DNA of 49,381 bases from Bdellovibrio sp. ZAP7 (GTDB lineage Bacteria; Bdellovibrionota; UBA1018; CAIMNF01): positions 1-49,381 of the forward strand of contig CAMCGZ010000018.1 in the NCBI GenBank assembly GCA_945874535.1, given 5' to 3'. The translations under genes and the position numbers were made by a program. Below are positions 1 through 49,381 of the stretch, piece by piece; position 1 is the stretch's first letter; the number at the start of each line of letters is the position of its first letter. Below the pieces are notes generated by a model. The model was not told the DNA's origin and did not search any database. It saw only the letters and a list, made by a program, of their open reading frames with translations.

Positions 1-467
1 TCTACGGACTTGATGCCCCTCATGAACAACATGTTCTGCGCCAATGCTGTCATGTTTTCACTCATCCCTCCGACCGTAGCCATCTTCCCTGCCCACATTG
101 CCGGTAGATGATACCCGCCTACCTCAAAAGTGGCATATTCACCCACGTATCCACCCGGACCAAGCGGGTCAGGCCTGAGCTTGGTGATCAGCATCGAGGA
201 TCGGGGGTCATCGAGCGTATTATATTGGAAGAGATCGTTACCGTTCGGTCTCAGCGGTAGATCGAACATCCACCTGGAAGATCCTCCACTCAAACTGATA
301 TTGATGAATTTTTTATCTAGAAATCCTGTTTCCCCTTGTTCCAGAGCCTGAGCATTCTGAAATACCGAAGAAAGGATATTTCCGAGCATCAATTGAAGTG
401 GAGAAGTCAGCAGGTATGCACTACCCAGACCCGAAGCCGATTTTTTTAGAAAGGATCTTCTGTTCAT
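1..467 (-). CDS. Tat-exported DUF1501-like protein, N-terminal part (cut by window edge)
   Basis: The reading frame starts at ATG 467-465 and stays open to the window edge, so about 155 residues are visible and the C-terminus is missing. The N-terminus is a twin-arginine signal: NRRSFLKKSA, then a hydrophobic stretch (GLGSAYLLTSP). The protein is thus expected to fold in the cytoplasm and be exported by Tat. The visible mature part is soluble and Gly/Met rich, with no catalytic motif I can name. It follows the CxxCH gene with a 5-base gap, so the two are very likely co-transcribed. Pairs of a Tat-signal DUF1501-type protein and a DUF1585/1588-type CxxCH protein are known in several phyla. I assign DUF1501-like by that context and the signal, not by a diagnostic motif. 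Confidence 0.6.
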   Translation of the reverse strand, partial: MNRRSFLKKSASGLGSAYLLTSPLQLMLGNILSSVFQNAQALEQGETGFLDKKFINISLSGGSSRWMFDLPLRPNGNDLFQYNTLDDPRSSMLITKLRPDPLGPGGYVGEYATFEVGGYHLPAMWAGKMATVGGMSENMTALAQNMLFMRGIKSV

Positions 468-472
468 ACCGG

Positions 473-1837
473 TCACACCCCCCGATCTGGATAAATGAAT
501 GTTGGTGAGCTGATGATCCGCTTGAAGAGCTCTCGCGCACTTTGATCCTGTTTCAACTGCCTTCCGAGTTCGATCACCCGGCTCCGGTATTTCTTTTCTG
601 ACGGAGAGAGATCGAGTGGGTTCAGGGGATCGGAATCGTCACGCAAATCGGTGTCGATCCCAGTTAAGAACCGGAAATAGCGCTTGGCCGCACAAACATA
701 CAGATCATCCCGATTGGCAAGTGCCTGCCCAAGGGCGGGAATACCCGTGCCATTGAGCTCAACCAAGGTTCCATCGAAAGACCTGTACTTGAGCGAGAAG
801 TCTGGCGGGCGTCTGGAATAGTCCGGGTCGGGTGACATTGAAGGATAGGGTGCAGAGGGTCGATCTGTATTTCGCGCCACCCAGAAACGGACATCATTGA
901 CCGGTGAGGCCCGAATCAGCCCCTGAGTTCTCATGGCGGCCGAGAGTGGATCCATGGTCTCGTGGCACTGCATGCAGGAAATGCCCTGCCGCCAAGCAAA
1001 ACTGGATGTCGGCTTCACCGCTTGAAGGACATCAATCGAACGGAGAACCGGAATATCTTTGCACAAAGCATCCGCCATTAAATCTTTAGCCCAAATTCTA
1101 AAATTAGTGTTGTTCCAGGTAGCCAGCATATAGGCCTGAGAGCCCATGAAGCCCCCTCCGAAATGCGAGTTGGTATTCCGCCCCTGGTACTGGGCGACGT
1201 TTGTTTCTAGCGTGTCAATCTGGTTCACTACCGTATCGGGAACCAATCCTGCGATCCTGCCTGTTTCGATTAAGGTCGGATTCCAGGCAGCCGGGGTTGG
1301 CCCCGGGCCTTGTGAATAGGCAATCGCTCCTGAATCCACCACTCTCCGAGTACGAGGAGTGGTCCGTGCGGTGTAACGGATTGCACGAATACCGGATGAA
1401 CGCATGACCACGTTTGAGTAGGGCTCCCCTGGCTTCAACAGTGAATAAACAAAGTGGAATGCCGGCTCATTCGCATCGAACAAGTCCATCTCCCGGAGTC
1501 GGGCTCCACCCGAGGCTGCATTGAAATCGGGGCTTTCCAATTGAGAACGATGGTACTGGACCAAGGTTGCAAGAATTTTATGGCCGGTCTGATCTGGAAC
1601 ACCCCCCACTGAAGGGATGCGTCCATCAGAACCAAGTTGAGCCTGATCCAAAAGACTCATACATGCATCCGTTCCGGAGCGGGCCCCGGTACTCACGGAA
1701 ACGAAAAGGGGATTGCTCCTGGAAATCCGTTCCCCAACAAAAAGGCCGTGACACTTTTCCAGGCGTCTCAATTCATCTGGGATCCCCGCCCATGACGCTT
1801 GCGTGACCAGAACCAAAATTCCTAATACGAATCTCAT
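473..1837 (-). CDS. Secreted CxxCH (DUF1585/DUF1588-like) protein
   Basis: This 454-residue exported protein is probably periplasmic or surface-located. I start it at ATG 1837 because that gives a clean Sec signal (MRFVLGILVLVTQASWA, cut before GIPDE). An ATG six codons upstream (1855) is also possible, and neither has a strong Shine-Dalgarno site. The C-terminal half holds CMQCHETMDPLSAAMR, a CxxCH haem-binding type motif followed by the 'DPL' typical of DUF1585/DUF1588 proteins that accompany planctomycete-type cytochromes. A single haem c is plausible but unproven. It is the first gene of a two-gene minus-strand unit with the Tat protein downstream. Confidence 0.65.
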   Translation of the reverse strand: MRFVLGILVLVTQASWAGIPDELRRLEKCHGLFVGERISRSNPLFVSVSTGARSGTDACMSLLDQAQLGSDGRIPSVGGVPDQTGHKILATLVQYHRSQLESPDFNAASGGARLREMDLFDANEPAFHFVYSLLKPGEPYSNVVMRSSGIRAIRYTARTTPRTRRVVDSGAIAYSQGPGPTPAAWNPTLIETGRIAGLVPDTVVNQIDTLETNVAQYQGRNTNSHFGGGFMGSQAYMLATWNNTNFRIWAKDLMADALCKDIPVLRSIDVLQAVKPTSSFAWRQGISCMQCHETMDPLSAAMRTQGLIRASPVNDVRFWVARNTDRPSAPYPSMSPDPDYSRRPPDFSLKYRSFDGTLVELNGTGIPALGQALANRDDLYVCAAKRYFRFLTGIDTDLRDDSDPLNPLDLSPSEKKYRSRVIELGRQLKQDQSARELFKRIISSPTFIYPDRGV

Positions 1838-1906
1838 TCCCCCAGAATCCCCCATCTCTAAGTTTAGGAGGAGTACCGAAAGACTTCAATCGGATATTTA
1901 ATGAGT

Positions 1907-1921
1907 ATTTAATAATTAAAA
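1907..1921. promoter_or_regulatory. Candidate PerR/Fur-family box upstream of ahpC
   Basis: A 7-1-7 imperfect inverted repeat, ATTTAAT-A-ATTAAAA, lies in the AT-rich divergent region between the CxxCH gene and ahpC, about 127 bp before the ahpC start. By eye it matches 11 of 14 positions of the PerR consensus TTATAAT-N-ATTATAA. PerR control of ahpC is well known in other bacteria. The region is AT-rich, so chance resemblance is a real risk. Confidence 0.25.
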
Positions 1922-2047
1922 TATAATAAAAACAAATATATATTGGCGAGTGGGGTCATCAATTCCCTCTATACCCCGAAAGATCGAATTAAATATCCGG
2001 CGAAGTAGACTTTCGGTTACCCTGCGATAAAACAGCAAGGAGCGTTT

Positions 2048-2614
2048 ATGAATACATTGATCAATAGCAAAATACCGGATTTTAAAGTGCAGGCCTTCCA
2101 CCAGGCAGAGTTCCGCACCGTCACCCAAGATGACCTGAAGGGAAAATGGTCGGTTTTCTTTTTTTATCCGGCTGATTTCACTTTTGTGTGTCCCACCGAG
2201 CTAGGCGACATGGCTGACCGTTATGAAGACTTCAAGAAGATGGGAGTCGAAGTCTATTCGGTGAGCACCGATACCCATTTTGTGCACAAGGCATGGCATG
2301 ACACCTCTGAAACCATCAAAAAAATCAACTATCCCATGATCGCCGATCCCACCGGAGTTTTGACCAGGGCCTTCGGTGTTCACATCGAGGATCAGGGCAT
2401 CTCTTATCGCGGAACTTTTGTGATCGATCCTGAGGGACGTATCAAGATCGCCGAGATTCATGACAATGGTATCGGCAGAAACGCGGACGAACTCCTCCGC
2501 AAGGTTCAGGCTGCCCAATTCGTCGCGACTCACCCCGGTGAAGTTTGCCCCGCCAAATGGAAACCGGGTGCCCAAACCCTGAAGCCGGGCATCAATCTCG
2601 TCGGAAAGATCTGA
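2048..2614 (+). CDS. ahpC: Alkyl hydroperoxide reductase, peroxiredoxin AhpC
   Basis: A typical 2-Cys peroxiredoxin of 188 residues, close to the usual 187. It reduces H2O2, organic peroxides and peroxynitrite in the cytoplasm. The peroxidatic Cys sits in FTFVCPTELGD near residue 46, and the resolving Cys in GEVCPAKWKPG near residue 164. The start is well supported by AAGGAG seven bases before the ATG. No ahpF or other reductase is beside it, so the electron donor must be encoded elsewhere. The gene stands alone with its own terminator. A PerR-like inverted repeat upstream suggests peroxide-responsive control, but that is only a candidate. Confidence 0.95.
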   Translation: MNTLINSKIPDFKVQAFHQAEFRTVTQDDLKGKWSVFFFYPADFTFVCPTELGDMADRYEDFKKMGVEVYSVSTDTHFVHKAWHDTSETIKKINYPMIADPTGVLTRAFGVHIEDQGISYRGTFVIDPEGRIKIAEIHDNGIGRNADELLRKVQAAQFVATHPGEVCPAKWKPGAQTLKPGINLVGKI

Positions 2615-2642
2615 ACGTTTAACACACTGAGCATAGGTGCGA

Positions 2643-2681
2643 GGGGGTGCGGAGAGATGAATCTCCTCACCCCCGTTTTTT
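2643..2681 (+). terminator. Rho-independent terminator of ahpC
   Basis: GGGGGTGCGGAGA (2643-2655) pairs with TCTCCTCACCCCC (2662-2674) with one mismatch across a six-base loop. A T tract follows at 2676-2681. It lies 29 bases after the ahpC stop. Confidence 0.85.
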
Positions 2682-2720
2682 GTCAGTGAATCCCGCTCCC
2701 GACTTGGTTACGCTTGAGTC

Positions 2721-3557
2721 ATGAATCCATTCAGCGTCTTCTTCCTTTGCGGCCTCACCTTCCTTTACTCAATGGGCGCTAGCGCCGACTCAACCGTAGA
2801 CCGGTCGAGGTTCCACTTGTTCAATCCAACTCCAAAAGAAGCCATGAGGGGCCTCAACACCGATCGCCCCGATAAGACCGAGAGCGCCTACTCGGTGGAT
2901 GCCGGGCACTTTCAGATTGAAACTGATCTCCTGGTGCTGAGCCGGAATTCGGAATCCGGAGCCACTACCGAGAACTTGGGCATCATGGTCAGTAATCTCA
3001 AACTGGGTCTGACGGACTCGATCGACTTTCAAGCCGTCATCACTCCTTACACCTCAAGCAGCGTGGGGACCGATCGAGCTAGCGGTTTTGGCGATACCAC
3101 TCTCCGCCTCAAAGTGAACCTTTTTGGCAACAACGGCGGTGATCTTGCATTCGCGCTCATGCCTTTCATCATCCTTCCGACCAATTCGGGTGGAATGGGG
3201 CACAAATTTTATGAAGGAGGTCTGATCGCACCTCTTTCCGTGGGTCTTCCCGGAGATTGGGATATGGGAACGATGTTCCAGTACAACCGGATGAAGAACG
3301 ATTCTGATGACAACTTTCATGACGAGTACGTGACGTCCATCACCTTCAGTCACGACATTGTGGGCGACCTTGCCGGTTACGTCGAATTCTGGAACAGCAT
3401 CTCGAGTGAGGCCGATGCCAAATGGACAGCAACCGCGGATTTCGGGCTCACTTACCGCATCACCCCCGTGATCCAACTCGATGCCGGAGTCAATATCGGG
3501 GTCACTGATTCGGCGGATGACCTGAACCCTTTCCTGGGTTTCTCCGCTCTCTACTGA
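2721..3557 (+). CDS. Outer-membrane transporter-like beta-barrel (Phenol_MetA_deg-like)
   Basis: A 278-residue exported protein with a Sec signal (MNPFSVFFLCGLTFLYSMGASA). It begins its mature part with the element NTDRPDKTES followed by AYSVDAGHFQIETD, characteristic of transporter/'MetA-pathway of phenol degradation' outer-membrane proteins (PF13557). Alternating hydrophobic strands run to the end and the last residues are GFSALY, an aromatic-terminated barrel end. Members are thought to be channels, usually without a known substrate. No aromatic-degradation gene is nearby, so the substrate cannot be inferred. The next gene begins 11 bases after the stop and is probably co-transcribed. Confidence 0.75.
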   Translation: MNPFSVFFLCGLTFLYSMGASADSTVDRSRFHLFNPTPKEAMRGLNTDRPDKTESAYSVDAGHFQIETDLLVLSRNSESGATTENLGIMVSNLKLGLTDSIDFQAVITPYTSSSVGTDRASGFGDTTLRLKVNLFGNNGGDLAFALMPFIILPTNSGGMGHKFYEGGLIAPLSVGLPGDWDMGTMFQYNRMKNDSDDNFHDEYVTSITFSHDIVGDLAGYVEFWNSISSEADAKWTATADFGLTYRITPVIQLDAGVNIGVTDSADDLNPFLGFSALY

Positions 3558-3567
3558 GAGTGAATGA

Positions 3568-4227
3568 ATGGGCCCGTTTGAAGAGCACCTGAGGGACGCC
3601 ATCCGGATCAATCGGGAGAGGCGTACGCTCTATTCTTCTCTTACGGGCGGGAAATCCCTCTCCGTTTCCAACATCTTGATCCTGTCGGAACAACTCTCCA
3701 TTCCATTTGCGATCTTCACAGACCTTTGCTCGATACCCTTCCGTAATCAGGGCATCCGGATCGTGGAGCTGGAGTTCATCTCGATGGATCGGATTCCTCC
3801 GTTTTCAGAGAAGCTCCCCTTCCCTGCCCCATCCCTGAATGCGTTTGTCGAATCCAGGCCCGGGGAGCTCATCTTGAAACTTCTGAAGCAAGGTTGGCGA
3901 AACGGTTGGTCGGGGCTAGCCGATGCTCTGAGGATCGAACTGCACCACCTTGAAACAAACCCCGGCTTTCACTTGATGCTGAAACACATTCTCGAGTCGA
4001 TGCTCCGGATCGCGGTTCTCGCCCCCACTCACCAAAGAAAATGTCTTGAAGCCCGAATGAGGCTGACCACCAAACCGCTCTCGGGCTACCTGTTCCTTTC
4101 ACACCTGCTCGCCATTCCTTTTGCTACCTGGTTGGATCGAAAAACCGCTCCAATTCTGGCTTCGGGAGTGCCCATCCTGTACCAAGATGTTCCAGCCATT
4201 CCCGAGTCAGAGCCTGGATATATCTGA
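3568..4227 (+). CDS. Hypothetical protein, 219 residues
   Basis: I do not recognise this family. No signal peptide or clear membrane segment is present. The N-terminus (RINRERRTLYSSLTGGKSLS) looks basic and helical and might be a degenerate DNA-binding region, but no helix-turn-helix can be defended. The start has GAGAG about eight bases upstream. It lies 11 bases after the outer-membrane protein gene, so it is probably second in that operon. An overlapping ATG four bases upstream is in another frame. Confidence 0.6.
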   Translation: MGPFEEHLRDAIRINRERRTLYSSLTGGKSLSVSNILILSEQLSIPFAIFTDLCSIPFRNQGIRIVELEFISMDRIPPFSEKLPFPAPSLNAFVESRPGELILKLLKQGWRNGWSGLADALRIELHHLETNPGFHLMLKHILESMLRIAVLAPTHQRKCLEARMRLTTKPLSGYLFLSHLLAIPFATWLDRKTAPILASGVPILYQDVPAIPESEPGYI

Positions 4228-4310
4228 ATTATTTCAATTGTTTACACTTATATTATAATAGTTGACAAAAAAACTCCTCCATTAGACCCTGAACGAGGGA
4301 GACTGATTTC

Positions 4311-4445
4311 ATGAAATGGCTATTCTGGTTTCATTTTGCGTGGGTACTAGGAGCATCGTGGTGGGTATGGACGCACGAACCGATGAAGCGGGGTCCGGCG
4401 TCCCAAGTCGAATTCAAAGATCCTTACCGCCACTTGAAATACTGA
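4311..4445 (+). CDS. Small membrane peptide, 44 residues
   Basis: The reading frame begins MKWLFWFHFAWVLGASWWVW and then turns hydrophilic, ending RHLKY. The first part is a Trp/Phe-rich hydrophobic segment that could be a signal anchor or uncleaved signal. A purine-rich GAGGGAGA lies 8-15 bases before the ATG, in good Shine-Dalgarno position. An AT-rich stretch upstream carries TATAAT (4254-4259) and TTGACA (4262-4267), though these do not pair as a standard promoter. The 3' end overlaps the 3' end of dinB by 22 bases on the opposite strand. Function unknown. The good ribosome site and anchor-like sequence support a real gene. Confidence 0.5.
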   Translation: MKWLFWFHFAWVLGASWWVWTHEPMKRGPASQVEFKDPYRHLKY

Positions 4446-5527
4446 TCCGGGAACTCCAGCCAAAGCTGTTCGGGGTCGTCTTGATTCAAAAGCTGGGAAA
4501 CTGAGATCCCCAGAAGACGGATCGGCCTCAGGCCGGCCTCGGTCTTACTGTTCAAGAGATCCAATGCTGTTTCAAGAATGAGGCGAGCCTCGGACACATG
4601 ACGAATGAGAGTCTGGCTCCGGGTGACCGTTTCAAAATCGGAGTACCGCACCTTCAGTGTGACGGTCTTTGCTTTCCTCTGATCCATCACCAAGGATTCT
4701 GAAAGGTCTCTCGATATGGTGGCCAATGCGGCTTCCATTTCGGCGATTTGAATCAAGTCACGCTGAAAGGTGGTTTCACCCCCGTAGCTCTTCCGCTCCC
4801 AGCCGGGCTCGACCGTTCGAGAGTCTTCTCCGAATGCCAACTTGAACAGGAACCTGCCTTGCTTGCCGAGCTCTCGCTCCAAGGCTTCGACCGGAAACCC
4901 CCTCAGATCCACGATTTTGTACAAACCTAAGGCATGGAGCACTTTCTCAGTGGCAGGACCCACGCCCCACAGCTTTGAAACGGCCAGGGGTGCGATAAAG
5001 TCTTGAACCTCCTCCGGCCTGACAATCGTCAACCCTCGCGGCTTTTTGAAATCGCTGGCCAGCTTGGCAACGAACAAGGTGTTGCTCACACCGGCTGAGG
5101 CGGTCAGACCCAGCTCTTCATAAATCTTTTTTTGGATCCGGATCGCAACCTTGCCTGCGAGGGGCTCTCCCCACTTGTTGTCGGTGACATCCAGATATGC
5201 TTCATCCAAAGAAAGGGGCTCGACCCATTCGGTTGCCTCTTTAAACATCTCATGAATGGACTGGCTGGCCTTCTGGTAGGCGTCGAAACGGGGGTAAACA
5301 AAAATCGCATGCGGGCACAGTCGCTTGGCCTGCGCGGCACTCATTGCAGAACGAATGCCAAATGCCCTGGCTTCATAAGAGGCGGAGGCGACCACACCCC
5401 TGCCATCCGGGCTTCCCCCCACAACCAGAGGTTTACCGGCATATTGTTTGAAGTCTCTCTGCTCCACAGATGCAAAGAAGGCGTCCATGTCGAGATGGAT
5501 GATTTTCCGTGCCGCTGTTTCGGTCAT
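4424..5527 (-). CDS. dinB: DNA polymerase IV (Y-family)
   Basis: An error-prone translesion polymerase of 367 residues. The N-terminal palm has KIIHLDMDAFFASVEQ with catalytic Asp13 and the steric-gate Phe18. The second carboxylate pair lies in SLDEAYLD (Asp108, Glu109). The finger motif YEARAFGIRSAM, the helix-hairpin-helix region GVGPATEKVL and the C-terminal little-finger domain follow. The end carries QLWLEF, a beta-clamp binding motif. I start it at ATG 5527. The longer frame from TTG 5548 overlaps the upstream gene, while the ATG start leaves a 4-base gap. No LexA box was identified. It appears to be the last gene of a minus-strand run with the secreted protein upstream. Confidence 0.95.
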   Translation of the reverse strand: MTETAARKIIHLDMDAFFASVEQRDFKQYAGKPLVVGGSPDGRGVVASASYEARAFGIRSAMSAAQAKRLCPHAIFVYPRFDAYQKASQSIHEMFKEATEWVEPLSLDEAYLDVTDNKWGEPLAGKVAIRIQKKIYEELGLTASAGVSNTLFVAKLASDFKKPRGLTIVRPEEVQDFIAPLAVSKLWGVGPATEKVLHALGLYKIVDLRGFPVEALERELGKQGRFLFKLAFGEDSRTVEPGWERKSYGGETTFQRDLIQIAEMEAALATISRDLSESLVMDQRKAKTVTLKVRYSDFETVTRSQTLIRHVSEARLILETALDLLNSKTEAGLRPIRLLGISVSQLLNQDDPEQLWLEFPDQYFKWR

Positions 5528-5531
5528 GCAC

Positions 5532-6005
5532 TCAAATCCCGTGCTCAAAGCGAGTCAGATGGTAATCCAAGAACTCCCCTTCACCAAGGTACTCCTGAAA
5601 GCGCACCTGACCGAAGGGGACGTTTCCGAGAATAGTCGTGAGTTGGGAATCCTCGTGATAAAACTCACACACTCGTACCATTTTGTCACCGATCCGCTCG
5701 TTGCCGAGTGCTCCCTCGCGGCTCACACAGGTGGAAAGCACATGTGCGATTTTTTCGGGATTATAAAGAAAACTCCTGGGTAACAGAAACAGCTCATCGC
5801 GCAGAACTTGATCGCCCGATCGCAAGAGTGTCCTGACGCCAAAGTGATCGTTTACGGGGTCATGGCTTTTCACACTTTTTTCAAGGACGAATGCTCGATT
5901 TTGATATTTCGCCATGAACTCGACATGGTCTCCGACTGCGGGAAACGCCGTGGCCGAAGAAACGGACAAAATCGAGATGCCTGTCAGAAACAAAAGGCGA
6001 ATCAT
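5532..6005 (-). CDS. Secreted hypothetical protein, 157 residues
   Basis: An exported protein with a Sec signal (MIRLLFLTGISILSVSSATA, cut before FPAVGD). The mature part is small, mixed alpha/beta in appearance, with two Cys (TCVS and VCEFY) that may form a disulfide. No known domain recognised. It sits between the amidotransferase gene upstream and dinB four bases downstream on the same strand, so it may be in one transcript with them, although no functional link to DNA repair is apparent. Confidence 0.7.
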   Translation of the reverse strand: MIRLLFLTGISILSVSSATAFPAVGDHVEFMAKYQNRAFVLEKSVKSHDPVNDHFGVRTLLRSGDQVLRDELFLLPRSFLYNPEKIAHVLSTCVSREGALGNERIGDKMVRVCEFYHEDSQLTTILGNVPFGQVRFQEYLGEGEFLDYHLTRFEHGI

Positions 6006-6023
6006 GTTTTCAGCCTAGCAAGA

Positions 6024-6773
6024 TCAGCGGCCGGAACCAAGACGGATCCGGGGGGGCTGCGCTCCGCCAAGTCTCAGAAAATTCAGAAAACAGGACTCGC
6101 TGAGCTCGGTCGATCGAGGCAGGTAGAGGTCTGTATCCTTCAACACCTGTGCGGGAGTGAGGATACCGGGGTTATCATCGAAGAAACGCAAATTTGCCGG
6201 GGTGTCAATCCAGTGACGTATGGTGGGCCGATCGATTTCGAGATGGAACTGGAAACCATAGACATGCTTTCCAAAACGGAATCCCTGGGGCGGGCAGAGG
6301 TCAGACTCAGCCAAGTGCTCGGCCCCTGCTGGAATCTGAAAGGAGTCCTGATGGGACTGGAAAACAAATTCTTCCGTTCCGAAGTGCCCCAATACCGGAT
6401 CGACACTACCCGCGGAAGTGAGTCTGATCTTGCTCCAACCCATCTCCTTGACCGGATGCAGAGCCACTCTCGCCCCCAGAACATGAGCGATGATTTGTGA
6501 CCCGAGACAGATCCCCAATACGGGAAGATCGCGCTTCAGCGCCTCTTCAACCAAGGCCATTTCGACCCGAATGTGCTCGTATAAATGGGATTCATACACG
6601 GCCATCTCGCCGCCCATCAGGATCAAACCATCGTAGGAATCCAAGGACGGCCTGGCGTCCGGCTCACGCGCGAAATTGATGTAACGGATCCGGATCCCCT
6701 CGCGCTTCAAGAGAGGATCGAGTGTCCCGAACGGATCGAATGCCTCGTGCTGAATCAGGAGCACCCGCTTCAT
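6024..6773 (-). CDS. Class I glutamine amidotransferase (GMP synthase-like GATase)
   Basis: A free-standing type 1 glutamine amidotransferase of 249 residues. The nucleophile is Cys89 in GICLGSQ. The rest of the triad is His177 and Glu179 in FQFHLEID. The oxyanion-loop Gly-Gly is in LILMGGEMAVYE. It resembles the YfeJ/GuaA-N-like subfamily that hydrolyses glutamine or gamma-glutamyl compounds. No synthetase partner lies beside it, so the acceptor is unknown. No good Shine-Dalgarno site precedes the ATG. It appears to lead the minus-strand run that continues into the secreted protein and dinB. Confidence 0.85.
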   Translation of the reverse strand: MKRVLLIQHEAFDPFGTLDPLLKREGIRIRYINFAREPDARPSLDSYDGLILMGGEMAVYESHLYEHIRVEMALVEEALKRDLPVLGICLGSQIIAHVLGARVALHPVKEMGWSKIRLTSAGSVDPVLGHFGTEEFVFQSHQDSFQIPAGAEHLAESDLCPPQGFRFGKHVYGFQFHLEIDRPTIRHWIDTPANLRFFDDNPGILTPAQVLKDTDLYLPRSTELSESCFLNFLRLGGAQPPRIRLGSGR

Positions 6774-6828
6774 ATTTCTATTCTAAGTCGTCCGGAATGA
6801 CCGGACAAGAGTGTGTTACTCTCAAAGC

Positions 6829-7800
6829 ATGGGAGCCACATGGATTGCCAAACCGGTGTCCGCCTTAACCACCGGTGAGTTGAAGGCATGGCACGAGGTA
6901 GACTGGGGACCGAACCTGGCTCCGAGCCAGACTCCGGCATGGGGAACCGCCGGGATTCAACTGGGTGTGGAGCCCATCCTGGTATTCAGTCCCGAGCGTA
7001 GAATCTCGGCCCTGTTTTTCAAAAAGGGATCGGAGGCGGAGTGCGTGAACGGGCCCGTTTACGAATGGACCCGAATCGATTCTGCGACACAGCAAAACGA
7101 GCTGATCGGAATGACGGTTCATGCCCTGTTGAAATGCAAACCGGAAATCACCCGGGTGACCTTGAGACCGAGAATGGCCGAGGCCGATCTGGACCCCTTT
7201 CTGGAACGAACTGCTTTCCCAGCCGACGGAGTGGACCGGAGTTCCACCTTGATCCTGAGCCTCGAGTCTCCTGATGAATCCGATTTGTTTCAAACGCTCG
7301 GGCCTCGGATCCGACATGAAGTCCGTAGAGCCAGGAGGTCGCAGGTAGAGACAGAACAACTCGATTCTGCATCTGCCATGGACTCGTTCTGGAAGCGTTG
7401 CTCGGACCTTTATTCAAAAAAGGGACTCTGGATTCCTCCGGTCGATTGGTTCCGCTCCTTCGTCGATCATACGGACCACGGAATTTCCATCTTCCGGAGC
7501 ACCCACCTCCCGACAGGAAGTCTCTGTGAGGTTCTGGTTTTCGAGGCGGGCACTTCCGCCTTCAATCTGTTCGCCGCAGAAACCCGGACCTCCGACTGTC
7601 CGAACCTGAGCTTGAATGCTTCAGCCCAATGGGAAGCCATCAAGACTCTTCATAAATTAGGGCTCCGGACCTACGATTTGAACGGCATCTCGCATCCGGA
7701 CACCGAAACTCCGGAAGGATTCCTGGGAGTGGATGCCTACAAGAAAAAATTCAAAGGCCGCTCGGTCCGGTTTGCACATCCCTTGCTTCGATTCGGCTGA
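6829..7800 (+). CDS. FemAB/GNAT-like acyltransferase
   Basis: About 323 residues, cytoplasmic. The C-terminal half has features of the FemX/GNAT fold: RHEVRRARRS near the middle, then YDLNGISHPDT and GVDAYKKKFKGRSV, the 'YDxxGI...KxxFxG' end typical of FemA/B/X and related peptidoglycan bridge or aminoacyl transferases. The N-terminal half is a diverged GNAT-like lobe. The substrate is not evident. I prefer ATG 6829. The frame also opens at GTG 6811, giving six extra residues, and neither start has a strong ribosome site. It is divergent from the amidotransferase gene. Confidence 0.7.
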   Translation: MGATWIAKPVSALTTGELKAWHEVDWGPNLAPSQTPAWGTAGIQLGVEPILVFSPERRISALFFKKGSEAECVNGPVYEWTRIDSATQQNELIGMTVHALLKCKPEITRVTLRPRMAEADLDPFLERTAFPADGVDRSSTLILSLESPDESDLFQTLGPRIRHEVRRARRSQVETEQLDSASAMDSFWKRCSDLYSKKGLWIPPVDWFRSFVDHTDHGISIFRSTHLPTGSLCEVLVFEAGTSAFNLFAAETRTSDCPNLSLNASAQWEAIKTLHKLGLRTYDLNGISHPDTETPEGFLGVDAYKKKFKGRSVRFAHPLLRFG

Positions 7801-7850
7801 ATTCGGGGTTTTCTCTGGTCAATCACTCCCCGCTGGAATAGGAACTATGC

Positions 7851-8831
7851 ATGGAATCATCTTCAGGCGTATTGATCGGCGGAATTCTTGCATTCATCCT
7901 GCTTAAGTTCCTCCAGGGGCTCAGGGCAAAGAAGCTCGTACCCGATTGGCTCGCCAGAGGAGCTGTGATTGTCGACGTGAGGACAGCTGCCGAATTCAAA
8001 GTGGCTTCGAACCCCAAAAGCATGAATATCCCTCTGGATCAGCTCGAGGCGAAAGCGGCATCCATCCCCGAGGGGAAAGCCGTCATTGTTTGCTGCGCGA
8101 GCGGAATGAGAAGTGCGGCTGCGAAAGCGATCTTGAGAGCCAAGGGGTTCAATGAAGTGCTCAATGCAGGCCCTTGGACCCGGACACTACTCCTGTTGAT
8201 TCTGGTGACCCTGCACGGACCTTCGAGCAAAGCCGGGAGCTGGGAAGAAACGGGAGAAGACAGCGGAATCAAGCTTTTCAAAAAAGAACTACCGGGCTCT
8301 TCGGTTGTCGCCTTCAGAGGTGAGACCGTGATCGAGGAAGGGATGCCGAGAATTGTCGGAGTCCTCGAGAACGTAGAACGGGGTAAAGAGTGGATGGCTG
8401 ACATTGCCGAAAGCTTCAATATTGAAAAACACACCGACACCGATCGCTGGGAGTACAATCGGACCAAGACCCCTTGGCCACTTCAGGATCGTGATTTCGT
8501 GATCCACACCCAGTCTCGCTTCATCAAGTCTCCAGAGCCCTCCCTCATCATCGAAATGACCTCGGGAGAGAACCCAAAAAAACCTGCCGTATCCGGAGTG
8601 GTCAGAGGCCAATTGATCGACAGCCGCTTCATTCTCAAGTATCTCGGCCCGAAGAGAACCTATCTGATCTGCGAAATCCAAGCTGATCCGAAAGGAGTGA
8701 TCCCGAAGTGGGTGGTGAATCTCTTTCAAAGTCACTGGCCCGTGGACACCATCAAAGCATTGAAAAAGCAGCTTAAAAAAACAGACATTGTCGAGAACCA
8801 GAACATGGCTAAAGCGATAGCCGATTTCTGA
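7851..8831 (+). CDS. Rhodanese-START two-domain membrane protein
   Basis: 326 residues with an unusual layout. Residues about 6-22 are a membrane segment (GVLIGGILAFILLKFLQG) followed by RAKK. Residues 30-105 form a rhodanese domain: IVDVRTAAEF, then the active loop CCASGMRS with the catalytic Cys, ending VLNAGPW. A second hydrophobic stretch (TLLLLILVTLHG, about 108-119) follows. Residues about 125-326 look like a START lipid-binding domain (WEETGEDSGIKLFKKE, DRWEYNRTKTPWPLQDRDF, YLICEIQADPKGVIPKWVVN). By charge, the rhodanese would face the cytoplasm and START the periplasm. AGGAAC lies before the ATG. The second hydrophobic segment looks like a signal peptide of a formerly separate START protein, so fusion or frame joining is possible. 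Confidence 0.8.
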   Translation: MESSSGVLIGGILAFILLKFLQGLRAKKLVPDWLARGAVIVDVRTAAEFKVASNPKSMNIPLDQLEAKAASIPEGKAVIVCCASGMRSAAAKAILRAKGFNEVLNAGPWTRTLLLLILVTLHGPSSKAGSWEETGEDSGIKLFKKELPGSSVVAFRGETVIEEGMPRIVGVLENVERGKEWMADIAESFNIEKHTDTDRWEYNRTKTPWPLQDRDFVIHTQSRFIKSPEPSLIIEMTSGENPKKPAVSGVVRGQLIDSRFILKYLGPKRTYLICEIQADPKGVIPKWVVNLFQSHWPVDTIKALKKQLKKTDIVENQNMAKAIADF

Positions 8832-8902
8832 CCGGCATAGCCGGAATCACCGTCAGTTTATCGGTGGCAAGAACTCCCTCGATGCAGTAATCTGAGTGTC
8901 CG

Positions 8903-9400
8903 ATGGCACTCCAAAAACACCCGAGATTGACCTCTTTCCTGAACACCCGGATCACGGACGGGGATCCGGATCAGGATGCTGACACCGCGAAACAATACGC
9001 TTCCTCACTCAGTGAAGCTGACCTTCAATTGCTTCTTGCCGAAATTCGCGATCTGAAAGAATCGGGACTGAGTGACCTGACCGAATTCGGAACCGAGGGC
9101 AATCGTTGGTTCGGGGATGCTTCCGAAGCCTCGGACTGGTTAGACTTGATTGAGCGCGCCCTCGATGGGGTGGCATCACAGGATGAGTCCAGAATGGCAC
9201 TCGACTGCAACGGGACACCCCTCAACGAAGAAGATTCCGTGACTGTCATCAAGGATCTGAAGGTGAAGGGGGGCTCAAGCGATCTGAAGCGAGGGACTCT
9301 GATCCGGAAGATCCGGCTGACATCGGACCCGAAGCTGATCGAATGTCGTGTCGACGGGTCTGTACTGGTGCTCAAAACCGAATTTTTGAAAAAGGCCTGA
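8903..9400 (+). CDS. PhnA-domain protein with CdiI-like N-terminus
   Basis: 165 residues, cytoplasmic. The C-terminal 66 residues match the PhnA (PF03831) domain: DCNGTPLNEEDSVTVIKDLKVKG, then LKRGTLIRKIRL and LKTEFLKKA. Full-length PhnA proteins usually carry a zinc ribbon before this part. It is absent here and replaced by about 95 acidic residues (LTSFLNTRITDGDPDQD ... WFGDASEASDWLDLIERAL) resembling the CdiI_2 immunity fold. That N-terminal match is by eye and tentative. Despite the name, PhnA is not a proven phosphonate enzyme. No toxin or phn gene lies beside it. Confidence 0.75.
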   Translation: MALQKHPRLTSFLNTRITDGDPDQDADTAKQYASSLSEADLQLLLAEIRDLKESGLSDLTEFGTEGNRWFGDASEASDWLDLIERALDGVASQDESRMALDCNGTPLNEEDSVTVIKDLKVKGGSSDLKRGTLIRKIRLTSDPKLIECRVDGSVLVLKTEFLKKA

Positions 9401-9537
9401 TCCTCGAATCAGAGGTAACGGACAGGGAGCGAGATCTCCCGGACCTCATTTCCTGAAATCCCGACTCCAAAAGCTTTTTTTCCGGGGTCAGCACTGAGCG
9501 CTTCATGAAACTGCTCATCGATAAAATGACGCGCCAT

Positions 9538-10482
9538 TCAGATCGAGTAGAGAACTTTTTCAGGCGCTGGATTCCAGACCTTGGCGTTCTCCGTGACACC
9601 GTTCTTGTTCCTGTAGGTTTTGAGAACCCGGCTCAAAGAATCTGCTTGGATCATCTGGAGAGTGGTTTTTTCTTTGGCGCTGCAATCTGCACAAGCTTCA
9701 GTGAGTTTCTTCAACACCATTGCCCCGACCGTGTAGGGTCCATTCAGGTTTTTCTCGCAGGCGTAATATCCCTGGTAGGCGTGCCCGACCGGGCACATCG
9801 CGTGCGCGAATCCGAGTGATTTACCGTTCCCATCACTGTGCCTCGCCTCATGAAAGTAAGTCGAAAGACGGGCGAGTCGGTTCGCGGGGAGATCCACGCG
9901 CTCGGGGCTCACCCGCAGACGCTCGTGGAACAGCCCTTCACCGATTTGAACGAGCCCGTCCCGGGGAGTCCTGATCGCAAGGACCTTTCCGTCCGAAGTC
10001 TGAAGTCCGAGAAGCTTGGCATTTTGCTTACCGTACATATAAATGCCAGTTCCCATGTTGGACATCACCACCATGGGTTTACGCACAGGGCTCGAAGCGC
10101 TGTTGGCAGGGGTGGGCTTGGGCGTTGGAGTCGGCACCGGGGCGTCGATGTCGGGCATCAGGCCACCGTTCTGATAGAACGCAGCCCTTGAAACAATCCT
10201 GACCGACTTCTCGATATCGGTCTTTTCAGAAATCACCACCTTCATCCGACCCGCAAGCCACTGCTTCAGCTGGGATGAGGAGATCTTGGCAGTCTCCAAC
10301 AGTGCACGAGTCTGAATGTCCTGACCCTCGTCAAGGATCTGAAGTTGATCCAAGTAAGAATAATCATCCAACATCACCTTTTTCTGATCCCCCGGAATCA
10401 ATGGATCCATCTGAAAACCGAAAGACGCCAAAGGTAAGGCTCCGACCATCAAAAATGCGGACCATTTGGGAAATGATTTCAT
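9538..10482 (-). CDS. Secreted putative zinc metalloprotease (HExxH)
   Basis: 314 residues. I start at ATG 10482, which has GGAGG seven bases upstream and gives a signal peptide (MKSFPKWSAFLMVGALPLASFG). An in-frame ATG at 10521 adds 13 residues without a ribosome site. A Pro/Thr linker (PVPTPTPKPTPA, mid-protein) separates the N-terminal part from the domain with TYFHEARHSDGNG, an HEARH that fits HExxH. Four Cys (MCPVGH, YYACEK, EACADCSA) in the following part may form disulfides or bind metal. It is likely a periplasmic or secreted metallopeptidase of unassigned family. The 137 bases beyond its 3' end to the PhnA-domain gene hold nothing recognisable. Confidence 0.65.
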   Translation of the reverse strand: MKSFPKWSAFLMVGALPLASFGFQMDPLIPGDQKKVMLDDYSYLDQLQILDEGQDIQTRALLETAKISSSQLKQWLAGRMKVVISEKTDIEKSVRIVSRAAFYQNGGLMPDIDAPVPTPTPKPTPANSASSPVRKPMVVMSNMGTGIYMYGKQNAKLLGLQTSDGKVLAIRTPRDGLVQIGEGLFHERLRVSPERVDLPANRLARLSTYFHEARHSDGNGKSLGFAHAMCPVGHAYQGYYACEKNLNGPYTVGAMVLKKLTEACADCSAKEKTTLQMIQADSLSRVLKTYRNKNGVTENAKVWNPAPEKVLYSI

Positions 10483-10596
10483 GAGATCCTCCGCCCATTC
10501 TGGGCAGACGGGTTTTAACATGGTGCGTTACGCTTTGCTAGTATCCTGTTTAGAAATATTTTCAACGCCGCAACCAATACGGTTTATAGTTCGGGC

Positions 10597-10965
10597 ATGT
10601 TTGATCCAAGCAAATTGAGCCCTGAAGCGATCGCCGAAGTCACGACCCTGATGCGTCAGCTCAAACCCGAACAAATGATGCGCCTCCAAACACTGATGCA
10701 CAATTCCATGGCCGGCTTTGATGTGAGCAAAGAAATGCAGGCCTTCGAGGCCGAGCTCCCCGCCGGCTTCAGGGAGGGCATGGCCCGGGTCCTTTACCTG
10801 TCTCAAGGGATTCCTGTCCCGCCTCGCGCCGCCGTCAATGAAGCGTCTGCGCCCTCAGCCCTCCCTCACAATGAGCAAGAGGCTCGAATGGTGATTCTCC
10901 GTTCGGTAGCCAGCGGAATGATGAGCCCGGAAGAGGCGCTCAAGGTCCTTTTTCCTGAGAATTGA
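10597..10965 (+). CDS. Hypothetical protein, 122 residues
   Basis: A small soluble helical protein. The N-terminal half is rich in Met, Leu and Gln (TTLMRQLKPEQMMRLQTLMH). The C-terminal end, ILRSVASGMMSPEEALKVLFPEN, resembles short 'SGMMSPEEAL' helix-turn elements seen in regulatory adaptors. I do not recognise the family. It is divergent from the metalloprotease gene and followed 33 bases later by the cyclophilin gene, possibly in one transcript. Confidence 0.6.
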   Translation: MFDPSKLSPEAIAEVTTLMRQLKPEQMMRLQTLMHNSMAGFDVSKEMQAFEAELPAGFREGMARVLYLSQGIPVPPRAAVNEASAPSALPHNEQEARMVILRSVASGMMSPEEALKVLFPEN

Positions 10966-10998
10966 TTTTTCCTCCACTCGGGAGTTAAACTTCTCATC

Positions 10999-11586
10999 AT
11001 GAAAACACTGTTGATCGGTTTGTTGATTTTTTTCGGTTCGAATTCTGCTCTTGCTGCCAAGGCGAAGGAAGCCAAAGATCCATTCGCGGTGATTCAAACC
11101 TCACTTGGCACCATCAAGGTACGACTCTTCAAGACCAAGGCACCGATCACGGTTGAGAATTTCATCGGTCTCGCGACTGGTAAAAAGGATTGGACCGACC
11201 CGAAAACCAATAAAAAGGTGAAGGGGAAGTCACTTTACGCAGGAACCGTTTTTCATCGAGTGATCCCGGGCTTCATGATCCAAGGTGGAGATCCGCTCGG
11301 CCAGGGAATCGGTGGTCCCGGCTACCAGTTTCAAGACGAAGTGAGCCCGCTCGACAGTTTCGGCAACCCAGGTATCCTTGCGATGGCCAATGCGGGTCCC
11401 AACACCAACGGCTCCCAGTTCTTCATTACGGTTGCTCCCACCCCCCATTTGAATGGCCGCCACACCATCTTTGGTGAAGTCGTACAGGGACTCGATGTGG
11501 TGAATAAAATCGCAAGTGTTCCTCGCGATGGCATGGACAAGCCTAACAAGGAAATCAAAGTCGTCAGCATCAAGATCCTGAACTGA
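10999..11586 (+). CDS. Periplasmic cyclophilin-type peptidyl-prolyl isomerase
   Basis: 195 residues with a Sec signal (MKTLLIGLLIFFGSNSALA, cut before AKAKE). The cyclophilin core has FHRVIPGFMIQGGDP with the catalytic Arg/Phe, GNPGILAMANAGPNTNGSQFFITVAP and HLNGRHTIFGEV. It catalyses cis-trans isomerisation of prolyl bonds, here in the periplasm, and would assist folding of the many exported proteins of this genome. It resembles E. coli PpiA in location and size. Confidence 0.92.
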   Translation: MKTLLIGLLIFFGSNSALAAKAKEAKDPFAVIQTSLGTIKVRLFKTKAPITVENFIGLATGKKDWTDPKTNKKVKGKSLYAGTVFHRVIPGFMIQGGDPLGQGIGGPGYQFQDEVSPLDSFGNPGILAMANAGPNTNGSQFFITVAPTPHLNGRHTIFGEVVQGLDVVNKIASVPRDGMDKPNKEIKVVSIKILN

Positions 11587-11632
11587 GGGATCCCCCTTGT
11601 TTTCAGGGCTTGCGTCGGGTAAGTTCCGGCGC

Positions 11633-12448
11633 ATGATCCGGTGTGTCCTCTTGTTGCTAATGAGCTTGGCCCCCCTCTCCCGTGCCGAAGAAGTCTGTGA
11701 GGGTCCGCGGACAGAACTGCTGATTCTCGGGGATTCACAAACAGGGGCGAACTGGGCCACTGCTTACTTCGGGAACTTCGTTCAGAAGTGCCTGGCTCGA
11801 ACCCAGATCACCTTCGCCTCGTACGCACGCGGCGGAACCCAGCCCATTCACTGGCTCAGCCATGCCGGCCTCGACAAAATCGATACGGTTTACAGGAGCG
11901 CGTCCGAACCCCACACCCCTCTGGGCGGAAGCTCGGCACCCGTTTGTAAAAAGCGCCTCAATCGGCTAGTCGGGATCCATCAACCATCCCGTGTTTTGCT
12001 GTTCTTCGGAGACAATCTCCTGTCCGCTACCACGGAGGAAATCAGAAGCCAATACCGGAAGATGATCCGCGCCCTCGAAGAGGCCGGCATCAGAGGTGAA
12101 AACTGCATCCTGCTCACCCCCACATACGAAATGGCCGTCGCTTCGAAGAGGAATGTCCCCTCTAAGAACTTCGAAAACACAATGAAGGTCATCAAGGCCA
12201 TTGAAGCGGAAGCCGGTCCTTCCTGCAGAATCCTGAACGGACTCGAGCTGATGAAAAACAGCCCGCTCTTAAAGGGTGAAGTTCTTGCGCGTGAAGCAGT
12301 CGAGGGCACTTCTGGCTGCTTCGGCGCGGCAGCTAACGACAATATCCATTATTGCGGTCGGGCTGCCCAGGAATTGGCAGACAAGGTCTGCGAGTCTCTC
12401 AGTGACAAACCGGAAGCCGTCGGGCGAGCAGGCGATACGCTTTTCTGA
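11633..12448 (+). CDS. Secreted SGNH/GDSL-like hydrolase
   Basis: 271 residues. ATG 11633 gives a signal peptide (MIRCVLLLLMSLAPLSRA). The frame opens earlier at TTG 11597 but that lacks support. The mature protein begins with TELLILGDSQTGANW, the block I nucleophile region (GDSQ) of SGNH hydrolases. The C-terminal NDNIHYCGRAAQELA offers the block V Asp/His (D and H near NDNIHY). Several Cys suggest disulfides. The likely activity is ester hydrolysis, for example of acylated cell-wall sugars, but the substrate is unknown. Its last 50 bases overlap the end of the convergent secreted-protein gene. Confidence 0.65.
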   Translation: MIRCVLLLLMSLAPLSRAEEVCEGPRTELLILGDSQTGANWATAYFGNFVQKCLARTQITFASYARGGTQPIHWLSHAGLDKIDTVYRSASEPHTPLGGSSAPVCKKRLNRLVGIHQPSRVLLFFGDNLLSATTEEIRSQYRKMIRALEEAGIRGENCILLTPTYEMAVASKRNVPSKNFENTMKVIKAIEAEAGPSCRILNGLELMKNSPLLKGEVLAREAVEGTSGCFGAAANDNIHYCGRAAQELADKVCESLSDKPEAVGRAGDTLF

Positions 12449-12785
12449 AGGCAGCCGCATAGTCCTGGATTCCGCACCACTGAGTGAAGCAAAGCTTTTC
12501 GGCCGAAACACTCAGACTCCCAAGACTCAACTCGGCTCGAGCGCGGTGGATTCTGCCTTGCACCTCCTGCCCGGAGACCATCAACACCAGGTCTGACTGT
12601 GATGCTTCGACCACCTCCAGATACCCCTTCGGTTCCAACACCGCTTGAAAATCGAATCGAATGGAGTAACCGGAGTCGTGCCAGAACTCTTTGACAGGAA
12701 CATGAACCCGGCACTCGGCCAGAGCAAGCGCAGGACTCAGAACTGATGCGATCCACAAAAAGACTGATGCCTTGATAACCCTCAT
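12399..12785 (-). CDS. Small secreted protein, 128 residues
   Basis: I start at ATG 12785, giving a signal peptide (MRVIKASVFLWIASVLSPALALA, cut before ECRVH). The longer frame from 12860 runs back through a terminator hairpin and is unlikely. The mature part has four Cys (ECRVH, KLCFTQWC, LPVCH) and would be disulfide-stabilised. No domain recognised. Its 3' end overlaps the SGNH hydrolase gene by 50 bases tail to tail. Because the terminator of the upstream coiled-coil gene lies just before it, it probably has its own promoter. Confidence 0.55.
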   Translation of the reverse strand: MRVIKASVFLWIASVLSPALALAECRVHVPVKEFWHDSGYSIRFDFQAVLEPKGYLEVVEASQSDLVLMVSGQEVQGRIHRARAELSLGSLSVSAEKLCFTQWCGIQDYAAAFRKAYRLLARRLPVCH

Positions 12786-12808
12786 ACGCCAGAGCCTACC
12801 ACCATTAA

Positions 12809-12851
12809 GGAAAAAAAAGAAAGCGGGCCACAGGAACCCTGTGACCCGCTT
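12809..12851 (-). terminator. Rho-independent terminator of the coiled-coil gene
   Basis: Read on the minus strand, AAGCGGG and CACAGG/CCTGTG arms form a strong stem (12821-12851) with one internal mismatch and a short loop. A run of T with one C follows (12820-12809). It begins 21 bases after the stop of the coiled-coil secreted protein gene. Confidence 0.88.
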
Positions 12852-12872
12852 CATTCTCATTTAAGACTGTAA

Positions 12873-13628
12873 TCAGTTGGCCTTGCCGTTCAGGTCGGCG
12901 TCTTCTTCACTCATGGATTCAGATCCTGGGAAGCTCACTGGGCGCTCGGTCGGCATCTGGCGGTGGGACACTGCGGTGTTCTGATTGCACTGGGAGCTCT
13001 TCAGGATGCGCTGGATCTCGTGTTCCTGACGCTCGGACTTGGAGTTGTCGACATCGGCAACAAGAGCTCCGAGGTCAGCAAGGCCTTTGCCGAGCTTTTG
13101 GAAGAACTTGCGCTTACCGCAGTTTTCTTCGTGGATCGACTTGGCAAGAGAGCGAAGTCCCTTCTCAGACTCACGAGCCGATTCCTTCAAGGCATTGCGG
13201 GCTTCGATCGCCTGCTGTAACTCGACTTCGCCTACCGCCAATTCCTTCTCATCGCTTGCCAATTCATCTTCGAGACGGGCAATGCGGTCTGCACGATCCT
13301 TAGCGGTCACCTTACGAGCGTCGCGGGCGGCATCGGAAGCGCCCAAGTCGCGATCTGAAATCTTATCTTCCAAGCGCTGATCTTTTTCGATCTTACGGAT
13401 CAATCGCTCACGCTGCCTCATGATCTCTTTTTTAGCATGAACCGATACGCGTTTAGATTCCACCACTCGCTCAGCCGCATCCAACTTGACTTGCAATTCG
13501 CGGAGATCATCCGCCTGGCTTTGCAACTGAGTGCCTGGATCGGCAAATGCAGCCGGGATCGAAGTGCCGGCCATCAAGGACACCATCACAACCAAAGTAC
13601 CGAAGAACGCTTTCTTTTTCATCATCAT
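12873..13628 (-). CDS. Secreted coiled-coil protein
   Basis: 251 residues. The start MMMKKKAFFG at 13628 gives a Sec signal (KKKAFFGTLVVMVSLMAG...AFA) and follows AGTAGG. A longer frame to 14075 crosses the divergent promoter region and is rejected. After the signal, residues about 35-185 are a long charged coiled coil (heptads of Leu with Glu/Lys/Arg, for example VKLDAAERVVESKR and RLEDELASDEKELAVGEVELQQA). The C-terminus is disordered and Glu/Asp rich. It resembles periplasmic scaffold proteins in shape, without a named family. It is monocistronic with its own terminator. Confidence 0.7.
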   Translation of the reverse strand: MMMKKKAFFGTLVVMVSLMAGTSIPAAFADPGTQLQSQADDLRELQVKLDAAERVVESKRVSVHAKKEIMRQRERLIRKIEKDQRLEDKISDRDLGASDAARDARKVTAKDRADRIARLEDELASDEKELAVGEVELQQAIEARNALKESARESEKGLRSLAKSIHEENCGKRKFFQKLGKGLADLGALVADVDNSKSERQEHEIQRILKSSQCNQNTAVSHRQMPTERPVSFPGSESMSEEDADLNGKAN

Positions 13629-13892
13629 GCCTACTAGTAAAGCAAGCCTGATGCCAAACAGACTGCTCCGACGTTCACGATTTTTTTCAGTGATTACACA
13701 CGTCGGATTCTGTGTTGCAGCTGAAACCGTTGCATGGCTTGTTTTTGAGTCTGACAAATGTCCAAAAAATTGACAGACCCGATTCCATCGAAGGGCAGTT
13801 TGAGTCTTGTGAATTTTGCGAGTTTTGAGAGAATCAGGTTCAGCGGCGATTTTGTTTTTCAGTTTCCAAATTTGAAGGAAAAGGATTTCCTC

Positions 13893-14339
13893 ATGAATAA
13901 CAAGCAGATCAGGCCCGAAGCCTACCCCCTCATCATTCAGGTCATTCACAACCACCTGATGATTTATTCTCCGGACTTCAATTACAGGGTGGTGGAAGCC
14001 TGGCGGCCAGAAGACATCGGCCAGACGGAAATGATGGTGTTGAAAGTCCGAAAAGAACTGTCGAATCGGCTCCAACTTTCACTGAACAGGAGTATCCCCC
14101 CTCCCCTGCCCAGCCCCCACTCCTCACTCCGACTGGTAGAAGATCAGGATTGGATCTCGACTCGAGATACCGCGCGCCTCCTTCAGGTTTCAGAAGAAAC
14201 CGTCCGACGCCTGGCAGATCAGGGTGGCCTCCCCTGTAGGCTCACCCCCGGGGGTCACCGAAGGTTCACGCGTCAATCCGTATCTGACTACTTGAGCCGC
14301 TCACATGACCTCCCGCGACCGCTCGAGGGCGAGGCCTGA
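13893..14339 (+). CDS. Helix-turn-helix (excisionase/MerR-like) DNA-binding protein
   Basis: 148 residues from ATG 13893, which has AAGGAAAAGGA upstream. An in-frame ATG at 13758 lacks a ribosome site. The C-terminal third is a clear winged HTH of the excisionase/BldC type: WISTRDTARLLQVSEETVRRLADQG, then the wing PCRLTPGGHRRF and RQSVSDYL. The N-terminal 80 residues (IIQVIHNHLMIYSPDFNYRVVEAWRPEDIG) are unrecognised and may sense or dimerise. The gene lies directly before the parA leader, so it could regulate partition or replication, but that is by position only. The bases from 13629 to 13892 form its shared promoter region with the divergent coiled-coil gene. Confidence 0.75.
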   Translation: MNNKQIRPEAYPLIIQVIHNHLMIYSPDFNYRVVEAWRPEDIGQTEMMVLKVRKELSNRLQLSLNRSIPPPLPSPHSSLRLVEDQDWISTRDTARLLQVSEETVRRLADQGGLPCRLTPGGHRRFTRQSVSDYLSRSHDLPRPLEGEA

Positions 14340-14638
14340 ACTTCTTAAGTAATTGAATTTGTTTACCTCATTTTCCGAATTCCGAGGCTAAACCGAAACT
14401 GACTCTTTTTTCTCGTTTTGAGATTCGTCCGAATCCTCCTCTTCGTTCGCATCGTACAAACTTCATTCTTCTCGCTCACCGTTCTCTTCACTCGAAACGC
14501 CTGAACCGGACGACACTCACTCTTCTGTCAAAAAAATATCTGAGGAAGAATCGTCTGAACCCCTCTATGCTCACAGATAAGGAATGATTCGAAGTTTGAA
14601 CGTTTCGTGAATTACGAACACATTTCAAGGAGAGAGAA
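14340..14638. other. Leader of the parA operon, candidate centromere (parS)
   Basis: This 299-base stretch has no gene. It is pyrimidine-rich on the plus strand (repeated TTCTC, CTCTTC). It contains an inverted repeat ATTCG-TC-CGAAT (14423-14434) and another, TTCGT-gaatt-ACGAA (14604-14618), next to the parA ribosome site. Type Ib partition systems with a small DNA-binding partner usually keep the centromere in this upstream position, so it is the best place for parS. I could not define a regular direct-repeat array. Confidence 0.4.
14604..14618. promoter_or_regulatory. Perfect inverted repeat before parA, candidate operator
   Basis: TTCGT-GAATT-ACGAA is a perfect 5-5-5 inverted repeat lying 20 bases before the parA start and just upstream of the AAGGAGAGAG ribosome site. 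This is a natural place for autoregulation by the partition partner protein. Confidence 0.4.
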
Positions 14639-15406
14639 ATGAAAATTTTCACCGTTGCGAACTCGAAAGGGGGATCCGGTAAAACCACCACCGCCTTCAA
14701 CCTCGGTCACGAGTTGGCCCGTTTGGGTAAGAAAATCCTGATGGTTGATTTCGATCCTCAGGCCAGCCTCACCAATAGCTTCAAAGTGGAACTCCCTCAG
14801 GACCAGATCTACATTGAAGACTTGGTATCCAAAGCAGGGCAGGGGAGGCTGTCTGTCGGTGACGCCATCGTTCAGCCGAAACCGAACCTCTTCCTGATCC
14901 CCTCTACGGGTGCCCTCGGCAATCTCGAAAGCGAACTGAAAGGACCCGCAGGACTCGTGAGACTCCGCGAGTGCCTGAAGGGCGTCCTCCACTTGGGATT
15001 CGATGCAGTCATCATTGATCCACCGGGATCATCGGATGTCTTCATGTCGATGTCACTCCTCGCGGCAAACGAGGTGATTATCCCTGCAAGACCGACTGAT
15101 ACCGACATCGCGACTCTCAGGGAGTTCGTTCCATTCATTGAGGAGCACCGCGCACTCAATCCGGCACTTTCCATTCGGGGGATTGTGCTCAATCAGGTGC
15201 AAAGTTCATCGAAAAACGCTCAATTCTACTTGGATCGTCTGACGGAGATCGGGCTTGGAAGTTTGATTTTCAAATCCAGCATCCGTTCGGCAATCGATGC
15301 AGCCAATTCATTAGCCTACGGACAGTGCTCTTCCGAACACAAACCGAAGGCTCCAGTTTCAAAAGACTATCAAGAACTCGCACAGGAGGTGGCGCCATGG
15401 CTCTAG
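14639..15406 (+). CDS. parA: ParA partition ATPase (type Ib)
   Basis: 255 residues. The deviant Walker A motif is KGGSGKTT at the N-terminus with the signature Lys, followed by MVDFDPQAS (A') and AVIIDPPGSSD (Walker B). There is no N-terminal HTH, so it belongs to the short ParA type that works with a small centromere-binding partner. It would move replicon copies by ATP-dependent gradients on the nucleoid. AAGGAGAGAG precedes the ATG. The last 10 bases overlap the partner gene, indicating translational coupling. Context with iterons and a Rep gene supports a plasmid or chromid role, not the chromosomal Soj/MinD role. Confidence 0.92.
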   Translation: MKIFTVANSKGGSGKTTTAFNLGHELARLGKKILMVDFDPQASLTNSFKVELPQDQIYIEDLVSKAGQGRLSVGDAIVQPKPNLFLIPSTGALGNLESELKGPAGLVRLRECLKGVLHLGFDAVIIDPPGSSDVFMSMSLLAANEVIIPARPTDTDIATLREFVPFIEEHRALNPALSIRGIVLNQVQSSSKNAQFYLDRLTEIGLGSLIFKSSIRSAIDAANSLAYGQCSSEHKPKAPVSKDYQELAQEVAPWL

Positions 15407-15732
15407 ATCATAACGCAGGACAAAAAAGAACCGTCGGATTGGCTCGAAATCTTTTCGCATCGAACAACGCTGCACCCACAGTCGACATCGCTCCGCCCGT
15501 CACGGCACCGGTGAAAACACAGCCTGTTCCGACTTACGATCGTAAGGCCGAACAGGCTGAGACCTCGCCGGCTCGCACTAAGAAGATTTCCTTCCTGGCC
15601 GACCCGCGCCTGGAAGAACGCTTCCGCAAAGCAAGACTCCGGGCAGGGTTCGATAAACTGGAAGACGCCTACAACGAAGCGATCAAGACCTTCTGCGATC
15701 TGGTGGATGCCGGAAAAATCGACCGGTTTTGA
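15397..15732 (+). CDS. Small ParB-like partition partner
   Basis: 111 residues. ATG 15397 has GGAGG seven bases upstream and overlaps the parA stop. The N-terminal 65 residues are flexible, Pro/Ala rich and basic (QKRTVGLARNLF), fit to contact ParA. The C-terminal KKISFLADPRLEERFRKARLRAGFDKLEDAYNEAI has a short beta-strand followed by two helices, as in ribbon-helix-helix centromere-binding proteins. It is not a classic ParB with a CTPase domain. Assignment rests on position and this fold guess. Confidence 0.7.
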   Translation: MALDHNAGQKRTVGLARNLFASNNAAPTVDIAPPVTAPVKTQPVPTYDRKAEQAETSPARTKKISFLADPRLEERFRKARLRAGFDKLEDAYNEAIKTFCDLVDAGKIDRF

Positions 15733-15754
15733 TCCCAACAAAGGATCAGTTTTT
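15730..15754 (+). terminator. Weak terminator-like hairpin after the par genes
   Basis: TGATCC (starting in the stop codon) pairs with GGATCA across a seven-base loop, and five T follow at 15750-15754. The stem is only six pairs, so termination would be partial. It separates the par genes from the export operon. Confidence 0.35.
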
Positions 15755-15792
15755 AGCTAATACCTTGAACTGATTTCTGTTAAAAAGAAGGC

Positions 15793-17442
15793 ATGGCGAA
15801 ATCCCGTCCTGACCTTCTCAAGTATTACCGCCTTGGGGGCCAAGAAATCGCGATCATCTCCGTTTATGGAGTCTTGATCGGATTTTTATCTCTGTCGATC
15901 CCCATTGCGGTACAAAGTCTCGTCAATTCGGTGGCCTTCGGTTCTGTCCTGCTACCGGTGTTCATTCTTTCATTGATGGTTTTTCTGGGCCTCGGATTCA
16001 GTGGAGCGCTGAAACTGGCCCAAAGAAAAGTCGTTGAGTGGATCACCATCAAAGTCTTCTTCAGGACCACGATTGCGTTGGGACGTCATCTTCCCAGCTT
16101 GAAGGAAGAGGCGCTGGATACCACTTATGATCGAACCTATTTTTCAAGGTACCTAGAACTCTTCTCTGTCCAGAAAAACCTGAGCGGACTTCTGGTGGAT
16201 CTACTTGATTTCACCCTGATCGTGGGTTCAGGAATGCTGATTGTGGCGCTTTATCACCCGGCATTTCTGGTTTTTGACATCTTGCTCGTATTCTCACTGT
16301 TTTTTGTCGTCCGCGTAGTGGGCAAGGACGGGATTAACACCAAGCTGGACGAATCGGAAAGCAAGTACGACCTTGCAACCTGGATGATGAGTCTTTCCCG
16401 ACCGGCGGTGGCACTCCGCGGTTTGAACGGTATCGAGCTCGCACAAGAGAGAACCCAGTCCCTCGCTGATTCTTTCATTCAAACCCGAGCCAAGCACTTC
16501 AAAGTACTGTTCCGGCAGCAGGCTGGATTTCTACTCATCTCCGTACTATCGTCGACCGCGCTTCTCGGAGCCGGCGGGGTGCTCGTATTCAACAATCAAC
16601 TCTCTCTCGGGCAATTGGTGGCGGCTGAAATCATCCTGGCAGGGGTGCTCGCTTCCATCGGCAAGCTCGACAAGATCATGGAGAACTATTTCGGCATCGT
16701 AGCCTCCATCGACAAACTCGAGAGCTTATTCGCCATTCCGGCCGAAACGATCAACGAGTCAGGACATTTTCCCGGCAAGCTTTCCGGGAAAATCGACTTG
16801 CAAGGAATCAACTACCGGTATCCGGGAGGCTCGGAGCTTTGGTCACCCATCCATCATTCCATCGTTCCCGGATCAAAGGTTGCCATCATGGGGCCGTCCG
16901 GTTCCGGTAAGAGCACCCTCTTGGAACTCATCTACGGTCTACGCAACGCCTCAGAGGGCCAACTCCTTTTCGATGACCTGAACTCAAAGGATCTTCATCT
17001 GAAGCGACTGCGCGACCACATCGGATTCACTTCCATCTTTCAGGTGATTCCCGGAACACTGTTGGCCAATATCGAGCTTGGACGGAATGTCGACTTTCCG
17101 CATCTGACTTCGCTCGTACGCGACCTGGCTCTGGAGGACTCTGTCTCAGCACTTCCAAACGGTTATCAAACCGAACTTGAACCTGTGGCTCTTCCTTTTT
17201 CAGTTGGCCAGAAAGCCCGCTTCTCTCTTCTAAGAGCCTTGGTTCATTCTCCAGAGATCCTGATCATTGATGAATCTCTCGACCAGATCGATCCGGAACT
17301 CCAGGATCGGGTGTGGGAAGTCATTCGCATGAGAATGACGGGCAAAACCGTATTGATTGCCACCCATGACGAACGGATCATGAAAAAGTGCGATCACATG
17401 ATCGAACTCAAAAGATCAAAGAATGCCGGAGTTGAATCATGA
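15793..17442 (+). CDS. ABC exporter, fused membrane and ATPase domains (type I secretion-like)
   Basis: 549 residues. Residues about 1-310 form a six-helix exporter membrane domain. The ATPase domain has Walker A GPSGSGKST near residue 366, Q-loop FTSIFQVIPGT, Walker B ILIIDES near 490 with the catalytic Glu, and H-loop ATHDER. The ABC signature is degenerate: FSVGQ instead of LSGGQ. There is no N-terminal C39 peptidase, so the substrate would not be a double-glycine peptide cleaved by this protein. AAGAAGG precedes the ATG. The stop overlaps the HlyD start by four bases (ATGA). With the next two genes it forms a complete type I secretion or efflux triad, energised here. Confidence 0.88.
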   Translation: MAKSRPDLLKYYRLGGQEIAIISVYGVLIGFLSLSIPIAVQSLVNSVAFGSVLLPVFILSLMVFLGLGFSGALKLAQRKVVEWITIKVFFRTTIALGRHLPSLKEEALDTTYDRTYFSRYLELFSVQKNLSGLLVDLLDFTLIVGSGMLIVALYHPAFLVFDILLVFSLFFVVRVVGKDGINTKLDESESKYDLATWMMSLSRPAVALRGLNGIELAQERTQSLADSFIQTRAKHFKVLFRQQAGFLLISVLSSTALLGAGGVLVFNNQLSLGQLVAAEIILAGVLASIGKLDKIMENYFGIVASIDKLESLFAIPAETINESGHFPGKLSGKIDLQGINYRYPGGSELWSPIHHSIVPGSKVAIMGPSGSGKSTLLELIYGLRNASEGQLLFDDLNSKDLHLKRLRDHIGFTSIFQVIPGTLLANIELGRNVDFPHLTSLVRDLALEDSVSALPNGYQTELEPVALPFSVGQKARFSLLRALVHSPEILIIDESLDQIDPELQDRVWEVIRMRMTGKTVLIATHDERIMKKCDHMIELKRSKNAGVES

Positions 17443-18440
17443 GCTTCTCGGAATCTGAAATCAGAAAACACGCCAGGGTCGCCAAATTACTCTCTTGGTC
17501 TTTTGTCGGATTCTTACTCTCCCTGACCATCCTGCCATGGGCACAAACCGTGATCGGAAAGGGTAGGGTAGTCGCCTTTTCACCGACCGAACGGGAACAG
17601 CGGATCATCGCTCCGATCGACGGGCGTGTGAAAAAATGGTTTATCGCCGAAGGCTCCATCGTGAAGAAAGGGGATCCGATTGTCGAGCTGACCGATGTCG
17701 ATCCGGACATCCTGAAGCGTCTCGAGCAAGAACAGATCGCTACCAAGAAAAAGATCTCTGCCGCCAAACTCGGAATCGAGACTGCCCGGAAAAATCTCCA
17801 GCGACAGGAGAAACTCTTCGAGGAAGGGATTTCTTCGAGGAGGAGCTACGAGTTGGCGAATCTAGAGCTGGTGAAATACCTTACAGACGAGGCGAATGCC
17901 ACTTCAGAGTTGGCCAAACTAGACGTCCGTATGGCAAGGCAGGCCGCCCAGCTGGTGTCGGCACCGGTCGACGGGATCATTACCAAACGTCTGACCGGGC
18001 AAGAAGGGGAGATCGTCAAAATCGGTGCCGAACTCTCAGTCCTGATCCCGAGTACCGAGTCACGGGCGGTTGAACTCTGGGTACGAGGCAATGACATGCC
18101 CCTGATCCACAAGGATCAATCGGTCCGGCTCCAGTTTGAGGGGTGGCCCGCCATCCAGTTCTCGGGCTGGCCGTCAGTAGCAGTCGGGACCTTTCCGGGT
18201 AAAGTGCTTTGGGTGGATCCCACGAGTAACGAAACCGGTGAGTTCAGAATCATGATCCTTCCGGAGGGCGGAGTGGGGAATTGGCCGGATCCGGGGTTCC
18301 TTCGACAAGGAGTGAGAACGATCGGGTGGGTCAACATCAAGTCCGTTTCACTCGGATACGAGCTGTGGCGACAGTTCAACGCATTTCCCATCGTGCCAGA
18401 GATCGGAGCCGGAAAGAAATCAAAGGACGGCAAAGAATGA
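17439..18440 (+). CDS. HlyD-family periplasmic adaptor (membrane fusion protein)
   Basis: 333 residues. A single N-terminal membrane helix (LLSWSFVGFLLSLTILPWAQ) is followed by a lipoyl-like half motif (IIAPIDGRVKKWFIAEGSIVKKGDPIVEL). A short coiled-coil hairpin (residues about 90-165) comes next, then the second half (VSAPVDGIITKRLTGQEGEIVKIGAELSVLIP) and a beta-barrel domain. It bridges the ABC exporter and the outer-membrane channel. It is joined to both neighbours by ATGA overlaps, so the three proteins are made together. Confidence 0.9.
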   Translation: MSFSESEIRKHARVAKLLSWSFVGFLLSLTILPWAQTVIGKGRVVAFSPTEREQRIIAPIDGRVKKWFIAEGSIVKKGDPIVELTDVDPDILKRLEQEQIATKKKISAAKLGIETARKNLQRQEKLFEEGISSRRSYELANLELVKYLTDEANATSELAKLDVRMARQAAQLVSAPVDGIITKRLTGQEGEIVKIGAELSVLIPSTESRAVELWVRGNDMPLIHKDQSVRLQFEGWPAIQFSGWPSVAVGTFPGKVLWVDPTSNETGEFRIMILPEGGVGNWPDPGFLRQGVRTIGWVNIKSVSLGYELWRQFNAFPIVPEIGAGKKSKDGKE

Positions 18441-19831
18441 TCCGGCACCTCACCCTGCTGGGGCTGCTCTTCTGGTCGAATGAGGCTCGGGGATCTATCC
18501 GCTTTTCAGAATTGGCCGGTCGCATCTTCAGTGAGTCCGACTTGAAATCCCAGATCGAGAGCGATCGGATCCGAGTATTTCTCGAATACCAGGTAGCGGT
18601 GGGAAATCAGTTCGATCCTGTGCTGAAAGGCAAGTATTTCGATCAGTTCAGAGGAGACTACATTCAACGGCGCAAAGAACTCAGCGTGCTTCAGAGGCTG
18701 TCTGTCTGGGGTTCCGCGATCGAGTTCGGATACAATAAAAGCCAGGGGGATTTTGCCGATTACGACGGAAAATACATGACCCAAGACGGTGGGTCACTCC
18801 GAGCCAAGCTCGATATCCCTCTTTTGCGAAACGGATGGACCGACAGCCTCAGAGCCGCCCTCAGAAAAGGGGTCATTTCAAAAGAGGTTTCCGAGTTGCA
18901 ACTCCGTTCACAGTCACTCGACTTGCTCCGCCAAATCGGCTCGCGTTATTGGGATTGGTACCTGAGCGGCCAGCGCCTGAGAGTCGCTGAGAAGATCCTG
19001 AAACTTGCAGAAGACAGACAAGAGAAGATCCGAATCCGAGTGGAAAGGGGGGACATTGCCAAGATCGAAGAGCTCGAGGGAGACCGGACCATCCTGCAAA
19101 GAAAATCCATTTTGGCGCAAGGGAACCGCTCCTTCACGCGTTCTCGACTCGACCTCGAAGCCTTACTGAGCACCCGGGCGGAGACCATCCCTGAACTCTC
19201 GTTGGCCGAAATCCCGGAGATAGCGATCCCTGCGGGGACTCATCCGACCCCCTCGACATGGAAGCAAACGGAACAGGAAGATTCGGAATCCCACCCTGAA
19301 GTCCGAAGACAAAAGCTCATCCTCGAACAGACCGGAATTGATCGCGAACTTGCGGGTAATCAATTTTTACCTAAGTTGGATTTCTCGGTTGAGGCCGGGG
19401 AGAATCTTGGAACTCCTGTTTACGGTCTCAGTAAATTCAGGATGAATGGCGGATTGGTTTTCGAGTTCCCGATTCCGTCGAGGGCAGCATCAGCCCGAAT
19501 CTCACAAGCTGAAGCCCAATGGGTGCGACAGGAAGCGACAGCATCCCTTACCATGGTCCGCATACGAAACCAGATTACCGATTCTGGTGTGGCCCTTGGC
19601 TTGGCAATGGAAAGGCTCCGCTTGGCTACCTCGGAGATGGAACTGGCTAAGAAATTGGTCGATCTGGAGAGCAAACGGTTCCTGGAGGGTGATTCAAACC
19701 TCCTGCTTCTCAATATCCGGGAGCAGAACCTGGCTGAAGCCGAAATACGGAAATACGAAGCATTCTCAGAAATGAAGAAATCCGAAATCGATCTCCGCGC
19801 AGCGCAAGGCCGACTAGAGCTCGTTGACTAA
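18437..19831 (+). CDS. TolC-family outer-membrane efflux protein
   Basis: 464 residues. The start at 18437 overlaps the HlyD stop (ATGA) and gives a signal peptide (MIRHLTLLGLLFWSNEARG). Repeated long helices with the outer-membrane efflux pattern follow (LRQIGSRYWDWYLSGQRLRVAEKILKLAEDRQEKIRIRVERGDIAKIEELEGD in the first half, LAKKLVDLESKRFLEGDSNLLLLNIREQNLAEAE-type in the second), matching the duplicated TolC structure. It would form the outer-membrane exit duct for the ABC-HlyD pair. It ends ten bases before the first iteron. Confidence 0.88.
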   Translation: MIRHLTLLGLLFWSNEARGSIRFSELAGRIFSESDLKSQIESDRIRVFLEYQVAVGNQFDPVLKGKYFDQFRGDYIQRRKELSVLQRLSVWGSAIEFGYNKSQGDFADYDGKYMTQDGGSLRAKLDIPLLRNGWTDSLRAALRKGVISKEVSELQLRSQSLDLLRQIGSRYWDWYLSGQRLRVAEKILKLAEDRQEKIRIRVERGDIAKIEELEGDRTILQRKSILAQGNRSFTRSRLDLEALLSTRAETIPELSLAEIPEIAIPAGTHPTPSTWKQTEQEDSESHPEVRRQKLILEQTGIDRELAGNQFLPKLDFSVEAGENLGTPVYGLSKFRMNGGLVFEFPIPSRAASARISQAEAQWVRQEATASLTMVRIRNQITDSGVALGLAMERLRLATSEMELAKKLVDLESKRFLEGDSNLLLLNIREQNLAEAEIRKYEAFSEMKKSEIDLRAAQGRLELVD

Positions 19832-19840
19832 CTGCGCCAT

Positions 19841-20347
19841 TTCCTTGTGGTACGAATTCTGGGTTGAGGTATTTCCATCCGGTACGAATTTGGGCTGAAA
19901 ATGGACCCGAATTCGCACTTCTTCGAAATGAATTCGTACTCTCTGGAAAAAACGCTTGAGTTCATCCCGTTCGGTCGGCAAAATTTTCTATATGAACGGG
20001 CAACCATCCCATGTGTCGATTACGCGTGACCCCAAGCAGGGTAGGGTTTTGTCCTTAAATCGTACCTTCTGGAAATCTGATTCGTACCGGAAGGAATTCT
20101 ATTCGCACCTAGCGGAATTCCTCGTATCTATAATTCGTACCTGCCGGAAAAAGAACCCGAATCTCACGCCTGAATTTGACCTAATCACTATCAATTTCAA
20201 ATATTTGAGCGTAGCTCATTGCGGGCAAGGGATTCCGCAGGGACGCTCTTCTGTGTTTCGTACCGGGTGGAAAACCAATTCGTACCCAGCGGAATTTTTA
20301 TCGCCTGAAATTCGTACCCCTCGGAATTCAATTCGTACCGGACGGAA
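19841..20347. repeat. Iteron array, probable replication origin
   Basis: Twelve 17-bp copies of ATTCGTACC-NNNN-GGAA are visible in the 602-base gap before the rep gene. Group 1: 19841-19857 and 19873-19889 (minus), 19911-19927 (plus, diverged) and 19932-19948. Group 2: 20058-20074, 20080-20096, 20101-20117, 20133-20149. Group 3: 20256-20272, 20278-20294, 20310-20326, 20331-20347. Start-to-start distances within groups are 21, 22 or 32 bases, near two or three helical turns. An A+T-rich stretch around 20178-20210 lies between groups 2 and 3 and could be the melting region. No clear DnaA box was found. This is the structure expected of an iteron-controlled origin bound by the downstream initiator. 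Confidence 0.88.
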
Positions 20348-20370
20348 AGCGGCCTTTGAAATGATTGATG

Positions 20371-20382
20371 AATTGGCCAATT
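20371..20382. promoter_or_regulatory. Palindrome and promoter region of rep
   Basis: AATTGGCCAATT is a perfect 12-bp palindrome lying between the last iteron and a TATAAA box (20393-20398) that may serve as the -10 of the rep promoter. No good -35 was found at 16-18 bases. Autorepression by Rep dimers at such an inverted repeat is common in iteron plasmids. Confidence 0.4.
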
Positions 20383-20433
20383 TGGTGCGCCCTATAAATA
20401 CGTTTTTATTCATTAGTAAGGGAGAGGAATCAG

Positions 20434-22053
20434 ATGACTCACTCAAACACTGAAATCGTACTTCATGGAAATGCGGCAGGAGTCAAAGAAGAGCAACGGG
20501 AGCTCTTCAATCCAGACTTCACAGTAGAAGCCAATCTGGTCAAATACTCGGCTCTGTTTCCACCCCATTCGCCCGAGACACCTCTTTACAGCACGCGACA
20601 CATCGATGCGCTGAATCCCACTGGAGGTGGTGGGATCATCGTTACGCAGCTGACCACGTCCACTTCTCCGATCTCTAATAAGGGGAAAATCGAACAAGAC
20701 CGAGTCCCGGGGGATTTTGAGAAAAAGGTCTTTTACGCCATTGTCTCCATTTGGGTGACCAACGGTAAGCCTTCAGATGGGATCGTTCATTTTTCAATCG
20801 GAAAGCTCATCGAACAACTGGGTCTGAGCACGGGTGGAAAAAACTACAAGATGGTCAAGGAAGCCATTAGCCGGATCAGCCGATCGACTATCAAGATCGA
20901 GGGCTCTTATGTTTCGGCGCCTGATTTCAGAAAAGATACGAGGGAGTTTTCACTTTTCGCCGATTGCCAGGAAAGTCAATCCAGACGCGGAAGAAAAAGC
21001 CTGAATGGCAATATTGAAACCGACTTTTACAGGATCCGGCTCAATACGGCGATTGTCAGCAACATGATCCACGATTATTCCATTGTGATCCAGGTGAAGG
21101 ATTACACTTCGGCTTCCAGTAAATATTACCGGCGTATGGTGGACATCATCGAGTTCGAATTCCAAAAAGGATCCGGCGTAGGCCAGGAGAAAATCGAATT
21201 CCTGCTCTCACAACTTGCAAAGAATCTCCCATTGGAAGGAGAGGCATCCAACGTCAGCACCATTCTGAAAAGACTCTCGGCATCGCTCAGAGAATTGGTC
21301 GAGTTGGGAGGGTATCGTTATGATGTCACCAAGGTGGGCAACAACGCGCTCCTCACGATTTACTCTAAAACCCATACCCGCGAGATTTTGAAGCAAAAAA
21401 CAATCGAAGAGGAGATCGAAGAGTTCTTCAAGATCCACGAACGCCTTTTCTCGACAGCTATTTCGACCACACTCGGTGAATCCCAGAAGGCTGTATACGA
21501 TTTTTTGTCGGCGGACGGAACACGAATCGAGTTCGATGGGAAATCATTCCTGAAACCCCTGCACATCCTCGATGTCATGGTGTTCCAGTATCATGTCAGG
21601 AATGGCAAAAAACAGCTTCGGAAGTGGTCGGCAGCCAATGAAGAACGAGGCTCGATTCTTCGAATTGCGAGGAGTATTCTGAACGGATCGAACACGCTCA
21701 AATATCCGGACGGATACAAAACCTATTTTGAGCGCCTTCGTGATGCTGAGGCCTTGATCGCCAAGAACCAGTTGGAGGCCAGGGAGCAGGTTCGTACCCA
21801 GAGTGCCGCCCAGGAAGCGGAGAAACAGGCACGAAATCTTTATGGTGAGTTGAACACTTCAGGACTCAATCATTACCTGAAGAGGTTGAGAGAGGAGTTT
21901 CCAAAACTTCCAGAAGAAGCGATCCGAAGTGAAAAAATGATCACGGACACCATCATGGAAGACATACTTGACGGGTCTTTGAGCCGGGTTCACTTCAGGA
22001 ATCTTCAACCCCTATTGGAGAGAACGGCATTCACGAGGGGTGAGATCGGTTAA
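20434..22053 (+). CDS. Replication initiator protein (iteron-binding Rep)
   Basis: 539 residues. GGGAGAGG precedes the ATG. Residues about 90-290 look like tandem winged-helix domains of plasmid initiators: FEKKVFYAIVSIWVTNGKPSDG, FSIGKLIEQLGLSTGGKNYKMVKEAISRI, then a second part with SASLRELVELGGYRYDV. This is similar in layout to the RPA/TrfA/RepA group. The C-terminal 230 residues are helical and charged, with a FLSADGTRIEF segment and a coiled coil (LIAKNQLEAREQVRTQSAAQEAEKQ), perhaps for oligomerisation or helicase contact. It would bind the iterons just upstream and open the origin. The exact Pfam family is uncertain, but its role is strongly supported by context. Its stop interlocks with that of the convergent barrel gene (TTAA). 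Confidence 0.85.
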   Translation: MTHSNTEIVLHGNAAGVKEEQRELFNPDFTVEANLVKYSALFPPHSPETPLYSTRHIDALNPTGGGGIIVTQLTTSTSPISNKGKIEQDRVPGDFEKKVFYAIVSIWVTNGKPSDGIVHFSIGKLIEQLGLSTGGKNYKMVKEAISRISRSTIKIEGSYVSAPDFRKDTREFSLFADCQESQSRRGRKSLNGNIETDFYRIRLNTAIVSNMIHDYSIVIQVKDYTSASSKYYRRMVDIIEFEFQKGSGVGQEKIEFLLSQLAKNLPLEGEASNVSTILKRLSASLRELVELGGYRYDVTKVGNNALLTIYSKTHTREILKQKTIEEEIEEFFKIHERLFSTAISTTLGESQKAVYDFLSADGTRIEFDGKSFLKPLHILDVMVFQYHVRNGKKQLRKWSAANEERGSILRIARSILNGSNTLKYPDGYKTYFERLRDAEALIAKNQLEAREQVRTQSAAQEAEKQARNLYGELNTSGLNHYLKRLREEFPKLPEEAIRSEKMITDTIMEDILDGSLSRVHFRNLQPLLERTAFTRGEIG

Positions 22054-23228
22054 GGTTTTTTCTTCTGACGTTGTCCGATCGGAATCTTGTATCCGCCTTC
22101 GACAATGAACTGAATGGATCCAATCGGCGTGTGCTCCAATTGATCCCCGTTCGAATTGACCAAAGCGTTGTCAATTTTGATATAGGTTCCACGGATGGAG
22201 GGTTGCATGAAGAAGTTCCCCACACCCAATCGGACATGAGCATCGGCGTGGCCGCCGTAGCCAGCAACATGAAAATTGTTGTCCACCCCTTCCCAGTTCC
22301 ACCAGCTGTCTTGATGGAATTTGACAGTGGTTTGGGGAACCATGAGTCCGGCGCCCGCTCCTCCTCCCACTCCCAATGAGAACCGGTCGTTTTTTGACCG
22401 CCAAAGTTCTTTTTTGTACACAGCTCCGAGGTGTGCGTAATTGTAACCGTTGGTGTGGTCGAAGCTCAACCACCTTGCATCACCTGTGGCTTTCACTTGG
22501 TCGAAATTGAGCCCTGTCAGGAGTCCGGGTTCCCCGCTTGCATGAGGCACGAATACCGTCCGGTTGTAGTCACCGGAGATTTCGTAGTTCCGGTTGTTTT
22601 GGAAAACCCACTTCATGTGATCGAGCCCGGCGACAATGTCCCAGTTTTCATTCACTTCATAGCCGATTTTTAGGTTGTATTGGGGAATGGGAATTCGTTC
22701 CGGATGGATGTAGTCCAGGAGTTCGGTCGATTGTCGATCATGGCCGACGGCATCGTGAATCGTAAAGGTTCCGGAAGCAGTCTTGAACGTCGCATCAGAC
22801 TTGCTGTGAAATCCACGGTTGTATCCCCAGGTGATGTAGACGTAATGCTTCTTTTTAGTAGGAGTGCCGACCAAGGGAGTGGTATTTTTTGGAAGAGGGT
22901 CTGTACTCAACAAAGGAAGATTGCAAGTCGCACAATGAGGCTGTCCCGGGGTGGCGGGAGTCGGTGATGCCGATACTGATTCAGGAGTGGTTTCCACCAC
23001 CACTTCGACATCGAGCAGCTCGAGTTCGCCACTTTGGATCTGACTTTCCGAGCTTTTCAGAACATGGTCCTTCGATTTCTTGGTGAGCTCCTCGATCTTC
23101 GTCTCACCAAGAGCTACTTTACCGAGCTCCTCGTAAGGAATGGTTTGACGAAGTGCCCCCTGGGTTTCAGCAATAGCTGGAGGGGACAGGTAAACTCCGG
23201 ATAGCGCTAAGTAGAAAATGGCCTTCAT
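22050..23228 (-). CDS. Outer-membrane beta-barrel protein with Cys-pair spacer
   Basis: 392 residues from ATG 23228, which gives a signal peptide (MKAIFYLALSGVYLSPPAIA). A TTG six codons upstream is less likely. Residues up to about 130 are a periplasmic helical and Pro/Thr-rich region containing CATC (two Cys). The rest is a beta-barrel with aromatic girdles (HYVYITWGYNRGFHSKS, VFQNNRNYEISGDYNRTVF, SDYIKI-like strands) ending KIPIGQRQKKKP, so the barrel does not end in an aromatic residue. No family named. It is convergent with rep, sharing the TTAA at the ends. Confidence 0.65.
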   Translation of the reverse strand: MKAIFYLALSGVYLSPPAIAETQGALRQTIPYEELGKVALGETKIEELTKKSKDHVLKSSESQIQSGELELLDVEVVVETTPESVSASPTPATPGQPHCATCNLPLLSTDPLPKNTTPLVGTPTKKKHYVYITWGYNRGFHSKSDATFKTASGTFTIHDAVGHDRQSTELLDYIHPERIPIPQYNLKIGYEVNENWDIVAGLDHMKWVFQNNRNYEISGDYNRTVFVPHASGEPGLLTGLNFDQVKATGDARWLSFDHTNGYNYAHLGAVYKKELWRSKNDRFSLGVGGGAGAGLMVPQTTVKFHQDSWWNWEGVDNNFHVAGYGGHADAHVRLGVGNFFMQPSIRGTYIKIDNALVNSNGDQLEHTPIGSIQFIVEGGYKIPIGQRQKKKP

Positions 23229-23304
23229 TGCAAAGCGTATCGTCAAAATTCAGTCATAACTTGAGTTCCATCGAGTCTAAAAATATCGAAGAGTTAGGCC
23301 AGGT

Positions 23305-23535
23305 TTACTTAAACCACCCGTCCTTGAGTTTTAGAATGAGCCACAGAACACCATTCAGGAGAAGGAGCGTGGTCAAGGGAAAGTAGAACTTGAAATGCTG
23401 ACCTTCGTAGGACAGATCCCAGGGTAGATGTCCGAGCCACTTGAGATGATCTCCGAACCTCCAGAGCAGGCCACCTACCAGACAAATCACGACTCCGACG
23501 ACAAGCAGAGTTTTTCCAGTTCCTTCATAGGTCAT
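23305..23535 (-). CDS. DUF2905 membrane protein
   Basis: 76 residues with two membrane helices: LLVVGVVICLVGGLLWRFG and FPLTTLLLLNGVLWLIL. Between them is LKWLGHLPWDLSYEGQHFKFYFP, a variant of the 'hlGrLPGDi...fyfPltt' signature of DUF2905. This family of about 70-residue inner-membrane proteins has no known function. It is divergent from the next barrel gene. Confidence 0.85.
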   Translation of the reverse strand: MTYEGTGKTLLVVGVVICLVGGLLWRFGDHLKWLGHLPWDLSYEGQHFKFYFPLTTLLLLNGVLWLILKLKDGWFK

Positions 23536-23629
23536 GGGCTATGGATTACTTTGGGTGAGTGTAAAGGTCAATCCCCGGAGAGTCCCATTTGATTTTGGAG
23601 TTCCATGGCCCTTGTGGTCCAATGGAAGC

Positions 23630-24589
23630 ATGAACCTCAACCGTTATGGATTACCGTTTTTCGCGTTTTTGGGATTGTTCTTGAACCTCCCCGCATATTC
23701 TGATGAGTTCGGCAGTTCGAGTTCGGTAGGAGGCGGAACCCTATCCCAGACGCTCAGTCTCTCTAAGCGGTTCAAGGACCCGAAAGCAGAAGAGTCTCAG
23801 TCCATCTATCTCGCATACACACTCACTCAGAACGAGGTCGGATCCACCACGGGGAGTACCTCGGATGCGTTCAACTATACCCATGCGCTCAGCACCACGT
23901 ACTCAGTTTCAGGAAAAACCCGTCGGGGATTCAGCGGGTCATTTTCGACCACACCCGCCGAGAATCTGAGTTCGTTCGGAGGGACCGGTTTTCTTTCGAA
24001 GAAGTTCGAACTCGGGACAAGAACTGATGATGAAGAAGAAGAGGAATCGTATCTTCCCACCCTCGGGCTCAGAGGATCTGTGGGCTACCAGCACTATGCT
24101 CAGACGGTGACTGAGGATTCAGGTCGCCAAAGAAAGGGAAGTCAGAGAAAGCGGCCAAAGACGCAGGACCAATCGATCGGAAAAGTTTCGATGGATTTAA
24201 CGGTGAATTTCGATCCGTTCGAGTGGTTCGGAGTTTACGGGTCTTATACGCGGTATTTGTATACCCGCGATGTTTCTGACTTCATGGATGTCCTCGACGA
24301 CCCTCGGGCCATCGCCTCCGGTGCTGCGGAGTTCAGCTCGACCCTTTCGGGGTTTTCCTCAAAAGAAATCGAAGCAGGAGTGGATTTCACATTTCCGCTC
24401 GACCTATCATTGGCGATTTCAAAAAGTCTGGCCACCAATGAAGTCACCTCTGTTCTGACCCACGCCTACTCAGTTGAATTGAGCAAAGATTGGGGAAAAA
24501 GCTGGACTACCGGTCTCGGTGCCGATCGATACGTCAGCAACGGAAGTGAACAGGACCTTTACAATCTATCCCTGTCGTACAGTTTTTAG
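23630..24589 (+). CDS. Outer-membrane beta-barrel protein
   Basis: 319 residues from ATG 23630 (GGAAG just upstream). The frame is open back to 23534 without support. The signal is MNLNRYGLPFFAFLGLFLNLPAYS. The mature part alternates polar and aromatic residues (QSIYLAYTLTQNEV, YTHALSTTYSVSGK, SVGYQHYAQTV, GVYGSYTRYLYTRDV, YNLSLSYSF) and ends with Phe, the classical BAM-recognised C-terminus. An acidic cluster (DDEEEEES) and a basic cluster (RQRKGSQRKRPK) mark extracellular or periplasmic loops. Family not recognised. The end interlocks with the convergent methyltransferase (TTAG). Confidence 0.7.
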   Translation: MNLNRYGLPFFAFLGLFLNLPAYSDEFGSSSSVGGGTLSQTLSLSKRFKDPKAEESQSIYLAYTLTQNEVGSTTGSTSDAFNYTHALSTTYSVSGKTRRGFSGSFSTTPAENLSSFGGTGFLSKKFELGTRTDDEEEEESYLPTLGLRGSVGYQHYAQTVTEDSGRQRKGSQRKRPKTQDQSIGKVSMDLTVNFDPFEWFGVYGSYTRYLYTRDVSDFMDVLDDPRAIASGAAEFSSTLSGFSSKEIEAGVDFTFPLDLSLAISKSLATNEVTSVLTHAYSVELSKDWGKSWTTGLGADRYVSNGSEQDLYNLSLSYSF

Positions 24590-25338
24590 GAGTTCTTCCG
24601 GAGAACCATGCAAAGAGACAAGCCCGGGATCCGGACTCCAAAACGGGCTAAGAATCGGCTCAGTCTGGCATCTGTCCTAAGGATTCCACCGACTGCGCGG
24701 CTAAAGAAATGCTCTTCAGGATGTCGCCAGTGATTCACGGCGTGAGGTCCAGGAACTTTTGGCTTGATGCCGAAGCAAAACTCGATGATTTTCTGGAATA
24801 GTCTTACGAAAAAAAGAAGGTGAAAGAAGTAAAATGACTCCTCGATTCGGACTTCTCCGGGGTTCCGAATCAAGTACATCAAGTGACCGCGGTGATACCG
24901 TCTGTAGTGTTTGAGTTTCAAATCGTGGTACGAAAACAGGAGCTGGAACGCAGGTACCGTAATCAACAACAGTCCGCCGGGTTCGAGCATGGAGATGAGT
25001 TGGTTCAAGAGGTCTTCGTCTTCGGCCACATGCTCCAGCACATCGAGTGCGCAAATAATACGGTATTTCCGGTCATGGATCTCATCGAGACTCTTGAAGC
25101 GCTCGATTCCGGAGGGGCAGGGGGTGCTGCTGTCAAAAGCAGTGTCGACTGCATCGATGGTGGCTGAGGTCCTCCGATTCATCTCAAGAGCGAAGTAAAG
25201 ATCTCCGGCGCCGATGTCGAGAATGCGTGATCCCGCACTTAGGGATTCTTTTCCCTCGAGGAGTCCCAGGATGAATCGGGCGCGAGAAAGTTCCCAAGGG
25301 TGTCGGTGCGGGTTATTTGAGATTTCTGAAAGGTCCAA
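24586..25338 (-). CDS. Class I SAM-dependent methyltransferase
   Basis: 250 residues. The start is TTG 25338 with a strong GAGGAGA eight bases upstream, lying inside the 3' end of the glycosyltransferase gene (26-base overlap), so translation is coupled. SAM-binding motif I is ILDIGAGDLYF, motif II is near IDAVDTAF, motif III is ICALDVLEHV, and GGLLLITVPA follows. The region HYRRYHRGHL is typical of methyltransferases acting on glycolipids or glycans. With the membrane glycosyltransferase it may modify a surface glycan, though the acceptor is unknown. Confidence 0.85.
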   Translation of the reverse strand: MDLSEISNNPHRHPWELSRARFILGLLEGKESLSAGSRILDIGAGDLYFALEMNRRTSATIDAVDTAFDSSTPCPSGIERFKSLDEIHDRKYRIICALDVLEHVAEDEDLLNQLISMLEPGGLLLITVPAFQLLFSYHDLKLKHYRRYHRGHLMYLIRNPGEVRIEESFYFFHLLFFVRLFQKIIEFCFGIKPKVPGPHAVNHWRHPEEHFFSRAVGGILRTDARLSRFLARFGVRIPGLSLCMVLRKNS

Positions 25339-26617
25339 ACTTGATCTCCTCAGTGATTCCTTCGCAGGTGGCCACCCCCGATGTCAGGCGTGAATAGGCG
25401 AGTCCGAGCGTGTTGTTCTCAGTCTGAAACCACGGTTCGGAGGTTTCTGTCCAGGGTCCGAAGTAGCTATTTCCGAAATAGATCGCAAATCCTGTACAAA
25501 AGAACAAGAAATAACCGCGGATCACAGGGACTCTCGCAGCCAGTGCGGTAAATGCGGTTGCAGCTAGAACTATGAAAAATGGCCATGCAGCGATTGCCCG
25601 GAGTGCATGGGGAACGCTTTCCCAAGTGAGCGCTGAGGGGAGGATTCCGAGACCGGCGCCGGCGAACAGGAATAGGGTGTCCTGCCGGGGAAGTTTTTTA
25701 TTCCGGATCATTCCCAGGATCAGAACGACTAGACCTCCTGAGAGTAAAAAGTATTCAGGCGCACTCATCATGCCTGTAGCACGTGTCGAATGCCTCAGGT
25801 TCTGGTCGCCCGACAGGAGAAGGAATTCCGGGCTCAGGTGTTTCAACCCGTTCAAAACGGCATTCCACATCACCTCAATCCACCCGGCATCACGGAGCGG
25901 ACTCATGGGGTGGCTGCTCCACAAGACGAGCATTTCGGCCCGGGCGGTGAAGCGGGGATCCACCCATGAGCGCCAAAATACCGGCGCCAGCACGGCAAAC
26001 AGGATTGCCATGGAGTACGATTTCTTTCTCCAGTCGAGACCCGGAAGGAGCAATACGAGAGGCAGAGTCAGGATACGGGTTCCCGGATACGCCACGGATG
26101 CCAATCCAAAAGCAAGGGCTCCCACTACCCAATGGTATCGCCAACGCATCCCTTCAAAGCAATAGAGCCCCAGAACGATGAAAAAGACCGACAGGGGCGG
26201 ATCCCATGCGATTCGTGAAAACTGAAAGGCCCAAGGCGAGATACTGGCAAGCAGTGCCGCGATCCACGCGGTCTCTTCACCCCGTTTTTTTCGTACCCAG
26301 AGGAAAAGAAACAGAATCGTCAAACAAGTGACGAAGGCGGGAAAGGTCCTGAAGGCAGCTGTGGAGGTTCCGAAAATACGAGTCCAGAGGGCTTCGCCGA
26401 AAAGATAGGGTGCGGTGTAATAGCCGGCACCCAGTCCGGCTGAGAATAGCGGAAGGGTATTGCCGAACAGATCTTTGCCCGTTTCTCCCAAGCAAAGTGC
26501 ATGAGCCGCTCCGACCGCCTCATCCACATAAAAGCCCGCGGGAGAGCGATCCGTCGCGATGAAACGGACAAGATTCAGGATCAGGACGGACCCGATCAGC
26601 CAGTGCCGGAAACGCAT
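25313..26617 (-). CDS. ArnT/PMT-like membrane glycosyltransferase (GT-C)
   Basis: 434 residues with about ten membrane helices. The first periplasmic loop has FYVDEAVGAAHA, with Asp-Glu in the place of the catalytic acidic residues of GT39/GT83 enzymes, and LPLFSAGLGAGYYTAPYLFGEALW follows, matching the dolichyl-phosphate mannosyltransferase/ArnT pattern. It would transfer a sugar from a polyprenyl phosphate in the periplasm. It forms a two-gene unit with the methyltransferase downstream. A 17-bp sequence matching the replication iterons lies in its coding region and another just upstream of its start. Confidence 0.78.
   Translation of the reverse strand: MRFRHWLIGSVLILNLVRFIATDRSPAGFYVDEAVGAAHALCLGETGKDLFGNTLPLFSAGLGAGYYTAPYLFGEALWTRIFGTSTAAFRTFPAFVTCLTILFLFLWVRKKRGEETAWIAALLASISPWAFQFSRIAWDPPLSVFFIVLGLYCFEGMRWRYHWVVGALAFGLASVAYPGTRILTLPLVLLLPGLDWRKKSYSMAILFAVLAPVFWRSWVDPRFTARAEMLVLWSSHPMSPLRDAGWIEVMWNAVLNGLKHLSPEFLLLSGDQNLRHSTRATGMMSAPEYFLLSGGLVVLILGMIRNKKLPRQDTLFLFAGAGLGILPSALTWESVPHALRAIAAWPFFIVLAATAFTALAARVPVIRGYFLFFCTGFAIYFGNSYFGPWTETSEPWFQTENNTLGLAYSRLTSGVATCEGITEEIKFGPFRNLK
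26289..26305 (+). repeat. Isolated iteron match inside the glycosyltransferase gene
   Basis: TTTCGTACCCAGAGGAA matches the origin iteron consensus ATTCGTACC-NNNN-GGAA at 12 of 13 fixed positions. It has the same T at position 1 as the origin copy at 20256. It lies in coding sequence for FLWVRKK on the minus strand, so it may be fortuitous. Confidence 0.3.
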
Positions 26618-26634
26618 GAGGTCAGGATGCCCGA

Positions 26635-26651
26635 AATCGTACCGGATGGAA
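26635..26651 (+). repeat. Isolated iteron match in an intergenic gap
   Basis: AATCGTACCGGATGGAA matches the iteron consensus at 12 of 13 fixed positions. It differs from the origin copy at 19873-19889 by one base. It sits in the 40-base gap between the TonB receptor gene end and the glycosyltransferase start. Confidence 0.45.
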
Positions 26652-26657
26652 ACCGAA

Positions 26658-28745
26658 TTAGATTCCGGCGCTCAGGCCGAAAGAAAAGTTCCGCGGCATC
26701 GCAGGCTCGATCCCGTTGCTCCGGACCCTCGAGAAGTAGCCTTCATCGAGCAAGTTGAAAACTCCGGCAAAGACGTTGATTCCGGTGTGTGGAATCTTTC
26801 CCTCGAGAGTCAGATCCACGACCCGGTAAGCAGGGATCTTTCGGTTGATGCTGTTTTCGTCATCTCCGAAGTGATCGGAAACAAAGGTGTGAAGCAGGCT
26901 TGCCTTGGCGCGAGTTCCAATATTCGAATAGAGCCCGTTCTTGACGAGCCACTTCGGTGCGTATTGTGGAGTTTTTCCGGAGAGCGAACCCTCTTTGAAG
27001 CGCGCATGCAGAGCGGTGAGGTTCCCGACCCAGTGCAGATCCATCGGACCCCGGAGGATCTCAAGGTCATATGCGGCCTCTAGACCCTGGTGAATCGCCG
27101 CACCGGTATTCTTGCGGACGTTTCCAACCCGGCCGAATTGATCCGTGTAAGAGATCAGAAAAGCCGAGAGGTCCCAAGTCAACCGCTCACTGAGGCGGTC
27201 CCGGATACCGGTTTCCAGTGTCCAGGCTTTCGAGGGTTTCAGATCCTCACTGATCAAGTCCCCGGTGTTGAGCGGGACCGTGTCTTGAAAAGCCATGGGG
27301 CGGTAGCTTTGTGAAAAATTAAGATAGGCTTCCCGCCTGGAGTCGATTCTGGTTTCGATTCCGAGGCCGAAAAGCGGAACATGAGCCCACTCGGAGTTGT
27401 TTCTGAGTGGAACAGCGCTTCCCGAGTTCAAGTTCTCACGAATCGCCTGATAGATGTTTTCAACCCGGATACCGGGGGTGACCGAAGTACGCCCCCATTC
27501 AAATCGTTCTTCGAGGAAAAGGGAGACCGTCCGGGTTTTGCGATCGATATTCTTCTGGGCTGCTCCCGATGAGGCATCACCGCTCGTACCTTGCTCCTGG
27601 ATAAACGGTGAGTCCACGGCATAAAGAAGCACGCCGGAAGAAAGGGTGTTCCGTTCTGCAAGGAAGGCATGATCCCATTTGACGCGGGTATCGTTTGCCA
27701 AGGTGTAAAAATTCTGTTTTTGAATGGTGTTCGAATTTGCGTTGGGTGTTCCGCCGAACTGACTAGCAGTCTCGAGATTTTGACGGAAGGAATTGCGGGT
27801 GAAGGCTCCTCCATACAGATGTGAAACCAGCAAAAGACTTGAGTTGAGCTCATTCCTGTACTCGAGCGAGCCGAAGGTTCTGCCGAGCTCCAGCCGATCG
27901 TTGGGGGTTGTGGTCTGGGTGCGATCTCCCGAGGGCGATGCCAGCCCACCGGGCTCTCCGTGGGTTGAGCCATACACGTGTGCAGACAGGGAGAGACTCT
28001 CTCCTTTTTTGAATGCGTGAGACCAATTCAGCCTCGCTTGGCCGATATCATAACGGCTGTTCGATTGGCGGAATCCGTCGCTCGAACGTTTTTGCGCTTC
28101 TACCAGCACAGCATCATTTTCAGAAACCGGAACCTGCGTTCCGAGGGAGTAGGTACTGGAATTGAAGCTACCACTCCTGAAGCCCGACCAAAGCTTGAAT
28201 CCTTCGCCCTGCTTGGGCTTCCGGAGCTGATAAGAGATCGCTCCACCCGGCATGGGGCCATACAGCAAACCGGCGCCGCCTCGAAAAAACTCGGACCGTT
28301 CCACCCATTCGGCGGGAGGTTGGTAGTAGTTGGCGCCATAGCCATACATGTCGGAGGCAAGGGGGACGCCGTCGGCGAGGAAAAGCAAATTCTGGGATTC
28401 GTGCGGATCTCCGAGGCCACGAACACTCATGGATGAGTAGCTCTCGTTATTGACTTCACTCACCATGATTCCGGGTGTCCTTGCAAACTGGTACCGGAAG
28501 TTGTTGGTCGGGGCCACGGGCGCCGCTTTTGAATCCACAACGATCACTTTCTTGCCTTTTTTGAGCTGGGTTTCCCGGGATTCTGTAACCAGAGGGGATA
28601 AGGATTGACGCCAAGAGTCGCGATCACCGGTGACCTCGATTTCCGGAAGTACCAGAACTTCTTCAGCTCGAGCCGGCGTCAAGAGGGTCGAGAGCAAGAT
28701 CAGAGTCAGAGAAAGGGCGCGGGCCTTATTGATAATCATTATCAT
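26658..28745 (-). CDS. TonB-dependent outer-membrane receptor (iron/siderophore type)
   Basis: 695 residues. The signal is INKARALSLTLILLSTLLTPARA, followed by EEVLVLPEIEVTGDR. The plug domain holds NFRYQFARTPGIMVSEVN, MSVRGLGDPHESQNLLFLADGVP and FFRGGAGLLYGPMPGGAI. The 22-strand barrel ends PRNFSFGLSAGI. The segment FNLLDEGYFSRVRSNGIEPAMPRN is typical of FecA/FcuA-like receptors. It imports a ferric chelate with TonB-ExbBD, which are not in the window. A perfect 7-1-7 Fur box overlaps its first codons and no Shine-Dalgarno site is present. The second ATG (M3, 28739) may be the true, perhaps leaderless, start. Confidence 0.9.
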   Translation of the reverse strand: MIMIINKARALSLTLILLSTLLTPARAEEVLVLPEIEVTGDRDSWRQSLSPLVTESRETQLKKGKKVIVVDSKAAPVAPTNNFRYQFARTPGIMVSEVNNESYSSMSVRGLGDPHESQNLLFLADGVPLASDMYGYGANYYQPPAEWVERSEFFRGGAGLLYGPMPGGAISYQLRKPKQGEGFKLWSGFRSGSFNSSTYSLGTQVPVSENDAVLVEAQKRSSDGFRQSNSRYDIGQARLNWSHAFKKGESLSLSAHVYGSTHGEPGGLASPSGDRTQTTTPNDRLELGRTFGSLEYRNELNSSLLLVSHLYGGAFTRNSFRQNLETASQFGGTPNANSNTIQKQNFYTLANDTRVKWDHAFLAERNTLSSGVLLYAVDSPFIQEQGTSGDASSGAAQKNIDRKTRTVSLFLEERFEWGRTSVTPGIRVENIYQAIRENLNSGSAVPLRNNSEWAHVPLFGLGIETRIDSRREAYLNFSQSYRPMAFQDTVPLNTGDLISEDLKPSKAWTLETGIRDRLSERLTWDLSAFLISYTDQFGRVGNVRKNTGAAIHQGLEAAYDLEILRGPMDLHWVGNLTALHARFKEGSLSGKTPQYAPKWLVKNGLYSNIGTRAKASLLHTFVSDHFGDDENSINRKIPAYRVVDLTLEGKIPHTGINVFAGVFNLLDEGYFSRVRSNGIEPAMPRNFSFGLSAGI
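28730..28744. promoter_or_regulatory. Fur box
   Basis: The minus strand reads TGATAAT-G-ATTATCA, a perfect 7-1-7 inverted repeat identical to the classical Fur core. It overlaps the first five codons of the TonB receptor and lies just after its predicted promoter, so bound Fur with iron would block initiation. Confidence 0.85.
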
Positions 28746-28748
28746 TAG

Positions 28749-28777
28749 TCATTAACTTGATTCCGAGCCCCCGTCAA
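28749..28777 (-). promoter_or_regulatory. Predicted promoter of the TonB receptor
   Basis: On the minus strand TTGACG (28777-28772) is followed after 17 bases by TAATGA (28754-28749). The -35 is good and the -10 weak. The expected start point, near 28742, falls on the first ATG and would give a nearly leaderless message. Confidence 0.4.
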
Positions 28778-28803
28778 GACGGATTTCATGCTAGAGTCCG
28801 GGC

Positions 28804-29052
28804 ATGATTCCCGAACAACCGAAAAACTCCTATCGCGTGACGCTGGTCCTTCCTTACCGTGAGTCCCGACTCGACGGAGTTTTGATGAGAGCGCTCCGGG
28901 AACAGAAGGAAAATTTGAAGCTGAGAGTGTTGAGCCGGACCGAGTTCAAACAACTCTTCAAGGAAAAGCGCATTCTCATCAAGGGACAGGCTGCGACTCC
29001 GGCATCCAGCCTTGCAGCCGGAACCACTTACGTGGACATTCTCGGATTTTGA
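28804..29052 (+). CDS. S4-like RNA-binding domain protein
   Basis: 82 residues made almost only of an S4-like fold: ESRLDGVLMRALREQ, then LSRTEFKQLFKEKRILIKGQAATPASSLAAGTTYVDIL. This matches the RluA-type N-terminal S4 pattern 'RLD..L...LSRs.l..li..g.v.vng....ps..l..Gd.i.i'. It likely binds structured RNA, as do small S4 proteins such as Hsp15, but lacks a catalytic domain. The first 12 residues are a short tail. It is divergent from the TonB receptor, and its last 25 bases overlap the alkB-like gene tail to tail. Confidence 0.65.
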   Translation: MIPEQPKNSYRVTLVLPYRESRLDGVLMRALREQKENLKLRVLSRTEFKQLFKEKRILIKGQAATPASSLAAGTTYVDILGF

Positions 29053-30044
29053 TTTTCTTCGATCAGCTTTCGATCCATGTACTTGAACCAAAGTGGCGGG
29101 ATCAGAGCGAGAAGAATCATCCCCGGATATCCTGTTGGCATTTGAGGAGCATCTTCAAAGTGCCGGAGCAAAGGGTATTTGCGGGTCGCATGGGCATGAT
29201 GGTCGGAGTGCCGCGAGAGTTCGAAGAGCACGTATCGCGAAAGCGGATGGCTCGAATTCCAGGAGTGTCGGGGCAGGACTTTCTCATAGCCCCCGGCCTC
29301 GAGACGCTTCCGGCTGAGTCCGTAATGCTCGATGTAGTTCACTGATTGGAGTAAAAGCGCCCCCACTCCGGAACTGACAAAAAATGCCAATGTTGCATGG
29401 CCTCCGAACTGAAAGTAAATCACGGCAATGAGCGCGGCTTGAGCCGCAGTGCCCACCGTCATCTCTGAAGGGTCCAATCTCCAAGCATTCCTGAACGCGA
29501 GCCAGAGAGCACGCACCCAGAAGCGCGGAAGACTCTCTCCATAGTGAGCGCTCTCAGAATCCTCGGGAGTGGCCACGTGCTTGTGGTGGCCTTGGTTGTG
29601 CTCGACGAAAAACTGCCAGTACAGGGAAGTCATGAGCAGCAATCTTGAGAGCACTCGCTCAAACTTTGATTTTCGATGACCGAGCTCGTGTGCCGCATTG
29701 ATACCGAGGACTCCGCAACAGATCCCCATCGAGAAAATCAGCCCGATGATCTCAAGTTGAGTCAAACCAGCCGATCGGATCTGGTGCATGCAAAAGAACA
29801 GACAGGCCCATTGGAGCGGCACGGTTGCCCAAAGAATCCAATCGAGGATTTTACTGTCCTTCAGTTGATCTTCCCGCTCCTTCGACAGGTTGATCCGGAC
29901 CGGCTCCAAGAATAACTCGAGGGAGGGAAGAATCCCGAAAGCATAGAATACCGTAAAAAACTTTCCAATTCCTTCTGTGCCTAGAGACACCAGGAAGCTC
30001 GCCGGGATGCTCCATGCTAAGAGGTATTTGATCGGATGTTTCAT
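29028..30044 (-). CDS. alkB: AlkB-type alkane 1-monooxygenase / membrane di-iron hydroxylase
   Basis: 338 residues with six membrane helices and the di-iron histidine motifs of AlkB: HELGH (119-123), HNQGHH (149-154), the AlkB-specific NYIEHYGL (236-243) and RHSDHHAHATRKY (278-290). AlkB oxidises terminal carbons of medium-chain alkanes, or related hydrophobic chains, using O2 and electrons from rubredoxin. No rubredoxin or rubredoxin reductase is nearby, and relatives such as XylM act on other substrates. The NYxEHYGL motif favours the AlkB branch. Its start overlaps the stop of the Cys-rich gene (ATGA), so they are co-translated. Confidence 0.9.
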   Translation of the reverse strand: MKHPIKYLLAWSIPASFLVSLGTEGIGKFFTVFYAFGILPSLELFLEPVRINLSKEREDQLKDSKILDWILWATVPLQWACLFFCMHQIRSAGLTQLEIIGLIFSMGICCGVLGINAAHELGHRKSKFERVLSRLLLMTSLYWQFFVEHNQGHHKHVATPEDSESAHYGESLPRFWVRALWLAFRNAWRLDPSEMTVGTAAQAALIAVIYFQFGGHATLAFFVSSGVGALLLQSVNYIEHYGLSRKRLEAGGYEKVLPRHSWNSSHPLSRYVLFELSRHSDHHAHATRKYPLLRHFEDAPQMPTGYPGMILLALIPPLWFKYMDRKLIEENQNPRMST

Positions 30045-32041
30045 TCCTTGGGCTTGGATAAAACGTCTTTCACATTGAAGAACGACGCTTGTTCAGGGTT
30101 TAAGACCGTATCGATCGGCTTGAAGGAGGGGGTTCCGGCAATCTCGAACAATTGCTCGATTTTTACCCGAATCGATACCGATCGGGCCACCTCGCACCGG
30201 ATGTTCCCGTCCGCGTCCGGTTTGGAGCCCTGAGGGCACTGTGTGATGATGGCAGCACGAACCAGCACCGGGCACAGGTTCATTTCCTGAATCGTCGTTG
30301 GAAACTTATTCCGCTTCCCGTTGGTATGGAATGAAGCTGAGATGGAAACCGGCAACTGCAAAGACGGATAGGGGTTTCCGATCTGAACCATGCCGCTCGT
30401 TGAGGTCACATGCTCCTGCTGGATGGTCTTCTGCATGGCCTCGACTTTGTAACGGGTCAGGGTCCCTCCCGGTGCCATGAATTCACTGTATTGCGGGCAA
30501 AGTACGCCTTCGCGCGAATAAAACCCCGAGATCACCGAGCCGACGCGGACTACCTTACCCGACGCCTGGATTTCGGTTTTGGCCCCAGCTGCAGCCAAGA
30601 GGACCGCGTTCATTTGACCTCCATCGTGATCGAGGTCTTTACTCGACCAGAGGACGTCGAAGTCGGTACTTTTGGTTTCGAGGCAATCGAGGCGGCGTTC
30701 AGTCGGGCTCGCCTTGGATCCTGCATTCATGCAACAGCTGAGCTTCCGGTTGATCCTTGAATTGTAATCGCTGTACGAATTCGAATCGCAACCGTGCTTG
30801 GTGTAGGACTCGGCGCACCCGGCAGCACCGATCACGCATGGTGGATTCCAGACCGGGACCGACCCGGATCCTCCTCCTGCAGAGCTTCCTGAACTGGCAC
30901 CGCCAGTGCTTCCACCGCCCGGGCTGGGTGAGGGAGTCGGCGTGGGTCCGCCGTTGGGGTAGTAACAACTGAAACTCGTGTAGGTTCCCGCATTGATCGG
31001 CGATGGACAGCTTGGCCTCTGCGACTGGCAGGTGCCACCAGTCGGTGTGGAACGGGTGCAAGAAATGGTCGGCCCGAAAGTCCAAGTGCAATGGCCGATT
31101 GCCCCTGCTGCAGACGAGGTCTCCGTACACCCGTTGCTTGGAGGAGCTACAGGTATGGGTGAGGGAGTCGGGGTGGGCGATGGCGCCGTACAGTGAGTGA
31201 AGTTTGCCAAGCAGGTGAGATTGGTCTGATCAATGCAACAACTATTCATCGAATCCCATTTGCAGACATGCCCGATCGGACAAACGTGGCAATTATCCAT
31301 GTGATTACAAACTGACGGGATCGGGGTCGGGCTCGGTGTGGGGATTGGAGTCGGCGAAGGGGTCGGGGTCGGGCTGGGTGATGGAGAAGGTGTGGGAGAT
31401 GGATTGTTACAAGTGTTGATCGGATGGCAACTTGATCTGCCAAAGCTACCCGTATAGTTTGCAGGATTGTTGCAGAATCCATTTGCAACGACAGCATCGT
31501 CGTATCCGTCAAAGTTGACGTCGTTCCCTGTGGCAATAGTCGAAAAGGTGGTGTTGCTCAAGAGGTGGTCACATTCTGTATTGTAATCGATCCCTTCGCG
31601 CTTGCACTTGTCCGCTGTGCATCCGGCTCCGGGAGGCAAGTAGTAAGTATCGCAGCACATGGTGTTGCTGAATTTCTTCCATCCGGAATCGTCGGCATAG
31701 CCACATCCTCCTTCACCGGTGCTATTTGCTACAGTGCCATTCTGAAAAGCGGTGTGGCAGGCCGAAGGAAAAGACCCCCATGTGCCGCCCACGGCAGAGG
31801 GGTCCACACAGCCCATGGGTTTACCGTTTGACATGAACTGTGTGCCGGGTTTGAGTGGCACGGCCGCACAAGCTCCTTTGAATGAGTTCGAGTTCGGTGC
31901 GCTTAGCTCAATGGATTGTCCGAGGCCGAAGCTTTCAGGATTGGTGCAGGTACAATTTAGTGACGGTACGGCGCGCGCCTCAAGTGCGAGCAGAATCAAA
32001 GCACTGAACCATACAAAAGATCTCCAGCATGCACCCCTCAT
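30041..32041 (-). CDS. Large secreted Cys-rich protein with Pro/Thr/Ser linkers
   Basis: 666 residues. The signal is MRGACWRSFVWFSALILLALEARA. The mature protein has more than 30 Cys, grouped in modules (SLNCTCTN, CCDTYY, CNHMDNCHVCPIGHVCKWDSMNSCC, SCCMNAG) separated by low-complexity linkers (PTPSPSPSPTPTPS and a Gly/Ser-rich segment GGGSTGGASSGSS). The C-terminal 200 residues have fewer Cys and look like a folded beta domain. It is probably exported and disulfide-bonded at the cell surface. No family recognised. GGGGGTAAGTC precedes the ATG. It is the first gene of an operon with alkB, an unexpected partner. Confidence 0.75.
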   Translation of the reverse strand: MRGACWRSFVWFSALILLALEARAVPSLNCTCTNPESFGLGQSIELSAPNSNSFKGACAAVPLKPGTQFMSNGKPMGCVDPSAVGGTWGSFPSACHTAFQNGTVANSTGEGGCGYADDSGWKKFSNTMCCDTYYLPPGAGCTADKCKREGIDYNTECDHLLSNTTFSTIATGNDVNFDGYDDAVVANGFCNNPANYTGSFGRSSCHPINTCNNPSPTPSPSPSPTPTPSPTPIPTPSPTPIPSVCNHMDNCHVCPIGHVCKWDSMNSCCIDQTNLTCLANFTHCTAPSPTPTPSPIPVAPPSNGCTETSSAAGAIGHCTWTFGPTISCTRSTPTGGTCQSQRPSCPSPINAGTYTSFSCYYPNGGPTPTPSPSPGGGSTGGASSGSSAGGGSGSVPVWNPPCVIGAAGCAESYTKHGCDSNSYSDYNSRINRKLSCCMNAGSKASPTERRLDCLETKSTDFDVLWSSKDLDHDGGQMNAVLLAAAGAKTEIQASGKVVRVGSVISGFYSREGVLCPQYSEFMAPGGTLTRYKVEAMQKTIQQEHVTSTSGMVQIGNPYPSLQLPVSISASFHTNGKRNKFPTTIQEMNLCPVLVRAAIITQCPQGSKPDADGNIRCEVARSVSIRVKIEQLFEIAGTPSFKPIDTVLNPEQASFFNVKDVLSKPKE

Positions 32042-32105
32042 GACTTACCCCCAGACTCTAGTATAGGGCAGAAATGACACAGGTGGAACCGCTTAGTTCT
32101 TAGTT

Positions 32106-32471
32106 TTAAGCCGCTTCCACGTCTTTCATTCTATGAAAAGAGTAGAGAAGTTGGAGAGTTTCAGAAATTTGTTCGGCACGGAAGGGTTTCTCAATCATGA
32201 AATTCGTCCGACCACGAGTGACGCCTGACATTCTGGCTACCGGCTTTTCACTCATCACTTGCCGAAGCGCTTGGTCGAGCAGGTGTTGCTCGGGCATTTG
32301 AATGTCGGAGATGATGAGGTCTGAGGTCGGGATCAATCGTAGGGCCTCACGCACGTTCGTCGTCGTGACGATATCCAACCGTTGAGTGAGCCCGAGGATG
32401 ATGTCCTTCAGAATCTCGCAAATGAGCGGTTCGTCATCGATGATCAGCAGTACAGGTTTCTTCGGAGTCAC
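32106..32471 (-). CDS. Single-domain response regulator receiver
   Basis: 121 residues, a stand-alone receiver domain without output domain. Acidic pocket Asp12/Asp13, phosphoacceptor Asp56 in LIISDIQMPE, switch Ser82, and Lys95 in EKPF are all present. The stretch after Asp56 (EQHLLDQALR) is shorter than in CheY, losing the usual 'dG..l...ir' loop. The start is GTG 32471, fixed by GGAGGG eight bases upstream. No histidine kinase is adjacent, so it is an orphan. Confidence 0.85.
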   Translation of the reverse strand: MTPKKPVLLIIDDEPLICEILKDIILGLTQRLDIVTTTNVREALRLIPTSDLIISDIQMPEQHLLDQALRQVMSEKPVARMSGVTRGRTNFMIEKPFRAEQISETLQLLYSFHRMKDVEAA

Positions 32472-32526
32472 TCGACTATCCCTCCAGAGTTCTGATCGGC
32501 AAAAGCTTGGCGGATCTCGAGGAAAT

Positions 32527-33009
32527 TCAGAGTTCCCGGAAACGATCCATAATGACCGGAATCTGGTCGTGACGGGTCTTGGCCAAGAGGATCAAGCGAA
32601 TGGCCTCGTTCTGGCGGATCTTTCCTTCTTGGAGCAGGATGCAGAGGGTCCCTTCCACAGGATCAGTCAAAGTATAGATTTCAGGATGTTGAGGCCAAAG
32701 GTTGTCGATTTGATTGCTGCCGCCCATACAGAGCGGAATGAGGTGATCGATCTTGAAGTTTCTTCTGCCCCGCCGCCCGATAGTGGTTCCCAGGGTGCTG
32801 TCATAAAGCTCCACCACCCGGTCCTTCAATTCCGATTTGACTGAACGCTCACAGTAAGGAATCCGCTCGGGATACCGGTATTCACTCGGAGTCTTGCAAA
32901 GAGAACCCGGAGTGAGCTCGGGATGAGGGGCACGGGGCCAAGACTCTGCGGCATTCGCCGTCAGGGCCAGTCCTAAAGCCAAACAAATGAGAGCGGTGAT
33001 GACTTTCAT
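32527..33009 (-). CDS. Secreted HNH-type nuclease-like protein
   Basis: 160 residues from ATG 33009 with a signal peptide (MKVITALICLALGLALTANA). The longer frame starts with TTG. The HNH-like core is KIDHLIPLCMGGSNQIDNLWPQH: a DH pair, the GGSN turn and the final NLWPQH, as in secreted or phage-type HNH proteins. Cys pairs (LCKTP, YCERS, LCMGG, LCILL) suggest disulfides. It may degrade external DNA or act in defence or predation. It lies 41 bases from, and divergent to, the SRAP gene. Confidence 0.75.
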   Translation of the reverse strand: MKVITALICLALGLALTANAAESWPRAPHPELTPGSLCKTPSEYRYPERIPYCERSVKSELKDRVVELYDSTLGTTIGRRGRRNFKIDHLIPLCMGGSNQIDNLWPQHPEIYTLTDPVEGTLCILLQEGKIRQNEAIRLILLAKTRHDQIPVIMDRFREL

Positions 33010-33050
33010 TTTAATTGACCGTGTAATAGCATCCGAACTTGTAGAACTCA

Positions 33051-33977
33051 ATGTGTTATTCAGCAATGATTGAATCTTCGGTTCGGGAGCTCGCCCATCG
33101 CTATCAGGCTAGGGTGGATTTGAGCGCATTTGAGGGTCTCTTTGAGGCGCAAGAACGGACAGGCCGGCTCAAACTATTGAAAGGCCTCGAGACTTTCGTC
33201 GATGCCGCCCATTCTGAGCGAAGCGCGACCTTGCGTGAGCGCCTCCAGCGCTTGAGAGAACGGCAGATGACCGGGTTGCTGGCGGATCTGTCCGCCCAAG
33301 AAACAAGACTGGAGCATGCAAAAGCCCTGTTGGTCGAAAAAGAAACGAAGGCTCTGTTGAACGAGGTTCGGATTGCCGGGAACAAGATCAGGCAAATCCG
33401 GGAACGAATCGAGGAGCTCGAGCATTCGCTACCGCATTTCGAACGGATTTTCCCCGGGGTGTTCGCACCCCTGATCGTGGCGCATGAAGGAGAACGCTGG
33501 ATCCGACCATTTCGCTATCAGTTGCGTCCCGCCGGAGAACCCGAGTCCTTCGACCGGAAGTTCAACGGGACCTATAATGTTCGTAGGGATCGGCTTCATG
33601 AGGTCCGTTGGTGGAAGAATCTCTACGGTAAAAAACACGGACTACTGGTGATGAGGCGTTTTTACGAGCATGTGGAGGGAGCTGACGGGAAGTCCCTGAT
33701 TCTGGAATTCCGTGAGGAACAGGAGAAAGACCTGCTGGTGCCCTGCTTGTTCGATCGAAATGAAGAGGGTGCGGAGTCTTTGGACTCCTTTGGACTGATC
33801 ACAGATGATCCCAACCCCGAGGTGCTCGCAGCCGGACACGACCGTACGCCTGTATTTATCCGATCCGAGTCGCTCGATGATTGGCTCGATACCCGACCGG
33901 GAAAAGTCATCGATCAATTTGACGGGATTCTTGCCCGTAAACATCCAACCCGCTTTTTGAACAGTCCGTCGAGTTGA
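33051..33977 (+). CDS. SRAP-domain protein (YedK/HMCES-like) with helical insert
   Basis: 308 residues. It begins MCYSA, so removal of Met exposes Cys2, which forms the thiazolidine crosslink with abasic sites in single-stranded DNA. The other active-site residues are Asn176 (FNGTYNVRRD), Glu206 (RRFYEHV) and His263 (AGHDRTPVFI), all present. YedK has about 222 residues. Here about 100 residues (10-125) of charged coiled coil (ERLQRLRERQMTGLLADLS, KIRQIRERIEELEH) are inserted right after the catalytic Cys. The WGLIP motif is replaced by FRYQLRP. It protects abasic sites at replication forks and may act with dinB in damage tolerance. Confidence 0.88.
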   Translation: MCYSAMIESSVRELAHRYQARVDLSAFEGLFEAQERTGRLKLLKGLETFVDAAHSERSATLRERLQRLRERQMTGLLADLSAQETRLEHAKALLVEKETKALLNEVRIAGNKIRQIRERIEELEHSLPHFERIFPGVFAPLIVAHEGERWIRPFRYQLRPAGEPESFDRKFNGTYNVRRDRLHEVRWWKNLYGKKHGLLVMRRFYEHVEGADGKSLILEFREEQEKDLLVPCLFDRNEEGAESLDSFGLITDDPNPEVLAAGHDRTPVFIRSESLDDWLDTRPGKVIDQFDGILARKHPTRFLNSPSS

Positions 33978-34050
33978 TTCATAAACAAGACAGTTGAGGG
34001 TGGATGTCCGGAAGGGTATACTGGAAGAGTCCTTAGAATCAGGAGAACTC

Positions 34051-34623
34051 ATGATCTGGATCGGCGTTGCTGTGTTTCTGGTGTTGTTGATTGGAATTCT
34101 TCTAACTGTGGTCGTTTCTGTTTATAACGGAATTGTGGCCCTGAAGAATCAGGTCGATCGGGCTTGGGCCAATATCGATGTCGTCTTGAAGCAGCGCTAT
34201 GACGAGATTCCACAACTGGTACAGGTTCTCGAACAGACGGCTCAATATGAGAAGTCCGTGATTCAGAAGGTGATGGATGCCCGTGCGCGGTATGGATCGG
34301 CAAGAAATCCGGACGAAAAGGTGGGTGCATCACAAGAGATGTCGCTCGCACTCAAAGGAGTATTTGCCATCGGGGAGGCTTACCCCGAACTGAAGTCCAA
34401 TGCCAACTTCACCCATTTGCAGGATCGATTGAGTGCGCTTGAAGAGCAGCTCACTGATCGGCGGGAAGTTTACAATGAGGCAGTGACCAACTGGAACACC
34501 AGGATCGCCCAATTTCCGGAAATCCTGTTCCGATCCTTCATGACCCTCGAAGAACGGGTGCTGTTCCAGGTCACCGAGCAGGAAAAGTCCCGCCCGAACC
34601 TGAAAATGAATCTCGGAAATTGA
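34051..34623 (+). CDS. lemA: LemA-family membrane protein
   Basis: 190 residues from ATG 34051, with AGGAGA six bases upstream (an in-frame start at 33994 is unlikely). The N-terminal helix WIGVAVFLVLLIGILLTVVVSVYN anchors it, and VDRAWANIDVVLKQRYDEIPQLVQV and YNEAVTNWNTRIAQFP are the LemA signatures of a helical bundle. Function is poorly known. LemA commonly accompanies TPM or GIDE-domain proteins. Here it begins an operon with the GIDE protein (3-base gap) and a DUF1460 protein. Confidence 0.93.
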   Translation: MIWIGVAVFLVLLIGILLTVVVSVYNGIVALKNQVDRAWANIDVVLKQRYDEIPQLVQVLEQTAQYEKSVIQKVMDARARYGSARNPDEKVGASQEMSLALKGVFAIGEAYPELKSNANFTHLQDRLSALEEQLTDRREVYNEAVTNWNTRIAQFPEILFRSFMTLEERVLFQVTEQEKSRPNLKMNLGN

Positions 34624-34626
34624 TTT

Positions 34627-35409
34627 GTGGCCAAGGACAGTATCATGCAGTTTGCCGTCTTCGGGCTGGCCACCGGAGGGGCCATGATGGTCCGAGGTTT
34701 CCGTAAGTTCCGGGTGCGGAGGAAGATCGAAGACCTTCCCAGCAGTCGGATTGCTTTGGCGGCTCAGGGGCTGGTCGAATTTGAAGGGAAGGCGCGCCCT
34801 TTCGGGGGGAAAGTATTCCAAGCCACCGATGGTCAGCCCACCCTGTTCTCGAGGGTGATGATTGAGCAGTACCGCTCCGGAAAGAAGTCCCGCTGGGTGG
34901 AGCGCTGGAGCTATGACTTGGGCGAACGGTTTTTGATCGAAGACTCCACTGGAGTGGCCAACGTGATCGTCAAAGGGGCGGAGCTCCATCTGAAGCGCGA
35001 GACCATCCTCTGGAATCTTCTGCCCCCCGCGCAGCAACAAGCTTTTTTGCTCGAGTCCGCCGGTAAGATCAGCTCTCCTTCTGCGATGAGTTCCGGGGAG
35101 TGGCGAGTGACAGAAGAAAAGGTCACCCTCGACGAGGACGTCCTCGTCATTGGCAATTTCAGAACCCGCCGAAACGAGCCTGAAGTGGTGATCCGTATTC
35201 CCGGTACACCGGTGACCGAGCGGAAGGTGAGGTCTTCCGGAGGGTTGATGCGCGACCCGATTCACCCCTTGATTCTTGCGGATGGAACCCAACAGGAAGT
35301 CCTGTCGCGGGTGAATCACGGGGTATGGAACATGATCTTGGGGGCTGCCGCGTTCAGTTTCGGGGTGGCTTGCGCGATTTTTGAGATCTTGGGTCATCGA
35401 CGACCTTGA
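34627..35409 (+). CDS. GIDE-domain membrane protein
   Basis: 260 residues. It starts at GTG 34627, or perhaps ATG 34645. The N-terminal hydrophobic stretch is MQFAVFGLATGGAMMVRG, and a second one lies at the C-terminus (MILGAAAFSFGVACAIFEIL). Between them is a GIDE-type domain (PF12483): IEDLPSSRIALAAQGLVEFEGKARP, then RWSYDLGERFLIEDSTGVANVIVKGAELHL. In eukaryotes GIDE is the membrane part of the MUL1 E3 ligase, but here no RING finger is present. Bacterial GIDE proteins typically neighbour LemA, as here. Confidence 0.8.
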   Translation: MAKDSIMQFAVFGLATGGAMMVRGFRKFRVRRKIEDLPSSRIALAAQGLVEFEGKARPFGGKVFQATDGQPTLFSRVMIEQYRSGKKSRWVERWSYDLGERFLIEDSTGVANVIVKGAELHLKRETILWNLLPPAQQQAFLLESAGKISSPSAMSSGEWRVTEEKVTLDEDVLVIGNFRTRRNEPEVVIRIPGTPVTERKVRSSGGLMRDPIHPLILADGTQQEVLSRVNHGVWNMILGAAAFSFGVACAIFEILGHRRP

Positions 35410-35440
35410 CAAGGTGCGGAAATCGGGGCAGTTTTCGGCC

Positions 35441-36355
35441 ATGGGTTGGCTCAAAAGGGTTCTGATCTTCGTTTGTGGATTACACGCGCTTGTCGTGTTC
35501 GCCGAGCCGCGGGATGAGGCTGCTTCCCTTATTGCCAAATACCGAGATGCAGAGGCCATGACCGCCCGTCTCAGCGCTTTTTCATCCGAGTTTTTGGGGC
35601 TTCCGTATGGAACCACCGGTCCACTCGGTGAGGGTCTTTCCGGCAGGTACGATCAAGACCCTCTCTATCGCTTTGACACCTTCGATTGCACCACCTTTGT
35701 CGAAACAGTGGTTTCTCTGAGTCTATCCACAAACGTGGATGCCTTTGAAACCTCCATGAACCGCATTCGTTACGAGGGTGGAGAAGTCGAGTTTCTGAAA
35801 CGGAATCATTTTCCAAGTCTTCAGTGGATTCCCAATAACCTTTCGAACGGAATCTTTGAGGAAGCCAATTCGAAAGTCCTTCCTGATGAAGAACAGTCTC
35901 TGGCTGAAGCGATGATTGACATCGGGGGATGGCTGAAAAAATCCGGTCCGGGGTTGATTCAAATTCCGGGGCTTTCCACTTCTGAGCGTACCGAGCGGGG
36001 GCTCGAGCTTCAAGGGCAGGCTGACCGGTTTTCACCTGTCCGCGCGACTCTCAAGTACCTGCCCATCGCTCGCTTGCTCAGGGACCCTGCATTGCTCCGA
36101 CGGATTCCGGACGGCGCCATCATCAATTTTGTCAGGCCGAATTGGGATCTGATTGCATCGACCGGAACCCGGATGAATGTTTCCCACCAGGGGTTGGTAT
36201 TCAATACCTCGAAAGGGATCAGACTCCGTCACGCCAGCGTCAGTGGCGAAAAGCGGGTGATGGAAGTGAGCCTGCTCACCTATTTGAAAGCGTTTGAGAA
36301 TCATCCCACCATGAAGGGGATCCACCTGCTCACTTTGCGCCAGTCAGGGCTTTGA
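35441..36355 (+). CDS. DUF1460 cell-wall amidase-like protein (NlpC/P60-like)
   Basis: 304 residues. ATG 35441 gives a signal peptide (MGWLKRVLIFVCGLHALVVFA). The core has FLGLPYGTTGPLGEG, then RFDTFDCTTFVETVVSLSLS with the likely nucleophile Cys, and MNVSHQGLVF with the His, which is the DUF1460 (PF07313) arrangement of NlpC/P60-like N-acetylmuramoyl-L-alanine amidases. It would cut peptidoglycan in the periplasm. It lies 31 bases after the GIDE gene on the same strand. Its 3' end overlaps the convergent secreted-protein gene by 26 bases. Confidence 0.85.
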   Translation: MGWLKRVLIFVCGLHALVVFAEPRDEAASLIAKYRDAEAMTARLSAFSSEFLGLPYGTTGPLGEGLSGRYDQDPLYRFDTFDCTTFVETVVSLSLSTNVDAFETSMNRIRYEGGEVEFLKRNHFPSLQWIPNNLSNGIFEEANSKVLPDEEQSLAEAMIDIGGWLKKSGPGLIQIPGLSTSERTERGLELQGQADRFSPVRATLKYLPIARLLRDPALLRRIPDGAIINFVRPNWDLIASTGTRMNVSHQGLVFNTSKGIRLRHASVSGEKRVMEVSLLTYLKAFENHPTMKGIHLLTLRQSGL

Positions 36356-37256
36356 TCACTTGTGAGCAATCCGCATCGGTCCGGAAAGCGGCACACGAAG
36401 TACCCATGGACTTGATGTAGAGCAGGCGACGGGCAAAATACTCGCGGCAAAGGATTTCTGCCGCGGCCCGAGTCGGTTTTTTTTCAGCGTACGATTTTAC
36501 CAGATCGTCCGCACAAATGTTTTGATCTTCAGTTCCATAGGGATGATCGGTCATCAAGGTCAGAGGAACTTTTCCATCCGAATCGTTTTCAGTGATCACG
36601 CAGTCTCCGAAGCATGATTTCCCTTTGATCCGGGTGGAGCATTTGGAAGGCTCTTGATGGATTCCGGGCGGGAGCGGTTGAGGGTGAATGCTTTTTGCTG
36701 GCAGGAGCAAGCCCGACTGCGACTTTCGGGCGAGTTTGAACCGGGAATCGTAAGGAGACCTCACCAGTGTCTTCGAGGAGCAGCTCGGGATCTCCTGCAT
36801 CGACCAGTCTCCAGAGGTGGCTGATTTGAATTTCGAAGTTTTGATCAGGCTCAGGTTCAAGCACTGCTTTTCTGCATGATTCAGACATTCCCGCTCCGCC
36901 CAAGCCGAAAAAACAGAGCCTAGCGAGCTCGGCGCTATGAAGGAAGGAGGGTGGTGACCGTCACCCGGCATCAAGCCCTGTTCCTCGGGATTGAAAGTCC
37001 GGGTCACCGATGTTTCCACGAGGTCCGATTTCCCGTCGCAGGTGAACTCGCATTGGAGGGTGGCATCAAAAGAATACTGAGCCATAGATCCGCTTAAGCC
37101 GGGAAAGTCACAATGGGAGGCGGGTTTACTTTGGCCCAAGACTCTCCGGGACCAGGCTGTGGGTTCGTACATTCCTCCAGCTTCGATCTTCGGTTCAGCC
37201 GAGGCAGTGCTAGAGATGACGAGAAGGGCGATTGAAGTGAATTGGAGTTTCACCAC
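36330..37256 (-). CDS. Secreted Cys-rich hypothetical protein
   Basis: About 308 residues. I start at GTG 37256, giving the signal VVKLQFTSIALLVISSTASA (cut before EPKIE). A TTG at 37313 extends it without support. The mature part has 14 or more Cys spread evenly and is likely disulfide-rich (CDFPG, CEFTCDG, SCFGDCVI). No domain recognised. The C-terminus contains KSYAEKKPTRAAAEILCREYFARRLLY, a helical end. It is divergent from the transglutaminase-like gene and convergent with the DUF1460 gene. Confidence 0.6.
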   Translation of the reverse strand: MVKLQFTSIALLVISSTASAEPKIEAGGMYEPTAWSRRVLGQSKPASHCDFPGLSGSMAQYSFDATLQCEFTCDGKSDLVETSVTRTFNPEEQGLMPGDGHHPPSFIAPSSLGSVFSAWAERECLNHAEKQCLNLSLIKTSKFKSATSGDWSMQEIPSCSSKTLVRSPYDSRFKLARKSQSGLLLPAKSIHPQPLPPGIHQEPSKCSTRIKGKSCFGDCVITENDSDGKVPLTLMTDHPYGTEDQNICADDLVKSYAEKKPTRAAAEILCREYFARRLLYIKSMGTSCAAFRTDADCSQVIKALTGAK

Positions 37257-37364
37257 ATGAGAATAGCACGTAATGGATGGGCCCGAGAATACAGAAGGCT
37301 CCGTATCAACCAAGGGGATAGAGATTGGTTTTCAAGGTTCCCACTTTGTGCCATTCTGTCGCAG

Positions 37365-39182
37365 ATGTTTAATCAGGCGCTCAGGTCATTTGTGGCCTCT
37401 TTGGCCATCGTTTTGGTGGTGACGCTCCCTTATGCGCGGGGTGTAAAAGACTCCCCGAAAGGTTCGGTCGAGTCCGGGTTCGAGGGTGAGGACCGGGAGG
37501 ATGGATTGCCTGGTCCGGAGCTCCTGGATGCGACGTTTGTTTACGATGCCAATGTCGGCCCGGGAGGGGTCCAAGTCACCGTCCATAATCCAGTCATCGA
37601 AAACGTCAATGCTCCCAATTTGAGGCGTATTTCTGAGATTTCATCGACCTCATTCGGGGTCAATTCGCAACCTTGGACCCGCCCCCCCAAAAGCTATTCC
37701 GAGTCCCTGGTTTATGTGGAAGGAATCGCTTCGACTCTGAAAAAGGACGAGAAACTACTACTATTGTCTATGGCTGGAGAAAAACTGGGCCGAGGGTACG
37801 ATCAGACCCTTCCCACCGGTGAAACCTCGCTCGATCAGCTGTTTTTCAATGCCCAGAGTGGTGGAGTGAGGGGCGGCGTTTGCCGGGACATTCACGCTTA
37901 TTTGTCTGAATATGCCGAGGCGCTCGGCTTCAAGAATACCGGGATGTTCAATTTTGCGATCGATGACGAGACCAGGCACCAAGTGTCTTATTACCAAGAT
38001 CCAGCCACAGGCGAATACCTGATTCAAGACTACTACCGGATCATCAATACCGGAAAAAACACCATGCTCGAGGCGCTCGATATCGCAACCTCGGTGGAGG
38101 GAGTCCTGACCGAGATCACCTACATCGGCACCAAGGCTGGAGTCCGGGCATATACTCCGAGTCCCACGCGTTGGATCACCAAGCACATGAAGGAGGCCTC
38201 CCGCCTCGATCAGCGGTCGATGGTTTCGCTGAATGTGGGGCGGAACGAGCGAACTTTTCAACTGGCGCTTTCGAGCAGTAAAGATTCGGTTTTTAGGGCC
38301 AAGGGGTTTTATCTTCATTCGGATTATCAGGCCGAAGAGGGGATGTATCGATTGGATATGTTCGGCGTTGCAGGCGGGCTCGACACAAAGGTCTTGCTCG
38401 ACAATCCGATCATTCATGAAGTGGGGCTGAATGCCACGGCAATGGGCGGGCGGATCTTGTTTCAAAACCCCCTTTACCTGGCGCAGCTTCCGAGCTCGAG
38501 CGGAGAGCCGATTCATCAGAGCAATATGGCCCGTTTCGGGCTGAAGGGGTACGCGAAGGTCGATCGATTGACCGGTTCCCTGATTGTCGAAGGCTCCACC
38601 GTGGAGAACACGGGTGGCCCCATGAACGCACCTTACACTCACCAAATCAGGCCGCAGCTCACTTATCAGACCTTCATACCGTCTTTTCTGGTCGAGATTG
38701 CCCGCTCCCTACAACTCCTTCCGAAGTCGATGCTCGAGCCCGGTTATGCGCTCAAGACAGTTTACGATCAGGTCAGCGTGGTGATCGACGGGCGGAACGA
38801 CGGCCGGAATGCCTATCTGTATTTCAGGGGCGATTATTACCTCTTCGACGGGATCAGTGGCATGAGTGCCGAAGGAGTGAAGGGAGTGCTTCGAGCTGCG
38901 ATTCCTTCAGAGACTCTGGGTGAGTTCGCAGTGGTGCTCGAAACCTCAAAGATGCTCAAGAACCGCACTCAGGATCCTTACTACGATTCGCTTCCCTATG
39001 GCGAGGCTGGCATTGAGTGGATGAAGCGTGTCGGGAAGAGCATTGAAGTCGGTTCGGGTGTATCGGTCGGGAATGGTCGCCGCCCGTCACCGCTGTTTGA
39101 AAATTCTACCGATGCGATTCCAACAGTGAACGGCACCCGTCCGGTGCTGAACGGGGATCTTTGGATCCGCTTCAAGCTCTAA
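37365..39182 (+). CDS. Secreted transglutaminase-like protein
   Basis: 605 residues from ATG 37365, with signal MFNQALRSFVASLAIVLVVTLPYARG. Earlier starts (from 37242) run through the divergent promoter. The N-terminal half has GGVCRDIHAYLSEYAEALGF with a Cys at a helix start, RHQVSYYQDPATGEYLIQDYYR with His and Asp, in the order Cys-His-Asp of transglutaminase-like cysteine proteases. The C-terminal half is beta-rich (YLYFRGDYYLFDG, GVSVGNGRRPSP) and ends DLWIRFKL. Together they might be an exported protease plus outer-membrane or surface domain. The assignment is by motif only. Its end interlocks with the next gene (CTAA). Confidence 0.55.
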   Translation: MFNQALRSFVASLAIVLVVTLPYARGVKDSPKGSVESGFEGEDREDGLPGPELLDATFVYDANVGPGGVQVTVHNPVIENVNAPNLRRISEISSTSFGVNSQPWTRPPKSYSESLVYVEGIASTLKKDEKLLLLSMAGEKLGRGYDQTLPTGETSLDQLFFNAQSGGVRGGVCRDIHAYLSEYAEALGFKNTGMFNFAIDDETRHQVSYYQDPATGEYLIQDYYRIINTGKNTMLEALDIATSVEGVLTEITYIGTKAGVRAYTPSPTRWITKHMKEASRLDQRSMVSLNVGRNERTFQLALSSSKDSVFRAKGFYLHSDYQAEEGMYRLDMFGVAGGLDTKVLLDNPIIHEVGLNATAMGGRILFQNPLYLAQLPSSSGEPIHQSNMARFGLKGYAKVDRLTGSLIVEGSTVENTGGPMNAPYTHQIRPQLTYQTFIPSFLVEIARSLQLLPKSMLEPGYALKTVYDQVSVVIDGRNDGRNAYLYFRGDYYLFDGISGMSAEGVKGVLRAAIPSETLGEFAVVLETSKMLKNRTQDPYYDSLPYGEAGIEWMKRVGKSIEVGSGVSVGNGRRPSPLFENSTDAIPTVNGTRPVLNGDLWIRFKL

Positions 39183-40747
39183 GGCAGGGTTCTCAGGTCC
39201 AAGAGTAAAAGTCCCGAAGGGCCCGGTGGAAGGGTCCGTTTCCCGTAGCTCTGTTCACTCCGGCCTTGGGGGGATTCAGCCCTCACCTTTAGCTCGAACT
39301 CACCTTTCAGGGCAGGCAGGTGAGCCGAAGCCAGAACCTGTGGAAGCAAGCTCCAAGAGCGTAAATCGGGAGCATTGGCCGCATCGATCGCCCTTTTTGC
39401 GATGAAGTAGCCGGCCAGGATCGCAAGCTTCTTGAACCCGGCGCCTTCACCCTCGGCAGATTGGTATGCCTTGATCGCCGGAATCAAGATGGCCAGATAC
39501 TGCAAGCCGATCTTGAGGGCTTTGCCTGCAAACTCTTTATCGCGCCGGGCTTTCAGTTCCGTGTGCAGGAGTTCTTGCAAAGGCGTCACCAGAGCCAGCG
39601 GCAATTCCTGGACTCGGCCGTCGGTGGATTTCAGTTCGAGCGTCAGTCTCAGGTCTTTCGGAGGTGGCGGGAGTGCCGGAAATGAAATCAAAAACCCGAA
39701 TCCACGATCGGCGGCATCAGTCAGGTGCCTCGGAGCATCTTCAGGATCGCTCGCAATGGCTCCGGCCATGGCTCCAGTAAAAGTCACCAGCCCGAACTCT
39801 GGCGCATAGTGCAGGAGAATCCGAAACCCGATGTCTTCGAGCTGGGCACGAAGGAACGGGTCCTCAATTCCCTGAAATAATGTAGAAAGTCCGATGTAAG
39901 TGTTCCGGGCTTTGTAAGGGCTGATCACCCCCCCTTGGAGGAGCACCAGAATTCCATCGTCCGAATCTGTACGAATCTGCTGTTCCAGGCCCGAGGTCAG
40001 TTGCCGGATCGACTCCGATGCATGCTGGAGTCCACTCACACGGGCTTGTTCTTGATCGAGAACCCTGAGGGCTTGTCCCAATAAGATCTGTGCGGTCTTC
40101 TTTTCAGATCCTTGGGCCGATCGGGCATGGAGGTAAGAGGCGAGGATCCGGGCCCAAGTGTCTTCTTGATAGTAATCCGCGTGTCTGTAGCTTCTTTTCA
40201 GGTTCTCGAGGTGGGTGTCCCAGGCCAGGAGTTCGGCCCGTGCTTTGGTTCTCAGATCAGCAACTTCTTTGGAGCTGAAGGACCTTGCCGGGTGCTTCTC
40301 TGCCTGGACCTGAATGCGCCCCTTTTCGTCCTGGATCTCGGGGGTTTCCCAAGCAGGGGTCTTTCCCTCGTCCGCCAGAAGCGTATAGGCGAGCACCAAG
40401 TATTGGTGCAGATATGAGTACTCGATCGGATTGCCGCCGTAAGCTTTGTCAAACCACGAGAAAGTTCCGTGATCCGAACGGACGCTGTTCGATACTTCCC
40501 GGCTCTTGTTCAAAAAGTAAATCGCCTTCTCGTACTGTCCGTTCGAGAAGGCGATCGAAGAAAGCATCAAAAAATGCTGGAGACGGCTGTCGCTTCGCTT
40601 GAAGACTTCGGCAGTGTAGAGAGAGGCCTCTGCCTTAACGAAGTCCCGTTCGAGAAACGCGTTCCTCGCATCCTTGATCCTGAGCTGGTCCCCTCCGGCA
40701 CAGCCGGTGAGCCAGAGGATCAGCAGGAGTGAGGCCGCTTTCACCAC
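39179..40747 (-). CDS. COG3014-like TPR lipoprotein
   Basis: 522 residues. It starts at GTG 40747, overlapping the upstream gene's stop, after GAGGGTGGCGGG. The lipobox is LTGC (MVKAASLLLILWLTGC), so it is anchored in the outer or inner membrane. Residues about 25-130 form TPR-like helices (NAFLERDFVKAEASLYTAEV, GQYEKAIYFLNKS). The middle has YKARNTYIGLSTLFQGIEDPFLRA and a helical hydrophobic patch (LVTFTGAMAGAIA). This matches the COG3014 family that accompanies LpoB-type PBP activators in several Gram-negatives. It is the last of four lipoprotein genes. Its function is unknown. Confidence 0.75.
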   Translation of the reverse strand: MVKAASLLLILWLTGCAGGDQLRIKDARNAFLERDFVKAEASLYTAEVFKRSDSRLQHFLMLSSIAFSNGQYEKAIYFLNKSREVSNSVRSDHGTFSWFDKAYGGNPIEYSYLHQYLVLAYTLLADEGKTPAWETPEIQDEKGRIQVQAEKHPARSFSSKEVADLRTKARAELLAWDTHLENLKRSYRHADYYQEDTWARILASYLHARSAQGSEKKTAQILLGQALRVLDQEQARVSGLQHASESIRQLTSGLEQQIRTDSDDGILVLLQGGVISPYKARNTYIGLSTLFQGIEDPFLRAQLEDIGFRILLHYAPEFGLVTFTGAMAGAIASDPEDAPRHLTDAADRGFGFLISFPALPPPPKDLRLTLELKSTDGRVQELPLALVTPLQELLHTELKARRDKEFAGKALKIGLQYLAILIPAIKAYQSAEGEGAGFKKLAILAGYFIAKRAIDAANAPDLRSWSLLPQVLASAHLPALKGEFELKVRAESPQGRSEQSYGKRTLPPGPSGLLLLDLRTLP

Positions 40748-41376
40748 TTCCCGCCACCCTCACTGTACTTGTTGATTTTCTCACGGACGCGGCAGACCTC
40801 TTCCGAGCTTTGGATGTCGGTCAGGCGAAGGTTTACGGTGTAAGTCTTGATGGTCTTACCGTTCCGGGTTTCGGGCTTCATGTTGATATCGCCGAAAATC
40901 ATCGCATCGGCCCCAGACTGCTTGCCGACTTTTTTAGCCTGGGCAGGGTCGACCATGCCGTCGTTCTGGTAGGTGATCTCCTTCAGAAGCGCATCCCGGC
41001 GGGAGGCATCGATCAGCGTGAACTGATCGGAATTCGACATTTTCTCGAGAAGCGCATCTTCAAGATCCTTTACGGGGAAATACGCCTCCGAGGTGTTGTT
41101 CCGGATCTCTCCCACAAAGAGTTTGATCCGTTTGCCAGAATACTTGATCGAGTATTCAGAAAACCGCTTGTGAGCGTAAACCTGCTTCATGCCTCCGTCA
41201 ATCACCCGGATGGTATCGCCATCGACCCAGTTGTCGGTGATTTCCATCGCTTTTTCGTCGGCTTTCGAGTCATCCACCCGCTCGGCCTTGAAGCTCGAGC
41301 AGGCCGGGGTAAGAGCCAGGAGAGTGAGGGCCAGTGTAATCAGGGGCAGTGGAATCAGGGAATGTGTACGTTTCAT
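40741..41376 (-). CDS. LpoB-like penicillin-binding-protein activator lipoprotein
   Basis: 211 residues. The signal ends LTLLALTPACSS, with a lipobox-like Cys preceded by Pro-Ala. The mature domain has YSGKRIKLFVGEIRNNTSEAYFPVKDLEDALLEKMSNSDQFTLIDASRRDALLKEI and GADAMIFGDINMKPE, the LpoB/CsgG-like fold. LpoB of E. coli activates PBP1B from the outer membrane. A similar peptidoglycan-synthesis role is likely but the partner is not in the window. AAAGG precedes the ATG. It overlaps the COG3014-like gene by seven bases. Confidence 0.82.
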   Translation of the reverse strand: MKRTHSLIPLPLITLALTLLALTPACSSFKAERVDDSKADEKAMEITDNWVDGDTIRVIDGGMKQVYAHKRFSEYSIKYSGKRIKLFVGEIRNNTSEAYFPVKDLEDALLEKMSNSDQFTLIDASRRDALLKEITYQNDGMVDPAQAKKVGKQSGADAMIFGDINMKPETRNGKTIKTYTVNLRLTDIQSSEEVCRVREKINKYSEGGGKW

Positions 41377-41406
41377 AGTTCAACCTTTCTTGAGTGGGTG
41401 TCAGAC

Positions 41407-42060
41407 TCAGCGGGCGTCCATGTACTGGTTGTACTCTTTTTTGATGTCTTCAATCTTGCCCTCGACCTTGGCCTTTAGGGCCGGATCGTTCTTGAAGCGG
41501 AGGGTCTGGGCGCGGGTGATCATGTCTTCGACCTGCTTTTTGCTGACTTTGGCGAGCACCCAGCAATAAAAGATCGACTTCGCGCCACCGGATTGTGAGA
41601 AGTCGCGCTGCTCCCAGTATTGCTTATTCTTCTCAACACCCGAGATGAGCGCCTTCGAGAGTTGAGAGGAGATCTTGGAGGTCTCAGTCTGGCTGGCAGA
41701 GACCGCACTCACTCCGTTAGAGTCAGTACCGGTAGAGTCGGTGCTGGCCCGGGCGAGCGTGGTGTCCACAAAGGAGCTCACTTGCTTGGCGATGTCGTCG
41801 ATCGCATCGGCGTTGGCTTTTTCGCAGGTCATGCGCTTGTCCGCACCCTGGGACTCGCCCACGTAGTAGTAGAATTTTTCCGTATCCATTCCTTCTTTTT
41901 TGGCCCAAAAATTGGGGTTATCGAGCCAAGCCTCCCGGCCACCCGGAGCGGCATCGGTGACCTTGAATTGCGGAGCTTCCACGGTGACTTCTTTTACCGG
42001 GGCACCGCCACAGGCAGAGAGGATTCCAGTCAGTCCGATCGAGAGTATGATTTTTTTCAT
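41407..42060 (-). CDS. LPP20-like lipoprotein
   Basis: 217 residues from ATG 42060, with AAAGGAA before it. The lipobox is LSAC in MKKIILSIGLTGILSACGG. The region REAWLDNPNFW followed by YYYVGESQGADKRMTCEKANADAIDDIAKQVSSFVD matches the LPP20 pattern 'yvGes....a...A..dA...i'. A low-complexity Ser/Thr stretch (STDSTGTDSNG) follows. It is in the lipoprotein operon, 29 bases from the next LPP20 gene and 30 bases from the LpoB-like gene. Confidence 0.75.
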   Translation of the reverse strand: MKKIILSIGLTGILSACGGAPVKEVTVEAPQFKVTDAAPGGREAWLDNPNFWAKKEGMDTEKFYYYVGESQGADKRMTCEKANADAIDDIAKQVSSFVDTTLARASTDSTGTDSNGVSAVSASQTETSKISSQLSKALISGVEKNKQYWEQRDFSQSGGAKSIFYCWVLAKVSKKQVEDMITRAQTLRFKNDPALKAKVEGKIEDIKKEYNQYMDAR

Positions 42061-42089
42061 ATATATTCCTTTCAAGAATGGTTTTGGAT

Positions 42090-43100
42090 TCAAGGAGTCA
42101 TTTCCCCGATCCGGTTAAAGATCTGGTCGCAGAGATTTTTTGCGAGCTTGTCCGAAACTGCCTCGAGAACGGCACTCCGGCTCCGGGCGGTCTCGGTTTC
42201 GGTGGTTTGAGCCTGGTACTTCTTACCCGATGGTTCAACGATCGCGGCCGAAAGATCGAATCGGATCTTGGTCCATCCTTCCATGCTCATGTGCTGGGGG
42301 CGTTCGGTGATGGTGATTTGGATCTTGCTTGCCGATTCAGGAGCTTTGGCTGAGTCGAATACCTGCCCACCCCGGTCATTCAGGCAGGCTTCGATGTCAC
42401 GGGCAAAGAATGTCTCGCCTACTTTGATTTCGACCGTAAATGCCTTTTTGGAATTCCGCCCGCGCATTCCAGATTCGATCCGATCGAACCTGGAGCGGGA
42501 GGGAGAGGTCTCGAACAAGGCACCCATGCCCAGGACCGCCGCCTCGCTTTGAAGAGTTTCTAACTGTTGGAGCAGCCCTTCGGCCTTCTGGTAGGCCTTG
42601 TTGTTGAAGCGCTCCTCAAGGGAGTCGAGTTCGAGATTCAAGGCACTCTGAAGGCGGTTCGCCTCCATGAGGAGACCCGAGCGGGCAGAGAGCTTATCTA
42701 AGGCAATGAGGGCATAGATTACAGGCCCTACCGTTGCCACCTCTTTAATCTCTGCCCCGCGCAAGTGGGTGGAGGTTTCGAAGGTCACTTCCTTTGCCAT
42801 GTTCTGGTTTGATTCACCAGAAACCGAACCTTGGGTGTTCTGATTCAACGAAGACTGTGCCGAGATCTTGCTCTGGCTTTGGACTTTCACGACAAAACTT
42901 TCGGCCAACTGGCGCTTGGCATCCAAGATCGCCTCTTCTCTGTTTTTGCCTCCTCCAACGGCAGCCAGGAAACGAGTCTGAGGATAAAGAAGCTCGGGCC
43001 GGTTGACCCATTCGGGCGTTCCGTCTTTTTTCACTTCAGGTGCCGAAGCGCAGGCGTTCAAAAGAAGAGAAACTGTGGTCAACACCGCTAGTATTCGCAT
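42090..43100 (-). CDS. LPP20-family lipoprotein
   Basis: 336 residues. Lipobox LNAC in MRILAVLTTVSLLLNACAS. The N-terminal domain has PEWVNRPELLYPQTRFLAAVGGGKNREEAILDAKRQLAESFVVKVQSQS, the LPP20/DUF4136-like signature. A helical region (LQSALNLELDSLEERFNNKAYQKAEGLLQQL) and a second domain like LPP20/CsgG (IEACLNDRGGQVFDSAKAPESASKIQITI) follow. It heads the four-gene operon. The 138-base gap upstream holds an inverted repeat and probably the promoter. No Shine-Dalgarno site is evident. Confidence 0.82.
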   Translation of the reverse strand: MRILAVLTTVSLLLNACASAPEVKKDGTPEWVNRPELLYPQTRFLAAVGGGKNREEAILDAKRQLAESFVVKVQSQSKISAQSSLNQNTQGSVSGESNQNMAKEVTFETSTHLRGAEIKEVATVGPVIYALIALDKLSARSGLLMEANRLQSALNLELDSLEERFNNKAYQKAEGLLQQLETLQSEAAVLGMGALFETSPSRSRFDRIESGMRGRNSKKAFTVEIKVGETFFARDIEACLNDRGGQVFDSAKAPESASKIQITITERPQHMSMEGWTKIRFDLSAAIVEPSGKKYQAQTTETETARSRSAVLEAVSDKLAKNLCDQIFNRIGEMTP

Positions 43101-43213
43101 GGTTTCATTTTAGAATGGGCTTGAAGCAAAGCAAAAAGGTTTCGCTCGATTGAGGTTCTTTTTTATGGATGCCCTGCAGGAGTCAAGAGTTTTGCAACAC
43201 TGTGCGCCCAGGG

Positions 43214-43229
43214 TTGCAGTACTCTGCAA
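43214..43229. repeat. Inverted repeat between two minus-strand lipoprotein genes
   Basis: TTGCAG-TACT-CTGCAA is a perfect inverted repeat. A flanking CACTGT (43198-43203) and ACAGTG (43229-43234) extend it across a ten-base bulge. It lies 10 bases beyond the stop of the giant Ig lipoprotein and before the LPP20 promoter. No T tract follows, so it may be an operator or a partial terminator. Confidence 0.3.
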
Positions 43230-43238
43230 CAGTGCCCA

Positions 43239-46200
43239 TCATTGAGTCGGGTTGAATGCTGCGCTCGGGACAACAGATACATTTCTAACGGTTTGCGAAA
43301 TCCGAATTTCATCCAGCATTCCGCTTAATCTTGTAGGTGAGGTGGATCCAGTTGGACCCGTTCCAATTCTTAGGGGTGAATTGGTGACTGCCAGGGTGCT
43401 CGAGCTCGTTCCGACGTTACCGTTAGTAACGGTCCACCGTTTAGTGGCAGATCCATTGGTCGTGCCGGTGTAAATTGAAACAACACCTTGAGAATAGGTC
43501 ACTGCAAAGTAATTCCAAGTACTTGAATTATAGGTGATTCTGCATGCGGTGGTCGTTTTTATCGTGGAGTTTCCGCTCAGCATGGTGAGGACATCGATGC
43601 AGTATTTTGACGAGTCCGGTCTACGAACCCGCACTTCGTACGACAAACTCGTACTCGAGGCCGACTTCGAGACTAGGGTATAATAGATGGAAGAGGATCG
43701 GGTCATACTCAGCCTAAAGAATCCTTCGATCGTAAGACCAGAGCTCCCGAGATTCAAAGTGTCGTTTTGTGCAGTAGATAATGAGCCGGTTGAGGCAGTG
43801 GTAAAACTTGCCCCAGAGGTCGTGAATTGACCCCCTGTTGCCGAGGTGACTGAGCCTGAAGCGGTGGCGTGGTTCAGGTATGGACCGCTATCGTTGGCAA
43901 GACTAGAGGTGCTATTGAAACGATAGTAGGCCACGGTATTGAACGCTTTTTGTTCCCAGCTTACAGTGGTTGCTAAACTCACGTTCCCAGCCAGATCAGT
44001 CCCTCGGATCGAGAAGCTGTGCAGACCATTAGCTGGTGAGATTGATACTGGCGAAATACAGGGTCCAAAGGTGGCGGAATCTAACTTGCATTCATATGTT
44101 GTACCCGGTTCATTCGAGCTGAATACAAATCCTGCACTTGTGGAGTAATGAATAAGGCTTGGCTGAGCAGAGAGAGTCAAAATCGGGGAAACGGTGTCCC
44201 GAACCCACTCAAACGAAGTGGGTGCAGAGTCGACTTGATTCATGGTTTCAATTAGCTCATAATTCAGGGTTCCGTCTGCAGTCGGTGCCAGGACAAAGGA
44301 GAAGCTTCCATTTTGCGTACAAGTTGTTGATCCACTCTGCTGTCCTGTCAGAGTCACGATATTGCCAGCTGTGCAGATTCCGTTGAGGGTCAGAGTTTGT
44401 TGGTTGCTAATGTGGGGATTTGAGCTCGGACTCAATATCACGGGGGGTGCAACAGAATTTGCATCACGACTCCAGTGAAGATCCGTGTTGAGGGAGCGGT
44501 TCTGGGCTAAATCGGTTTGGTAAATCCTGAAGTCGTACTCGCCGTCACTGAGGTGGCTGATGGTCCAACTGAAAAACCCGCCTTGGCAAATCTCGGAATG
44601 CTGATAAGCCCCTTCGAGGAAAAGGGTAGCGCCCGTTTCGCAAGTTCCTTGCAGATGAAGATCGCCAGGAGCAACGTAGGGGTTCGAGGAAGGTGAAACA
44701 AGGGCTGGAGCAAGGGGCGCAACGGTGTCGACAATCCACAGCACTGATACGGGAGCCGACGAGGCTCCAGTGTTCAGGTTGGTCTGATCTACCAGAATGG
44801 AGTAAGTGCCGTCTGAAGGTTTTGTAATACTGAATTGGGCGTTGTTGTTAGAACAGGTCGCCGTCAACGAGTCGGAGGGGAGTGTTACTTCGCTTGCCTG
44901 AATGTCACCCGTGAGGCCCACCTCTCCTGCCAATGGCGAGAAGCTATTACATCCGGCCTTGATAGTGAGGCTTCTTACATTCGTATAAATCGGACTTTGT
45001 GCAGGTTCGATCAAGTTCGGCGTGGAGGGAATTGTGGTATCTATGGTCCATTCGAATGACAGGTCAGTCGAGACATTACCAGCTAGATCTCGTTGGTTTA
45101 GGGAGTAACTGTAGATTCCATCTCCGGTTTGGGAAAGGGGGAAACTGAAGGTTTCGCTTGGTGTACAGGGTAAAGTGGAAACCGTGTTCGCTGGCAGTGT
45201 GGTGAGAGCGACTGTTGCTCCATTTTCACACGAACCTGTCAAAGCCAAGAAGGTATCACCAGAAATGTATGGATTGGTTCCAGGCTGAGTGATTGTCACG
45301 GGGAGGGGCGCTACAGTGTCTCGAATCCAGATTTGGTGAGCTTGGCCAGAGCTGTTTCCTGCCAAGTCTTTTTGAGATACAAGATAGCTTTTTACTCCGT
45401 CTGAAGTGGCCTGAACGGCAAAAGAATAGTTTCCCCCAGAGCAAATGGTTTGCTGTTGGGAATCGCCATCGAGGGTGAGTGTGGATTCATCCTCGCAGGT
45501 ACCGGCAATAATGATAGAGCTGCCATTCGAAGTGAGTGGAGAAGAAGCGGGTGAGTTGATAGTGGGAACATTTGGTGCGATGGTATCTCGAATCCACTCA
45601 AATGAAACAGATCCAGAGTCGATGCTTACGGGGGATTTTTGGTACAGCATGAAGCTGTAGGAGCCGTCTTGAGAGCGAGCGATACTCATCGAATATGCCC
45701 CTTGGAGGCAAGGGCTGCTGGCTTCTATGCCTGAATCGCCCTCGGCTCGGACGGTGTGGCCTTCGGTATAAGTACCGCTGATGGTGATTGAGTCTTGATT
45801 GGAATAATAAGGGTTTTGAAGCGGGGAACCCAGGGTCGGCGGTTCAGGAGTCGCGGTATCACGGATCCAGATCCATGAGATCGAGTTTGAAACGTTCTGA
45901 GCGATGTCGGTCTGTTTTAATTGGTAAGTTCTGGCTCCATCACTTGCGGCGCTGATTTGAAATGAAAACCCACCCCCCGAGCACGTCGTACTTCGAGCCA
46001 ATGCACCCGTGAGAGATACAGTGGCTCCTGATTCACAGGAGCCGGTAAGGATGACTTCGTCCCCTGAGCTGGTGTAAGGAGAGGTGCCGGGGCCCGACAC
46101 TACGATTGGGGAGGGTGATAGGGTGTCCCTTTCCCAGGTAACCGACGACGCGGGTGAAATCAGCCCTGCTGGGGTTTTTTGGTAGAAGCTGTAAGTCCGT

Positions 46201-47324
46201 GTACCGTCGGTCGTGGCGGCGGCCATAGCCGTGAATGTGCCGGAATTACAATTTGCGGTTCCCGTGGATGATCCAGAGAAAAGAACTGTATTCCCGGTTG
46301 TGCATGTGCCAGTGATCACCAAGCTGTTTTGATTCGTCACGACAGGATTCAGATTCGGGCTGGTGATGAGGGGTGCAGTTGGGACGGTGGTTATTCGAGT
46401 CCAGGTGCGAGAAACCTCGGAGGAGTGATTGCCAGCAATGTCGGTTTGTTTGATCCTCAGCAAAAAATCGCCATCGGTGCTCGATGAAACAGTTAGAGAA
46501 TAAGCCCCAGCCATACAGGGAGCTTGCGAAGAAAGGTCCCCTGTGAGGGAAACTAGGGCGTCAGTCTCACAGGTGCCGGTCAAGACTAGTGTCGAAAGAC
46601 TATTCACCACCGGGTTGCCAGACGGTGCATCTATTGTCACGTTACCGGGAGCCACGGTGTCCCGAACCCAAATAACGGTGGAGGCAGCCGAGAACGCCCC
46701 ATTGCTCTTTTTTTGCTTGATCTGGACTTCATAAGACCCATCTACGAGAGCTGAAACGAGCATCGAGAATCTTCCCGATGCGTTACACGTCGTAGAGGCT
46801 GCCAAATCTCCCGATGCCTGAACAGAGTAGCCTGCAACACAGGTTCCTGACAAAAGCATTCCGTTGGTGTTGGTGTACACTGGGTTAGTGGGAGGAGTTG
46901 TGATGGTCGGAGTCGTAGGTAGGCTCGTGTCCCGGATCCACTGGAACGGTGCTGTGGTGGTAACAGCACCTTCTGGGAGGGTGTGGGTGAGAGTGTAGTT
47001 GTAGGTGCCGTCTGCGGTTTGCCCCAAAACAAAAGAAAAAACACCAGTGGAGCAGGTGGATGTTTCAGTTTCAGCACCAGATATTTCCACGCTTGCCCCG
47101 GTCACACAGGTGCCCTGGAGAGTCAGATTCGTGTCTGCTGAAGTAATGGGGTTTGAGGCCGGAAGAGAGATGGCAAAAGATTTCCCGGGGCCGGTGGAAG
47201 TGTTGTTTCTGATCAGCGACTTGGCCGAAACTTTCTCACGCTTCGAGCACGCAGTGAGACCGGAGGCCAATGCCCCGGCACACAACAACACTCGAATGGT
47301 GTAGCCCCAAGTTTTTGTTTTCAC
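43239..47324 (-). CDS. Giant Ig-repeat lipoprotein with LamG-like C-terminus
   Basis: 1361 residues from GTG 47324 (GAGAG upstream). The longer frame to 47582 has no signal and is rejected. The lipobox is LTAC at residues 23-26. Residues about 50-1030 hold eleven Ig-like repeats of about 80-90 residues, each with a 'GTC' Cys near the start, a second Cys, a 'DG.Y.' turn and a 'W.RDT' link. Repeat 6 has Tyr in place of its first Cys. A twelfth Ig-like unit (EPGTTYECKLDSATFGPC) follows, then a LamG/concanavalin-like jellyroll (VAYYRFNSTSSLANDSG, LTIEGFFRLS, LDEIRIS). It is likely a long surface fibre or adhesin anchored by lipid, with a carbohydrate-binding tip. Confidence 0.85.
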   Translation of the reverse strand: MKTKTWGYTIRVLLCAGALASGLTACSKREKVSAKSLIRNNTSTGPGKSFAISLPASNPITSADTNLTLQGTCVTGASVEISGAETETSTCSTGVFSFVLGQTADGTYNYTLTHTLPEGAVTTTAPFQWIRDTSLPTTPTITTPPTNPVYTNTNGMLLSGTCVAGYSVQASGDLAASTTCNASGRFSMLVSALVDGSYEVQIKQKKSNGAFSAASTVIWVRDTVAPGNVTIDAPSGNPVVNSLSTLVLTGTCETDALVSLTGDLSSQAPCMAGAYSLTVSSSTDGDFLLRIKQTDIAGNHSSEVSRTWTRITTVPTAPLITSPNLNPVVTNQNSLVITGTCTTGNTVLFSGSSTGTANCNSGTFTAMAAATTDGTRTYSFYQKTPAGLISPASSVTWERDTLSPSPIVVSGPGTSPYTSSGDEVILTGSCESGATVSLTGALARSTTCSGGGFSFQISAASDGARTYQLKQTDIAQNVSNSISWIWIRDTATPEPPTLGSPLQNPYYSNQDSITISGTYTEGHTVRAEGDSGIEASSPCLQGAYSMSIARSQDGSYSFMLYQKSPVSIDSGSVSFEWIRDTIAPNVPTINSPASSPLTSNGSSIIIAGTCEDESTLTLDGDSQQQTICSGGNYSFAVQATSDGVKSYLVSQKDLAGNSSGQAHQIWIRDTVAPLPVTITQPGTNPYISGDTFLALTGSCENGATVALTTLPANTVSTLPCTPSETFSFPLSQTGDGIYSYSLNQRDLAGNVSTDLSFEWTIDTTIPSTPNLIEPAQSPIYTNVRSLTIKAGCNSFSPLAGEVGLTGDIQASEVTLPSDSLTATCSNNNAQFSITKPSDGTYSILVDQTNLNTGASSAPVSVLWIVDTVAPLAPALVSPSSNPYVAPGDLHLQGTCETGATLFLEGAYQHSEICQGGFFSWTISHLSDGEYDFRIYQTDLAQNRSLNTDLHWSRDANSVAPPVILSPSSNPHISNQQTLTLNGICTAGNIVTLTGQQSGSTTCTQNGSFSFVLAPTADGTLNYELIETMNQVDSAPTSFEWVRDTVSPILTLSAQPSLIHYSTSAGFVFSSNEPGTTYECKLDSATFGPCISPVSISPANGLHSFSIRGTDLAGNVSLATTVSWEQKAFNTVAYYRFNSTSSLANDSGPYLNHATASGSVTSATGGQFTTSGASFTTASTGSLSTAQNDTLNLGSSGLTIEGFFRLSMTRSSSIYYTLVSKSASSTSLSYEVRVRRPDSSKYCIDVLTMLSGNSTIKTTTACRITYNSSTWNYFAVTYSQGVVSIYTGTTNGSATKRWTVTNGNVGTSSSTLAVTNSPLRIGTGPTGSTSPTRLSGMLDEIRISQTVRNVSVVPSAAFNPTQ

Positions 47325-47388
47325 CCGTTGAACTCTCGTTCCCGCTCCATCCTTAATACTATCGGTTTTGAGCGATAAAAATGAGAGT

Positions 47389-47400
47389 GTCACAGGTGAC
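47389..47400. promoter_or_regulatory. Inverted repeat upstream of the giant lipoprotein
   Basis: GTCAC-AG-GTGAC is a perfect inverted repeat lying 65-76 bases before the GTG start of the Ig-repeat lipoprotein, a likely operator position. The remaining bases of the 47325-47785 gap show a direct repeat TAATTTCGA (47433-47441, 47476-47484) and one doubtful ORF. Confidence 0.3.
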
Positions 47401-47496
47401 CTATCCGGGGTTTGACACCTCCTAAATGACGGTAATTTCGAAGCTGTTTTTTTGGCGCTCGAGATGCCTGAAAAATAATTTCGATGATTCTCGTAG

Positions 47497-47730
47497 ATGA
47501 CTCGTGTGTCCTGCCCTGTCCTACCCCGGACGGATGATGGACTCATGAGTTTCACTTGGATCGGGGCCCGCGGGCCGTTCAAATCCTACGACGAAGACGG
47601 GCTCGATGGGGCACTGAAGGAAGATTCCGCGCTTCCGACGACTGTTGGTTCCATGTACATCTTCGACGCTCAGAACCTTTTGTTCGAGCCCGAACTCGAG
47701 GGGATTGTTCTCGATGTCAGGAATTTTTAG
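47497..47730 (+). CDS. Doubtful small ORF, up to 77 residues
   Basis: A plus-strand ORF (also startable at ATG 47545, 61 residues) in the gap between the Ig lipoprotein and the WYL regulator. The sequence MSFTWIGARGPFKSYDEDG ... VLDVRNF has ordinary amino-acid composition but no family and only a poor ribosome site. A minus-strand ORF of similar quality covers the same bases. It may be a real small gene or chance. Confidence 0.25.
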   Translation: MTRVSCPVLPRTDDGLMSFTWIGARGPFKSYDEDGLDGALKEDSALPTTVGSMYIFDAQNLLFEPELEGIVLDVRNF

Positions 47731-47785
47731 TGGGTCGTTTTCAGTGCGACCCCTTATGACACAGGCGTGTGGGAGGGTGTGGCGA

Positions 47786-48793
47786 ATGAAGGTCAAAAAA
47801 GGGCGGAACTCGCAGATCGCGCGTGTGATCAGCTTGCTCGATATTTTTGAAGGGGCCACGGGCGGGCTCACGGTGGCGGAACTCCACGAACGGCTGTCGG
47901 ACCGGGGGCATGAGATCGGCCGGCGCACCATTTATCGCGACCTCGAGGCGCTCTCGAAGGCGGGCTTCCCGGTGTTTCCGGAGGGCGAGGAGGGCATCAA
48001 CCAGCGCTTCACCCTCGACCGGAAGACCCGGATCCCCGATTATCTGGCCTTCACCTCAAAAGAGCTCTTTGCGCTCTTCATGGCCCGGGGAGCGCTTCAG
48101 CACCTCCGGAGTTCGCCTTTTCATCCGGACCTTGAGGGCGCCTTCCACAAGCTCGAGGAACATTTAGGACTGAAGCAAGTGCGCCACCTGGCCGAGCTCG
48201 AGAGCGAGATCCGCTTCCACCCCGGGCCCGAGTGGGGAGCGGGTGTGCACCCCGAGGTGCTCGAGACCCTGCGGGCCGCCTGCGCAGAACGGCAGGTGCT
48301 CGAGTGTGTGTACCAGTCGGCAAGCTCGAAGCAGAAGGGCAAGCGTCGGCTCGGGCCGCATTACCTGTGCTATTCGAAGGGGAGCCTGTACCTCGTGGCG
48401 GAAGACCTCGGTGACCTTAAGGTGAAACTCTTTGCCGTGCCCCGCATGGAAGAGGCGCAGATGTCGAGCGAAGCGTACGAAGGCAACCCGAGCGAGCCCG
48501 CGGATCTGTTTGATGGATCCTTCGGGATCCACACCTCGGGGCCGGCTGAAGAGGTGGAAATCGAGTTCCTGCCCGAGGCCGCTCCCTATGTGCGTGAGCG
48601 GAAGTGGCACTCCTCACAAAAGCTGAAGACCCTCCCCGATGGCAAATTGCGACTGAGTCTCAAGGTCTCGATCGACCGCGAGCTCATGCACTGGGTGCTC
48701 TCGTTCGGGCCCCGGGCCAGGGCGCTCGGGCCCGAGCCGCTGGTGGGCCAGCTCAAGGAGTTGATCGAAGCCATGCGAGAGGGGTATAATTAA
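47786..48793 (+). CDS. WYL-domain transcriptional regulator
   Basis: 335 residues. ATG 47786 has GGGAGGG about nine bases upstream. The N-terminal winged HTH is VISLLDIFEGATGGLTVAELHERL, RRTIYRDLEALSKAGFPVF. The WYL domain follows (VLECVYQSASSKQKGKRRLGPHYLCYSKGSLYLVAEDL), with Tyr-Leu-Cys in place of Trp-Tyr-Leu, and a WCX-like end. Such proteins act as transcription factors that sense nucleic acid or nucleotides, often near defence or DNA-damage genes. The gene is clearly richer in G and C at third positions than its neighbours. YbjN follows 24 bases later. Confidence 0.9.
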   Translation: MKVKKGRNSQIARVISLLDIFEGATGGLTVAELHERLSDRGHEIGRRTIYRDLEALSKAGFPVFPEGEEGINQRFTLDRKTRIPDYLAFTSKELFALFMARGALQHLRSSPFHPDLEGAFHKLEEHLGLKQVRHLAELESEIRFHPGPEWGAGVHPEVLETLRAACAERQVLECVYQSASSKQKGKRRLGPHYLCYSKGSLYLVAEDLGDLKVKLFAVPRMEEAQMSSEAYEGNPSEPADLFDGSFGIHTSGPAEEVEIEFLPEAAPYVRERKWHSSQKLKTLPDGKLRLSLKVSIDRELMHWVLSFGPRARALGPEPLVGQLKELIEAMREGYN

Positions 48794-48817
48794 AGTCTGA
48801 CCCGAAAGAGGTGTCTT

Positions 48818-49288
48818 ATGAGTCTTTTGGCCATCGTTGAAGAGGCGCTCGTCAATCAGCTCGGAATCAAGAAGGTCCGGCGGGACGAAGAGGAGCAGAC
48901 TATCCAGTTCACCGTCGGAGTGAATCACACGGATGTGAGGGTTCATTGCAGGTTATTGACCGAGCCCGATATGTTGGCGATCAGTTGCTACTTCGATGTG
49001 AAGATTCCGGAGGCCCGCCGCTCAGAAATCCTCGAGTATGCTATGAGGCGGAGTCTTCGCTTCAAGTACGGCAATGACATGATCTACGACGACGGCTACA
49101 TCCACTACACCTACCACTTCATCCAGGGTCAAGTGCTCGACCCGGGCCTCGTCGCGAATATGATCGATGCTGGGATCCGGACCACAGATGCGGCTTTTCC
49201 GGGAGTGATGGCGATTCTGTTCGGCGGCAAAACGGCCGAGGAGCTGTTTGCCGAAGAGGACGAGAAGCGGCGGAAGGGTTCGAATTGA
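48818..49288 (+). CDS. YbjN-domain protein
   Basis: 156 residues, cytoplasmic. It matches the YbjN (PF10722) pattern: IQFTVGVNHTDVRVHCRLLTEPDMLAISCYFDVKIPEARRSEILEYAMRRSLRFKYGNDMIYDDGYIHYTYHFI. Members look like small two-layer proteins related to type III secretion chaperones. E. coli YbjN affects motility, biofilm and stress. The C-terminus is acidic and basic charged (EELFAEEDEKRRKG). AAAGAGG precedes the ATG, and it is probably co-transcribed with the WYL regulator 24 bases upstream. Confidence 0.85.
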   Translation: MSLLAIVEEALVNQLGIKKVRRDEEEQTIQFTVGVNHTDVRVHCRLLTEPDMLAISCYFDVKIPEARRSEILEYAMRRSLRFKYGNDMIYDDGYIHYTYHFIQGQVLDPGLVANMIDAGIRTTDAAFPGVMAILFGGKTAEELFAEEDEKRRKGSN

Positions 49289-49336
49289 GGGCTGTGTTTT
49301 TGTCCAAGTAACTTCAACTTTACTAAGCCCTTTTCC

Positions 49337-49356
49337 GCAGCTTTCTTTTAAGCTGC
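49337..49356. repeat. Hairpin after ybjN
   Basis: GCAGCTT (49337-49343) and AAGCTGC (49350-49356) form a seven-pair stem with a TCTTTT loop. No T tract follows on either strand, so it is not a standard terminator. It lies 49 bases after the YbjN stop. Confidence 0.3.
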
Positions 49357-49381
49357 AGAAGAATCACCCGTTCCCGCTGGC

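Follow-up and report, generated by a model that had tools for sequence, protein, structure and literature searches.

Base-fixed spacing of an iteron array at the probable origin of a circular plasmid in a Bdellovibrionales lineage

A dense cluster of short repeats is located at positions 19841–20347 of contig CAMCGZ010000018.1 of Bdellovibrio sp. ZAP7 (assembly GCA_945874535.1), and it raises the question of whether this locus is a replication origin and, if so, to what type of replicon it belongs. The stretch analyzed, here called the window, comprises the 49,381 nucleotides of this contig, while the genome from which it derives (G000) is a MAG fragmented into 39 contigs. The evidence assembled below makes it very probable that the locus is the Rep-driven, iteron-controlled origin of a circular theta plasmid of a Bdellovibrionales lineage, with a size of at least 66 kb, and of 77 kb in a sister species.

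A search of the window for the 17-mer iteron, allowing up to two mismatches, returned 18 matches against 1.17 expected, the largest count obtained from shuffled sequence being 4. The region 19841–20347 contains twelve iterons, of which seven are exact (19841 and 19873, both on the minus strand, and 20080, 20133, 20278, 20310 and 20331), four carry a single mismatch (19932, 20058, 20101 and 20256), and one, at 19911 (ATTCGCACTTCTTCGAA), is degenerate with three mismatches, yet is kept at the same position in two further species, represented by genomes G015 and G140. The initial annotation had described twelve copies in three groups of four, the first being composed of two inverted followed by two direct copies, and this arrangement is indeed what is found, although a thirteenth copy had been missed. 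The latter (20454–20470, plus strand) lies within the start of the rep gene, 123 bp past group 3, is kept in G015 and G140, and represents a candidate autoregulatory site; a single iteron at the start of rep is also present in the more distant origins G160:C48, G095 and G160:C376.

The first group is made up of module 1a (19841–19889, minus strand), i.e., the inverted iterons 19841–19857 and 19873–19889, 32 bp apart, and module 1b (19911–19948, plus strand), i.e., the degenerate iteron 19911–19927 and iteron 19932–19948, 21 bp apart. The reversed pair at the outer edge is likewise 32 bp apart in G015 and G140, and 31 bp apart in the distant G095, while a direct pair of the module 1b type, with its 21-bp step, is also present in G178, G160 and G095. 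Module 2 (20058–20149, plus strand) is formed by iterons 20058, 20080, 20101 and 20133, with steps of 22, 21 and 32 bp, and is followed 123 bp further on by module 3 (20256–20347, plus strand), formed by iterons 20256, 20278, 20310 and 20331, with steps of 22, 32 and 21 bp. The proposal that spacings within groups are solely 21, 22 or 32 bp is therefore accurate for groups 2 and 3, but not for group 1, whose steps are 32, 38 and 21 bp, the 38-bp step between inverted and direct copies falling outside this set. The suggestion that the repeats occupy one face of the DNA holds for the plus-strand copies, including that in rep (vector length R = 0.84 at 10.46 bp, a value matched by 0.16% of random layouts). 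The array, with direct repeats close to rep at whole-helical-turn spacing, is as expected of an iteron-type theta plasmid origin, in which such repeats measure about 17–22 bp.

This spacing is retained across species to the base. The series 126-(22, 21, 32)-123-(22, 32, 21) is identical in the window genome, G015, G140 and G178, which represent four species. Degeneracy places a few copies of module 2 below the pattern threshold, namely the third one in G140 and the second one in G178, the latter having been read directly off the sequence. The Rep proteins of G015 and G140 share 94% and 90% amino acid identity, respectively, with that of the window genome; the contig of G178 ends at the first codons past the array, so that its rep is cut off and no Rep was found in this genome, while its ParA is 83% identical. 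The spacers between the iterons, in contrast, exhibit pairwise identities of 0.45–0.54 among the window genome, G015 and G140, and of 0.35–0.38 in comparisons with G178, against 0.71–0.86 for the iterons over the same species comparisons. The origin alignment of the first three species contains one gap column, whereas that with G178 contains 12 gap columns which cancel, as 12 bases of gap were opened on either side in a single spacer that does not differ in length. As the steps are identical in four species while the spacers have fallen to 35–54% identity, the iteron geometry appears, on this comparative evidence, to be under selection. Constant spacing over diverged spacers provides natural evidence for a selected face-of-helix arrangement, which is otherwise known from experimental work with a small number of model plasmids. 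One further element, GGCAAAATTTT (19977–19987, plus strand), does not belong to the iterons but is conserved in all four species; it is located 45 bp past iteron 19932, the fourth of the array, a distance that is held in both the window genome and G178 (8536–8546), and the origins of more distant relatives yielded no copy of it.

The gene adjacent to the array, rep (20434–22053, plus strand), encodes a 539-residue initiator assigned to Rep3_N (PF01051) and RPA (PF10134), with two predicted winged-helix domains. The single sequence matches the PF01051 profile with 25 bits (cut-off 22.4) and PF10134 below the cut-off of that profile, while in an alignment of six family members all six match PF10134, with a best E value of 1.1e-10. 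An AlphaFold (AF2) model, of low confidence (pLDDT 64), exhibits two winged-helix domains, and a Foldseek search of the PDB with this same model returned strong matches only to domains 2–3 of RctB (E 4e-10); no sequence match to solved structures was found. By sequence, the plasmid relatives are initiators of Rubrobacter and Deinococcus annotated as TrfA or replication initiator protein A, and the Rep shows weak sequence similarity (24.8%) to known TrfA. An initiator of the Rep_3/RPA winged-helix class is thus encoded beside the repeats, as is usual for an iteron-type theta plasmid origin. Relatives of this Rep were identified in six of 291 genomes of the genus and phylum. A phage or phage-plasmid was rejected, the Rep having neither a phage match nor a PHROG match, and an RNA-controlled origin was likewise rejected, no Rfam family being detected in the window.

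A conserved set of genes accompanies the origin, i.e., an HTH_17 protein upstream of parA (13758–14339, plus strand) that forms part of the conserved plasmid backbone, a ParA-family partition ATPase (14639–15406, plus strand), and a small ORF overlapping the end of parA (15325–15732, plus strand), the true start of which may be further in. The ParA is present in six genomes of the genus, in each case on the contig that carries the origin, and five of these six also possess a detected Rep. The product of the small ORF shares 53–60% identity with counterparts in G160 and G178 and has no Pfam match; it represents a candidate centromere-binding partner, and the three genes together (13758–15732) a candidate partition system. 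Between parA and the origin (15793–19831) are ABC transporter, HlyD-like and TolC-like genes, constituting a type I secretion set that has no match in G178:C103, where the array lies within about 100 bp of the parA set. The window also encodes, on the minus strand (43239–47582), a 1447-residue protein with bacterial Ig-like domains, which is likely a surface protein.

The type of replicon is indicated by comparison with the sister species. The window contig and contig G015:C8 (77,199 bp) are collinear once the latter is circularly permuted, window positions 1–7873 aligning to 69274–77138 of that contig and window position 8130 onward aligning from its base 13, so that the two ends of G015:C8 adjoin in the window, as they also do in G140. 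Joining these ends creates a junction that is spanned by an open frame, the product of which aligns without gaps to a START-domain protein of the window. A second contig of the window genome, C32, when reversed, covers G015:C8 positions 69254–49497 and abuts the first base of the window by synteny; it fills more of the ring, which brings the plasmid of the window genome to at least 66 kb. Since no terminal overlap of the contigs was found, circularity is established by synteny, and the autonomy of the replicon is indicated by synteny, the continuous frame and skew rather than by physical closure. Furthermore, the block yidC-rnpA-dnaA-dnaN-recF-gyrB (gene names read from translations) is located on a different contig, C1, and a chromosomal oriC was rejected on the basis of this location, with no DnaA box of up to one mismatch in the array origin. 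Judged by sequence and synteny, the array appears to be the origin of a circular plasmid and not that of the chromosome.

GC skew, which the initial annotation had recommended examining around 20.2 kb, switches twice in the plasmid rings of both the window genome and G015, once at the array and once on the opposite side of the ring. The half to the right of the array has a skew of +0.057 and +0.056 in the two rings and the left half one of -0.037, a contrast reached by none of 2000 block shuffles. The skew maximum lies 31.1 kb from the array in the 66.3-kb ring of the window genome and 40.1 kb from it in the 77.2-kb ring, while the minimum lies 2.7–2.9 kb to the left of the array. Despite this offset minimum, the pattern is the trace expected from two-way replication starting at the array. 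Together with the conservation in four species, the skew switch supports the view, put forward in the initial annotation, of an iteron origin with an adjacent Rep and a selected helical spacing, binding of the repeats by Rep being predicted. An AT-rich stretch, TATAAATACGTTTTTATTCATTA (20393–20415, plus strand), is situated between module 3 and rep and is near-invariant in three species; it is a candidate for the -10 region of rep and/or an unwinding element, while a consensus promoter scan upstream of rep, including this stretch, returned no site. DnaA boxes are common, though not universal, in iteron plasmid origins. None (TTATNCACA, up to one mismatch) was found in the origin of the window genome, an absence that is not decisive, as the consensus is also rare around the dnaA gene of this genome.

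A pattern search of the whole genome for the 17-mer, as had been advised, showed that the dense array is unique and that single copies are enriched on the plasmid while occurring at background level elsewhere. The spread of the repeats over the genome, which had been named as an observation that would count against an origin, does not apply to the chromosome (two copies with at most one mismatch in 2.35 Mb), although scattered copies are present on the plasmid itself. A weight matrix derived from three arrays was applied, at a threshold of 12 bits, to the two plasmid contigs of the window genome, with column-permuted matrices as the null. Eight further iterons were identified off the array (0.39 for permuted matrices), five of which are at matching places in G015 (0.03 in the null). 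The five conserved sites are located at 26006–26022 (minus strand), 26289–26305 (plus strand, 17/17 positions identical), 26635–26651 (plus strand, intergenic, the 346-bp step from 26289 being kept), 27502–27518 (plus strand) and 35638–35654 (minus strand), the last two being weaker; across these sites, differences affect 3 of 65 specified bases, against an identity of mostly 70–80% in the flanks. Other off-origin copies include a weaker site at 37014–37030 (minus strand), which is not conserved in G015, and a single iteron outside the window at position 6159 of C32. Conservation was judged against G015, the G140 contig stopping short of these sites, with no match elsewhere in that genome.

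It was considered whether these scattered copies could serve as operators through which Rep regulates plasmid genes, rather than in replication control. Site 26635, in the gap directly upstream of a glycosyltransferase-like gene, would fit such a role, yet most other scattered sites lie inside coding sequence, on either strand, and this explanation is considered unlikely. As most are in coding DNA, their conservation may be partly protein-driven, and three of the eight are not conserved in G015, both of which would be consistent with chance or coding-driven matches. The latter explanation is, however, improbable, as none of 300 column-permuted motifs reached the observed counts, and the plain pattern with at most one mismatch identified three plasmid sites where the chromosomal density predicts 0.06. 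Moreover, the phenomenon recurs with a different iteron in G160:C48, which has six scattered sites of at least 15 bits (0.04 expected) and five of at least 18 bits (0.02 expected). In G095:C82, two scattered sites were found, both within rep and 190 bp apart, a step that recurs between two of the G160:C48 sites, while the searched flanks of two Rubrobacter plasmids contained at most one such site each. We tentatively propose, with rather less than even confidence, that this plasmid lineage has initiator sites dispersed over the replicon, mostly in genes, as a titration or looping system tied to a base-fixed origin, a counterpart, at the scale of a plasmid, of the scattered titration sites of RctB/datA.

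The circular replicon might alternatively be a secondary chromosome (chromid) rather than an accessory plasmid. Gene order is collinear at about 71–76% nucleotide identity in three species, which suggests long residence, and the Rep model resembles RctB. On the other hand, no core gene was recognized among the scanned proteins and no tRNA was found on the window contig, while Rep of this family was not found in seven of twelve genomes of the genus (though one of the seven, G178, has the origin fragment), and a chromid is accordingly thought to be quite improbable. That the array is the silent relic of a plasmid now integrated in the chromosome, as the fragmented assembly and the missing terminal overlap might allow, is scarcely credible given the adjoining ends of G015:C8 with their spanning frame, the two skew switches in both plasmids, the 90–94% identity of Rep and the kept spacing.

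For an iteron-controlled plasmid origin, the following course of events would be predicted. The adjacent TrfA/RPA-like Rep, with its two winged-helix domains, would bind the 17-bp iterons, and the two- and three-turn spacing would set neighboring Rep molecules on one face of the DNA, permitting cooperative binding; according to the literature, iteron binding is cooperative and a half-turn separation of two iterons abolishes this cooperativity (PMC4980987). Winged-helix Reps are known to bind iterons, upon which a neighboring AT-rich element opens (PMC4081077), and Rep bound to modules 2 and 3 would similarly open AT-rich DNA, probably at 20393–20415. Bidirectional replication would then end roughly opposite the array. 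Iteron 20454 most likely allows Rep to repress its own gene, while the outer inverted pair and the scattered iterons most likely absorb Rep (titration) or engage in pairing with the origin (handcuffing), resulting in a low copy number. As a working hypothesis, put forward in the initial annotation, the three groups may have separate tasks in initiation, handcuffing and autoregulation.

Three distant Reps of the genus, those of G160:C48, G095:C82 and G160:C376, share 22–23% identity with the Rep described here, and each has its own array beside rep. Their iterons (CTTTCGTG-N4-CACGGTA and TGTCCTT-N2-ACGGAA, with steps of 21, 22 and 43 bp) are different, yet the single iteron at the start of rep and, in G160 and G095, outer reversed copies beside a direct pair indicate that a similar plan is apparently shared. 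G160 encodes two of these Reps with different iteron sequences, as would be fitting if a single cell harbored two compatible plasmids, and G237, a genome of the same phylum, has repeats near rep that are irregular. One literature search on this question brought up no comparable plasmid replicon from the Bdellovibrionales. The element is of an ordinary kind, an iteron plasmid origin, from a little-described lineage, and is of interest for its base-exact geometry and its scattered initiator sites.

Among known systems, the trfA plasmids of Rubrobacter have an initiator of the same winged-helix class, with 7–14 iterons of about 17–18 bp in several groups upstream of rep at steps of 22 or 23 bp, and with genes for ParA and for a small protein preceding them; the iteron of R. 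radiotolerans (TATCGGGCYYTGAGGGAA) has TCG-NNCC and GGAA halves similar to those of the window iteron. In two of these Rubrobacter plasmids, a lone iteron precedes the main array by exactly 107 bp (14348–14455 in one, 19408–19515 in the other), a further instance of a between-group distance being conserved. As multi-group arrays are ordinary in this class, the grouping into several modules is, contrary to what the initial annotation had supposed, not distinctive in itself. The mixed two- and three-turn steps of the main groups (21, 22 and 32 bp) are particular to this subfamily and, together with the outer inverted pair, the iteron located in rep and the copies scattered on the plasmid, differ from what is seen in TrfA/RPA-type iteron plasmids (RK2 oriV and those of Rubrobacter). 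A DnaA-dependent chromosomal oriC shares the GC-skew switch at the origin, but not the lack of DnaA boxes (up to one mismatch) seen here, and in this genome dnaA-dnaN-recF-gyrB are on C1. Chromosome 2 of Vibrio cholerae, whose initiator RctB is structurally closest to the low-confidence model of Rep, also has regularly spaced iterons, and a site for autoregulation precedes its initiator gene. RctB controls its own expression at the promoter, and scattered sites located 40 kb away from the origin titrate it (PMC6090056); scattered iterons are present on the window plasmid too. The RctB system, however, employs 12-mers with GATC (methylation-dependent) and 39-mer inhibitory sites and serves a chromid, whereas the plasmid described here has one 17-bp site type, its iteron consensus lacking GATC and no second repeated site type being found in the aligned origin. 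The conserved scattered iterons make replicon-wide initiator titration testable outside Vibrio chromosome 2.
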